Of a stretch of DNA of 40,751 bases, positions 1-40,751 are shown piece by piece. Under the pieces are notes generated by a model, which was not told the DNA's origin, searched no databases, and saw only the letters and a list, made by a program, of their open reading frames with translations. Every line of letters starts with the position of its first letter. The stretch's first letter is position 1. Made by a program: the position numbers and the translations under genes. This stretch comes from a virus: positions 1 through 40,751 of IMG/VR virus record IMGVR_UViG_3300031746_002943; one strand, given 5' to 3'.

Positions 1-129
1 AGGTAAAAATAAGCCCTTCTTTTAAGCTCCATTTCGGCTTCCAACCTAATAACTTATATGCTTTACTGGAATCAAGATACTGCTTTTGAATCTCGCCAAA
101 GCCACCGTCAATTAATCTATATCTTAACC
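1..129. repeat. Terminal direct repeat, left copy (circular closure)
   Basis: Bases 1-126 are identical to 40623-40748; then one mismatch (a at 127, t at 40749) and two more matching bases. A perfect end repeat of this size is typical of an assembled circular molecule or a terminally redundant phage genome, and it lets the sugar dehydratase reading frame run across the junction without a break. The unique length would be about 40,622 bp. A true short packaged terminal repeat cannot be told from an assembly overlap by sequence alone. Confidence 0.85.
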
Positions 130-889
130 CCCCCCGTACGACCTCATTTATGGTTTTAACAAAATCAAGTATGCTTATTGGCTGATTGTTACCCAAGTTA
201 AAGACTTGTCCGGCCAACTTTCGTCTTTTAAACAATTCCCCTATCCTGATATAAGCGTCAACTATATCGTCAATATAGATAAAATCCCTGACAAATTTAC
301 CGGAGCCACGTACTAGCAACTCTTTACAATTTAATAAACAACGGATAGCATTAGGTAATAAGCGATTCGTGTTCGGATCACCGCAACCGTAAATATTACC
401 GCACCGGGTAATCACAATTGGCAATCTGTAACTAAAAAAATATGATTGCGCTAATAAATCCGCACAACTCTTAGAAACCTCATAAGGATATTTAGTTAAT
501 AAGGGGTAATTTTCTTTATAGGGCAGTATTTTATGCTCGCCGTAAGCCTTATCGCTTGAAGCAAAAATAACGCTTTTAATGCCCTTGGTAGTGCGGCAAA
601 GTTCAATAATATTCCAAGTTCCTAAAATATTGGCCAGAAAGGCTTGTAACGGCATTCTTCCAGCCCTCTCTACGATTGCCTCTGCCGCCAGATGATAAAC
701 AACCTGTATCTTTTTTTCCCGAATTGTCTTTTCTACAAGGTCATAATTGCTTACATCCATATCGTTGACCTTAATATCAAAACCTGTTACCTCAGCGCCT
801 TTATTGATAAGTGCCTTCGCTAAATGGGAACCGACAAAACCCTGATCACCCGTTATTAGCACTCTTTTACCCTTCCAAAAGTTTCTCAA
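1..889 (-). CDS. CDP-glucose 4,6-dehydratase-like SDR enzyme (5' part, crosses the circular junction)
   Basis: NAD-dependent epimerase/dehydratase of the extended SDR family, probably forming a 4-keto-6-deoxy sugar nucleotide in the cytoplasm. Visible near the N-terminus are the Rossmann glycine motif TGDQGFVGS, then HLAAEA, the SSDKAYGE block (resembling the SDKCY block of RfbG/DdhB), the catalytic pair YPYEVSK, RCGNIYGCGD and RDFIYIDD. These resemble CDP-glucose 4,6-dehydratases more than RmlB or GalE, but the nucleotide is inferred. The start is a TTG at 889 with GGGAGG 8 nt upstream, overlapping the aldolase-like stop. Joined to 40588-40622, the protein has about 307 residues, shorter than RfbG (about 360). 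A run of 8 C at 128-135 keeps the frame. Confidence 0.82.
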   Translation of the reverse strand, partial: MRNFWKGKRVLITGDQGFVGSHLAKALINKGAEVTGFDIKVNDMDVSNYDLVEKTIREKKIQVVYHLAAEAIVERAGRMPLQAFLANILGTWNIIELCRTTKGIKSVIFASSDKAYGEHKILPYKENYPLLTKYPYEVSKSCADLLAQSYFFSYRLPIVITRCGNIYGCGDPNTNRLLPNAIRCLLNCKELLVRGSGKFVRDFIYIDDIVDAYIRIGELFKRRKLAGQVFNLGNNQPISILDFVKTINEVVRGGLRYRLIDGGFGEIQKQYLDSSKAYKLLGWKPKWSLKEGLIFT

Positions 890-1671
890 ACTTTTAACCT
901 CCCTTCTAACATCTCTATCCGCTTCTCATCCTCAACTTTTATCCGGGAATAATATCGGCGCTTACTTTGGAGCCACAGAAGCTCAAACTCTACCGCCTTC
1001 AATATTGCTTTCTCGCCATACTTGCAAGAACGAACTGGAAAAACCACCTTACGAGTTTCAAACTTATCAAGCAAATTCTGGCTATAAAGTAATTCAATAG
1101 AAGTTAGCGCCTCTTTTGAAATCGCGCCACCTAATCCCGTTTTTAAGCCTTTTGCCTTTGCGTCTCTAAATACCTCTTCACAAATAACAAAAATATCTTG
1201 GTTTGTGTTTATATCATTTCTATCAACACACAAAGAACCGGCAAGATCAACTCTGCCCACAGTAATTCCGGTCAAAAGTGAGATGCCGGAAAGTTCTAAC
1301 ATCTCATCAAAATTATAATAAGCTGTTTCTGTTTCCATGTTAAAAGCAAACTCAATATCCTTGGCATTATCTTCGGCAATCATTGTTTTAATCATATTAA
1401 GATATTTAGACAGGGCAAAAGGAGTTTCAACCATCGGCGCGATTATCCCTTTCACTCCGATTGACAAAGCATTGTAAACATCAGTTACCGCTTCCACTCC
1501 ACCGATTTTTAAAATAATCGGCAATCCGACAAAAGAAGTAATATCTTTTAGGCGCATCATTTCTTCCATGCGCGAACCTTCAGCCTCAAACTCAGCTTTA
1601 ATCTCAAATACGCCGTAATCACCCTTAAGGCACTTTAGGACTTCAATCATCCCGTATTCAAGCAAATTCAT
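886..1671 (-). CDS. HpcH/HpaI aldolase / citrate lyase beta-like protein
   Basis: A 261-residue TIM-barrel-type protein of the PEP/pyruvate-dependent HpcH/HpaI aldolase superfamily. Recognisable blocks are IIAPMVETPFAL (metal/substrate strand), FNMETETAYYN, and TGITVGRVDLAGSL followed by a helix and KTGLGGAIS. The family makes or breaks C-C bonds with pyruvate- or acetyl-CoA-derived carbanions. Beside a thiamine-diphosphate enzyme and CDP-sugar enzymes it may extend or branch a sugar; that role is inferred from context. The start is ATG 1671, with AGGAG 8 nt upstream; a longer TTG reading from 1719 runs into the overlapping small membrane gene and is less likely. It overlaps its neighbours on both sides by a few bases, indicating translational coupling. 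Confidence 0.72.
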   Translation of the reverse strand: MNLLEYGMIEVLKCLKGDYGVFEIKAEFEAEGSRMEEMMRLKDITSFVGLPIILKIGGVEAVTDVYNALSIGVKGIIAPMVETPFALSKYLNMIKTMIAEDNAKDIEFAFNMETETAYYNFDEMLELSGISLLTGITVGRVDLAGSLCVDRNDINTNQDIFVICEEVFRDAKAKGLKTGLGGAISKEALTSIELLYSQNLLDKFETRKVVFPVRSCKYGEKAILKAVEFELLWLQSKRRYYSRIKVEDEKRIEMLEGRLKV

Positions 1672-1775
1672 TTCTTCGCTCCTATCCAATATGAAACGAT
1701 AGCAATACACACTATCCAAATTAAACAGAGGATTATCTCTTTCTTACTTACTGGCTTTTCGTGTTCTTCGCTCAT
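1668..1775 (-). CDS. Small single-pass membrane protein (35 aa)
   Basis: A short frame starting at ATG 1775, which overlaps the TGA of the upstream thiamine-diphosphate reading frame, and ending in a TGA that overlaps the ATG of the aldolase-like gene. The charged N-terminus (MSEEHEKPVSKKE) is followed by a hydrophobic segment IILCLIWIVCIAIVSYW and a short GAKK tail, so it should be one transmembrane helix. ATGA overlaps on both sides argue that it is real. Function unknown; it could tether or regulate the sugar enzymes or be an unrelated phage membrane peptide. Confidence 0.6.
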   Translation of the reverse strand: MSEEHEKPVSKKEIILCLIWIVCIAIVSYWIGAKK

Positions 1776-2806
1776 AATGACTTCGTAAATTTCGGACTAA
1801 ATACATACTCATTACCTATCATAACTTCACAGATAACTTGTCCTGGGTAAGATAAAATTTCTTCCAAAGCATTGCCTTCAACGTGAAAATACTTAAAGCC
1901 GTACGCATAGGCTATTTTACTCAAATCAGGAAACGATACACCAGACGCTTGATTACACCCGATAAAATCCCCATCAAAATAATTAGTCTGTGTCAATTCA
2001 ATAGAGCGATAACCTTGATTATTTAAGACAAAAATCTTAATAGGGATTTTGTAATGCTTGATAGTCTGAAGTTCCTGTATATTCATCTGAATTGAGCCGT
2101 CTCCAGTAACGCAGATAATCTCTTTACCGCTTGCAAAATGCGCCCCGATTGCCGCAGGCAGGTCATAGCCCATGGCCGCGCAACCAGAATTCCAGAATAT
2201 TCGCTGCCCTTTTTTTACTATCCCTGCTTGAAACATGGCAACACAAGCAGTTCCGTTACCGCAAACCACAATAGCGCCTTCCGGCAACAAAGCCGTCAAT
2301 TTATTGACAAAATAATATGGCGGAGTTAATTCTATTGGGTGTTCTTCCGCATAAGTCCGCAGGCTTGGCAGCCAGGTTTTATCTATTTTAATATCTAAAT
2401 CCAATAATCTGGTTAAAAATTGTTTGGCATCCCGTTGTAATTTGACCCCCTTGACTGTCGGCTTTTGCAATTCTGCCATATCTATATCAACGATTACTTT
2501 ATCCGCCTGCGGCGCAAAGGAAGTACGGTTAAAACTTATTTGCCTGATATTATTTCTTGTACCTACGCAAAAAAGTAAATCACAATTTTTTAAAGCATAA
2601 TTGCCCCCATAAGTCCCCACCGTACCAATCCTACCGACAAAACAAGGATGATCGCTAGGCACTAAGTCAAACCCATTAAAAGTAGTAACCACAGGGAAAC
2701 CTTTTTTAAGGACTTCCAATAATCCCTCTTGCGCTTCGGCAATCCTGATACCATGCCCTGCGACTAGCAGAGGGCGCTTTGGACGTTCAAGGGTATATCG
2801 AGCCAA
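1772..2806 (-). CDS. Thiamine-diphosphate enzyme, C-terminal part (YerE/acetolactate synthase-like; frame-disrupted)
   Basis: Carries the central and C-terminal (PP) domains of a ThDP-dependent enzyme. RPLLVAGHGIR opens the central domain. GDGSIQMNIQE followed by LNNQGYRSI is the GDG-X24-NN ThDP/Mg binding motif (residues 235-237 and 262-263). The NNQGYRSIELTQ style is typical of ThDP enzymes in O-antigen clusters, such as YerE, which adds a two-carbon unit to a CDP-keto-sugar, rather than housekeeping IlvB. This frame begins at a TTG (2806) inside the upstream frame and overlaps it by about 43 bp. The two frames would need to be one polypeptide in a normal enzyme; the usual linker of a few dozen residues between the domains is missing at the junction. 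Confidence 0.75.
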   Translation of the reverse strand: MARYTLERPKRPLLVAGHGIRIAEAQEGLLEVLKKGFPVVTTFNGFDLVPSDHPCFVGRIGTVGTYGGNYALKNCDLLFCVGTRNNIRQISFNRTSFAPQADKVIVDIDMAELQKPTVKGVKLQRDAKQFLTRLLDLDIKIDKTWLPSLRTYAEEHPIELTPPYYFVNKLTALLPEGAIVVCGNGTACVAMFQAGIVKKGQRIFWNSGCAAMGYDLPAAIGAHFASGKEIICVTGDGSIQMNIQELQTIKHYKIPIKIFVLNNQGYRSIELTQTNYFDGDFIGCNQASGVSFPDLSKIAYAYGFKYFHVEGNALEEILSYPGQVICEVMIGNEYVFSPKFTKSL

Positions 2807-3291
2807 ACCGGGCCTGGCCTTTCTGATGTTGCTATTTCAATCGCTTTTAATAATTCTTCTTTAATTTCCTGCGGTTGTATAATCATCTTTGCATATTTAG
2901 TTACCGGCTTTACTATGTCAATGATATTTATTTCCTGGTCGCCTAATTGCCGCAGTTTTAAATGCGGCATAGAAGCAATCGTTGTATTAAAATTTACTTG
3001 CCCCGAAAGATAAAGCACAGGTACACTATCAAGCCATTGGCTGATTACGCCTGTCAGGGTATTAGTTCCGCCAGGGCCAGAAGTAACGCAAACAACGCCT
3101 AATTTTCCTGAAACCCTTGCATATCCCTCTGCTGCCATAGCGCAGGCCTGCTCATGGTGATTGCAAATATATTTAATGCCAGATTTCTTTAAAGCATCGT
3201 TTAAATACATCGCTCCCCCGCCGACAATAAGAAAAACACACTTAACACCATAATCAGCCAAGTACCTGAAGATAAAATCAGCGACTCTCAA
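2764..3291 (-). CDS. Thiamine-diphosphate enzyme, N-terminal PYR domain (YerE/acetolactate synthase-like; frame-disrupted)
   Basis: A 175-residue frame containing the N-terminal pyrimidine-binding domain of an acetolactate synthase-like enzyme. The catalytic Glu is E47 in ICNHHEQACAMAAEGYAR, followed by TSGPGGTNTLTG and ERPGPVWLDIPLNVQ. It stops at a TAG (2764-2766) just after the domain, and the rest of the enzyme continues in another frame from 2806. The start is TTG 3291 with AAGGAG upstream. Both halves retain their catalytic motifs, so the break may be recent, an assembly error, a programmed frameshift, or a working two-subunit arrangement as in sulfopyruvate decarboxylase. Alone it would not be active, as ThDP enzymes need both domains. 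Confidence 0.72.
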   Translation of the reverse strand: MRVADFIFRYLADYGVKCVFLIVGGGAMYLNDALKKSGIKYICNHHEQACAMAAEGYARVSGKLGVVCVTSGPGGTNTLTGVISQWLDSVPVLYLSGQVNFNTTIASMPHLKLRQLGDQEINIIDIVKPVTKYAKMIIQPQEIKEELLKAIEIATSERPGPVWLDIPLNVQSALC

Positions 3292-3295
3292 TTTC

Positions 3296-3429
3296 TTACA
3301 GCTCCTTCAACATCTTCTTTAGCGTCCGCTTGTTCGTTCCCCAACGAGCGTGGAAAAAGTTATAATATTACTTCTTTCCATTCTGTTCTTTAAATCTTCC
3401 AACACCTTAATCGCTTCTTCTTTGGTCAT
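3296..3429 (-). pseudogene. Small protein, apparently frameshifted in a T5 tract
   Basis: A strong Shine-Dalgarno (GGAGGCGGGAG) precedes ATG 3429 and a frame MTKEEAIKVLEDLKNRMERS that as written stops at 3319 (36 aa). Adding one T to the TTTTT run near 3360 would give a more natural basic C-terminus, HARWGTNKRTLKKMLKEL, ending at 3296. So the gene is either a 36-residue peptide or a 44-residue protein broken by a one-base deletion. Function unknown. It lies immediately upstream of the other frame-disrupted gene in this window. Confidence 0.45.
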
Positions 3430-3454
3430 CTCCCGCCTCCGATTTGGTCAATGG

Positions 3455-3865
3455 TCATTTACAATTACAACAAATTTTTTTATTTTTTGATAAGACAACA
3501 CAAGATTCTACCCTTCGATATAATTTAATTTTACACTTATAGCATCTACCAAGAGGTTGTATTCTATCCATGACGGATAACTTTGCGTTTATTTCACCCC
3601 ATAAATCTCCTATTGTTACAAAAAACCTTATCATGCCTTTCAAGGGTGTGTAATAACAATGACTTAACTGGTTAAGATGTTTAGCTTCTTTTTCAATAAA
3701 TAAATGAGGTTTTTTAAGTTTGCCATAACAAAAGAAACTGTATCCTCTATCAAAATGTTCTTGTTGAAAAGTAGAATAAATAACTTCGCAGGTTTTATCA
3801 TAACAAAAGATTGGACGATTTTTCTTTTTATCCCATCCCACCATATTTTTCCCTTTCTTGCTCAT
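3455..3865 (-). CDS. Cys-rich hypothetical protein
   Basis: Not recognised. A basic 136-residue protein with Cys pairs near the C-terminus (CYKCK and CCNCK) that probably bind zinc, plus a Cys-containing N-terminal half (IFCYDKTC). ATG 3865 is preferred over the longer frame from 3895 because AAGGAG lies 8 nt before it. It lies between the replication genes and the sugar cassette, in the same direction. A nucleic-acid-binding role is possible only from the zinc-ribbon-like pattern. Confidence 0.6.
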   Translation of the reverse strand: MSKKGKNMVGWDKKKNRPIFCYDKTCEVIYSTFQQEHFDRGYSFFCYGKLKKPHLFIEKEAKHLNQLSHCYYTPLKGMIRFFVTIGDLWGEINAKLSVMDRIQPLGRCYKCKIKLYRRVESCVVLSKNKKICCNCK

Positions 3866-3925
3866 TGGATTGACTCCTTCTCTAAATACATCCACATTTT
3901 GTACACTCTTTCATTTAATCCTTTT

Positions 3926-4468
3926 TTACTGTCCGGCATCTTGGGGGTTACGGAAGTCATTGTAAATAATCTCGCCCATTCTGACTGGCGTTCTCCTGGG
4001 ATTAACTTCCTTGGCCTGAAATGTATCTTTGATTTTTTCTATCATAACCGGATTATCATCAAACCAGGCGCGGAATTCCAATATCGGGTTATCCAATTTC
4101 TGCAAGCTCATCAGATCATCAGCCGGCAGATAACCTTTTATCTCCTTAAGCCAGTCAAGGGTATATTTATTGCGCCAAGTTATAGAATTAACCTGTTGGT
4201 AATACTCTATGATTTCATAGTGTTTACGGAAAAAATCGGGGTCGAGTTTAGCCTTCTGCAACTCTGGTAAGCCCTCAAACTCAATAAAGGCGTTAGTAGT
4301 GGGCCTGGTAGGTAGTTGCACCGGCATTAACTCATCAAAGCCATCCTTTAAGGCCCAATAAGCACACTCCTTTAAAAATTCATCCAGAGTAAGCTCTTTA
4401 GCCTTTAATCTATCAGATAGGCTTATAGAGGTTCCTGAAAAACGGGTTTCACCGAATACAGTAGGCAT
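3926..4468 (-). CDS. Hypothetical protein downstream of the replication organiser
   Basis: A 180-residue soluble, mostly helical protein with no motif I can name. It is acidic and Trp/Tyr-rich in the middle (WRNKYTLDWLKEIKGYLP). It starts 6 bp after the replication-organiser-like gene, the position where many phages encode a helicase loader or similar replication partner. No Walker A motif is visible, so it is not an ordinary DnaC-type loader. Function unknown. Confidence 0.65.
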   Translation of the reverse strand: MPTVFGETRFSGTSISLSDRLKAKELTLDEFLKECAYWALKDGFDELMPVQLPTRPTTNAFIEFEGLPELQKAKLDPDFFRKHYEIIEYYQQVNSITWRNKYTLDWLKEIKGYLPADDLMSLQKLDNPILEFRAWFDDNPVMIEKIKDTFQAKEVNPRRTPVRMGEIIYNDFRNPQDAGQ

Positions 4469-4474
4469 AGTTAT

Positions 4475-5185
4475 TTACTCCTTTTTAAAGATAAGGGTTG
4501 ATTTTTTATTCAAGGCGCGCAATTTATTCACCTGGCTTTTAAATACCCCTATGGAATACCCACTTTTCTTGATAAATTCATCATCACTTATAAAAAACCT
4601 GTCCATAAGCTCACGCAGTTCATTTTCAGGTATAATCCCTAAAAGGTCTTTTATCAGCTTCTTATCTTTAGCAAAACTGGCTATATATTCCTTTCCAAAG
4701 GTTTTTTGGTAGGTAAGGCAGAAATATTGGAATGGCTCAGTGTATTTGTCCGTTTCCTTGTCTTTGTCCTTGTCCGTGTCTTGCTTCAATCCCTGATTGA
4801 TTACTGATTGATTACTGATTGATAAAAATTCATTACCGAAAAGCTTATTGACTGTCTCTAAAAGCCCGTAGGTAGTTAGCTCCTTAACCACCGCCACGAT
4901 CGCCCTTTTTTGGGAGTTAAGTCCTCCAGGATATTGGAAGGTCAAGAATTTAGGGATAAAAACATAACTTCCTTTGTCTACAATCCGGCCATCCAGAAAT
5001 TTAAGTAACTTAGCATTATCTATCTCTGTATCGCAGCAGAAATTCAAGTGCTTAAAACTTTTTTTCCACCGGCCGGCGTTAGTACAATTATCGCAAAGGT
5101 AAGTCCAGATTAACTTACCGTCTTTATCTAATGCTATATACCACTCATCTTTCCACTTCTCGGTATCAGTAAATCGTTTAGCCAT
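4475..5185 (-). CDS. Replication organiser/initiator-like protein with internal iterons
   Basis: A 236-residue protein resembling phage replisome organisers (lambda O / DnaD-associated type). The N-terminal about 110 residues (FTDTEKWKDEWYIAL, then CDNCTNAGRW) look like the winged-helix region that begins such proteins. A low-complexity acidic/basic linker TDKDKDKETDK and a helical C-terminal domain follow. Three perfect or near-perfect 11-bp direct repeats lie within the gene, as iterons do in lambda O. Assignment rests on architecture and context rather than a diagnostic motif. No helicase or polymerase gene is visible, so the phage should recruit the host replisome. Confidence 0.55.
   Translation of the reverse strand: MAKRFTDTEKWKDEWYIALDKDGKLIWTYLCDNCTNAGRWKKSFKHLNFCCDTEIDNAKLLKFLDGRIVDKGSYVFIPKFLTFQYPGGLNSQKRAIVAVVKELTTYGLLETVNKLFGNEFLSISNQSVINQGLKQDTDKDKDKETDKYTEPFQYFCLTYQKTFGKEYIASFAKDKKLIKDLLGIIPENELRELMDRFFISDDEFIKKSGYSIGVFKSQVNKLRALNKKSTLIFKKE
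4793..4825. repeat. Three tandem 11-bp iterons, candidate replication origin
   Basis: Plus-strand ctgattgatta occurs at 4793-4803 and 4804-4814, and ctgattgataa at 4815-4825, next to an A-rich stretch. They lie inside the replication organiser-like gene, encoding part of its linker. Lambdoid phages carry initiator iterons in the same place. An 11-bp period puts each repeat on the same helix face, which fits protein binding better than protein-coding constraint. Confidence 0.5.
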
Positions 5186-5187
5186 CC

Positions 5188-5430
5188 CTACCTCACTCCT
5201 GACATTTCAAGTTGTGTTTCTTTCCTTGTTTCCAAGTGATACCTGGCATATCTTTTACCATTCTCGCCTTTTTCTATTACAGAAATGATATTGTACCCGA
5301 GCTTATGCAAGTTGGAAATTCGGCTGCTCAAAGCCCAGCAGTTAAAAAGTTTCAATGCTTCCAAGGGAGCGATTGAGTTACCGGCTTTCAGATATTCCAG
5401 GATTTCGTAATTTTGAGAGGCGTGGTTCAT
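5188..5430 (-). CDS. Small helix-turn-helix protein
   Basis: An 80-residue protein with the layout of phage helix-turn-helix (HTH_39-like) proteins: YEILEYLKAGNSIAPLEAL, then LFNCWALSSRISNLHKLGYNI as the recognition part, then a basic wing-like YARYHLE segment. It starts at an ATG overlapping the stop of the cytosine methyltransferase gene (ATGA), and its stop lies 2 bp from the replication organiser gene. Probably a DNA-binding regulator of the replication operon; target unknown. Confidence 0.7.
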   Translation of the reverse strand: MNHASQNYEILEYLKAGNSIAPLEALKLFNCWALSSRISNLHKLGYNIISVIEKGENGKRYARYHLETRKETQLEMSGVR

Positions 5431-6332
5431 TTTAGTTTTGTAAATTCTAAAATAGTTTTCCCGATAAAATATGCGACTTGAATGACAATGCCGTTTCCAA
5501 GCAATTTAAGTCTGTCCATCCTATTGGGCATCCCATTAACCACTCGACCCACTCTGGGTTCAATTTCCCAGAAATCCCCTGCCGTTGTAAATGTTCGGCT
5601 AAATTTACTCCGCGTGGATGTTCCATACGTTTGTCTAAACATTCTTTGCTCATTCCTGACCTGTAATCTCTTTGACAAGGAGTTGGATACATTGGAACAA
5701 ATTCTTGTGGGTTTGGTGTTTTGTTCTTTCGCCATTTCTCGGAGCGGCCTTTTGTTCCCGTTCCTGCTGTTGGTGTTCCTATCCATTTTACTTGTTCTCC
5801 CAAGCGAAAGTATTTCTTCTTGTTTGATACTTGATAACCTTCTTGATTTTTCGCTTCGGGAGTAGCCCACAATCCAAATTCGGTTTCTTCTGTGCGGTGC
5901 GCCGAGAGCATGAGCCGGAAATACAATCGGTGGCATAACTTCGTAACCTGCGGCTTCCAAATCATTACAAACATTGTTGAGCGCAATTCCGATGATTCCA
6001 GGAACATTTTCAATAATAACCCAAGTCGGCTGGGTTTCCTGTATAATTCTAAACATTTCTGGCCAGAGGTAACGGTCATCTTCTGCGCCCCTTTGCTTCC
6101 CGGCAACAGAGAAAGGTTGGCAAGGAAAACCTCCGAAAATAACATCAACTGTTGGCAAATTTTTCCCTTTGACTGTTTTGATGTCTTTATATTTGGGAAC
6201 ATCTGGCCACCTTAAATTAAGTATTTTTTGACAATAATTATCTATCTCCACTTGCCAAACAATTTCATATCCAGCAAGTTCAAATCCGAAATCTCCAAGA
6301 CCACCTCCTGAAAATAATGACCCTAATTTCAT
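5427..6332 (-). CDS. DNA (cytosine-5-)-methyltransferase
   Basis: A complete 301-residue C5-cytosine DNA methyltransferase. Motif I is FSGGGLGDFGFELAG, motif IV is GGFPCQPFS with the catalytic Cys, motif VI is ENVPG, motif VIII is HRRNRIWIVG, and motif X is RLKLLGNGIV. The region between VIII and X (target recognition domain) is short and Ser/Arg/Asn-rich. No restriction enzyme gene is adjacent, so it is an orphan enzyme, most likely protecting phage DNA from host restriction or marking it. The start is translationally coupled to a 29-residue basic peptide gene (ATGA). Confidence 0.93.
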   Translation of the reverse strand: MKLGSLFSGGGLGDFGFELAGYEIVWQVEIDNYCQKILNLRWPDVPKYKDIKTVKGKNLPTVDVIFGGFPCQPFSVAGKQRGAEDDRYLWPEMFRIIQETQPTWVIIENVPGIIGIALNNVCNDLEAAGYEVMPPIVFPAHALGAPHRRNRIWIVGYSRSEKSRRLSSIKQEEILSLGRTSKMDRNTNSRNGNKRPLREMAKEQNTKPTRICSNVSNSLSKRLQVRNEQRMFRQTYGTSTRSKFSRTFTTAGDFWEIEPRVGRVVNGMPNRMDRLKLLGNGIVIQVAYFIGKTILEFTKLK

Positions 6333-6418
6333 TTCGGTTTTACTATCCTCCCCGCCCTGACCAGTAATTTCAGGTATTTGCGGAAACGCTGGCGGGATTG
6401 TTTGGATGGTTTAGGCAT
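6329..6418 (-). CDS. Very small basic peptide (29 aa)
   Basis: ATG 6418 follows the upstream stop directly, and the TGA overlaps the methyltransferase ATG. The peptide begins MPKPSKQSRQRFRKYLK and is strongly basic. Tight coupling at both ends is the main support; no ribosome binding site of its own is obvious. It may bind nucleic acid, or simply couple translation to the methyltransferase. Confidence 0.45.
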   Translation of the reverse strand: MPKPSKQSRQRFRKYLKLLVRAGRIVKPK

Positions 6419-6580
6419 TTAATCTGCACTTACTGTTTCGCCCATAACTGGTGTTAGCATTTCAGCCAGTTCCATTCTATCTTTTTCCGTAAGGACTTTT
6501 AATTCTTGGGCAAATTGTGGCAAAGTTTGCCCCTCTTTTCTACCGAAATATCTATTAATAGCTGTGGTTAATGAAATCAT
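6419..6580 (-). CDS. Small phage protein (53 aa)
   Basis: Begins at ATG 6580, with AAGGAG 6 nt upstream; the longer reading from 6616 adds an unlikely Gly-rich leader. The sequence (RYFGRKEGQTLPQFAQEL, then LTEKDRMELAEML) matches in style a widespread small helical protein of phage recombination/replication operons. Function unknown. It lies downstream of the DUF669/ATPase pair. Confidence 0.65.
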   Translation of the reverse strand: MISLTTAINRYFGRKEGQTLPQFAQELKVLTEKDRMELAEMLTPVMGETVSAD

Positions 6581-6668
6581 ATTTCTCCTTTTCTCCCCAC
6601 CCCCACCCATCGTCATACCCTCTCGAGATTGCGAGGTAATCGGATGAGCGGAGGGGATAAGAGTTATA

Positions 6669-7094
6669 CTAAAATGGACTATCTTCTTGCTCTGGTTGTA
6701 CTACTTCTTCATTAAGAATATATTCAGCAACTATCGCCTTTGGGAATTTGTGAAATTGATTAGGCGCTTCGTGTACTAACCGAACCTTGCACCTTTTCCA
6801 AACCCATTTATCGCTATCCCATTGGGTTTCTTCTTCTTCGTATGGTTCACCAATACAATGCAAGAAATGCTTTGTCCGACCCAAGATTTTAGCGGCTGGG
6901 CTATCCAGGGAAGGGATTAGGATATTATCCCAAATCCATGCTTCGTCCTGATATTCGCCGGCGCAAATCATTAACTTTATGCTGATCATCGGGTCGCCAT
7001 TAGCGGATTGACCGTCTTTTTTCTCCGCAATCTCAATTTCATAAATTCCTTCTGGTGGTAACGTAAACTTTCCTTGTTCCCTAACGCCTGACAT
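6669..7094 (-). CDS. DUF669-like protein (single-strand DNA-binding type)
   Basis: A 141-residue protein of the DUF669 type: TLPPEGIYEIEIAEKKDG, then GDPMISIKLMI, DEAWIWDNILIP and an acidic C-terminus ending EQEDSPF. DUF669 proteins usually sit beside phage RecA-like/Sak4 ATPases, as here. Their OB-like strands and acidic tail resemble single-strand DNA-binding proteins. ATG 7094 (AAAGGA about 9 nt upstream) is preferred to a GTG at 7112 that overlaps the ATPase stop. Confidence 0.75.
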   Translation of the reverse strand: MSGVREQGKFTLPPEGIYEIEIAEKKDGQSANGDPMISIKLMICAGEYQDEAWIWDNILIPSLDSPAAKILGRTKHFLHCIGEPYEEEETQWDSDKWVWKRCKVRLVHEAPNQFHKFPKAIVAEYILNEEVVQPEQEDSPF

Positions 7095-7108
7095 ATTAGC
7101 TGTTCCTT

Positions 7109-8062
7109 TCACTTTGCAACTCCTTTTCTTTTAGCAACTTGCTCTTTATTTTCTTTTTGCATAGCTTCTTCGTTCTGCTCTACCAAAGAGGCAACTTTCT
7201 TTTCCAGGAAATCAATCACCTTTTGGATTTGCTCACCTGACATATCGTCAAAACTATCCACATCAGCCTTGGCGAGCCATTTATTCACGGTTTCTTCGTC
7301 CACTTTGACAACGCCTATCAACTTATTGGCGCGGGCAATCTGTTCTTCGGTTGCCATTATAATAGGCGTTACTTCCTTCTCAATAATCTCCTTGCCATAG
7401 AATTTGCAGAAGTTTTCGTAAGACCAGACAAAATCAGCAGGGAATTTATTTTTACCTATCTCCGCGCGTTCTTTGATAGTTTTAGCGATTAATTCACCGT
7501 TTTTGCGTTCTACTTGAAAAACCAAATCAAAAAGGTAATCGTCGCCGCGCATACTATCAAAAGTTACGCCTATCTTGCTAAAACCCGAACCATAGACATC
7601 CTTTTGGTGCGAGGTTACAATTACATTCATATCCAGGGCAAGCATTAAACGTTGTAAACCCTTAAAATCGCCTTTTACTTTGCCCCAATAGCGCATACCA
7701 AAATCCTGGACTTCGCCTTCTTTATCGGACTTGGCATACTTCTCAAATACCCGCGTCCACTTCTCCTGGGTATTGTTGTAAATCTGCGTGATTGGGTCAA
7801 TGATAAGAGTTTTGTAAGTGTGCTTCGTAATCGCCAATTCCTTCAACTCTTCTTTGACCTCATCAACATTGAGTGTCTGCAATACCGCCGATTTTGCTTT
7901 TCTGACGGTATCAGCGTAAAAATCAGTTCCACGTTCAGTGTCAATAATATAAGCATTGGGAAACTGAATAACGCCGGTAGTTTTACCTACACCGGCAGGG
8001 CCGTATACTAACATCTTTAACCGCTTCTCTTTTACTTCTGGTGTTTTCGCTTTTAGTGCCAT
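7109..8062 (-). CDS. Sak4-like phage recombination ATPase (AAA_24)
   Basis: A 317-residue P-loop ATPase. Walker A is YGPAGVGKTTGVIQF near residue 20, IIDTERGTDFY follows, Walker B is TLIIDPITQIY, and a sensor-like VIVTSHQKD strand comes later. The C-terminal part is charged and coiled. This is the phage nucleotide-binding (AAA_24) family, which includes Sak4-type RecA-core single-strand annealing proteins. With the DUF669 protein just downstream it probably forms the phage recombination module acting on single-stranded DNA. The start is supported by AGGAAAAG just before the ATG. Confidence 0.82.
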   Translation of the reverse strand: MALKAKTPEVKEKRLKMLVYGPAGVGKTTGVIQFPNAYIIDTERGTDFYADTVRKAKSAVLQTLNVDEVKEELKELAITKHTYKTLIIDPITQIYNNTQEKWTRVFEKYAKSDKEGEVQDFGMRYWGKVKGDFKGLQRLMLALDMNVIVTSHQKDVYGSGFSKIGVTFDSMRGDDYLFDLVFQVERKNGELIAKTIKERAEIGKNKFPADFVWSYENFCKFYGKEIIEKEVTPIIMATEEQIARANKLIGVVKVDEETVNKWLAKADVDSFDDMSGEQIQKVIDFLEKKVASLVEQNEEAMQKENKEQVAKRKGVAK

Positions 8063-8071
8063 CTTTTCCTT

Positions 8072-8227
8072 TCAGCACCCCACATCAACTAATGAAATGG
8101 GGATTACTTTTTTGTAATTTCCTTTTTTAAACCTAACCAGCAAATAAGGACATCGCCGAATTAAGCAGTTTTTATTTGCCTTTGATAAAGTTACTATCTT
8201 GCCCTGGGAACATTGATAACGCCCGAT
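8072..8227 (-). CDS. Cys-containing small protein, possibly non-AUG start (51 aa)
   Basis: An open frame of 51 codons: GRYQCSQGKIVTLSKANKN, then CLIRRCPYLLVRFKKG, ending LVDVGC. It reads like the small zinc-binding proteins of phages. There is no ATG, GTG or TTG at its head. An AGGAGG sits 6 nt before an ATC codon (8227-8225), so ATC would be the start, or a base is missing in the assembly. It ends just before the Shine-Dalgarno of the ATPase gene. Confidence 0.4.
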   Translation of the reverse strand: MGRYQCSQGKIVTLSKANKNCLIRRCPYLLVRFKKGNYKKVIPISLVDVGC

Positions 8228-8228
8228 T

Positions 8229-8468
8229 TTACACCTCCTTTCTTTTTAAGATTTTTTGACATTCTTCTACTTGTTCCTTTAAAAATTCTACTATTTCAGC
8301 AATATGCTTCAGGGGATTTGTCCATTTATCCTCGCCACAATAGACACAGACACGGTCATTAATTTCATAATTTGGACAATCTGTTACATAACCATTGCAA
8401 CTTTCTTCGTGAAGGATACAGGCAATTTCATCTTTACAATGCTTGCATTGATAAATGTATGCAATCAT
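8229..8468 (-). CDS. Zinc-ribbon-like small protein (79 aa)
   Basis: Two Cys pairs (YQCKHC near residue 8 and CVYC near residue 41), plus further Cys in between (ESCNGYVTDCP), suggest a zinc-binding fold. A helical C-terminus (HIAEIVEFLKEQVEECQ) follows. ATG 8468 overlaps the stop of the preceding gene. One of a run of Cys-rich small early genes; function unknown. Confidence 0.68.
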   Translation of the reverse strand: MIAYIYQCKHCKDEIACILHEESCNGYVTDCPNYEINDRVCVYCGEDKWTNPLKHIAEIVEFLKEQVEECQKILKRKEV

Positions 8469-8647
8469 TAATCACCCCCTTCTTGTGCTTCCATTTTTTG
8501 AAACTCATTTCGTTCATCAAATTTTGTTACCCTTTCGTGATAAATTAAATCTTCCCTCTCCTTCAATATCTCCAATGCCTTCTTTAGCCAATCCTGGCGA
8601 TAGATAGCGCACCAGAAGAGATTTGAGATTTCGTGGGGGTGTATCAT
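8468..8647 (-). CDS. Small helical protein (59 aa)
   Basis: Starts at ATG 8647, whose ATGA overlaps the stop of the Cys-rich 46-residue gene; a TTG at 8686 in the same frame lies inside that gene and is unlikely to be the start. The sequence is helical and charged: DWLKKALEILKERED and HERVTKFDERNEFQ. Function unknown. Confidence 0.6.
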   Translation of the reverse strand: MIHPHEISNLFWCAIYRQDWLKKALEILKEREDLIYHERVTKFDERNEFQKMEAQEGGD

Positions 8648-8784
8648 CGAAAGAGTCTCGCCGGTATTACTTTTGTAAGATTGCAATCATCGCAACATCT
8701 ACCTTTTTTAATAGGTTCTGCGTTGTTGCCCCTTGCCCAAGTTCCCTTTGCCTTAATTTTTTTGTGGCATAGACAACATTTCAT
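8644..8784 (-). CDS. Cys-rich zinc-finger-like phage protein (46 aa)
   Basis: MKCCLCHKKIKAKGTWARG followed by KKGRCCDDCNLTKVIPARLF. It has the CC-x-C and CCDDCN-x3-VIPARL pattern of a very common small phage zinc protein, usually of unknown function. AAGGAGAT stands 8 nt before ATG 8784, a strong start. The stop overlaps the ATG of the next gene. Confidence 0.75.
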   Translation of the reverse strand: MKCCLCHKKIKAKGTWARGNNAEPIKKGRCCDDCNLTKVIPARLFR

Positions 8785-8809
8785 CTGCTCATCTCCTTGT
8801 AGAGTTTGA

Positions 8810-8971
8810 TTATCGCCAATTTCTTGCTTTTTGCCCAGTTTCTAAATCAGTTACTTCAAAATATTCAGTGTCCATAGCCCAACGGTTTAATTCTAATTGC
8901 AAGCTATCTGCATCCATTGCAAAATGATGCCCTCTTTTACCCCAACTAATCTTTACTTTTATTTCGTTCAT
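8810..8971 (-). CDS. Small hypothetical protein (53 aa)
   Basis: Starts at ATG 8971, inside the end of the lysin gene, with GAGG 8 nt upstream. It begins MNEIKVKISWGKRGHHFAMD and continues with DTEYFEVTDLETGQKAR. A compact beta-rich sequence, not recognised. The ribosome site and position between coupled genes support it. Confidence 0.6.
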   Translation of the reverse strand: MNEIKVKISWGKRGHHFAMDADSLQLELNRWAMDTEYFEVTDLETGQKARNWR

Positions 8972-9332
8972 AAAAATACCTCACATTCTTTATCCAATTT
9001 TGATTTAATGGGTGTGCGTTTGGTGGACAATACCTACTTCCTAAAAACACGATAAAATCTCCACCTTTAAAATCTCGGAGCGCATGATTGATTGTATTGA
9101 TGCACGCTTGTCTCGGCGTAGTATGATTATACTTTGCCAAGATACCGTATGGATGGCTTGTCTTTGCCCCACCTTCCGCCAGGTAGATAGAATCGGCAAG
9201 TTTAGGGATATCAACTTCCTGAGCGTGTGCCTTGCCGATGAAAAATACGAGAAAACATAGCACAATTACTATCATAAGCATAATCAGCATAGCCCATACT
9301 TCGGTGTTGGGTGGTTCAGGGTTATAATTCAT
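8946..9332 (-). CDS. Signal-anchored lysin-like (lytic transglycosylase-type) protein
   Basis: A 128-residue protein with an N-terminal hydrophobic helix (MLIMLMIVIVLCFLVFFIG) ending AHAQE, either a signal-arrest anchor or a cleaved signal peptide. A small domain follows: LADSIYLAEGGAKTSHPYGIL, ACINTINHALRDF, GSRYCPPNAHPLNQNW. The Glu in YLAEGGAK, followed by the YGIL block, is the lysozyme/transglycosylase-like catalytic region of small phage muramidases. It should act in the periplasm on peptidoglycan as the endolysin. ATG 9332 has a perfect GGAGG 5 nt upstream; an extended frame from ATG 9467 also has GGAG but spans a structured leader. Confidence 0.7.
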   Translation of the reverse strand: MNYNPEPPNTEVWAMLIMLMIVIVLCFLVFFIGKAHAQEVDIPKLADSIYLAEGGAKTSHPYGILAKYNHTTPRQACINTINHALRDFKGGDFIVFLGSRYCPPNAHPLNQNWIKNVRYFYERNKSKD

Positions 9333-9342
9333 AGATGCCTCC

Positions 9343-9424
9343 AAAAAAAAGCGCCCAGATTCTTTCAGGCCTGCGGATTTTATCGTTAGGCTGTCGCGGC
9401 TCGCGCCTTTGACAATCTGGGGCT
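9343..9424 (-). promoter_or_regulatory. Structured leader before the lysin gene (possible attenuator)
   Basis: Plus-strand arms gcgcccagatt (9351-9361) and aatctggggct (9414-9424) are complementary, with one bulged base, and enclose about 52 nt that can fold further (GGCGCGAGCCGCG). In the minus-strand RNA the structure is followed by eight U (9350-9343) and then directly by the GGAGG of the lysin gene. This layout suits an intrinsic terminator or attenuator limiting lysin expression. Confidence 0.4.
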
Positions 9425-9530
9425 TAGTAAATAAAAAAACCGCTTTTACTTCTGAAAGATTAGTCATATTTTTACTCCAAAATTTTCATTTACTTTTTTT
9501 AAATCCGTGATATTATCAGGTAATATCTAC

Positions 9531-9578
9531 GATCAAAATAAAAAACCCTAACCGATTTTTTCAAACCGATTAGGGTTT
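9531..9578 (-). terminator. Rho-independent terminator (minus strand)
   Basis: On the minus strand, AAACCCTAATCG and CGGTTAGGGTTT form a 12-bp stem with one G-U pair. A loop of GTTTGAAAAAAT separates them and TTTATTTT follows. It lies after the promoter at 9699-9726, closing a short transcription unit and separating the control region from the lysin operon. Confidence 0.85.
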
Positions 9579-9692
9579 CTAAATCTTACCTAATTAGAAT
9601 TAAATCCCGTCTACATAGCCCATATTATAGGAAGCTATTGGTAGGCGAGGCGAAAGCCCCAATCGGTGGGTATTTTGACTTGCTCAAAGAAC
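9531..9692 (-). ncRNA. Candidate ~160-nt noncoding RNA between a consensus promoter and an intrinsic terminator
   Basis: A near-consensus promoter (9699-9726) fires into a stretch with no convincing gene and ends at a strong minus-strand terminator (9543-9578). The RNA would begin near 9692. It contains a hairpin GGGGC-TTTC-GCCTC flanked by ATTGG/CCAAT arms. A 19-codon frame starting at the predicted 5' end has no ribosome site. A regulatory or antisense RNA is the simplest reading. A decayed small gene remains possible. Confidence 0.45.
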
Positions 9693-9698
9693 ATCTTA

Positions 9699-9726
9699 AT
9701 TATAAACCTGAAACTTATTTTGTCAA
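9699..9726 (-). promoter_or_regulatory. Consensus sigma70-type promoter (minus strand)
   Basis: TTGACA (9726-9721), 16-nt spacer, TATAAT (9704-9699) on the minus strand: both hexamers match consensus perfectly. It lies at the end of the 139-residue RHH-like gene and reads toward the terminator 120 nt away, so its product is a short RNA unless termination is bypassed into the lysin and recombination operon. Confidence 0.8.
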
Positions 9727-9729
9727 GTA

Positions 9730-10149
9730 TTATTTCGTACAACCTGCCCGATATTCTTCTTTTTTTCTTTTCCAATATATCCACAGTGACGGTTTAGTTA
9801 AGCCGCCCTTGAAACCCTCAAAACGCTTGGGCGGGTCCAAATAACTGGCTCTTGGCAGATGATAGACATATTTTCTCTTGAATCCATACCAAGCCCACCA
9901 GAGTTGAGTTTTTAGGCTAGGCTTAGTAACCGTACCCTTATTTAACGCCTTAAATTCGGCCTCTGTGGGTATGCGCTCATCCATCAAAGCGCGTTCTAAT
10001 ATTTCCCTTATAAACGGACTTTTTCGGCCCAGATACCTTGTATTTTTGCTCGTTTTCACGCAGATTTTACGGTAAAGGTCTTTGGGAATATTGAGTGTAT
10101 ACTTGATAATCATATCATCGGCAATCTCGTTAATTTCTCTGCTACTCAC
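9730..10149 (-). CDS. Ribbon-helix-helix-like protein (139 aa)
   Basis: The N-terminal segment IIKYTLNIPKDLYRKICVK followed by SPFIREILERAL has the strand-helix-helix layout of MetJ/Arc-type DNA-binding proteins. The C-terminal half is basic and aromatic (WWAWYGFKRKYVYHLP) and not recognised. It is read from GTG 10149 (AGGAAA upstream), or ATG 10113. It follows a 54-residue RHH gene under one promoter, so the pair may be the control cassette. Function inferred. Confidence 0.55.
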   Translation of the reverse strand: MSSREINEIADDMIIKYTLNIPKDLYRKICVKTSKNTRYLGRKSPFIREILERALMDERIPTEAEFKALNKGTVTKPSLKTQLWWAWYGFKRKYVYHLPRASYLDPPKRFEGFKGGLTKPSLWIYWKRKKEEYRAGCTK

Positions 10150-10183
10150 CTAACTTTCCTTTCCCCTCCTGCTTAAAGCGACC

Positions 10184-10348
10184 CTACTTTTCTGCTTTTA
10201 TGCAATTCTTTTTCAGGCATTTTTCTATTGCTTTGCGCCCATAAGTCCCTTCATTCATCTGAATATGCTGGCAAACATCTTGGAGCCTTAGCATTGTTTG
10301 CTTATTCAACCTTACCATTAGTTGCTCAGTAAAAATCTTTACTCTCAT
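10184..10348 (-). CDS. Arc/MetJ-type ribbon-helix-helix regulator (54 aa)
   Basis: A short basic protein MRVKIFTEQLMVRLNKQTM followed by LRLQDVCQHIQMNEGTYGRK and AIEKCLKK: a beta strand and two helices in the size and order of RHH repressors. ATG 10348 is used because GGGGG stands just upstream and a consensus promoter lies right before it; an in-frame extension to 10432 would place the promoter inside the gene. GTTAC direct repeats around the promoter suggest autoregulation. Confidence 0.68.
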   Translation of the reverse strand: MRVKIFTEQLMVRLNKQTMLRLQDVCQHIQMNEGTYGRKAIEKCLKKNCIKAEK

Positions 10349-10349
10349 A

Positions 10350-10398
10350 GTTACCCCCTGGTTACTTTGTAGTATACAGGAAGTTACTCGCTTGTCAA
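10350..10398 (-). promoter_or_regulatory. Sigma70-type promoter with candidate RHH operator repeats
   Basis: Minus strand TTGACA (10398-10393), 16-nt spacer, TATACT (10376-10371). Plus-strand GTTAC recurs at 10350, 10361 and 10383, that is, 11 and 22 bp apart and on one helix face. RHH dimers commonly bind tandem direct or inverted 5-7 bp half sites. The site is just upstream of an RHH gene. Confidence 0.7.
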
Positions 10399-10526
10399 CT
10401 AAAATCTTTCCCCTGTAACCGCTTACTTTCACTCTCCGTCGGGAAAGGGGTAATGGTTTAGTATGGCTAAGGTAAAAATAATTTAACCTGGGGCTTCCTA
10501 CACGGACTTTTACTGCGGACTCCCTA

Positions 10527-10554
10527 AGTGTAACATATTTTATGGGGATTACAA
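10527..10554 (-). promoter_or_regulatory. Possible second promoter upstream of the RHH gene
   Basis: TTGTAA (10554-10549), 16-nt spacer, TACACT (10532-10527) on the minus strand, just past the end of the DUF1064 gene. A weaker match than the promoter at 10371-10398. Between the two promoters (about 10400-10520) I see no gene. Confidence 0.4.
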
Positions 10555-10558
10555 GGGG

Positions 10559-10873
10559 CTATTTTATAAGGATTAATTCAAAGGTAGGATAAAAATACTG
10601 GAAACACTTCATTTTGAGTTTGAAGTCTTTGGTCATTACGCCTTTTACATCTTCTACTCTTTGCCTATCATCTACAATATAGGAAAAATCCGCCTTGTAG
10701 AAAAACCCCATAGGGAAGTCAAAGCGCGGTTGAAGCTTAAGGTCTTTTATCTCTCCGGCCTTTTCTAAGAGTTTTAAATCCCGATACCGCGCCGCTTCCC
10801 GTTTAGAGGCAAAGCGGATATTACCTATATATGTAGGTTTATTGCGATACTTGTTGTAGCGGGTAAACCTCAT
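10559..10873 (-). CDS. DUF1064-like phage nuclease (PD-(D/E)XK type)
   Basis: A 104-residue protein with the DUF1064 order: YNKYRNKPTYIGNIRFASKR (recognition of self-folded N-terminus), EAARYRDLKLLEKAGEI, LQPRFDF, FYKADFSYI, VEDVKGVMTKDFKLKMK. The Asp in KADFSY and EDVK fit a PD-(D/E)XK active site. DUF1064 proteins are small phage nucleases thought to process DNA branches or packaging intermediates. ATG 10873 overlaps the preceding stop, with AAGGATA just upstream. Confidence 0.82.
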   Translation of the reverse strand: MRFTRYNKYRNKPTYIGNIRFASKREAARYRDLKLLEKAGEIKDLKLQPRFDFPMGFFYKADFSYIVDDRQRVEDVKGVMTKDFKLKMKCFQYFYPTFELILIK

Positions 10874-11208
10874 TATCCTTGTTGCGCCTTTTCCCAAATC
10901 CCCAGGGCAGTTTCCCTTATCCAGTTTAATTCTCTTTCTTTTAATTGCTCTACCTCATCTTTGGCTTTCAGAATCATATAGTCCTTAAATGCTTTCTGTT
11001 TAGCTTCAGTAGTGGGTAGCCCTTGTTTTGCGACATATCCGATTGCCTCAATAAATAAATCCTTTAAGCTTAGCCATATTTGATTAGCGGCTTCGCTTAA
11101 AATTGCCTGAGCAAGAGGTCTGGCTAAATCCCACAACTTAGCGATAAGCGCCTTTGCTTTATCAAATAACCCTTGAATCCAGTTACCTATATTACTGAAT
11201 GGCCACAT
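10873..11208 (-). CDS. Hypothetical helical protein (111 aa)
   Basis: A helical, Trp-rich N-terminus (MWPFSNIGNWIQGLFDKAK) leads into ALIAKLWDLARPLAQAIL and a charged coiled C-terminus. It might bind a membrane surface through an amphipathic helix. Start ATG 11208 has AGGTGG upstream (a GTG at 11217 is the alternative). It lies in the cluster of small late genes that probably includes lysis functions; not recognised. Confidence 0.6.
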   Translation of the reverse strand: MWPFSNIGNWIQGLFDKAKALIAKLWDLARPLAQAILSEAANQIWLSLKDLFIEAIGYVAKQGLPTTEAKQKAFKDYMILKAKDEVEQLKERELNWIRETALGIWEKAQQG

Positions 11209-11209
11209 T

Positions 11210-11368
11210 TTAACCACCTTTCTTTTTTTGAAAATCTTTTCTAATATCTTCTATCGTAACCGGCTTGTAGTTTACCTTTGCCGGCGGTAAGTCTTTCTCC
11301 CCGGGCCAGCCTTTCCGGATTGTAATGCTAAAGCCCCTAAATATCCTTTTTAGCCAAATCCAGGACAT
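11210..11368 (-). CDS. Small basic protein (52 aa)
   Basis: Starts at ATG 11368 inside the end of the holin-like gene (GGGGGCTAAAA upstream): MSWIWLKRIFRGFSITIRKG, then DLPPAKVNYKPVTIEDIRK. A short amphipathic Trp/Arg N-terminus precedes a conserved-looking acidic/basic tail. The frame is uninterrupted up to the next gene. Unknown function. Confidence 0.55.
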   Translation of the reverse strand: MSWIWLKRIFRGFSITIRKGWPGEKDLPPAKVNYKPVTIEDIRKDFQKKKGG

Positions 11369-11666
11369 TTTTAGCCCCCGAGCTGATTTTAAAGTCCGGC
11401 AACTTACCGGCTACTTTATCCACGATTGCGGAGATCACCATACGGCTTAAAAAGCCTAGTTTTAGCGTACCCTGCTCTTCTAGTAAGGCAATCGCTCGCA
11501 TTACAAGCATCTTTCTATCTTGACGGTCAATAAGTCCATCCTGGGCCCTCTTTTCGGCTTCCTGAACTAGAGGTTCGGCTATCTTGTCTAACCTAGCAAC
11601 CCATTTCCGTATAAAGAGCCATGCCGCCAGAATAGTCCCTAATGTTGCGCCATATTGGATATTCAT
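11337..11666 (-). CDS. Holin-like membrane protein (109 aa)
   Basis: One hydrophobic N-terminal segment (YGATLGTILAAWLFI) is followed by a long charged helical cytoplasmic region (WVARLDKIAEPLVQEAEKR) and a small C-terminal domain (LSRMVISAIVDKVAGKLPDF). The arrangement resembles LLH-type phage holins, with one membrane helix near the N-terminus. ATG 11666 has AAGGAGG upstream; the frame extended to 11702 belongs to the zinc-ribbon gene. Assignment is tentative. Confidence 0.45.
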   Translation of the reverse strand: MNIQYGATLGTILAAWLFIRKWVARLDKIAEPLVQEAEKRAQDGLIDRQDRKMLVMRAIALLEEQGTLKLGFLSRMVISAIVDKVAGKLPDFKISSGAKNVLDLAKKDI

Positions 11667-11812
11667 TTTAACCTCCTTATCACCGTACCACATTCCTTGC
11701 ATACCCAGCCATGCTTAGTTTTTTGCATAACTGTATGAACTCGACAGGTAACACAAATCAAATCCCCCCGCCATTTATTGCCATTTTGGTCTTTCTTCTC
11801 TGATAATCTCAT
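11663..11812 (-). CDS. Zinc-ribbon protein (49 aa)
   Basis: Two CxxC knuckles, CVTC (residues 20-23) and CKEC (38-41), are separated by a short basic loop (RVHTVMQKTKHGWV): a classic small zinc ribbon. The reading starts at ATG 11812 inside the preceding gene; a TTG nearer the first knuckle, after a G-rich stretch, is the alternative. Its stop overlaps the ATG of the holin-like gene. Confidence 0.6.
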   Translation of the reverse strand: MRLSEKKDQNGNKWRGDLICVTCRVHTVMQKTKHGWVCKECGTVIRRLK

Positions 11813-11966
11813 CTTCGGCTTGTAGGTAATCATCTTTTTCGGTTATCGGTATTTCCTTGCCTTCGTTATCTATGGTTATAAACATCTGATTTTCTTCTCT
11901 ATATAAGTATTTCTCATAGGCTAATTGTTTTATCCTGTCCTCTAACGATTGAGGTTTATTTTCCAT
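11775..11966 (-). CDS. Small acidic hypothetical protein (63 aa)
   Basis: Highly charged and helical (SLEDRIKQLAYEKYLYREEN), with no membrane segment or motif. Overlaps the preceding gene by 11 bp. Not recognised. Confidence 0.55.
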   Translation of the reverse strand: MENKPQSLEDRIKQLAYEKYLYREENQMFITIDNEGKEIPITEKDDYLQAEDEIIREERPKWQ

Positions 11967-12141
11967 TCTTTAGAAAATCCTTGAAATCATCAAACCGCTT
12001 ATCAATATGCCCCTTCAAATCCTCAATTCTCTGATTAAGGGCATCTTTAATCGGTTCATGTTTTTCGACACAATCTGAGTGTTTTACATATTGCCCGTTA
12101 CTTCCAGATAGTTTTATCTCGATCCCAAAAGGTAATTTCAC
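11956..12141 (-). CDS. Small hypothetical protein (61 aa)
   Basis: FGIEIKLSGSNGQYVKHSDC at the N-terminus, then a coiled-coil-like helix (IKDALNQRIEDLKGHIDKRF). The start lies 6 bp after the previous gene. The pattern suggests a short coiled-coil virion or accessory protein; no function recognised. Confidence 0.55.
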   Translation of the reverse strand: MKLPFGIEIKLSGSNGQYVKHSDCVEKHEPIKDALNQRIEDLKGHIDKRFDDFKDFLKNGK

Positions 12142-12147
12142 TCAACT

Positions 12148-12348
12148 TCACCGCCCTTCAATTACCGCTTCCAACATCTTACAGAATAATCTTCTCCTGC
12201 CACGATTTCTCAATAACGTCAACAAAAACTTGGCGTTTCCTAAAGACATTATAACCGTTCCTGTTTCCGGTGTGTGCATCCAAACCTTGTTGTTCTCGTC
12301 GTCCCATAAAACTTGAATACCATTGTCTGTTATCTTCCATGGGAACAT
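12148..12348 (-). CDS. Small hypothetical protein (66 aa)
   Basis: MFPWKITDNGIQVLWDDENN followed by a hydrophobic stretch (GNAKFLLTLLRNRG) and a basic tail. It follows a 32-residue membrane peptide gene by 3 bp without its own clear ribosome site, so translation is probably coupled. Not recognised. Confidence 0.5.
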   Translation of the reverse strand: MFPWKITDNGIQVLWDDENNKVWMHTPETGTVIMSLGNAKFLLTLLRNRGRRRLFCKMLEAVIEGR

Positions 12349-12351
12349 TTA

Positions 12352-12450
12352 TCATTTATGTTTTTCTGCATAATCCATCCCCATCACAAACCCCGCGGCG
12401 AATATCAAAACTGCCACAACTATTCCAGTTAAAATCTCGGAGATGTCCAT
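12352..12450 (-). CDS. Small membrane peptide (32 aa), possible lysis accessory
   Basis: ATG 12450 follows the stop of the beta-helix gene immediately. MDISEILTGIVVAVLIFAAG continues with FVMGMDYAEKHK: one transmembrane helix with small residues (G, A) and a short charged tail. The size and composition would suit a pinholin-like or other phage membrane peptide, but no homologue is recognised. Confidence 0.5.
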   Translation of the reverse strand: MDISEILTGIVVAVLIFAAGFVMGMDYAEKHK

Positions 12451-14031
12451 TTATAGTAAGAATACTCGGCTATCGTCTACGGCTCCGCCTGCCGCTACAT
12501 ACTCATCCGCACCAATGTCCCAGGTGCCTGAACGGGTAACGCCGTCGATGTCGTCGGTGAAAAACTCCGCTGATAAATCCGCACCATAATCTATCGCTGA
12601 AGTATCATCAGATTTTAAATGGCAATCTCCATTAGCCGCATCCACAAAACTAACCGTTTTACTATCATAGTAAGTATTATATTCAGGTGTCGTAGTGTCG
12701 CTTGCCAGATTATTTGTAGACGAGGCGTGGACTGTTGCACCAACCATGTCGTCATAATCAGCATCGTGTAGAACAGATATATTATTTTTAAGATATAAAG
12801 TTCCTTGGTCAGCATTAATTCCTTTTGTACCCCCCACTGCCGACTGTCCATACATCGTGTTGTTATAAATATAGTAGGTTCCGCCGCCGTAATTCCAAAT
12901 AGTAATATCGGATACGCCATTCGCCGCTAATTTATAAAATATATTATTGTAGATATACATCGTCGGCGAATTGCTATACTGTGTTTTTATACCGTTTGCT
13001 GAATTGTAATTATCCGCACTTGCCGCCATATAGAAAATATTATTTTTAATGGTATGCACTCCGCTAACATTATCCGCCAGCCAGAAACCCGTGCTGTCAG
13101 CAGTAAACCCATTTGTGTTAAGACCAATTTGAAGTCCGTCAACAGTAAGATTATTTACATATACCTTAATAGGGTATTGCCCTGCGGTAGACATCGCAAG
13201 TCGATAATAACTTGTGCTGGTTATTCCCTTATGCCTCGCCGCACTTGTCGTGTAGATGTTGATATAATCCGACGAGGTAGTGGTATAATTATGAACCACA
13301 ACCGCCGTCGTATCCGCACTTGACCACGTCCCGTCTATCTCCACAGTAAACCAACCATCACCTGTCAAGTCTTGCTCATTGGCGTTCATACAAGCTTCGA
13401 GAGAGGTGTAATCTCCGCCAGAAGGCATAACTGTCTTTTTAAGGAATTCTGCGGCAAAACATTTCTTTACCCAATAATTATAAGCGGTATTTAGATAGGG
13501 ATTTACTTTTTTGGCTATCCTACGCCAGAGATACGCTATCGGAGAATTTATCGGTGCGGATATTTCAGTTGCTAATCCTATCTTGGTTATTGTGTTAGCA
13601 ATTAAGGAAGTTTTAGAAAAAGTTACGGTATTTGTTTTTATGGCGGTAATATCTGTTTTAGGCAGGGCATATTTACGATGGCGAAGCATTACCATAATAG
13701 GTGCGCCATGTTCATCTATGCCTTTTTGCTCCATTAAAGATTGCTCATATTGCTTGGCTTCTACCTCATTCATCCCTGGCACTTTTACCACAACAAAATT
13801 AGGCAGACATTCCTCTTTGCCCCATACCCAATTATCAGGACGGACAACAACTATATCGCCTATTTGGGAACGGGCTTCATAAGATTGCTTATCCCCTGGC
13901 GATAATTTGTCAACTTCTGTTTGGGTAAAACTATCCATCCAATGCGGTTTTGCATGGACTAATAATTCAGCCGCAAGACAATTCCCCGCCCACAACAACA
14001 AAATTAAAATGGTAAGTTTAGTTTTCATCAT
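12451..14031 (-). CDS. Secreted right-handed beta-helix protein (fibre/adhesin or depolymerase-like)
   Basis: A 526-residue protein with a clear Sec signal peptide: KTK, hydrophobic LTILILLLWAGN, then CLAAE. A 170-residue Lys/Arg-bearing region follows, then about 300 residues of right-handed parallel beta-helix. The repeats are Asn-rich (YIYNNIFYKLAANGV, YIYNNTMYGQSA, LYLKNNISVLHDADY), preceded by GGDYTSLEACMNANE and closed by DGVTRSGTWDIGADEY, as in choice-of-anchor/pectate-lyase-like proteins. Phage beta-helices often bind or cleave host polysaccharide. A signal peptide on a phage fibre is unusual and points to export into the host envelope. Confidence 0.72.
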   Translation of the reverse strand: MMKTKLTILILLLWAGNCLAAELLVHAKPHWMDSFTQTEVDKLSPGDKQSYEARSQIGDIVVVRPDNWVWGKEECLPNFVVVKVPGMNEVEAKQYEQSLMEQKGIDEHGAPIMVMLRHRKYALPKTDITAIKTNTVTFSKTSLIANTITKIGLATEISAPINSPIAYLWRRIAKKVNPYLNTAYNYWVKKCFAAEFLKKTVMPSGGDYTSLEACMNANEQDLTGDGWFTVEIDGTWSSADTTAVVVHNYTTTSSDYINIYTTSAARHKGITSTSYYRLAMSTAGQYPIKVYVNNLTVDGLQIGLNTNGFTADSTGFWLADNVSGVHTIKNNIFYMAASADNYNSANGIKTQYSNSPTMYIYNNIFYKLAANGVSDITIWNYGGGTYYIYNNTMYGQSAVGGTKGINADQGTLYLKNNISVLHDADYDDMVGATVHASSTNNLASDTTTPEYNTYYDSKTVSFVDAANGDCHLKSDDTSAIDYGADLSAEFFTDDIDGVTRSGTWDIGADEYVAAGGAVDDSRVFLL

Positions 14032-14033
14032 AT

Positions 14034-14813
14034 TTACGGTGTAAATTTATAAGGCACTACTGTTAAATTCCAATTCACCGCCGTTATAGCTATCTCCGTT
14101 CTTGCGGTCGCGTTCAGAATTTCCGGTAACGCAGCACCCGTGATAAGAGTCGTATTAACAGCATCGGCTGTGATAACAAATCCCATACTTACCCCTGTAT
14201 CTTGTACGCCATTAAATTTAATAATTGCTCCTGCGGCATATCCGACAGTGGCATTTTTAGCAGTCCAATATACATCTAAAAAATCCGGTCTTGCCGCTAA
14301 CCCGTGCGCCTGGATAGTAGTGGTACTGACAGCGTAGGAGTCTTTTACTAATGCTGTGCCTTTAGTAATAGTAGAACCTGCGCCAGCTTGTCCTTGCGGC
14401 CCTGTAACATTCCAGGGGCCTAATACGGTGGCATTGTCTAAAGTAATATTCAACCATCCGGTCGCATTAACTGCTGCATTGCTTATACTGATACCGTCAT
14501 TGCCATTTGAACCTGCCGACCCTTGTCCACCTTGCGGGCCGGTAACATTCCAAGGCCCCAGCACGGTATTGTTACTTAAGGTTAGGTTTAACCAACCTGT
14601 GCCATTAACAATAGCACTTGCAATACCTATGCCAACTGTCCCATTCGTTCCATTTATTCCGTTAGCCCCATCTGCGCCATTATTGCCGGCAGTTCCTTGA
14701 TTACCCGTATCGCCTTTATCACCCTTTAAAATTGTGCTAATACTTGATTGACCACAATAACTAAATGACGGAAGAGCGAGAAACAATAATAGACAGAATA
14801 TAAGTTTCTTCAT
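14034..14813 (-). CDS. Secreted collagen-like fibre protein
   Basis: A 259-residue protein with an N-terminal signal peptide (KKLIFCLLLFLALPSFSYCG) and collagen-like Gly-X-Y repeats (GDKGDTGNQGTAGNNGADG and two later GPQG blocks). Each block is separated by a near-repeat of about 30 residues with WLNLTLSNNTVLGPWNVTG and WLNITLDNATVLGPWNVTG. The C-terminal about 110 residues look like a trimerising beta domain. Collagen-like triple helices form shafts in phage tail fibres; the signal peptide again points to export. The start has AAGGAG upstream. Confidence 0.7.
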   Translation of the reverse strand: MKKLIFCLLLFLALPSFSYCGQSSISTILKGDKGDTGNQGTAGNNGADGANGINGTNGTVGIGIASAIVNGTGWLNLTLSNNTVLGPWNVTGPQGGQGSAGSNGNDGISISNAAVNATGWLNITLDNATVLGPWNVTGPQGQAGAGSTITKGTALVKDSYAVSTTTIQAHGLAARPDFLDVYWTAKNATVGYAAGAIIKFNGVQDTGVSMGFVITADAVNTTLITGAALPEILNATARTEIAITAVNWNLTVVPYKFTP

Positions 14814-14821
14814 ATATCTCC

Positions 14822-16687
14822 TTACTTAGTAAAATCCCACCCTATCGCGAAGTTGGTAACTGCTCCGCTGACAGATGTGGTGTTCCATTTAGTCCAGTTC
14901 CCCGCTGGAATAGTGGCGTTCCCAAAATTGGTTATCTCTAATTCCGTGCCTGATGTGATTGTCCAGTCCGTCGCATTTATCGCCCTGGCGCAAGTTTGCC
15001 CGTTAGCACTGCAATCTTCCAACCTACCCACCACATTCGTTCCCCCTACCCCATTTGCGGAAACCTTGGTTAAGGTAATGGCTACAGCAATAGGCGGTAT
15101 CATAATATCGTGGGAAGCGGTGATGTTATAAATGGAAAGCCCTTTTTCTCCCGTAGCGGTTGCGGCAACTGCTATCCCCCTGAAATTAAACACATACCCT
15201 TCAGTAGCAGAGATAGCGATTAAGACAGGTTTAGAAATTTGTCCGGCAGTAGTCGGCTCCGTGGCTGTCAATGCCCCCGCGCTTGAAGGAGAAAGAAAAT
15301 AGACGGAATTGGCTGAGAGGCTGGAAAGTCCGCTAATGTAACCACCCATTGTAAAGTTGAAATTATTTACACCATCCACCGCAGAAACTATTCCCACTAC
15401 TTCTGCGTTTGCGGCACTGTCAGCTTGGGCTTTTTGATAAGTTGTAACAAATTTAATCACATTCCCTACTGCAAGACCGTGGGAAGCCTGGGTGATATTT
15501 CTGATCAAAGAAGTTCCTGAGCCGCCGCTCCCACCCGTATCATCCACCCCATCAGAGAAACCGGCAGGCATGTTTGAAATAGTCGCAAGTTCAGCCCAAG
15601 TGTCTATCTGTGTACTGCCTATTTTATTATTGAAAGTAGTCCAATCGGTGGAGTTTAAATAACCATCTACGGAAGTTGTAGCTTTAGGGATAGCGATAGT
15701 CGCTTTCGCGCCGGTAGTGCCAGGAAATATATCATTTGCCGCACCTGTAATCGGAGCGGTAGTCGCTAAATCACCAAGCATATTTATTGATAAGGTAGTA
15801 TCAACATCATTGCCGGGTAATATATTGTCTACATTGGTCGTGCCGTTCACTAATAGAGGGGCCGTAGCGACTACATCTCCCAACATATTTAAGGATATGG
15901 TGGTATCAACATCTCCACCTGGAAGAATATCGTTTACTGCTGTCGTGCCATTTATCAATACAGGAGCTGTGGCAACGATGTCGCCAGTCATAGTAATTGC
16001 GAGGGTTACATCAGCATCTGCGCCTGGGAATATATCATTTTCAGCACCAGTTAAAGGCGCTGTAGTTACTAAATCCTTTAATAATGTACCCGCCATTTTC
16101 CCATTGAAGGTAGTCCAATCAGTAGAATTTAAGTATCCATCAACAGAAGTTGTCGCTTTAGGAATGACGATTGTTAAAGTTGCCCCTTCACTTCCTGCCG
16201 CCCCGCCCGTGATAGGTGCGGTGGTAGCAACGGAAGCGACATAGTTCCCTGAAGTGTTAGTTCCTAATGGTATATCGGTAGTTCTGTTAAAATAATTGGT
16301 TAGGTTGGCTAATGCTAAGATTTGAGTCTGGGTAAAGAATTGAGTAGAATTAACCTTAAAATCGTGGGTACTGGTTGCGGAAGCAATGACAACAGAGCCG
16401 TCGCTACTGGATAAAGTCTGTGAAGTAGCGTCGAGGGTATTTATGTCGGTGATCCCACCACCTGGAGCGCCTGTGGCATCATCTTCCATGAGAAACTTTC
16501 CCTGGCCGACATTCCATTTAAGAATTTTATCTTCCCCTATGTCAGTTGTATTTACATCGTCTAATTCTTGGATAGTGGTAGGCACATAGACAGCCTGCGA
16601 TAAGGCATATTGGGTAGATAAGAGGCAAATCGCTCCTACAATGCCCGCCAGAAGCCCAAATTTAAGGGTTTTTAAGAGTTTTAGCAT
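14822..16687 (-). CDS. Repeat-rich fibre-like protein with signal peptide
   Basis: A 621-residue protein with a signal-like N-terminus (KTLKFGLLAGIVGAICLLS, then YALSQA). Fibre-type repeats follow: IPKATTSVDGYLNSTDWTTF occurs twice (about residues 175-195 and 330-350). Between the copies are four related blocks built as ATAP-x-ING-TT, then NDILPGGDVDTTISLNMLGD. Such repeats form beta-structured fibre shafts. The C-terminal 200 residues (SLIRNITQASHGLAVGNVIKF and a later beta domain) resemble phage fibre tips. AAGGAG precedes ATG 16687. Probably host-surface binding, on the virion or displayed on the cell. Confidence 0.7.
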   Translation of the reverse strand: MLKLLKTLKFGLLAGIVGAICLLSTQYALSQAVYVPTTIQELDDVNTTDIGEDKILKWNVGQGKFLMEDDATGAPGGGITDINTLDATSQTLSSSDGSVVIASATSTHDFKVNSTQFFTQTQILALANLTNYFNRTTDIPLGTNTSGNYVASVATTAPITGGAAGSEGATLTIVIPKATTSVDGYLNSTDWTTFNGKMAGTLLKDLVTTAPLTGAENDIFPGADADVTLAITMTGDIVATAPVLINGTTAVNDILPGGDVDTTISLNMLGDVVATAPLLVNGTTNVDNILPGNDVDTTLSINMLGDLATTAPITGAANDIFPGTTGAKATIAIPKATTSVDGYLNSTDWTTFNNKIGSTQIDTWAELATISNMPAGFSDGVDDTGGSGGSGTSLIRNITQASHGLAVGNVIKFVTTYQKAQADSAANAEVVGIVSAVDGVNNFNFTMGGYISGLSSLSANSVYFLSPSSAGALTATEPTTAGQISKPVLIAISATEGYVFNFRGIAVAATATGEKGLSIYNITASHDIMIPPIAVAITLTKVSANGVGGTNVVGRLEDCSANGQTCARAINATDWTITSGTELEITNFGNATIPAGNWTKWNTTSVSGAVTNFAIGWDFTK

Positions 16688-16696
16688 ATTTTCTCC

Positions 16697-16724
16697 TTGA
16701 CTTTTACCATTTTAGGCTTATACT
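16697..16724 (+). promoter_or_regulatory. Sigma70-type promoter for the plus-strand lipoprotein unit
   Basis: TTGACT (16697-16702), 16-nt spacer, TATACT (16719-16724) on the plus strand. It points away from the fibre genes toward the lipoprotein gene 150 nt downstream, the only plus-strand island in the late region. An independent promoter is the hallmark of a moron. Confidence 0.62.
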
Positions 16725-16852
16725 TAATCTTGCTTGTTCGGATTTCGTTTTTTCTTTGGCAAAATATATTGACTTGGAACAAAAATCCGACTCTGCCAAT
16801 CCTCTTTAGTTTGCCAATTACTTGGTGTTACTTCGGTCATTTTAACATTCAT
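16724..16852 (-). CDS. 42-aa miniprotein resembling a portal protein segment
   Basis: ATG 16852 has GGAGG 4-5 nt upstream. The peptide MNVKMTEVTPSNWQTKEDWQ continues SRIFVPSQYILPKKKRN. Its core NWQTKEDWQSRIFVPSQ closely matches the portal of the same genome (AWKNKEDWQSKVFIPQQ, about residues 60-76 there). It lies directly upstream of the fibre genes on the same strand. It could be a leftover of a portal duplication, or a short mimic that binds a portal partner. Confidence 0.6.
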   Translation of the reverse strand: MNVKMTEVTPSNWQTKEDWQSRIFVPSQYILPKKKRNPNKQD

Positions 16853-16875
16853 ATAACCTCCGAGGTTAAAGAACG

Positions 16876-17160
16876 ATGATAAAATTATTGTTAGTGGTAT
16901 TTTGTCTTTTGTTCATATCCGGTTGTGCCTACCTTCAAAGAATAGGTAATAGTCTTTCTTCTATGTCCGATGAAGATATAATAATGTTAAATCAACAGAT
17001 GCAAGAACAACAAAAAATTAATCAAGAAAATTATTATCGGCAACAACAATTAAATATTCAAAGGATGCAAATGATACAATCGCTTACTCCACCACGGTCT
17101 CAATCTACGCATACTCGTTGTTATCAAGTAGGTAATGAAGTACAATGTGATACTAATTAA
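16876..17160 (+). CDS. Phage lipoprotein (moron candidate)
   Basis: A 94-residue protein with a textbook lipoprotein signal: MIKLLLVVFCLLFISGCAYL, with the lipobox L-F-I-S-G-C and Cys 17 to be lipidated. The mature part is Gln-rich and helical (LNQQMQEQQKINQENYYRQQ) and ends with a Cys pair (CYQVGNEVQC) that could be a disulfide. It is on the opposite strand to all surrounding genes and has its own promoter. Phage lipoproteins of this kind often block receptors (superinfection exclusion) or serve as outer spanins; the sequence does not decide between them. Confidence 0.78.
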   Translation: MIKLLLVVFCLLFISGCAYLQRIGNSLSSMSDEDIIMLNQQMQEQQKINQENYYRQQQLNIQRMQMIQSLTPPRSQSTHTRCYQVGNEVQCDTN

Positions 17161-17169
17161 GGAATAAAT

Positions 17170-17274
17170 ATGAGTACATTCTTTTGGTGTTGTATAGCCA
17201 CTTTTTGTTTTATTACCCTTTTTGAACGTATTCATAAACGCCACAAAGAAGAAGATAAGGAAGAAAATAATTAA
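17170..17274 (+). CDS. Small membrane protein following the lipoprotein (34 aa)
   Basis: AAGGA precedes ATG 17170. MSTFFWCCIATFCFITLFER is a hydrophobic helix, followed by a charged tail (HKRHKEEDKEENN). It follows the lipoprotein gene by 9 bp, and its stop overlaps the stop of the convergent minus-strand gene. It may work with the lipoprotein, for example as an inner-membrane partner of an outer-membrane protein. Confidence 0.55.
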   Translation: MSTFFWCCIATFCFITLFERIHKRHKEEDKEENN

Positions 17275-18728
17275 AATTTTCCAGTAGTTACTTTTTTTAC
17301 TGCTTCCAACCCCATAGCCCCCAAAGCTACATCTCCGCCTCTTTGTTTAAGAGTTTTTATTATTTTCTTCGCTCTATTTAACTTATTTATCTTTCCCGCA
17401 TCTGAAATAATCGGATGTTTAACGTATTTCTGCAATTCTTCTATGTGTTTTGTATCTTGTAAACTTAAGGGTTTATCCGTGCCTATGCGATTGAGTTTCG
17501 CTTCCGTGGCTATTTTTAAATCGCCGGTATTACGATTTAAGAATTTGCCTTCCTGATAAAATGCTTCTCTTTCTAATGCTCTTGCGGCTTGTAAACCCTT
17601 TAATCCTGAATTTTCTCCGGCTTGGTAAAAGCTATCAACCACTTTACTAACATCTATATCGGAAGGCTTGTTTTTATAAAGGGCGTTTAACTTATCACGC
17701 AAGAATAAAAACTGTTCTTTATTGACAAGGGTTTCTCTGCCTGCCCTCATTGCCCTTACCATTTGTCCTTGTGTTAGAGATTTTCCTGCCAATTTTTCAA
17801 CCCCGGATATTGCGTCTGCGCTTTGATAGAAGTCAAGCAATTTACCATACACGGAGTCCCTTGCTATTTCACTTTGACCTAATTCGGTTAAACTTCCGGT
17901 ATCAGTTATCAGCCCCAACCTTTTTAATCTATTGCCAGCTTCTTTAATAGCTGGTTTAACATTGATAAATTTATTTTCTGGTGTCCCCTTGAATACCTTG
18001 TTATACATATCATCGGCGTAAGTAAGAGCTTGATTAAGTTTATCTTTAATAGTTTCAGCAAGCGAACCATTAGAAGCTCCATATTCACTCTCAACCCTAA
18101 GTGCTTCCGGCTTAGTAAGTCCACCTCTAAAAAACTTATTGGGAATATTGTAAATAGCTTTTATCGCTTCGGGTGTGGCTTTCGTAAGAGCTTTCCCCGC
18201 CTTATATAATCCTTTTCCTGCGTACCCTAATGCCGCAGTAGTCGCAAAACCTTTTGTGGCTTCTGGTATTATTCTTTCTGGGCCTTGCGTAAGTCCTGCC
18301 TTTGTCCCTTCATAAGCTCCTACACCTGTTGCAAGTTTAAGGATTGCCGGAAGTTTTGAAATTGTGCTTGCGCCGCCAATAAAAGGTTGCATCATTGCTA
18401 AGTCTGGCGCGGTTTCTCCTGCCAACCTTGCCAATGCCGGAAAAGCTCCTTGAGGCCCTGGAGTTTCTGCCTGTACTTCTTGTATGGCCGGAGCGTTAGG
18501 AAGCATTGAGATAATTCTCTTGCCAAAAGGTACGCTTTCATATAGTCCCTTAGTTAATTGAGGGATAATCTTGCCAGCAAGCTGTTGTTTAGTGTATCTT
18601 CCGGCAATAAGTTTTTGCGGAGATCCGCCCTCTTCCCCAAGTCTTTTCTTCTCAAATCCTATAATCTGTTCTAAGGTAAACCCCGCTTCTCTTGCTTTAT
18701 TAAATTGTTCTTCGGTAAGTGGAGGCAT
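17271..18728 (-). CDS. Internal virion / ejection protein candidate (485 aa)
   Basis: A large helical protein with Ala/Lys-rich coiled regions (NKVFKGTPENKFINVKPAIK, LMVGLQAARALERE-type helices) and a central Gly/Ala stretch (AGETAPDLAMMQPFIGGAST). No enzymatic motif. It follows two other late proteins of similar composition, the place where podovirus-type phages encode internal core/ejection proteins that enter the cell with DNA. Assigned by position and composition only. Confidence 0.5.
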   Translation of the reverse strand: MPPLTEEQFNKAREAGFTLEQIIGFEKKRLGEEGGSPQKLIAGRYTKQQLAGKIIPQLTKGLYESVPFGKRIISMLPNAPAIQEVQAETPGPQGAFPALARLAGETAPDLAMMQPFIGGASTISKLPAILKLATGVGAYEGTKAGLTQGPERIIPEATKGFATTAALGYAGKGLYKAGKALTKATPEAIKAIYNIPNKFFRGGLTKPEALRVESEYGASNGSLAETIKDKLNQALTYADDMYNKVFKGTPENKFINVKPAIKEAGNRLKRLGLITDTGSLTELGQSEIARDSVYGKLLDFYQSADAISGVEKLAGKSLTQGQMVRAMRAGRETLVNKEQFLFLRDKLNALYKNKPSDIDVSKVVDSFYQAGENSGLKGLQAARALEREAFYQEGKFLNRNTGDLKIATEAKLNRIGTDKPLSLQDTKHIEELQKYVKHPIISDAGKINKLNRAKKIIKTLKQRGGDVALGAMGLEAVKKVTTGKF

Positions 18729-19708
18729 TATTTTCCTCCGATTGATTGAAGATATTTCTGGTAATCTGAATTTTGGTTTGTTCCTTCTGCTGATATATTA
18801 CCTTCACTATTTCTCTGCATTATCTTCTGTACCGATTTTTTTATAATATTGATATACTTCTGTGCATCCTGCGGAGAGAGATTTCTTTTTAATGCGGTAG
18901 ATGCTTCTCTTAATATCTGACCTTCCTTTTCGCTTAGCTGTCCAAATCCCGTAGCCCCCGTCTTGCTGGCTTTTTTCATGTCTGTAATTAAAGCTACTAT
19001 CTTTCCCGATAGTAGTTTATTAATATTGGCTTCCCAATTCTTGCGTTCAAAACCCCAGGGGTTGAGAGTTGGAACTTCACCAACTGCGCCAAAATACTTT
19101 AATCCCTTCTCTACTTCGGCTATTGTGCCAAGAGTTTCCTCAGCCGAATTTCTTATAAATTCCGATTCCGTATCCTGTTGTTTTGTTTTTTCCTCTTTTG
19201 CTAAATTGAATTTCTGTTGTGCAACATTCGGAGCCACAACTTTTGCACTCTTAGGTACTGCACCTTTAGGTACAAGATTTCCTTGCTCATCATATCCATA
19301 AACTTGAGTTAATGCGTTTCTATTCGCCTGTTGTCCGTATTGTGTGATTATATCCTTCAATCCCAATCCGTAATCGCTTCCGTGTTGCGCCATAAGTCCG
19401 ACGAGCTTATTTATTTTCTCATCAGGGTTTGATTGCTCTTGCGCTATCTGCTGTACACTCTGCATGAATTGATTGCGCTTATTCCCCTGTTGCATACCTG
19501 TAAATCCTTGCGTAAGCCCGGAAAGCGCATTTAACCCCGTGTTAAACGGGCTTTGTTTTCCCCTGTTGATAGGGATATCATACCCGCCGATTTTCTCCGT
19601 CGGTGCTGCTCCCTGGTTTTGCTGATTGACAAGTTGGATTAACTGCATTAAATTTGACAAGCTTCCATTATTGTTACCTTGTTTTACCATGTCTAAAAGG
19701 TTTGGCAT
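18728..19708 (-). CDS. Internal virion protein candidate (326 aa)
   Basis: Gln/Asn-rich N-terminal third (NLMQLIQLVNQQNQGAAPT), a Gly-rich turn region, then long charged helices (LAKEEKTKQQDTESEFIRN). Start ATG 19708 with GAGG 6 nt upstream is chosen over 19780, which overlaps the previous gene. It sits between the Gly-rich protein and a large helical protein, as internal/ejection proteins do in T7- and P22-like phages. Function inferred. Confidence 0.55.
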   Translation of the reverse strand: MPNLLDMVKQGNNNGSLSNLMQLIQLVNQQNQGAAPTEKIGGYDIPINRGKQSPFNTGLNALSGLTQGFTGMQQGNKRNQFMQSVQQIAQEQSNPDEKINKLVGLMAQHGSDYGLGLKDIITQYGQQANRNALTQVYGYDEQGNLVPKGAVPKSAKVVAPNVAQQKFNLAKEEKTKQQDTESEFIRNSAEETLGTIAEVEKGLKYFGAVGEVPTLNPWGFERKNWEANINKLLSGKIVALITDMKKASKTGATGFGQLSEKEGQILREASTALKRNLSPQDAQKYINIIKKSVQKIMQRNSEGNISAEGTNQNSDYQKYLQSIGGK

Positions 19709-19715
19709 ATTATCC

Positions 19716-20558
19716 TCACATTCCCCAACCGGATAGTCCGGTCGGATTATACGGCGTAGAACTACCCCAGGAGCCGCCACCGTAACTTGTAGCCCCCGCG
19801 GGCATATTCATTAAACTTAATAATGAGGATAAATCCATACCCCCACCGCCACCCCCACCGCCACCCCCGCCGCCGAATATGTTACCGATTGCCCCGCCGC
19901 CACCCATTAAAGCAGGAATTGCGGCTAAACTTGCCCCGCCGGTAAAAGGAGCGGCTACTAACCCAAGCGCTCCGCCTGCCAATGTCCCTATTGAACCCCA
20001 AGGCGTACTACTTTTTTGATTGGCGTTGTAGATATTTAAGCCAAGCATATCCTTATACTGTTGCCATGAATTAGTTTGGTCAGTATTATACTGGCCGGTA
20101 ACTCTACCTAATAAATCCTGTCCATACCCCATATTGGTATTAAGATAATTTGTCAGGGCATTTAGATTATTTTGTTTATATTGTTGCCCGCCTAAAACCG
20201 CTTGCGTTGAAGCCTTGCTTATTAAATCGGTAAGCGCGTCTTTATAAACGGTTGAACCGCCAAGCCCCCGGCCTATCAGGGCATTTTCTAACGGAGCCTG
20301 CGAAGTCCTTAATAACTCCTGCATATATTGATTTGTATAGGGGTCGCTTTCAGGAGTGCCACCGAGGCCAAGAGAAGTAAGCAAGGAATTGCGTATCCCC
20401 TTAACCGCCTGCATAGTCGCTAATTCCTGGGGATCTGCCGAAACTCCATAGGTATTCGTCCCCTTATCGTATCCGCCTGTCATCCCAAAGAGGTCAAAAC
20501 TGCTTGCGCTTGGCTGTTTATATTTTGGTATGCTGACTGAATCGTCTCCGCCGTTCAT
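19716..20558 (-). CDS. Glycine-rich virion protein candidate
   Basis: A 280-residue protein with a helical N-terminal half (KQPSASSFDLFGMTGGYDKG; ELATMQAVKGIRNSLLTSLG), a small hydrophobic segment (GALGLVAAPFTGGASLAAIP) and then a run of 11 glycines before MDLSSLLSLMNM. The hydrophobic-Gly region resembles the membrane-inserting part of ejection proteins such as P22 gp7/gp20-type. The Gly run is encoded by a G-rich minus-strand tract (about 19840-19875). Function inferred from position between fibre and internal proteins. Confidence 0.55.
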   Translation of the reverse strand: MNGGDDSVSIPKYKQPSASSFDLFGMTGGYDKGTNTYGVSADPQELATMQAVKGIRNSLLTSLGLGGTPESDPYTNQYMQELLRTSQAPLENALIGRGLGGSTVYKDALTDLISKASTQAVLGGQQYKQNNLNALTNYLNTNMGYGQDLLGRVTGQYNTDQTNSWQQYKDMLGLNIYNANQKSSTPWGSIGTLAGGALGLVAAPFTGGASLAAIPALMGGGGAIGNIFGGGGGGGGGGGGMDLSSLLSLMNMPAGATSYGGGSWGSSTPYNPTGLSGWGM

Positions 20559-20560
20559 AT

Positions 20561-21163
20561 TTACTCCTTTTTTACTGTTTCAATCTTGCCTTCCGGCAAT
20601 TTATATTCATCCTTCAGGATTGAATAAATTACCATATCCTTAAACTCTTCGTCTACTTTAAAACTCTTTCGTAATACGCCTTCTTTTATGAAACCTGCTC
20701 TTTCTGCTAATCGTCTTGATAGGAGATTATCGCTGAATGTCCGGTATTCTATGCGGTTAAATCCCGCGCCGTTAAAGCACCAGGAAACCATTGTCCGCAA
20801 GGCATCCTCGCTAAAAGTATATTTCCCCCGCTTTATAACCTTAAGCAATCCCCTTAAAACTTCCTTATCCAATATCCCCACAATCTTGCAGGAAAAAGGC
20901 GTAACATCGGTAAGATAGATATAACCGATTTTCTTGCTTGCCTTCCCCTCTTTGCTATAACAAGCCCAGGCCTTAATCTGTCCCGTCGCAAGAAGGGTCA
21001 ATACATATTTTCGCGCCTCTTCTTTGGTCATCTCGCGCAGGCAGAATCGCCCCATCATCCCATTTTTATCTTCCCTGTGAAGTTGGATAAAATGGTCTAA
21101 ATCTACTATTTCAAGGGGGAATAAAAGAACCCGTTTACCGATGATAGAATTATTTAAGTTCAT
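20561..21163 (-). CDS. GNAT acetyltransferase (RimJ/RimL-like)
   Basis: A 200-residue GNAT protein. IIGKRVLLFPLEIVDLDHF is the opening strand, GYIYLTD a core strand, and NRIEYRTFSDNLLSRRLAER followed by AGFIKEGVLRKSF is the acetyl-CoA-binding and C-terminal part. It would transfer an acetyl group from acetyl-CoA to a protein N-terminus, amino sugar or small molecule. It is lodged between the tail-fibre and internal-virion genes, 2-5 bp from each. It could acetylate an aminosugar or a virion protein; the substrate is unknown. Confidence 0.82.
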   Translation of the reverse strand: MNLNNSIIGKRVLLFPLEIVDLDHFIQLHREDKNGMMGRFCLREMTKEEARKYVLTLLATGQIKAWACYSKEGKASKKIGYIYLTDVTPFSCKIVGILDKEVLRGLLKVIKRGKYTFSEDALRTMVSWCFNGAGFNRIEYRTFSDNLLSRRLAERAGFIKEGVLRKSFKVDEEFKDMVIYSILKDEYKLPEGKIETVKKE

Positions 21164-21167
21164 TTAA

Positions 21168-21911
21168 TTACGCCGCTCCTACTGGCATCCAAAAAGTTGT
21201 TGTGTCCCCCGTAGTTTTCCAACGTTCACCTTTTCTAACGGGCATTGATATACTGGCACTCTCACCAGCTGGCCCCTTATTTCTCTGTCTTACAGTAGTC
21301 GGAGGGCTATTAGTATCGCTGTATCCAATTACAGTGTCTCCATTACCGTTGGAAGCTTCTACTATTCCATCCGTCGCCGCTAACTCATTATCGTGGTCTC
21401 CTGCCGCTGAAACATCTACCCGAGCGCCGAATTCCGCTCCAACCCATTCAGGGGCAGTCGCCCCAGCATTGATTTTTAATTTTTGTCCTGCTGTGCCTTT
21501 TGCAAGACGCACCCAACTTGTCCCATCGTGATACATAACATCTCCGGCGGCACAAGAAGCAATCGCAGGAATATTAAGCCAGGCAGACCCACTATAAGCT
21601 TTTAATAAGTCGGTATCTGTTTCCCACCAAACCATACCTTCAAACGGAGTTGCGGGAGCGGATGTTCCGATATGCACCGGCCCGTGTATGACCCATTCAT
21701 TATTAAGATAAATCTTCAATACCTTGTTGGTTGTATCTATCCAGGTCTGTCCGGCTATGGGAGAACCAGGAGCGGAAGCAGAACACAATCCTTTACGATT
21801 CAACGCTGTAATAATCTGGTCATTCTCCGCGTCCATCTTTGAAGCTGTAATAAATAAAGCGTTGGCTTTGTCAGTAACGTATGTGTATAACCTTGAAATT
21901 AACGTTGACAT
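21168..21911 (-). CDS. Tail fibre / baseplate-type protein (247 aa)
   Basis: Carries two copies of a short beta motif, PIAGQTWIDTTNKVLKIYLN and PFEGMVWWETDTDLLKAYSG, found in phage tail-fibre and attachment proteins. MYHDGTSWVRLAKGTAGQ and GATAPEWVG, another fibre-style repeat, follow. The N-terminal helix (LISRLYTYVTDKANALFI) probably attaches to the tail. It follows the tail tube protein gene. Confidence 0.65.
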   Translation of the reverse strand: MSTLISRLYTYVTDKANALFITASKMDAENDQIITALNRKGLCSASAPGSPIAGQTWIDTTNKVLKIYLNNEWVIHGPVHIGTSAPATPFEGMVWWETDTDLLKAYSGSAWLNIPAIASCAAGDVMYHDGTSWVRLAKGTAGQKLKINAGATAPEWVGAEFGARVDVSAAGDHDNELAATDGIVEASNGNGDTVIGYSDTNSPPTTVRQRNKGPAGESASISMPVRKGERWKTTGDTTTFWMPVGAA

Positions 21912-21915
21912 TATC

Positions 21916-23433
21916 TCACCTCACTTTAGTATTTTCTTCTTTGTAGCGCAGGATAATATACGGAATTTCTATATAAGTATCCAATGCACTATTTAATATG
22001 GAAAGCGAAATCTGCTTTCCCCTTCCGAGCATATCTGAAGTAAACAACCTTTCAATACCGGCTACATCCCAACTTGAAACATCCCACAATCCCGTATCCC
22101 ATTTTGTCCCACCTGCCTGAGTAAGTTGCATTTGTATAGGCGGCATAACTCCGCTTACCACATCAACGGCATAGGAATAATTAAAATTCAATAGTGGAGC
22201 CCCCGTATATCGGCATAATCCCTCTAATTGTCTAAACGCTTTATTGTTATTCGGATTTTTTGCGTAAAGGAACGGGAAGTCATACTGGAAATTTATTTTT
22301 ACCCCATCATCACTTGTACCGGAGTTCATCGTATAAACATACCCATCCCCGCCGATAAGCATTGTCCCGTCTACCCGTTCACAGATGGCGTAACATTTAT
22401 AACCCGTCCATACCCCCACGAAATTACCTATGTCAACCGAATAAACAAGTATGGTATGGTCTGTCGTCGGTATGCAGACATAGATATGATTTAACCTGTG
22501 AGAAAACCCCAAAGATATAACCGTTCTATCTGCAAGATTGGTTATAAGTTCCCGATAAAAAGGAGCGATAAATTTTGACAGATCATCAATATCCAAATCT
22601 TGATTAGCTAAAGAAGCCTTAAAAGAATTCATACCCTCTTGCGAAACAACAGCCAAATCATTGCCTACCTGCTGTATCCCATGCCCTGAAACACAATTTA
22701 AGGGGATAATCTGCTGTATGGCAAATGCCGCTGGGTCTGTCCCGCAGGTATAGACTACAACTTGTTTAGTAAAAACGAATATCAAAAACATTTCGGAAAA
22801 AGTCGCAAATCCCAAAAGTTTATCCCCAAAAGGGAGTATCTTTGAAAAATCAAGAGTGCCGGCGTCTCCGGCAGCAGAAAAGCTATCCGCGGCATTTGCG
22901 CTGTCTGTCTTTAAATATCTTGCTCGCATAGGATAATCGTCATCATTGCACCAGACTTTATGCTGATGAACATGAACAGCGCTTACTTTAGTGGGTTGTG
23001 CGGCGTCGCTTGATAAATCACTTACGGAATAAGCCGCAGTGCATTTCCTTAACTTTGCGCCATCTGCCATAATCAATTCATTGGCAAACATCACGCATTG
23101 ACCTCTAACCCCGCTACTGCGTGCAGTATCCAAATTATCAAAAGTATCTACGCCATCCCAAATAGCCCAGCGCGTGCCTTCCCTGATTACAATATCTGTC
23201 CCGCCGGCATCCCACTTCGGCTCATAGATATATTTACAGGCATTGGTAAAAGTAACTGAGTTAAGTTTAGCGATACCACTTCTTTGGACGATAATCCCAA
23301 GGCCGGATTTAACATCTTTCTTGACATAACCGTTGCCGATATACCAGGCAAAATCAGGCGACATATTCAGCCGGTCTGACACCCTGTTCATTCCCCTAAA
23401 ATTCTGTAAAATTAAACTTTTATATTCAGACAT
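21916..23433 (-). CDS. Tail tube / nozzle-like protein (505 aa)
   Basis: A large beta-rich protein in which repeated strand blocks resembling a propeller are visible (ELIMADGAKLRKCTAAY; LLGFATFSEMFLIFVFT; TMLIGGDGYVYTMN). It begins LQNFRGMNRVSDRLNMSPDF, as in podovirus tail tubular B or P22 gp10-like nozzle proteins that fold as beta-propellers. It follows the adaptor-like gene by 1 bp. Assignment is by size, fold impression and position. Confidence 0.6.
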   Translation of the reverse strand: MSEYKSLILQNFRGMNRVSDRLNMSPDFAWYIGNGYVKKDVKSGLGIIVQRSGIAKLNSVTFTNACKYIYEPKWDAGGTDIVIREGTRWAIWDGVDTFDNLDTARSSGVRGQCVMFANELIMADGAKLRKCTAAYSVSDLSSDAAQPTKVSAVHVHQHKVWCNDDDYPMRARYLKTDSANAADSFSAAGDAGTLDFSKILPFGDKLLGFATFSEMFLIFVFTKQVVVYTCGTDPAAFAIQQIIPLNCVSGHGIQQVGNDLAVVSQEGMNSFKASLANQDLDIDDLSKFIAPFYRELITNLADRTVISLGFSHRLNHIYVCIPTTDHTILVYSVDIGNFVGVWTGYKCYAICERVDGTMLIGGDGYVYTMNSGTSDDGVKINFQYDFPFLYAKNPNNNKAFRQLEGLCRYTGAPLLNFNYSYAVDVVSGVMPPIQMQLTQAGGTKWDTGLWDVSSWDVAGIERLFTSDMLGRGKQISLSILNSALDTYIEIPYIILRYKEENTKVR

Positions 23434-23434
23434 A

Positions 23435-24142
23435 TTAGAATACGTAAGTCATCCTTGGTTTTAGAATCGGAGATGAATATATCCGTTTCATTTTATCCAT
23501 TGCCCCCTCGATATCCTGGCCGTTACCGAATACCTGGACTTTATAGATAGACACTTCATCATTACCTAAGTAAGCCAATACTTTTAAAGTAGCCAAGGCC
23601 ACAAGTAAAGTCCTATCGAACGGTTCTGGTATATCGCACGTTCCCGTCGGCGTACCTGTGGCATAATAAGCAGGGAGTTTCCAATACCTGAAATCTATGT
23701 TCTTGCCGTTTTGTGTAGTTGTTGCCTGGTTATTGAATACGAAATATCCGGCGAATTTGGTATACTCATTGGGATATCCCGTCCTATCTGTACCTATACC
23801 ATCGGGGTATTTCTCATCCCATTCTTGTGGAGTTACGTAAGGAATATTAGAATCACTATCAGATTGCCTGAAACTTTTGATATCTTCAATCATCAAATCC
23901 GACCCCGTGGTAAGGCCGGAAATCAGATATTGATAACTCCCCGTAACCATCGGGATTACGCCTGCCTTCTCTAAGAATTGCCAGCGGGTATTCTCATCCG
24001 TGCAGATGTCCTGTATCGCCTCGATAATCTTATCCCATATTAAAAGTTGTAATCCCGATAAACTGCTTAATCCGGCAACAACGCTTTCGCCGCAATTCCT
24101 TGCTACTGTGTTAAAAGTCTCTAAAGCCGTTAATTTAGCCAT
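23435..24142 (-). CDS. Tail adaptor (gp11/tail tubular A-like) protein
   Basis: A 235-residue helical protein opening MAKLTALETFNTVARNCGES, then LLIWDKIIEAIQDICTDENT and WQFLEKAGVIPMVTGSYQY. This is the pattern of the T7-gp11/P22-gp4 adaptor family that joins portal to tail in short-tailed phages. The mid portion is the beta-rich insertion (RYWKLPAYYATGTPTGTCD) and the C-terminus is helical. It is placed between the coiled virion protein and the nozzle-like gene, as expected. Confidence 0.65.
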   Translation of the reverse strand: MAKLTALETFNTVARNCGESVVAGLSSLSGLQLLIWDKIIEAIQDICTDENTRWQFLEKAGVIPMVTGSYQYLISGLTTGSDLMIEDIKSFRQSDSDSNIPYVTPQEWDEKYPDGIGTDRTGYPNEYTKFAGYFVFNNQATTTQNGKNIDFRYWKLPAYYATGTPTGTCDIPEPFDRTLLVALATLKVLAYLGNDEVSIYKVQVFGNGQDIEGAMDKMKRIYSSPILKPRMTYVF

Positions 24143-24144
24143 TA

Positions 24145-25092
24145 TTACCTCTTATGCCCGAAGGCCATTAGTATATTCATATTATCCTTTGCCTCTTTCA
24201 TATAGGGTGAGCTTACAAAGTCATACAAGAATTGGTTAAGGCGTTTGATGTCATTCATAATTTCCTGTTTCGTCTTGATTATTTCCTTATCATTTGTATC
24301 GAGGGAATTAAGTTTCTCATGTAAAATATTAATTTTTTCCAGCAAAGTATCAAATTTGACGAATACTGTCCGCATGGATTTTACTTCCCGAACCATCTCT
24401 GTTGATTTTTCGCTGACTACATTGCTTATCTTTTGTTCAAAAGAATTTAGCAAAGAGATGAGATTGCTAAAATTGCCGGAATATTCTTTCTGGGTCTTCG
24501 GAACTTTCATTATCTCCCCCCTGATATTCAAAAGCATGTTTTTTAATTCACCTATTAGATTAGTATAATCAGGTATTTTGATTTCAGGAATGTTTATCGG
24601 AGGCAACTTTACTTCAGGCGCTAACGCGGTCAAACTAATTTCTTTAGCACTTTTTTTAAAGGCTTCTTCCATGTCAGTAAGCGGGACAGTGTTCTTTTTG
24701 GCTAATCCGTCAAGTTTATCGTTTATCTGTTTAAAATCAGTATTTTTCTCAATCAAACCTAATCTATCCATAAACAAAGCAAAAAATTCGCCTTGGTTCC
24801 TGATAGAATTATAAATCTTTTGTATCAATTCTACCCCTTCGGCAATGGCATCAATCTGATGCTGGTAATCTTCCGTAGAGTATCTGGGCGTTGCTTCCCC
24901 CGTATCCCAGAGAATAATAGCATCATAACCAGGCATAGTGATATTTGCAGCGTATATCCCGGTGCTAGTCCCCACCTCAACAACCCCTGAAGTTATGCGC
25001 GAACCGATAGCCACGCCATTGGCTCCATAAATCGTATAACCGATAGTTGCAAGTCCGCCTTTGGAAGAACCAAAATTAACTATACGCAGCAT
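24145..25092 (-). CDS. Coiled-coil virion protein (315 aa)
   Basis: The N-terminal about 80 residues form a beta domain seen in many tailed-phage genomes (IVNFGSSKGGLATIGYTIYG; GVVEVGTSTGIYAANI; ILWDTGEATPRYSTEDYQ). A linker with Pro-rich VKLPPINIPEIKIP follows, then long heptad-type coiled coils (SFEQKISNVVSEKSTEMVR; LEKINILHEKLNSLDTNDK). Probably a fibre/whisker or neck protein. It follows the methyltransferase gene. Confidence 0.6.
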   Translation of the reverse strand: MLRIVNFGSSKGGLATIGYTIYGANGVAIGSRITSGVVEVGTSTGIYAANITMPGYDAIILWDTGEATPRYSTEDYQHQIDAIAEGVELIQKIYNSIRNQGEFFALFMDRLGLIEKNTDFKQINDKLDGLAKKNTVPLTDMEEAFKKSAKEISLTALAPEVKLPPINIPEIKIPDYTNLIGELKNMLLNIRGEIMKVPKTQKEYSGNFSNLISLLNSFEQKISNVVSEKSTEMVREVKSMRTVFVKFDTLLEKINILHEKLNSLDTNDKEIIKTKQEIMNDIKRLNQFLYDFVSSPYMKEAKDNMNILMAFGHKR

Positions 25093-25093
25093 A

Positions 25094-25786
25094 TTATTCC
25101 TTTCTTTGCAATAACAGGTGCAAATCGTTATTCATTATGAACCTCTGCGATATATTCCTGCGTGAAAGGATAACATCGAACCCTGTCCGTTTGGCTATAT
25201 CCTCTAATTTATCCTTTTGGATGAATATATGGTTTTGTTTATAAGACCAATGGTTGAATTTACTTAAACCTATTTCAAATATCATTTCAGGGTTAGGATG
25301 GGTAATCAATAACAGGCCATTATAACTTAAGAGATCATATGCTTTGCGTAAGGCCCCAACCGGATTATGAAAACTTTCTAAGCAATGGCCCATCTGGATA
25401 TAATCAAAATGTTCCGGTATCGGGAAAGTTTCAAAATCACCTACAATATAATCGTTCGGCACAAGGTCAATCCCTACGCCAACCCAGCCTCTGGCTTTCA
25501 TATACTCAAGCGTATAGGCAAGCGTAAAACCGACATCTAAAAACTTGCGCCCGAATGTCATCTCTTCGATAAGAGGCAAGTATATACGTTGCAGATATTC
25601 AAAGCGCTCTTTCATATCAACAAAATTCTGCCATTTTCGCAGGTAGAGGTTGCCGAAATATTTTTTGTCTATCCCTGCTTCATGAAAAACCGTCCCGCAT
25701 ACGCAACGTCCCCAATCAATAGGCCGGATTTCTTCTATTATCTGGAAATCAATCATTACCTCATGTTTGCAAATAAGACATCTCAT
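25094..25786 (-). CDS. Class I SAM-dependent methyltransferase (sugar-type)
   Basis: A 230-residue enzyme with an N-terminal zinc knuckle (MRCLICKHEV then GRCVCGTVF), followed by the SAM-binding core FLDVGFTLAYTLEYMKARGW, GVGIDL, FDYIQMGHCLESFHNPVGAL and LLITHPNP. Four cysteines plus a Methyltransf_23-type core is the layout of methyltransferases that work with glycan and deoxysugar clusters. ATG 25786 overlaps the heptosyltransferase-like stop. It is buried in the structural operon, so a role in decorating a glycan or virion component is likely but unproved. Confidence 0.82.
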   Translation of the reverse strand: MRCLICKHEVMIDFQIIEEIRPIDWGRCVCGTVFHEAGIDKKYFGNLYLRKWQNFVDMKERFEYLQRIYLPLIEEMTFGRKFLDVGFTLAYTLEYMKARGWVGVGIDLVPNDYIVGDFETFPIPEHFDYIQMGHCLESFHNPVGALRKAYDLLSYNGLLLITHPNPEMIFEIGLSKFNHWSYKQNHIFIQKDKLEDIAKRTGFDVILSRRNISQRFIMNNDLHLLLQRKE

Positions 25787-26757
25787 TGGCAATACACCTT
25801 CTCAATTTGTTCAATAACCTTATCCTGCGGAAAGCCAAAGGCTACACACCAGGGCGCACGTGATAAATGTTCCACAGGACATTCTACATCCGCATTATTT
25901 ATTAAACGGAAACACGGAGCGCAATCAACTTGCGACTCCAATGAATAATCATTGATAAAATATTTAGTCAAACATTCTTTTGTAGTGTGGGTAAGAAAGC
26001 CTATCTTCGGGGTATCGAAACATCCGGCAAAATGCAATACGCCGGTTTCAGGGGCCACTACTAAAGAAGCATATTTACAAGCAATAGCGGTTTCCCTTAA
26101 CGACCATTTACCTGATTTATGGATACAGCGCTCATGCTCTAATCCTTCTTCAAATATCCGGCAAGCATCATCCCCTACGGTAATAATTATGATATTCTTA
26201 TGTTTCATCAATAACTGTTCTATGACTTGGCGGGTATAGGGATAGGATTTATGCCTTGCGCTTCCGGCTATACACCACACAATAACGAATTTACCGATAA
26301 AATCGCACCTGAATAACGCACTCTTTTCCTCTTCCTCCCCGGTAAAAAACATTTCCGGGCGCTTGCCTGTTATTTCCGGAAATCCCGCGGCCTCAAATAC
26401 GGCATCATAGTGGTTTTTATTGCCCCTTAAAAATCTCTCCTGTTTTGAATAGTTATATACAGGGTCAGAAGGATGGAATAAGTATTTGACCTCGACACAT
26501 TCGCAGAGGTTTAAAATCTTATCGCATTTATTTTCTTTAGCAACATTGCCAAAATATTCGCCTAATTGCTCAATAGGAACGGTATCGTGTATGTATTCTA
26601 TTAATTTATCAATAAAAGGATTGCACTTTAATATCTGCACACCTAATTCAGAAGTAAGGCAATATACTTCGTTACCCTGTTCTTTTAAATAACGCACAAG
26701 GGGCGAAATCTGGATGCAATCACCGATAGCCGCTATGCGGCAGATTAAATATCTCAT
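25783..26757 (-). CDS. GT9 (heptosyltransferase-type) glycosyltransferase
   Basis: A 324-residue GT-B enzyme of the ADP-heptose:LPS heptosyltransferase family. The N-terminal domain begins MRYLICRIAAIGDCIQISPL (dinucleotide-fold start with the GD signature); the C-terminal domain has WSLRETAIACKYASLVVAPE and ETGVLHFAGCFDTPKIGF, the GT9 donor-binding block. It would add a heptose-like or related sugar to lipopolysaccharide or a protein. Genes before and after are coupled by ATGA overlaps inside the virion operon, unusual for a host-type LPS enzyme. Confidence 0.85.
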   Translation of the reverse strand: MRYLICRIAAIGDCIQISPLVRYLKEQGNEVYCLTSELGVQILKCNPFIDKLIEYIHDTVPIEQLGEYFGNVAKENKCDKILNLCECVEVKYLFHPSDPVYNYSKQERFLRGNKNHYDAVFEAAGFPEITGKRPEMFFTGEEEEKSALFRCDFIGKFVIVWCIAGSARHKSYPYTRQVIEQLLMKHKNIIIITVGDDACRIFEEGLEHERCIHKSGKWSLRETAIACKYASLVVAPETGVLHFAGCFDTPKIGFLTHTTKECLTKYFINDYSLESQVDCAPCFRLINNADVECPVEHLSRAPWCVAFGFPQDKVIEQIEKVYCQ

Positions 26758-27083
26758 AAGTATTTTTGCCTTACCTGTTCGCCATCCATCACTTTTTTCA
26801 TATTATTTATAAGATGTAATACACAGCGCTCATGATAATCCTGACAAAATGAATTCCCGCAGTGTAACGGCCTTTTTAACTTAAAATTCCACCTGCGCTG
26901 CATGATTATCTGCGGGATGTCCTTGGTTGAATAGTTGTACCATTTACCGCAAATATCGCATTTTAAGTCATGGGTCATCGCAGTTTCACCGGGCCTGCGG
27001 TACATACGGCTGACCCAAGGTTTCTTAAACCCGTCTTTTCTCCAATCTAACTTCTGAAATTTATTACTTATGATGTATGGCAT
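26754..27083 (-). CDS. Zinc-ribbon protein downstream of the capsid gene
   Basis: A 109-residue basic protein with CDIC and CGNSFCQDYHERC motifs, probably one or two zinc sites. The CGNSFCQ segment matches the 46-residue peptide at 34246-34386 (CGDFFCQ), so the two are related. It lies after the capsid-gene terminator and is coupled by ATGA to the GT9 gene. Function unknown; possibly nucleic-acid binding. Confidence 0.65.
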   Translation of the reverse strand: MPYIISNKFQKLDWRKDGFKKPWVSRMYRRPGETAMTHDLKCDICGKWYNYSTKDIPQIIMQRRWNFKLKRPLHCGNSFCQDYHERCVLHLINNMKKVMDGEQVRQKYL

Positions 27084-27113
27084 ATAAAGACAAGGGGCGG
27101 ATTGCTCCGCCCC
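27084..27113 (-). terminator. Terminator-like hairpin after the major capsid gene
   Basis: On the minus strand GGGGCGGA-GCAA-TCCGCCCC forms an 8-bp GC stem with a GNRA tetraloop, followed by TTGTCTTTAT (a weak U-tract). It lies directly after the capsid stop and before the next gene, so it probably gives partial termination or 3' protection and lowers downstream expression relative to capsid. Confidence 0.7.
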
Positions 27114-27121
27114 AGTTGATA

Positions 27122-28078
27122 CTACTTACTTGTGATGTGGATAATCCTCTCCAAACCATTCAGATCACTTGATGTCCCATCAACAACTCTATCCCACATC
27201 TTTGCATGACCGAGAATCGCATACCACATGAGGAACTTAAACCTGCCACCTTCCTCTTCGTAGTAACGTAATTCTTCGGGTAACGCCAGAGCTTCAACAA
27301 CTGCCTCGTCTCCGAACAAAAATGCTTCGCCAAAATTCGAACCACCGGCAGAGTTATCGGCCTGCATATTATCCTCGACAAAGCGGACGCCGTAATACTT
27401 TCCGACTTCATCTTTGAACCTAAACTCCGGTTCGGCATATTGCGCGACAGATTGTAGTTCATCATAGAGGCCAGAGATGAAATCTGTTGCACCTACGCAA
27501 ACGTACATTGTCCCAAGCTTAGGAATATGCGCCTTCTTAGCATAATCGGTGATATAGCGCATCTGTCCTACTGAAACAGCGTTTGTGGCCGTAGATGTAG
27601 CCGTACCGTTTGTCATAATCTGAATATGCGTTTTCCCGGTGTTGGTAGCGGTTGCCTTGAACTTAGCCGTAGCAAACTGGTTGTAAATATTAAGGTCAAT
27701 CGCATCCACCTGGTCATCGGTTAAACCTTTTCCGTATTCAGCCTTAATATCGAATTTAGAAAGGGTTTCCGCTTTCTGGCCGTAGTTGACTTTATTGCCA
27801 AACTCTGAAACAGAACAAGTACCTTTTGTGATTTTGATGGTGCGTGCGGTCATCTGTGAAGTTTCAACAAGCGTTGTACCGCGCGTATCAATGCGTAACC
27901 GCTTTGAAAATGTGATAACATCGCCTGCGTTAGCCCCTATACCATCCTTTTTATCAACAAACTGGCGATAGACAAATAGACCTAACGCCTGCGCCCTCAT
28001 CTGCGCTGACAACTTTTGGTTCGCCAAATAGCTGCCATACGTAGTCCAATCGTGAATAGGTGAATAATTAGTAGGCAT
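27122..28078 (-). CDS. Major capsid protein (N4 gp56-like, HK97 fold)
   Basis: A 318-residue protein following a scaffold-like gene. It opens with TTYGSYLANQKLSAQMRAQA, then AGDVITFSKRLRIDTRGTTL (N4-gp56 family region), YITDYAKKAHIPKLGTMYVC, SGLYDELQSVAQYAEPEFRF, and a C-terminal domain EAFLFGDEAVVEALALPEEL. This matches the N4-gp56 major capsid family with an HK97 fold. It lies in the usual position after portal and scaffold and has a terminator behind it, as expected for the most highly expressed late gene. Confidence 0.9.
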   Translation of the reverse strand: MPTNYSPIHDWTTYGSYLANQKLSAQMRAQALGLFVYRQFVDKKDGIGANAGDVITFSKRLRIDTRGTTLVETSQMTARTIKITKGTCSVSEFGNKVNYGQKAETLSKFDIKAEYGKGLTDDQVDAIDLNIYNQFATAKFKATATNTGKTHIQIMTNGTATSTATNAVSVGQMRYITDYAKKAHIPKLGTMYVCVGATDFISGLYDELQSVAQYAEPEFRFKDEVGKYYGVRFVEDNMQADNSAGGSNFGEAFLFGDEAVVEALALPEELRYYEEEGGRFKFLMWYAILGHAKMWDRVVDGTSSDLNGLERIIHITSK

Positions 28079-28091
28079 TATTTTTTACCTC

Positions 28092-28820
28092 CTAAAGTGT
28101 CCTTTTTCTTTTTGCCTCATTCGCCTGTTCCAATTCCTCAAGAGGGCTTAACTCTTTCAGAGGCTCTGGGGACTTAGGCGGTAGATTTCCTCCACCACCT
28201 TCTGCCCTTGCGCCATCAGGTAAAGGCGGTGCGGCATTTTTCTTTTGTGCGTAACTTTCAAACTTTGATTTGACAAAATCAGTTGCCGCTTGCACGGCTT
28301 CTTCCGGTTTCTTGTATTTGCCTGTCGTAGCAAACGCATTGGCCTGTTGTATAATCACGTTGACAATATCATCATCAAATTCCGGGTTAGATGTTTTTAC
28401 GCCTAACTTCAATCTTTCCAAGGTTGTTTGCTGATGAATAACTACCTCGGCCTGCCGGACTGCTTCCTGAGCCGATTGTGTCTTTACGTCAGATAAAAGA
28501 GAAGCCATTTCAGCGTCAGCTCCGTCAGGGTCATAAGCCCTGCGTTCATTGATTTGGCTAAGGCGTTGTTTCATTGTTTCATCAGTGCCTTGCTTTACCT
28601 TCGCTTCATCAACTTGCCTCTGCCTTGTCTCGATAGTGGCCTTAGTAGTTTCAAGGTCGGATATCTTGGCGTCTTTCTCTTTTAGTTTATCCTGGACTTC
28701 TTTTATTTGCTTCTGTAAGTCCTCGACAGAAGGGCCCTGATTAGCCGGTGGTAGATTAGCAGGAGCATCGCCCACAGGCGGTTGTCCTTCTTTTCCAGTC
28801 GGTTTTATTTCGTCAGCCAT
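28092..28820 (-). CDS. Scaffolding protein (capsid assembly)
   Basis: A 242-residue, acidic, helical protein: DLQKQIKEVQDKLKEKDAKI, then DLETTKATIETRQRQVDEAK (coiled coil) and a Pro/Gly-rich C-terminus. Located immediately before the major capsid gene, it matches the size and character of phage scaffold proteins that guide procapsid assembly and then exit. AGGAGG upstream of the ATG lies in the stop region of the 50-residue gene. Confidence 0.78.
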   Translation of the reverse strand: MADEIKPTGKEGQPPVGDAPANLPPANQGPSVEDLQKQIKEVQDKLKEKDAKISDLETTKATIETRQRQVDEAKVKQGTDETMKQRLSQINERRAYDPDGADAEMASLLSDVKTQSAQEAVRQAEVVIHQQTTLERLKLGVKTSNPEFDDDIVNVIIQQANAFATTGKYKKPEEAVQAATDFVKSKFESYAQKKNAAPPLPDGARAEGGGGNLPPKSPEPLKELSPLEELEQANEAKRKRTL

Positions 28821-28823
28821 TTG

Positions 28824-28976
28824 TTACCTCCTGTTTAATTGCCTTTTGGCGAGTGTTACCCCCCTTAAGGCGTTTGGTTTTTGAAAAACTTTATCCCAAT
28901 CCATCGCGTTCTTATCTTTATCGGAAGCCTGTAAAGGAACGCTAAAACTCTTTTTTTCAAAATCACAGCCTATCAT
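28824..28976 (-). CDS. Small hypothetical protein (50 aa)
   Basis: ATG 28976 overlaps the stop of the preceding gene (ATGA), and the stop AGGAGGTAA serves as the ribosome site of the scaffold gene. The sequence MIGCDFEKKSFSVPLQASDK continues DKNAMDWDKVFQKPNALRGV, with no Cys pairs or membrane segment. A conserved-looking small virion-operon protein, function unknown. Confidence 0.6.
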   Translation of the reverse strand: MIGCDFEKKSFSVPLQASDKDKNAMDWDKVFQKPNALRGVTLAKRQLNRR

Positions 28977-29257
28977 TCCGCTTTCTTTATGTTAAGATAC
29001 TGCTCGTTATATTTTTTCCTGGCGTTCTCTCCAAATTGCAAATCAACGGAAATATCGTTCATAATCTCTTGGATAGCGTTAATCGCCCCCCGTGCTTCGG
29101 GATTTTCTTTTTCTATTAACTCGTTCATCGCGCTGTCATATTTAGCCTGGATTATCTCCTGAATAACCATCCATCCACTTGTTTTTAATGTCTGGTCAAT
29201 CCGGCTTGCCTTCAACGCATCGTGCTTTAATTTTTCTTCCTTAGTTTTTTTCACCAT
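28973..29257 (-). CDS. Small helical hypothetical protein (94 aa)
   Basis: A highly charged, helical protein (KTKEEKLKHDALKASRIDQT; NELIEKENPEARGAINAIQE; FGENARKKYNEQYLNIK). It lies between a glycosyltransferase and the scaffold, overlapping each by a base or a few. It could be an assembly chaperone or packaged protein. Not recognised. Confidence 0.6.
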   Translation of the reverse strand: MVKKTKEEKLKHDALKASRIDQTLKTSGWMVIQEIIQAKYDSAMNELIEKENPEARGAINAIQEIMNDISVDLQFGENARKKYNEQYLNIKKAE

Positions 29258-29991
29258 TATACAAAATCCTTTGTTCGGGTTATCTCGTTTAAAAACTTTT
29301 TTACATCATCCGGCAGGGTAGGCCAGTTATATTTATTACTCAATTCTCCGCCTCCTGCCCAATGCATGGCCTTTAATTTACGCTCCCCGATAAATAAACC
29401 CTGATGCCTAATCTTGATTTTATCCCAATGCTCCCGGCCGGTTTCGTTGTAATAACATCCTTCTTTGTCCACCATCAGGCATTTATACTTGCCGTTAAAA
29501 GCCAGATAATTCATAACGTCCTGCTCCAAATAATCAAATTTCTGCTCTCCGATAAACTTTTTGTCATAGGTCAGATTTTTCCACTCTTCGGCAAGCTCTT
29601 TACTTCTTACCGCTGTCACCCCTAAGTTGCAATAATCGGGGAAGCGCTTATAATCTATCCCGCCCACATTCTTACAATTTAAAGAACAGGCTATGTCATA
29701 ATCACAATCAAGGAATTCATCGAGCCGGGAAGTTACCACTACATCGGCATCAAGTTTAATCACTACTTCATAATTCTTTTTGTAATGGCTAATCATCTTC
29801 ACGGAAAGATTAGCAAAAGAGCTTCCGAATACCGGCACAACCGCTTCGCCGAATATTTCGAGTTCATCAAAAGGGGTTATAATCTCGCAGGGAATATCAT
29901 CATGAAAATAGCAAAATGACTTCCTTACCCTTTCAGCTAAATAATAGGCTATATCATCGTTGACTGTAATAAATGCGATTGCTTTTTCCAT
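29257..29991 (-). CDS. GT-A (GT8-like) glycosyltransferase
   Basis: A 244-residue nucleotide-sugar transferase. The N-terminal strand/helix MEKAIAFITVNDDIAYYLAE is followed by VVIKLDADVVVTSRLDEFL, whose D-A-D is the DXD metal-binding motif. YNLGVTAVRS-type CNLGVTAVRSKELAEEWKNL and YLEQDVMNYLAFNGK correspond to the acceptor/catalytic region of GT8-like enzymes; KAMHWAGG near the end fits the C-terminal HxG block. It lies between the portal-adjacent Lys-rich gene and the scaffold set, so it is transcribed with capsid genes. Acceptor unknown. Confidence 0.8.
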   Translation of the reverse strand: MEKAIAFITVNDDIAYYLAERVRKSFCYFHDDIPCEIITPFDELEIFGEAVVPVFGSSFANLSVKMISHYKKNYEVVIKLDADVVVTSRLDEFLDCDYDIACSLNCKNVGGIDYKRFPDYCNLGVTAVRSKELAEEWKNLTYDKKFIGEQKFDYLEQDVMNYLAFNGKYKCLMVDKEGCYYNETGREHWDKIKIRHQGLFIGERKLKAMHWAGGGELSNKYNWPTLPDDVKKFLNEITRTKDFV

Positions 29992-30188
29992 TAATCCTTA
30001 AAGTTAGTCGCCTTCTTCATTTTGTTATCAGCGGGATGTTTATAATCTGTCGGTTTCCACCCGTGTTCTACGGCATTAAGCAATCTTTCCTGTTTCATTG
30101 CTTTTTTCTTTGTAGTCTTTTTTGCTTTTACTCCTTTTGGAGTTGAGACTTGGAAACCGCCTTTTACTTTTTTGACTTTAACCGGCAT
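29991..30188 (-). CDS. Small basic phage protein (65 aa)
   Basis: A Lys-rich protein: VKKVKGGFQVSTPKGVKAKK, then KQERLLNAVEHGWKPTDYKH. This family is common next to portal or terminase genes in many tailed phages, generally of unknown function. It shares a base with the portal stop and the next gene start, so it is co-translated. Confidence 0.75.
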   Translation of the reverse strand: MPVKVKKVKGGFQVSTPKGVKAKKTTKKKAMKQERLLNAVEHGWKPTDYKHPADNKMKKATNFKD

Positions 30189-32029
30189 TACATCCTTCCT
30201 GCCATTGCTGGCTGTTGTCCGGGTTGCCCTTGTTGTCCAGGCGCACCCGAATATAACTGATTCATTATCATTTTTATTTCTTCATCTGTTTTCATTAAAT
30301 CGCTGTAATCCCCTATCTCCGCGGCTTGCAATACGCGCTTATATATCTCTTCAACCTTAGAAATAATCATCAGTTGTGGAGTCTTGACTACGGTAAGCAA
30401 TAATTCTTTTAGCTTCTGCAATGTTTCAATCGCTTTGGCAAATTGCGTCATGCCTACGGCCTTAAAATCAAAAGCCATATCTCCGGCCTGGGATATTTTA
30501 TTAAAATCTAACTTAGGCACCATTTGTTTTTGTTTCATAGGCTGTTGGGATATCGGGTCAATACCTGCCACAACTTCAATTTCCTTTAAGCCTAAAATTC
30601 TATCTATTAAGGCTTGGCTGAAAAATTTAGGATTAAACAATATCTTAAATATTCCCTTAAGTATCGGTTCAACATAATCCCGTTCGATAAAGCGCCCTAT
30701 CTTTAAAAAGCGGTTATCTATCATCGCAAGCTTGGCTTGATATTCTCCGAGCGTCCCTGTATCGCTTAATTCAGCGGCCTGGCCTACTTGCCGGGGTACA
30801 CCGCTGGCCTCTTGGTCAAATTGGTCTAACACGGTTAAACCTTGAATAATCTGGCCTAATGCCGAAATACCCTGCCTTGTTAATGATACCGCTGCCCTGG
30901 GGTCTCCCCTAACAAGCCAAACAGCCATAGGCTTATATTCAAGGCTTGATGCGTCTTTAATCTTAGTCTGGTCAACTACGGCAATGTCCATAGAACACAT
31001 CTTTAAACTGTCAAATCCAAGGTTAATCATTGAGTTGGTTAGCTCTTGCAAATCATGGGTATTTTCACAAAAGCCCAAGCCGTAGGTATCATAAAGGCGA
31101 GGCTTAACCCGGCATGGGAATATCGGGATAAATCCATAGGCGTTTTTTACATCTCTTATCTTCACTTTGTCGTTTACAACAACGACAATCTTATCTACCA
31201 TGCGATACTGCTTGATCGTTTTTTCTCCCGACTTTTCATCAAAACTTTCCTTAACCTTGCCCCAATATTCAACTACATTGACCTCAAACCAATCCTTAGC
31301 AATAGTTACCTGACTTGTGCCGTCAATACCTTTTACTGTCACTAAATCAGCGTCAGTTTTACCTTGTCCAGCTTCCTCGGCCTCATCAATTACTTTTTGT
31401 ATTGCTTCTTTCGAATATAGCGGGGCAGGATTAGACAAATCATCCACCAACTCATCAATTGTCTTTTTATATTCATCACAAACATATTTTTTCTTATTCC
31501 AGTTGTAGCCGCAGGAAGGGTCAAAGGAAATGTTGTAAGCAGAGCGCCAGATAAAATCAATTCCGCTGCGGTCGGGCTTGACTAACATTTTTATAAAGCC
31601 TGTCCCAATGTCGCAAGCCTCGTGCATTATAAAATCGTTTTCTAAATAGAAATTGCCACGATCAAGAACGACATCATATAAATCCATAATGTAACCAGAC
31701 TCTTCTTTATCTTTTTTTTCAACGCCGGAGATATTATGGAAGCGTTTTTGGCCAAAGAGCATCTTGTCCAGGTAAGCAGCGGCGGCCTCGGTTTTTTTAG
31801 CTTGCTGGGGTATGAATACTTTTGACTGCCAATCTTCCTTATTTTTCCAGGCTTCAGGATGTACGCAGCGTATTTGGCTTATAATATTATCCCAGACAGT
31901 TTTAAACTTCTTGCGATAATCAACAGCTGTACTGTGGTTACGCTTTACAAAATCCACTATCTCAATATCAACATCAACTTTGTCAACAGGCTTTTGCTCC
32001 GATTTTATTTTCTTTATTGATTTTTTCAT
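30188..32029 (-). CDS. Portal protein
   Basis: A 613-residue protein of portal size following the large terminase. N-terminal wing IVDFVKRNHSTAVDYRKKFK; AWKNKEDWQSKVFIPQQ is the signature block seen also in a 42-residue peptide elsewhere in this genome; DLYDVVLDRGNFYLENDFIM, ACDIGTGFIKMLVK and WRSAYNISFDPSCGYNW follow; ELTNSMINLGFDSLKMCSMD and LAMIDNRFLKIGRFIERDY precede the C-terminal barrel and crown. A Gly/Gln-rich tail ends the protein. Forms the ring through which DNA enters and leaves the capsid. Confidence 0.87.
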   Translation of the reverse strand: MKKSIKKIKSEQKPVDKVDVDIEIVDFVKRNHSTAVDYRKKFKTVWDNIISQIRCVHPEAWKNKEDWQSKVFIPQQAKKTEAAAAYLDKMLFGQKRFHNISGVEKKDKEESGYIMDLYDVVLDRGNFYLENDFIMHEACDIGTGFIKMLVKPDRSGIDFIWRSAYNISFDPSCGYNWNKKKYVCDEYKKTIDELVDDLSNPAPLYSKEAIQKVIDEAEEAGQGKTDADLVTVKGIDGTSQVTIAKDWFEVNVVEYWGKVKESFDEKSGEKTIKQYRMVDKIVVVVNDKVKIRDVKNAYGFIPIFPCRVKPRLYDTYGLGFCENTHDLQELTNSMINLGFDSLKMCSMDIAVVDQTKIKDASSLEYKPMAVWLVRGDPRAAVSLTRQGISALGQIIQGLTVLDQFDQEASGVPRQVGQAAELSDTGTLGEYQAKLAMIDNRFLKIGRFIERDYVEPILKGIFKILFNPKFFSQALIDRILGLKEIEVVAGIDPISQQPMKQKQMVPKLDFNKISQAGDMAFDFKAVGMTQFAKAIETLQKLKELLLTVVKTPQLMIISKVEEIYKRVLQAAEIGDYSDLMKTDEEIKMIMNQLYSGAPGQQGQPGQQPAMAGRM

Positions 32030-32211
32030 TTACACAATACCGCCTCTTCTTTACTTCCTTGCCTTTGGGTCTTATTGTCTGCCCTTAAGATATTCGGGCA
32101 ACTCTGCCTTACCACATAATTAGCGAAACATCTTAAATTTATGTTAGGTTCTTTAAACCAGCAAATCTCATTTGTGCCGCAGAAGAAACGCTTGGGTTGT
32201 TCATTTACCAT
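32026..32211 (-). CDS. Small Cys-containing protein between terminase and portal (61 aa)
   Basis: ATG 32211 overlaps the terminase stop, with AGGAG 7 nt upstream, and its stop overlaps the portal ATG. The sequence (NEICWFKEPNINLRCFANYV; VVRQSCPNILRADNKT) has five scattered Cys and no pair pattern. Position between terminase and portal with coupled starts favours a real gene; function unknown. Confidence 0.62.
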   Translation of the reverse strand: MVNEQPKRFFCGTNEICWFKEPNINLRCFANYVVRQSCPNILRADNKTQRQGSKEEAVLCK

Positions 32212-33704
32212 CCAGCCGCTCCTGCGAATACCGGTTTCTTAAGAGGTAAAGACATACTCTCCTTATCTGGGAATGTTGCTCCTAAATCTTGCTCTAATAT
32301 TCTTGCCATACCATCAAACATATCATCGTGAGAACAAACTGGAAAAGTAGAATATTCGTTATCAATAAACTCATTGATAAAATCATGTATCTTTTTATCA
32401 TTCCCAACAAAAATGATTTCTTTCGGAATATAAAACCTTTTATTTTCAAATACAGGCGTAAGCCTTCTGATTCTATCAATCTTTGACATGGGACCGCCAA
32501 GCGGGGTTATCTCAAACCTAAATTTCTTTTCTTCTTGAACATACTGGATATGCTCTATATCACAACTAAGTCCATATTCTTCATATCCAACATTTAAAGG
32601 ATTCCACTTGGCTTTTAATTCAAAAAGTTTATTTGTCCGTTCCGTCAAATTTAACTTATCCCTTAGCCCATCCAATAAATAATAATTTTTATCAGCACAT
32701 AGGCCGATAACAACCATAACAGTAAAATCGTTATTTACTTTCTTCTTAGACGCGGGATCAACTAAAATGTAAATATTCAAATTATCAATATCAACCTCGC
32801 CATAATATCTAAGCCATTCTGCCTTAAATCCCATGACATTATCGGCTAAGGGATTTTGTAATAACTGACAAGCGGCTACATAGCTCCCCATATCTCTGAC
32901 TTTTTCATCAAATTTAGTTTGAGATAACAAAACAGGAATCCCCCCCAACTTTCCATTATCAGTTGCCGGATAAATACGAGCCTTAGCCGCTCCTCTGTCA
33001 AGAATCACCTTGTAAGTATCATTAATGTGATACCTTGTCCCTTCGTGCCTTCTTTTGCAATCATTAGTCCCAAGATTTAATGATAAAGCCCAAGCTTCTG
33101 TAACTTTTTGTATCATTTCAGGAGTGCTTACTGATTCCTTAGTTACGACATCGTTATAAACAAGAATTTTAAAATGTTTTGAAGTAGGTTGCCCATCTAC
33201 TAAACCCCAAGCTTCAACCGTACTCTCTTTTGGGTTTCCTTTGCGCTTTACGATTATCCCATCGTCAAGCGACCACTTCGGAGATTCTTTCTGGGGGTCT
33301 TTATACAAAACCTCTGGGAATAAATCCTTTAGGAACGAATTAATTTCAAATTCTCTTTTAATCTGCGTAAGAAATGATTTTGCAATAGGGCGGGTATGGC
33401 TGAAAATTCCAAAGGTAAGTTCCGAATCGCCTAAGATTTCTTTAATCGTATAACCAAATGTGATAATCGTGCTTTTATAATGTTCTCTTGCCCATAAGTC
33501 TAAATATCCATCAGGAGCAGATTCAAACTCTCGACAACGTTCATAAATCCAATCACGATTAACATCTTTTCTTTTACAAGCTATAAAGAGCAAGAAAAAT
33601 AAATCCTCAAGACATAATCTACGCATAGCAACAGTATCTTGAGCTTCCAAAACTTCACGATATAATTCTAAAGATTTTTCTCTGTTAAGGCATTGACAAA
33701 GCAT
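32205..33704 (-). CDS. Large terminase subunit (packaging ATPase/nuclease)
   Basis: A 499-residue TerL. GYLDLWAREHYKSTIITFGY is the Walker A-like region (REHYKST, as in many TerL with REHFKST). KILVYNDVVTKES is the Walker B region, where Asn stands in place of the first of the usual two Asp. ILVDPASKKKVNNDFTVMVV opens the RNaseH-like nuclease and CSHDDMFDGMARIL is its HDD-x2-D catalytic end. It packages DNA into procapsids at the portal. ATG 33704 lies 20 bp inside the small terminase gene end. Confidence 0.9.
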   Translation of the reverse strand: MLCQCLNREKSLELYREVLEAQDTVAMRRLCLEDLFFLLFIACKRKDVNRDWIYERCREFESAPDGYLDLWAREHYKSTIITFGYTIKEILGDSELTFGIFSHTRPIAKSFLTQIKREFEINSFLKDLFPEVLYKDPQKESPKWSLDDGIIVKRKGNPKESTVEAWGLVDGQPTSKHFKILVYNDVVTKESVSTPEMIQKVTEAWALSLNLGTNDCKRRHEGTRYHINDTYKVILDRGAAKARIYPATDNGKLGGIPVLLSQTKFDEKVRDMGSYVAACQLLQNPLADNVMGFKAEWLRYYGEVDIDNLNIYILVDPASKKKVNNDFTVMVVIGLCADKNYYLLDGLRDKLNLTERTNKLFELKAKWNPLNVGYEEYGLSCDIEHIQYVQEEKKFRFEITPLGGPMSKIDRIRRLTPVFENKRFYIPKEIIFVGNDKKIHDFINEFIDNEYSTFPVCSHDDMFDGMARILEQDLGATFPDKESMSLPLKKPVFAGAAGW

Positions 33705-34107
33705 TTTCTCTTAGGCTTTTAACTCTTTCATCTAAGTCTATTTTATTAATTACATAGACTTTAGTTTCTCCGCTCTTGATTTCTCCTGAATGTTCAAGTA
33801 CCTGCGGTATCTTTCCATCAAGTCGGTCAAAATATTCTTTGATAGAAGGCAAATCGCTATCCTGTGTCGCCTTTAGAACTAATTGAATCGCCACAATCAA
33901 AGAAACTGGCGCCCTATCGGTTTTTCCGGTCAAAGGATTATGAAAATCAATTTTAGTGCGGGATAATTTCTTCAAATAATCAGTAGGGGAAGAACCTTTA
34001 TGCCTGCCTCTTTTTGCAGGTTGGTTAGCAGATGTAAACCTATAAGGTGTTAATCTTTCTATGCGAGTAGTCTTAATATCTTTTTGCGTTTCTTTTTCGT
34101 TATCCAT
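33685..34107 (-). CDS. Small terminase-like protein (DUF5681 type)
   Basis: A 140-residue protein with AKRGRHKGSSPTDYLKKLSR at the N-terminus (like the GRPKG start of DUF5681) and IKEYFDRLDGKIPQVLEHSG, the FDRLDGKPPQ block of small terminase-like phage proteins. It precedes the large terminase and opens the late operon. ATG 34107 has no clear Shine-Dalgarno and lies 3 nt beyond a terminator U-tract, so expression should require transcription to pass that terminator. Confidence 0.72.
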   Translation of the reverse strand: MDNEKETQKDIKTTRIERLTPYRFTSANQPAKRGRHKGSSPTDYLKKLSRTKIDFHNPLTGKTDRAPVSLIVAIQLVLKATQDSDLPSIKEYFDRLDGKIPQVLEHSGEIKSGETKVYVINKIDLDERVKSLRENALSMP

Positions 34108-34110
34108 ATT

Positions 34111-34154
34111 AAATAAAAAAACCGTAACCCATTGCCGTTGACAACGGATTACGG
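34111..34154 (-). terminator. Intrinsic terminator directly before the late operon
   Basis: On the minus strand CCGTAATCCGTTG (34154-34142) pairs with CAATGGGTTACGG (34134-34122): 13 bp with two G-U pairs and a 7-nt loop, followed by TTTTTTTATTT. It should terminate the upstream sugar/regulatory transcript and also the short transcript from the promoter at 34190-34219, unless read through. Confidence 0.85.
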
Positions 34155-34165
34155 CTAAAATCTTT

Positions 34166-34199
34166 TGAGAGTAGCTATCTCTCAGTTTAAGTATAAACT
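34166..34199 (-). promoter_or_regulatory. Two small hairpins at the predicted late transcript start
   Basis: TGAGAG (34166-34171) pairs with CTCTCA (34179-34184), 7-nt loop TAGCTAT. AGTTTA (34184-34189) pairs with TAAACT (34194-34199), 4-nt loop, overlapping the -10. The first would be the first structure in RNA started near 34183, in the place where put-type antitermination RNAs form in HK022. Confidence 0.45.
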
Positions 34200-34219
34200 A
34201 TCTACTCATAAAAAATCAA
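34190..34219 (-). promoter_or_regulatory. Candidate late promoter
   Basis: TTGATT (34219-34214), 18-nt spacer, TATACT (34195-34190) on the minus strand, predicted start near 34183. It would make a leader of only about 70 nt before the terminator and the small terminase gene. The -35 is a weak match, compatible with an activator bound upstream. Confidence 0.62.
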
Positions 34220-34221
34220 GG

Positions 34222-34247
34222 AAAAGATACAATATATTGTAACTTTT
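34222..34247. promoter_or_regulatory. Long palindrome upstream of the late promoter (operator candidate)
   Basis: TACAATATATTGTA (34228-34241) is a perfect 14-bp palindrome; extended to 34222-34247 (AAAAG on the left, CTTTT on the right) it has one mismatched pair. It ends about 3-8 bp upstream of the -35 at 34214-34219, where a dimeric regulator would contact RNA polymerase. It also overlaps the stop of the zinc-finger gene. Confidence 0.55.
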
Positions 34248-34386
34248 AGAATAGACGGGTTTTTCTTAATTGAATTGTCTTGCGTTTTTTACGCATTAAT
34301 ATAATATGATGTTTGAATTGACAAAAAAAATCCCCACAAGTTTTTTTCTTAATCGGTCTGTGTTTACAATAAGGACATTTTATCAA
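34246..34386 (-). CDS. Small zinc-finger protein (46 aa)
   Basis: TTG 34386 with GGAG 7 nt upstream opens MIKCPYCKHRPIKKKTCG, followed by DFFCQFKHHIILMRKKRKT. It holds CPYC and CGDFFC motifs (C-x2-C-x9-C-x4-C) and a very basic tail. It resembles the CGNSFCQ region of the 109-residue protein behind the capsid gene. It follows the glycosyltransferase-radical SAM fusion and precedes the late promoter, a suitable place for a late regulator; that role is speculation. Confidence 0.6.
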   Translation of the reverse strand: MIKCPYCKHRPIKKKTCGDFFCQFKHHIILMRKKRKTIQLRKTRLF

Positions 34387-36269
34387 ACCGAATTCTCCTT
34401 TTGTATTGCCGGAATAATCTTTTTAGCGTTGAATGGCCTCCCATTACAGAAATCGCAAGCCCGTTCATTATTCGATATCCCTAACCGCGCCAGATTAGCA
34501 GCAAAAGCGCAATGATATAATTTGCCATTAGAAAGCGTCATATTCTTTGAGCAACAATCTAAAAACATCTTGTCCAATTCTTCCGCAGTCCTATGATTCT
34601 CTTTAATCTCTCCGCAATCTGTCCATTCCGGTTTAATGACTTTATGATTAATTGATTGTTTTTGGAGCAAGCCTATAAAATCCCATAAACGCTCATTAGA
34701 CAACTTCCCATAATCAGTTATATAAAGACAGATTTTTTTATCTCGCAACAATTCAATATTCGGAAATATCGTTCCATTGGTATATATCACAATCCGCTTA
34801 ACCTTGGGGTTCTTGCTTAAAGCCTCCACCAATATGGGCCAATCTTTATTCATAAACGGCTCACCGCCTATAACCCTGATTTCTCCTATCTTGGCATAAT
34901 GCAATAGAATATCTAAGTTTTTTAATATCCTCTCAATATCACAGTCTTTAGGCTCTTTGTAATATTGCATAAGATTAGAGCAGTCTTGACAACGCAAAGA
35001 ACATCTTTCAGTTATAATCAGGTCAAGGCTGCGGATAAAGTATCTTTTCTTATAGCTTTGATTAGCCTCAATACAAATTTCAAGGCAAAACTTATCATAG
35101 CCAATAGCCGTAAGCTGTCTTAATAACTTAACCGTCTTTGAATAGATTATATTCTTATACCCAAGTTTCTTAGCCACATCTTTGACCGCCCCCGTAGTAA
35201 CCATATATTTTGCGTCAGGAAAGCGTATCTTAGCTTCGTTAATCGTAAACACAGCAAGGCCACAGAAGCTGTCTTTAATTACCTCATCGCAAAAGCACTC
35301 TACTCTTATGCCCTTTTCCTGGCATTTCTCTAACAAGAGCCTGCCTGTTGCGCCTGCGCCAAAGATAATCAAGGGGATGTATCTCTTTACCGCCTTTATC
35401 CGGCAAATTAGCACTAATAAACCATAAGCCCTTAACTTAAGCAACAGAGGGATTATCCGGCTATTGCCTTTAACATGAATATAATCCCTTAAGCTAATAC
35501 CGTTAAAAAGCTCTCTTATAAAGTTATATTGCTCCCCAAAGCTTCCTTTACGGCAGGCCCGGACTATCTCAACTATCATTAGAGAAATATTGCAATGGGA
35601 AAGCAGGACGCTATTGTTTACTAACTTAGAAATCCTTTGCAGTAACCACATACGCTCAAAGTCTGCGTTAAATATCTCCATTCCTTTGCCGGAAGTTGAT
35701 ACGGTATGCAAAACTGTCTTTTCGTTTATGAATGTTACTACTTCACAATGCTGTAAATAATGAAAGACAAACTCGGTATCTTCGTGTTTCTCCATAAGAT
35801 AGTTAAACCTTATATTGTTTTCTTTGATGATCCGCGCCTTAAAGAGCTTGCCCCAGACAAAAGCAAACTCGGTATTGCGGTTAGGAGATAAAAGATATTG
35901 TTCTGTCTTTAATTTTATTCTCCACCAATCCAAGGTATCTTCGTTATAGCCGCTAATTATCAAATCCTCTGAATGTCCGGTTAATCTTAAAAGTGCTTCT
36001 TTATCAACCAAGCAATCATCGGCATCAAGAAATACGATATATTCTCCCCTTGCTTCTTCTATCCCGCGATTCCTGGCGGCCGATACGCCTTTATAGAAAG
36101 TCCGTATAGTTACAATAGGAAAACGCATACAAATTCTAAAGGTATCATCGGTTGAGCCGTCATCTACTACGATAACTTCAAAATCCGCATAATCCTGAGC
36201 TAACACGCTCTTGATACACCGCTCTATCGTAGCTTCGGCATTATAAGCAGGAATGATTACACTTATCAT
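34383..36269 (-). CDS. Glycosyltransferase - Rossmann - radical SAM fusion protein
   Basis: A 628-residue multidomain enzyme. Residues 1-230 are a GT2 glycosyltransferase (VIIPAYN at 5-11, VVDDGSTDDT, the DADD metal motif at 82-85, GVSAARNRGI). Residues 298-380 are a nucleotide-binding fold (PLIIFGAGATGRLLLEKCQ; YMVTTGA) like the sugar-linked Rossmann of PglD/FkbM-associated proteins. Residues 416-628 are a radical SAM domain with C423-x3-C427-x2-C430, GGEP at 468-471 and later Cys pairs (ACDFCNGRPF). It may build and modify a glycan on one scaffold. It is unlikely to be a host housekeeping enzyme, and such fusions are rare. Confidence 0.83.
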   Translation of the reverse strand: MISVIIPAYNAEATIERCIKSVLAQDYADFEVIVVDDGSTDDTFRICMRFPIVTIRTFYKGVSAARNRGIEEARGEYIVFLDADDCLVDKEALLRLTGHSEDLIISGYNEDTLDWWRIKLKTEQYLLSPNRNTEFAFVWGKLFKARIIKENNIRFNYLMEKHEDTEFVFHYLQHCEVVTFINEKTVLHTVSTSGKGMEIFNADFERMWLLQRISKLVNNSVLLSHCNISLMIVEIVRACRKGSFGEQYNFIRELFNGISLRDYIHVKGNSRIIPLLLKLRAYGLLVLICRIKAVKRYIPLIIFGAGATGRLLLEKCQEKGIRVECFCDEVIKDSFCGLAVFTINEAKIRFPDAKYMVTTGAVKDVAKKLGYKNIIYSKTVKLLRQLTAIGYDKFCLEICIEANQSYKKRYFIRSLDLIITERCSLRCQDCSNLMQYYKEPKDCDIERILKNLDILLHYAKIGEIRVIGGEPFMNKDWPILVEALSKNPKVKRIVIYTNGTIFPNIELLRDKKICLYITDYGKLSNERLWDFIGLLQKQSINHKVIKPEWTDCGEIKENHRTAEELDKMFLDCCSKNMTLSNGKLYHCAFAANLARLGISNNERACDFCNGRPFNAKKIIPAIQKENSV

Positions 36270-36302
36270 TTGATTTTTTTTCTTTTATTCTTTTTGTAAC
36301 TT

Positions 36303-36311
36303 TGCTATAAT
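36303..36311 (+). promoter_or_regulatory. Extended -10 promoter, plus strand
   Basis: TGCTATAAT (36303-36311): TATAAT preceded by TG plus one base, an extended -10 that can work without a good -35. The next gene's ATG is 7 bp downstream, so the transcript would start at or very near that ATG. Confidence 0.55.
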
Positions 36312-36317
36312 TAACCT

Positions 36318-36497
36318 ATGGAAACAACCAAGATAACCATAAAAACTACCAAGAAATTTGTGCTTGTCCATTATTTCTCTGGTGATACCCATCTAAAGAG
36401 TTTTAAATATCGCAAAGGTTCTCAGGATTTAAAAGAGTTTGAACTTATGCTTTCCTGTTTTCTTAAAGATAAAAAATTCACAGTAAAAAAAGATTAA
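36318..36497 (+). CDS. Plus-strand small protein, possibly leaderless mRNA (59 aa)
   Basis: METTKITIKTTKKFVLVHYF continues SGDTHLKSFKYRKGSQDLKE and FELMLSCFLKDKKF. It has a beta-rich basic start and a short helix; no membrane segment or Cys pair. The predicted transcription start coincides with the ATG and there is no Shine-Dalgarno. It is on the strand opposite to all neighbours, between the fusion enzyme and small regulator genes. A moron or early regulator; not recognised. Confidence 0.5.
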   Translation: METTKITIKTTKKFVLVHYFSGDTHLKSFKYRKGSQDLKEFELMLSCFLKDKKFTVKKD

Positions 36498-36500
36498 TAA

Positions 36501-36725
36501 TTATTTGTGTCCACCTATCCGCTTTTTTAAATTTTTCTTCATATTTTTAAATTCCCAATCCAATGCAAGGGTTTGAATTATGTGTTTACATCCCGCTATT
36601 TCAGTATTTCCTTGTTTAAAAACAATTGTTTTTTCCTGAACTCTTTCAACGATACTCCAAATTTCTTTGATTATTTCTTGACAAGCAGTAGAACTAATCT
36701 CCCGCAAAACTACTCCGATATTCAT
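36501..36725 (-). CDS. Small hypothetical protein (74 aa)
   Basis: AGGAGG precedes ATG 36725. The sequence IKEIWSIVERVQEKTIVFKQ followed by GNTEIAGCKHIIQTLALDWE is helical and soluble. It overlaps the preceding gene by 32 bp. No function recognised. Confidence 0.6.
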   Translation of the reverse strand: MNIGVVLREISSTACQEIIKEIWSIVERVQEKTIVFKQGNTEIAGCKHIIQTLALDWEFKNMKKNLKKRIGGHK

Positions 36726-36960
36726 TTAATGCCTCCTTTGCCTTTCTATAAACCTGTACTGTTTTTATCAAATCCTCTGTGGGAACTATCTTCCACTTCC
36801 AACATAAACATAATGCTCCTATTCGTCCTTTATTCACAATCCTATAATTTTTATAATAATTTTTATTCAAAGAGTATCTTTTTCTACTCCGTTCCTTAGA
36901 CTGCAATCTTCTTTTTTCCCTTTCAGCAACTGCCTTTATTGTATCTATTAAAATATCCAT
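36694..36960 (-). CDS. Small basic hypothetical protein (88 aa)
   Basis: MDILIDTIKAVAEREKRRLQ with Arg/Lys and Tyr-rich KRYSLNKNYYKNYRIVNKGR, then GALCLCWKWKIVPTEDLIK, helical C-terminus. ATG 36960 with GAGGAAG upstream is preferred to an overlapping start at 36993. Basic character and position after an XRE regulator suggest nucleic-acid binding; unproved. Confidence 0.6.
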   Translation of the reverse strand: MDILIDTIKAVAEREKRRLQSKERSRKRYSLNKNYYKNYRIVNKGRIGALCLCWKWKIVPTEDLIKTVQVYRKAKEALNEYRSSFAGD

Positions 36961-37294
36961 CTTTCTTCCTCGGTTCTCTATCCTTTCCCCCAAAGGGTCT
37001 TCCTAAACGTTGACCTCTTAATTTTGCTTTTTTTAAACCTTGTAAAGTTTGTTTACTTCTTGATATTCTCATATAAGAAAAAGCTTCAGGATATTTCTCT
37101 CGCATATAACATTCCATTAAAGAAACACCTAATATTTTTTCTATCTTTTTTATTTTCTGTAAAGAAGGAGGAGAGTTATATTTTTCAATTTTAACAATAT
37201 AGGGTTGAACTACACCAAGCTTATCCGCCAAAGTTTGCATTGTGATACCTTTTTTTACTCGCGCTTCTCTTATCAATGCACCTAATTTTTTCAT
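36923..37294 (-). CDS. XRE-family transcriptional regulator
   Basis: A 123-residue protein with a clear XRE helix-turn-helix (KKLGALIREARVKKGITMQT, LADKLGVVQPYIVKIEKYNS, PSLQKIKKIEKILGVSLME). A basic C-terminal tail with GQRLGRPFGGKDREPRKKDG follows, resembling the GRPKGSKDK-type AT-hook-like tail of phage regulators. ATG 37294 overlaps the stop of the reductase (ATGA). It likely controls the sugar cassette or the genes to its left. Confidence 0.8.
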   Translation of the reverse strand: MKKLGALIREARVKKGITMQTLADKLGVVQPYIVKIEKYNSPPSLQKIKKIEKILGVSLMECYMREKYPEAFSYMRISRSKQTLQGLKKAKLRGQRLGRPFGGKDREPRKKDGYFNRYNKGSC

Positions 37295-38025
37295 TGACTT
37301 GCCTCCCAAAGTTCCTTAACTGCTTGAATAAGCGGAGTAATAAAAAAACCATAATTACAATTTCCCGCGTAAGAATGATAGAAATTTTCACTCTCTACAT
37401 CTATCTTTATCGCTCGCCATAAATCTCTTTCGGCGATATTTCTCAATATCATCGCATAATCAAGTAAACTGTAAGTATATCCTACAATGCAAAATAAACT
37501 GTTACAATACCCAACTCTTTCTACAATAGGCGACAAATCATTAACATAGACATAGCTAAATAGCTTATTTTCTTTAACCAAAATTGGCAACCCCTGTTTA
37601 ATCCTGGCTATATTAGCGGCAAAAAAGCGGATAGACCGCTCATACTTGCCAAAGCAGCCCCAGAGTTGAATAACGCTAATATGTTTATATTTACTCAACG
37701 CCAATTCTTTTGTAATGTGCTTGGATAAAACATACTCCCCGTTCTTGTAAGCCCTGTCCTCAATCTCTCTGCCGGTGCAGAAGGTTATCATTGGAATATG
37801 ACTCTCTGCAAGATTGTGAAACATCCGCAAGTTATCATAGAGGCATATATCATCATCATTAGAGGCGCAATGGATAATCGCCTCCGGTTTGTTGGCTCGG
37901 AGATAATCTTTAACCTTGTCGGCATCTGTCAAATCCAATTCTGTATGCGTGGGGCAAAGCATAGGCGGCATAAGCTCTTTTAAATTTCTTCCTATCATTC
38001 CCGTACTACCTAACAAAAGTTTCAT
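37291..38025 (-). CDS. Short-chain sugar-nucleotide reductase (YerF/RfbJ/RmlD-like)
   Basis: A 244-residue SDR protein. LLLGSTGMIGRNL is the nucleotide-binding motif, AIIHCASNDDD the cofactor loop, YVLSKHIT supplies the catalytic Tyr/Lys (YxxxK), and FSYVYVNDLSPIVERV corresponds to the substrate wall. In the CDP-3,6-dideoxyhexose and yersiniose pathways the last enzyme is such a reductase, which reduces a keto group after the E1 and C-C bond steps. ATGA overlaps on both sides place it in the same polycistron as the E1-type dehydrase. Confidence 0.78.
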   Translation of the reverse strand: MKLLLGSTGMIGRNLKELMPPMLCPTHTELDLTDADKVKDYLRANKPEAIIHCASNDDDICLYDNLRMFHNLAESHIPMITFCTGREIEDRAYKNGEYVLSKHITKELALSKYKHISVIQLWGCFGKYERSIRFFAANIARIKQGLPILVKENKLFSYVYVNDLSPIVERVGYCNSLFCIVGYTYSLLDYAMILRNIAERDLWRAIKIDVESENFYHSYAGNCNYGFFITPLIQAVKELWEASQ

Positions 38026-39218
38026 TTTACTCCCTCCATAAATTCGTCAAACTGCTTAATCACATAATCAATCTGCTCATCTGTTAATCCAGGATAGACA
38101 CCGAACCAGAATAGATTATTCATAACTAAATCAGTATTGGCCAAATCCCCCACTATCCTATGCTCTATATTTTTATAAGCTGGCTGTTTCAATAGATTAC
38201 CACCAAAAAGCATACGGGTCTGAATACCCTTAGATTCTAAAAACCCGACAATATCTGCTCTGGTAAATTTATCGGTTGCGACAAGTAAGGGAAAGCCAAA
38301 CCAGGAAAGTTCATTTCTTATTGTTATCTTTGGCAGGCTAAAATCGTTCCCATATTTTCCTAAACCAGAATAAAGTTTAGCAAAATTCTTTCTTCTTGCT
38401 TCTATAAAGCACGGGAGTTTTTTTAACTGCGCCGCTCCAATAGCAGCCTGAAATTCTGTCATTTTCAGGTTATAGCCAATATGAGAATAAATATATTTAT
38501 GGTCATAGCCATAAGGCAAATCGCCAAGTTGTTGATTAAAGCGCTTACCGCAAGTGTTATCATGTCCTGGAAGACAAGAGCAATCACGGCCCCAATCCCT
38601 GAATGAAAGCAGGTTTTTATAAATCTTCTCATCATTGGTAAACACCGCCCCACCCTCACCCGTAGTGATATGATGGGCTGGATAAAATGATAAAGTAGAA
38701 ACATCCCCGAATGTCCCTGTTAATCTACCATTAAGCCTACTTCCTAAAGCATCGCAATTATCTTCCATAACATATAAATTATGCTTTCTTGCTATCCACA
38801 TTATCTCATCCATATTAGCCGGATTACCTAAAGTATGTGGCACAACTATCGCCTTTGTTTTTTCGGTTATGACTTTTTCCAGCCAGGCAGTTTCCATGTT
38901 GTAAGTGCCAAGTTCTATATCAACAAACACAGGCACAAGCCCATTCTGGATTATAGGGTTAAGTGTAGTAGGAAAACCGCAGGCAGTGGTAATAACCTCG
39001 CTCCCTTTTGGTAATTCAAGCGCAGAGATAGCCAAGAGATTAGCGGATGAACCGGAGTTACACAAGACACAGTATTTCATCCCCATAAATTCACGCAGGC
39101 CATCGCTGAATTCTTTACACCACTTGCCTTCTGTAATCCGCGGCTCTTTGATAGCATCCAGCAGATTATTTTTTTCTTCTTCATCAAAAATCTGTCCGGC
39201 ATAAGGTACTTTTATCAT
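38022..39218 (-). CDS. CDP-4-keto-6-deoxyglucose 3-dehydrase (E1, RfbH/DdhC-like)
   Basis: A 398-residue member of the DegT/AHBA PLP family bearing both special signatures of E1. The PLP Lys is replaced by His: SFYPAHHITTGEGGAV, His 182 at the Lys position. Cysteines at 155, 213, 215 and 223 give exactly C-X57-C-X1-C-X7-C, the [2Fe-2S] motif of Yersinia E1. It would remove the 3-hydroxyl of CDP-4-keto-6-deoxyglucose together with E3 reductase and PMP. CDP-glucose pyrophosphorylase and E3 are not in the window and would be host-supplied. Slightly shorter than Yersinia E1 (437 aa). Confidence 0.9.
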   Translation of the reverse strand: MIKVPYAGQIFDEEEKNNLLDAIKEPRITEGKWCKEFSDGLREFMGMKYCVLCNSGSSANLLAISALELPKGSEVITTACGFPTTLNPIIQNGLVPVFVDIELGTYNMETAWLEKVITEKTKAIVVPHTLGNPANMDEIMWIARKHNLYVMEDNCDALGSRLNGRLTGTFGDVSTLSFYPAHHITTGEGGAVFTNDEKIYKNLLSFRDWGRDCSCLPGHDNTCGKRFNQQLGDLPYGYDHKYIYSHIGYNLKMTEFQAAIGAAQLKKLPCFIEARRKNFAKLYSGLGKYGNDFSLPKITIRNELSWFGFPLLVATDKFTRADIVGFLESKGIQTRMLFGGNLLKQPAYKNIEHRIVGDLANTDLVMNNLFWFGVYPGLTDEQIDYVIKQFDEFMEGVK

Positions 39219-39565
39219 AATAATTTCTCCAATGTTCGGATTACGCTATGTATTTCCTTATCGCAATCCACGGGGCTATATCCTCTTGACCCCGCTATAT
39301 CTGACATAGGTGCAAGTAAAATTTCAAGGCATTCGTGTAAAGCGGTTTGTTTTATTTGTTCTTCAAGATTGTCATATGGTTCGGGAAAATCTCTTGCAAG
39401 AGTTATCGTAGCCACTCTACCCGAATAATTCCATTGAGCATTGCCAAATGAATCTTTAAGTTTTTTAAATTGATAAAATACTCGCCAAGATTTTAACCCC
39501 ATACGTTCAAGTTGTTTCTCACACTCCGCCTTAAATAAAGTAAAATGCTCTTGAGATAGTTTCAT
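39215..39565 (-). CDS. Small protein with HExxL motif in the sugar cassette (116 aa)
   Basis: MKLSQEHFTLFKAECEKQLE, then LKSWRVFYQFKKLKDSFGNA (beta hairpin), a VATITLARDF strand and TALHECLEILLAPMSDIAGS. The HECLE motif recalls metal-binding peptidase-like small phage proteins but lacks the second His of HExxH, so protease activity is uncertain. It lies between the radical SAM enzyme and E1, stop and start overlapping. Function unknown. Confidence 0.6.
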   Translation of the reverse strand: MKLSQEHFTLFKAECEKQLERMGLKSWRVFYQFKKLKDSFGNAQWNYSGRVATITLARDFPEPYDNLEEQIKQTALHECLEILLAPMSDIAGSRGYSPVDCDKEIHSVIRTLEKLL

Positions 39566-39569
39566 TTTT

Positions 39570-40604
39570 TCACCATATAATATCCTTATAATTTGCCGGA
39601 TAGTTTTTCGCCTTCTCTATCTGCGGCAATATTCGTTTATAAAATTCGCTATCTATGTTCCCTGACAAACAACTGAACCTATTACAATAAGAAAACCACT
39701 CTATGCTTAACCCACGCTTAACAATAGTTTCTAAATCCTCGCTTAAAACATTCCCTATCGTAATCGGTATCCAGGGGCAAGGCAGGACATCCCCATAAGC
39801 GGTAATTGAGAAATGGCGCTTAAAACATAGACAGCCGAATTCATAACCGCAATTAGGCGTTAAGTGCGTTGAGATATTATATTTTTTCTCTAATGAGCGG
39901 ATATACTCAATATCTTTGGTGTCTAATATCTCATCCTTGTAATCCTCAAATGCCCCTACCGGCTTGGCAAAGATGATACTTGCGTGTTCGTTGAATTGTA
40001 GAATATAATCCAACTGCTTAATTAATTCGCCACTTTTAATCAGGCTCTTTGTTGCAACAATATTAATAATCACGCCCAAGCCGTATTCCCGGCAATGTTT
40101 CAAAGCCTCGATACAGCGTTCAAAAGATTGCATATTTCCCCTAAAAATACTATGGTTACTTTCCAGGCCGTCTATGCTTAAATGTATGCGGTCAACGCCT
40201 ATCTCAACTAACCATTTGATTTTATCTTCCGTTAAAAAATAGCCGTTAGTATCAACGCTTATGACAAACCTTTCCGGGCCTATCGCCTTAACAACTTCGT
40301 ACAGGTCAGGAAAAATAAGCGGCTCGCCGCCTGATATGCAAATACTTGCCAGCCCCATCTTATCAGCCTGGTCTGCTATCCGCTTAACATTAGCAATAGT
40401 CAGTGTCTGGCCTGTTTTCTTAAACTTTTCAATCGCGCAATGCTTACATTCAAAATTGCAGGCATAATTATATTGTAACTGGATAAGCGCAACACTTTCG
40501 CCCTTGATAATCTTTTCAGGATGTTTTTTTATCTTGGCAAAGGCAAGTGGTTTCTTTTCTTGTAAAGTCAAACGATTATTTTTCTCCCTATCTGTAAGCG
40601 CCAT
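39570..40604 (-). CDS. Radical SAM enzyme in the sugar cassette (SPASM/twitch-type)
   Basis: A 344-residue radical SAM enzyme with C49-x3-C53-x2-C56 for the [4Fe-4S] cluster, SGGEPLIFP at 92-100, SVDTNGYFL, HLSIDGLESNH, and a C-terminal Cys-rich region (CGYEFGCLCFKR; DVLPCPWIP; CNRFSCLSG) typical of auxiliary-cluster SPASM/twitch enzymes. Such enzymes activate unreactive C-H bonds; known deoxysugar examples such as DesII act on nucleotide sugars. Placed between the CDP-glucose dehydratase-like gene and E1, it probably modifies the sugar, but a role on a peptide or RNA cannot be excluded. Confidence 0.82.
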   Translation of the reverse strand: MALTDREKNNRLTLQEKKPLAFAKIKKHPEKIIKGESVALIQLQYNYACNFECKHCAIEKFKKTGQTLTIANVKRIADQADKMGLASICISGGEPLIFPDLYEVVKAIGPERFVISVDTNGYFLTEDKIKWLVEIGVDRIHLSIDGLESNHSIFRGNMQSFERCIEALKHCREYGLGVIINIVATKSLIKSGELIKQLDYILQFNEHASIIFAKPVGAFEDYKDEILDTKDIEYIRSLEKKYNISTHLTPNCGYEFGCLCFKRHFSITAYGDVLPCPWIPITIGNVLSEDLETIVKRGLSIEWFSYCNRFSCLSGNIDSEFYKRILPQIEKAKNYPANYKDIIW

Positions 40605-40751
40605 TTTTAAATGCCTCCTGTAAGGTAAAAATAAGCCCTTCTTTTAAGCTCCATTTCGGCTTCCAACCTAATAACTTATATGCTTTACTGGAATCAAGAT
40701 ACTGCTTTTGAATCTCGCCAAAGCCACCGTCAATTAATCTATATCTTATCC
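40588..40751 (-). CDS. CDP-glucose 4,6-dehydratase-like SDR enzyme (3' part across the circular junction)
   Basis: Continuation of the gene at 1-889. The frame IQKQYLDSSKAYKLLGWKPK, WSLKEGLIFTLQEAFKNGAY ends in TAG at 40588-40590, inside the radical SAM gene start, so the two genes overlap. The DSSKAYKLLGWKP block is the C-terminal substrate/subunit segment of RfbG-like enzymes. Bases 40623-40751 duplicate 1-129 except for one mismatch that changes a Leu codon to Ile. Confidence 0.82.
   Translation of the reverse strand, partial: IRYRLIDGGFGEIQKQYLDSSKAYKLLGWKPKWSLKEGLIFTLQEAFKNGAYR
40623..40751. repeat. Terminal direct repeat, right copy (circular closure)
   Basis: Bases 40623-40748 match 1-126 exactly; 40749 differs from 127. 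Treat it as the overlap of the same locus, not a second gene copy. Confidence 0.85.

Follow-up and report, generated by a model that had tools for sequence, protein, structure and literature searches.

Which molecules are modified by the sugar-transferring enzymes that are encoded in the middle of a phage virion gene run? The question arises from a window of 40,751 nt, the whole stretch of DNA analysed here, which belongs to an uncultivated virus of bacteria (IMG/VR record IMGVR_UViG_3300031746_002943, positions 1 to 40,751). Phage particles are usually regarded as bare protein, and proven glycosylated phage virions are few. An earlier note had placed a GT9 glycosyltransferase, a methyltransferase, a GNAT acetyltransferase and a GT8-like glycosyltransferase between the virion genes and had suggested decoration of virion proteins or of the tail-bound receptor glycan. 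The observation was confirmed: the first three are significant family matches, and the ORF coordinates of all four agree with those given earlier. These genes are best read as serving the late glycosylation and methylation of virion proteins, in our judgement a probable reading; the receptor glycan found no support of its own. The data suggest that the particles of such viruses carry a sugar coat applied by the viruses themselves, from sugars partly of their own making.

All four enzyme genes lie on the minus strand within the virion gene run. Read along this strand, the gene of the terminase large subunit (32205 to 33704; phrog_38, 6.8e-46) is followed by the portal or head-tail adaptor gene (30188 to 32029; phrog_332, 1.7e-29), the GT8-like gene (29257 to 29991), the gene of a scaffold-like protein (28092 to 28820), whose putative function derives from its position and from a family kept in 22 loci, and the major capsid protein (MCP) gene (27122 to 28078; phrog_1357, 1.2e-13; 42–68% identity to IMG/VR relatives). 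The interval between capsid gene and GT9 encodes a small zinc-ribbon-like protein (C-x2-C ... H-C-G ... C; 26754 to 27083), which was recognised by alignment and synteny and is kept in the nearer relatives. The GT9 (25783 to 26757) and the methyltransferase (25094 to 25786) are followed by a virion-side protein with homologues at the equivalent place in seven loci (24145 to 25092), an adaptor-like protein of the SU10 adaptor family (23435 to 24142; PF24175, 1.4e-5, slightly below the cut-off) and, within the operon's tail section, the GNAT (20561 to 21163). The proposed coupling by ATGA overlaps holds on both sides of the GT9 gene (26754/26757 and 25783/25786), but the GT8-like gene is coupled via 1-base TAATG overlaps, and the GNAT and the remaining genes are spaced by gaps of 1–4 bases.

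The GT9 scored 33.1 bits against PF01075 (curated cut-off 22, E 4.8e-8) and its catalytic motifs are intact. The N-terminal G-D (RIAAIGDC, with the catalytic Asp13) is invariant across nine relatives, and the C-terminal D/E-T-G-x2-H motif reads APETGVLH, Glu replacing Asp. Profile and motifs both assign the protein to GT9 (CAZy/PF01075), and the tree of paralogues assigns it to clade b. The partner methyltransferase, whose coordinates refer to the ATG start (25792 if a TTG start is used), is a class I SAM enzyme with a Methyltransf_23/11 domain (PF13489, 55.5 bits, cut-off 27, E 7.5e-15) and an N-terminal zinc-ribbon-like segment (CxxC...CxC), the four Cys of which are invariant in eight relatives. 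With the bacterial heptosyltransferases WaaC and WaaF, the GT9 has in common the family, the GT-B type of enzyme and the position of Asp13; its profile matches in the PDB are 3tov, 2gt1 and 1psw. It differs from them in an additional C-terminal Cys motif (C-x-P-C ... C ... C) and lies far below the NCBIfam cut-off for heptosyltransferase I (TIGR02193, 33.9 bits versus 185.3, E 1.9e-8), so that the LPS heptosyltransferase equivalog level is not reached.

Bacterial GT9 enzymes act on the LPS core, and host LPS could therefore be the acceptor here, too. In this main rival to virion glycosylation, the GT9 and the methyltransferase would alter the LPS core or the O-antigen of the host late in infection, which would block superinfection or the sticking of progeny to debris, and the GT8-like enzyme, the GT2-radical SAM protein and the sugar cassette would act likewise. 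A modification of the LPS core would require no phage flippase. Against this explanation, which we consider unlikely, the window enzymes include no flippase, Gtr-type or other polytopic membrane protein, and at least two membrane segments were predicted in only 3 of 381 island proteins. O-antigen conversion of the Gtr type was rejected, since neither a flippase GtrA nor a polytopic partner is found among the window enzymes.

The GT8-like protein remained below the Pfam threshold (PF01501, 13.1 bits, cut-off 24.3, E 0.07), but a GT8-like assignment is supported by conserved motifs (DxD in KLDADVV, NLGV, LEQD and HWAGG), by homologues in three relatives (L002, L004 and L005) and by the predicted fold. 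Because the sequence profile of the family gave no match in the PDB, a structural model was compared using Foldseek. The model has a pLDDT of 60, with much of the C-terminal third below 50; its best match is the first domain of the capsid glycosyltransferase A064R of the chlorovirus PBCV-1 (A064R-D1, PDB 2p72/2p6w), followed by the GT8 enzyme GlyE and glycogenin (E 1e-6 to 1e-4). The GNAT matched PF13302 significantly (8.3e-10) and has homologues at the equivalent place in six relatives (L006, L058, L062, L069, L099 and L102).

A scan of IMG/VR with a profile of nine sequences of the window's GT9 family yielded 62 loci, whereas protein searches of 50,697 records of deposited phages did not detect the GT9 module. 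The usual gene order is scaffold, MCP, cement-like protein, GT9, methyltransferase, variable sugar genes, a second GT9, a second methyltransferase and adaptor. Both GT9s, a and b, are paralogues of ancient origin. In the IMG/VR relatives, the GT9 follows the MCP at a median distance of 501 bases. The synteny check suggested in the earlier note showed that the position between capsid and adaptor-side genes is kept in all 32 loci with an adaptor-side gene in view. A survey starting from the MCP, which is not biased towards GT9, revealed glycan enzymes after the MCP in all nine genomes, the window among them, in which over 4 kb past this gene is visible. Eight carry a GT9 and a methyltransferase there, and the ninth (L127) carries GT4, GT2, GT1, an RGP-type protein and a hexapeptide transferase. 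In a Vibrio podophage sharing the MCP, the adaptor and g21916, the equivalent place contains no GT9, methyltransferase or cement gene.

The enzymes might also be unrelated moron cargo that came to lie in the late operon by chance. Among phages, the enzyme genes lying between the two GT9-methyltransferase pairs are indeed variable (GT2, GT4, radical SAM, hexapeptide transferase, DegT). The pairs themselves, however, keep place, order and paralogue identity across MCPs that are only about 40% identical. According to the earlier note, free swapping of the enzymes would speak against its proposal, and patristic distances were compared accordingly; the correlations rest on fast trees, non-independent loci and modest numbers. 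GT9b and methyltransferase b, the type found in the window, track the phylogeny of MCP, portal and scaffold (r 0.71–0.93; GT9b-portal 0.93, GT9b-MCP 0.80, methyltransferase b-MCP 0.71, methyltransferase b-portal 0.89, comparable to the 0.91 for MCP-portal). GT9a and methyltransferase a track the adjacent cement-like protein (r 0.57–0.65). For GT9a and the cement protein, r was 0.65 and the partial r given MCP 0.55, which none of 999 permutations reached, even though GT9a is situated between the two. Glycosyltransferase genes of the phage are thus tied to virion genes and share their inheritance. Freely swapping cargo was rejected for the GT9s and methyltransferases, to which this test applies, as distinct from the GNAT and the intervening genes, and chance cargo appears very improbable.

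A model of the cement-like protein has a beta-sandwich fold (pLDDT 91). The PDB matches that agree with it in length are the trimeric cement protein of KHP40 and, from the cyanophage Pam1, one chain of the capsid unit; a PHROG search gave one weak match among 40 family members. The window and L002 lack GT9a, its methyltransferase and the cement protein, and a search of all frames found no cement gene in the window. GT9a was found in none of the four loci without a cement protein and in 31 of 43 with one (Fisher p 0.01, with just four cement-less loci). Any old core gene would show co-inheritance with the virion backbone, and such a pattern does not point to a particular acceptor; moreover, GT9b tracks the whole backbone (portal, scaffold and MCP), for which reason no specific action on the MCP is claimed. 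Since the window's pair is of the b type and inherited with the virion core, its acceptor is most likely the capsid protein or a further protein of this core; for the related a pair of other phages, the cement protein is the most likely substrate.

A GC-rich, terminator-like hairpin with a T-rich tail is located directly 3' of the capsid gene, between it and the GT9 (27113 to 27094, minus strand), and similar hairpins occupy the equivalent place in L002, L004 and L005. In four of five cases without a cement gene, a hairpin follows the MCP; elsewhere it follows the cement gene in 29 of 47 (3.2 in shuffled sequences). Terminator-like hairpins after other late genes are rare. The enzymes are thus often placed behind a hairpin after the last shell gene, as expected where abundant shell proteins precede catalytic enzymes. 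In the window, the GT9 and the genes beyond it lie behind such a hairpin, so that their expression is probably weaker than that of the capsid gene, and the earlier claim that expression is simultaneous with assembly has to be qualified from the GT9 onwards. If the enzymes modified the host surface, their constant location behind the shell genes, the association of GT9a with the cement protein and the hairpin pattern would be left unexplained.

Glycosylation of virion proteins would proceed as follows. A late capsid-linked module would consist of the GT9 with its methyltransferase partner, joined in this sub-lineage by the GT8-like enzyme; during particle assembly, this module would add at least one sugar to one or more virion proteins in the host cytosol. 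The methyltransferase would then methylate the sugar or its end. That a virion protein is the acceptor, which one it is, the kind of sugar and the placement of the methyl group on it are what we infer from the genes.

Glycosylation of virions by phage enzymes is already known: glycosyltransferases of mycobacteriophages (Che8 and relatives) glycosylate capsid and tail subunits (Freeman et al. 2023, as cited in PMC12619734 and PMC11256854). Like these, the window represents a tailed phage with glycosyltransferases of its own, here coupled to the capsid gene. In the F1 mycobacteriophage Maravista, the glycosyltransferases are located near the 3' genome end (PMC11256854), whereas the pairs described here directly follow the shell genes. 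In PBCV-1, A064R combines two glycosyltransferase domains and a sugar methyltransferase domain in one protein, and the glycosyltransferase domains and sugar O-methyltransferase of A064R/A061L build a methylated N-glycan on the major capsid protein (PMC9614988). PBCV-1 is a eukaryotic virus, however, its glycosyltransferase families differ save for the GT-A fold, and one multidomain protein stands against separate genes in the window. The module of uncultivated tailed phages appears to be undescribed; no matching report on a glycosylated capsid plus decoration protein or on GT family 9 near phage capsids was found in a mostly open-access literature, whose silence is a weak indication. It is widely conserved in metagenome-derived contigs, its linkage to shell genes is tight enough to predict which enzyme pairs with which shell protein, and it is a potential marker for recognising sugar-coated phages in metagenomes. 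If true, virion glycosylation of this kind is relevant to how stable the particles are, how they adsorb and how they persist in the environment, and it represents a counterpart in bacterial viruses to the capsid glycans of chloroviruses.

Glycosyltransferases might instead decorate modified bases of the phage DNA, as DNA-glycosylating phage enzymes are known (Pyle 2024, as cited in PMC12619734). The window encodes a C5-cytosine methyltransferase (5427 to 6332; PF00145, 1.2e-50) as well as radical SAM proteins, but neither a TET/2OG dioxygenase nor a base hydroxymethylase was detected among the window ORFs scanned. In a complete relative (L003/G002), two GT9-methyltransferase pairs are present and the C5-methyltransferase has no match, and the enzymes adjoin shell genes, not replication genes. 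We give DNA hypermodification hardly any weight.

Part of the activated sugars for virion glycosylation would be made by the phage itself, via a pathway to a CDP-3,6-dideoxyhexose, the genes of which are spread over both ends of the genome, where a nucleotide-sugar cassette is located (all genes on the minus strand). It comprises RfbH, the CDP-4-keto-6-deoxy-D-glucose 3-dehydrase (38022 to 39218; NCBIfam PRK15407, 591 bits, cut-off 423; PDB 3bcx, 6e-137), in which the active-site His replacing the PLP lysine is kept (SFYPAHHIT, aligned to the His of 3bcx), and an RmlD-like NAD-dependent sugar reductase/epimerase (37291 to 38025; PF01370, 2.2e-7; PF04321, 1.7e-6), a homologue of which lies upstream of the terminase in L002. 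A radical SAM/SPASM protein (39570 to 40604; PF04055, 3e-26; PF13186, 4.2e-5) is also encoded near this end. The other end encodes a NAD sugar dehydratase resembling CDP-glucose 4,6-dehydratase (2 to 889; PF01370, 1.5e-49; PDB 1wvg, 9.4e-35; best NCBIfam match TIGR02622, 4.3e-49, yet below the cut-off), whose ORF extends into the terminal repeat, an HpcH/HpaI-type aldolase (886 to 1719; PF03328, 6.9e-6) and a TPP-dependent carboligase (1772 to 3291; PF02776, PF00205 and PF02775; best PDB match 8rph, 1e-57, versus 5e-35 for acetolactate synthase). A possible role of the aldolase is to provide a hydroxy-2-oxo acid as donor, such as ErwE uses (PMC12247030). RfbH, the dehydratase-like enzyme, the carboligase and the reductase correspond to the pathways of CDP-3,6-dideoxyhexoses and 4-C-branched sugars (yersiniose, erwiniose). 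Here, however, they are encoded in a phage genome in which no cytidylyltransferase was recognised, and the carboligase gene is split into two frames in this record (1772 to 2806 and 2764 to 3291). RfbH, CDP-dehydratase and YerE-type enzymes are bacterial O-antigen enzymes (PMC12247030), which is in favour of host-surface modification.

The capsid island of L117/L118 encodes a QdtB/WbpE-like aminotransferase, an FdtA ketoisomerase, an RmlD-like protein, an epimerase and a sugar C-methyltransferase. Its DegT protein was rejected as RfbH, since the PLP lysine is retained (FYPTKNLG) and the sequence matches QdtB/WbpE-type aminotransferases. As a tentative extension of virion glycosylation, to which we would give somewhat less than even chances, the two paralogous pairs would be specialised for core shell and cement protein, rare sugars would be phage-made (a CDP-branched dideoxyhexose in the window, a 3-amino-dideoxyhexose in L117/L118) and methylated glycans would cover the particle in a manner comparable to chloroviruses. 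Upstream of the terminase, the window additionally encodes a GT2 fused to a radical SAM domain (34383 to 36269, minus strand; CxxxCxxC at 423; PF00535, 7e-31; PF04055, 7.8e-11), and a strong terminator-like hairpin of 17 pairs followed by a T-run (34120 to 34156, minus strand) lies between this gene and the packaging genes.

The window, an IMG/VR record of 40,751 bases, carries a perfect direct terminal repeat of 126 bases (1-126 and 40623-40748; 127 bases in the related contig G002), so the genome is probably complete. Nearly all recognisable genes lie on the minus strand. In transcription order, the virion genes encode the terminase (32205-33704), the portal/adaptor (30188-32029), a 65-aa ORF, a GT8-like transferase (29257-29991), a 94-aa ORF, a scaffold-like protein (28092-28820), the capsid protein (27122-28078), a zinc-ribbon-like protein (26754-27083), a GT9 glycosyltransferase (25783-26757), a methyltransferase (25094-25786), ORF 24145-25092, an adaptor-like protein (23435-24142), ORFs 21916-23433 and 21168-21911, a GNAT acetyltransferase (20561-21163), and ORF 19716-20558, followed by further tail-side genes. 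The four enzyme labels of the earlier note (GT8-like, GT9, methyltransferase, and GNAT) are backed by family matches, with the weakest for GT8. At 0.39-0.41, their GC content matches the genome average (0.40), so the enzymes do not look recently acquired. At least six relatives have the GNAT gene in a syntenic position. The small zinc-ribbon-like protein in the capsid-GT9 interval is conserved among nearer relatives only and is possibly a partner of GT9 and the methyltransferase. ORF 14822-16687, possibly a fibre gene, contains an internal direct repeat (15611-15688/16085-16162, 81% identical) and adjoins a collagen-like protein (14034-14813).

Capsid relatives in IMG/VR showed 42-68% identity, and a scan with a nine-sequence GT9 profile yielded 62 distinct IMG/VR loci. 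Gene calling and profile labelling gave 57 non-redundant loci with a capsid gene; in 49 of these, a full-length GT9 lies downstream, the first one at a median distance of 501 bases behind the capsid stop. In all 32 loci with an adaptor-side gene in view, every GT9 precedes it, and a methyltransferase directly follows GT9 in 56 of 82 cases. Since this locus set was drawn with GT9, contigs retrieved with the capsid alone were counted apart (15, including the window). Six stop shortly after the capsid gene and are uninformative; the nine with more than 4 kb behind it all carry glycan enzymes there, GT9 plus methyltransferase in eight. The ninth, L127, has other transferases at that place; its GT9, accompanied by methyltransferases, is found upstream of the packaging genes. 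Among 50,697 deposited phage records, protein searches turned up no match to GT9a or GT9b (the two GT9 types described below) or to the GT8-like protein. A deposited Vibrio podophage shares the capsid, adaptor, and 21916-type proteins with the window and lacks the cement, GT9, and methyltransferase genes at the corresponding place; the module is therefore not needed for assembly as such.

The GT9 tree consists of two clades, a (32 rows, 28 in first position) and b (57 rows, mostly in second position or single), and the window's GT9 falls into clade b. In 53 loci, profile search identified a single family of small genes directly after the capsid gene, which encode Thr-, Gly-, and Ala-rich proteins of about 140 residues with no known domains. 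A model built from 40 sequences is a beta sandwich (pLDDT 91). Tail-fibre domains are among its strongest Foldseek hits. Two hits match it in length, the KHP40 phage trimeric cement protein (7dou) and one chain from the capsid asymmetric unit of cyanophage Pam1 (7eel), because of which the predicted protein is termed cement-like. Where enough sequence was available, GT9a was present in 31 and absent from 12 loci with the cement-like gene, and absent from all four loci without it (Fisher p 0.01). The window and the related locus L002 lack the cement-like gene, GT9a, and its partner methyltransferase MTa.

Tree distances, calculated from fast trees of tens of related contigs, form two blocks. 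GT9b and its partner MTb group with capsid, portal, and scaffold (GT9b-portal 0.93, GT9b-capsid 0.80, MTb-portal 0.89, MTb-capsid 0.71). GT9a and MTa group with the small gene (0.65 and 0.57) and correlate less with the backbone trees (0.33-0.58). Given the capsid, the partial correlation with the small gene was 0.55 for GT9a (0 of 999 permutations as high) and 0.13 for GT9b (112 of 999). The a block sits between the capsid gene and GT9b, so the link of GT9b to the backbone is not a matter of map proximity. GT9b is a core late gene, which does not mark the capsid protein as the acceptor.

A terminator-like hairpin follows the window's capsid gene (27113-27094), as in L002, L004, and L005, all of them likewise without the cement gene. 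In loci with the cement gene, the hairpin follows that gene in 29 of 47 cases versus the capsid gene in 9 of 47. It is rare after other late genes, except the gene preceding the capsid (9/28). On the simplest reading of these sequences, one transcript would supply shell protein in quantity and the enzymes encoded behind the hairpin at a lower level. A second strong hairpin (34156-34120) stands between the GT2-radical SAM gene and the packaging genes; the sugar cassette therefore probably has a transcript of its own.

The window's sugar genes are spread across the genome ends. They encode an RfbH dehydrase (above the NCBIfam cut-off, diagnostic active-site His kept), a sugar dehydratase closest to CDP-glucose 4,6-dehydratase, an RmlD-like reductase, a TPP carboligase (1772-3291) that resembles 8rph more than acetolactate synthases, an HpcH/HpaI aldolase, a radical SAM/SPASM protein, and, just upstream of the packaging genes, a 628-aa GT2-radical SAM fusion (34383-36269), an unusual combination. 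The dehydratase gene extends into the terminal repeat. In this record, the TPP carboligase gene is broken over two overlapping frames, either by an assembly error or because the gene is disrupted. YerE-type enzymes use CDP-4-keto-3,6-dideoxy sugars, and ErwE donors are hydroxylated 2-oxo acids (PMC12247030); we infer that the window could make a branched sugar of this kind. In the related loci L117 and L118, a different set is located between the a and b pairs (QdtB/WbpE-like aminotransferase, FdtA-type ketoisomerase, RmlD-like reductase, epimerase, and sugar C-methyltransferase), and such sugar-making genes within the capsid island tie it to glycan synthesis.

Late in infection, GT9 would probably move sugars, their donors probably partly phage-made, onto a virion protein in the cytosol, and the partner methyltransferase would probably then methylate the transferred sugar; in the window's sub-lineage, the GT8-like enzyme probably transfers sugars as well. 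The closest worked-out parallel is A064R of PBCV-1, which combines two transferase domains with a methyltransferase domain and caps the capsid N-glycan (PMC9614988). The best PDB fold match of the GT8-like protein is A064R-D1, which is suggestive, not decisive, given the model quality. In mycobacteriophages, phage-encoded glycosyltransferases are able to attach glycans to capsid and tail proteins (Freeman 2023, as cited in PMC12619734 and PMC11256854). Alternatively, the enzymes may modify the host LPS core. O-antigen conversion is argued against, as no flippase or polytopic transferase was found among the window's enzymes. It is very improbable that the glycosyltransferases modify DNA: no dioxygenase or hydroxymethylase was seen among the window ORFs scanned, and the window's C5-cytosine DNA methyltransferase (5427-6332), also present in L011/L060, has no match in the complete relative L003/G002.

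Among the relatives, the capsid gene is interrupted in five contigs (L070, L107, L113, L086, and L139), always at profile residue ~92-95; the inserted segment carries an ORF and resembles an intron, or a similar element, at a conserved position. An ORF with a LAGLIDADG-like motif (GFFDGEG) lies directly upstream of the capsid gene in L006 (7624-8196). Contigs of the phage family occur in two Omnitrophota MAGs (L013/L140 on G003:C95, L139 on G007:C58), one with portal-scaffold-capsid-cement-GT9 and the other with GT9-ZnR (zinc-ribbon-like)-GT9-methyltransferase; they are a host lead or a product of co-binning.
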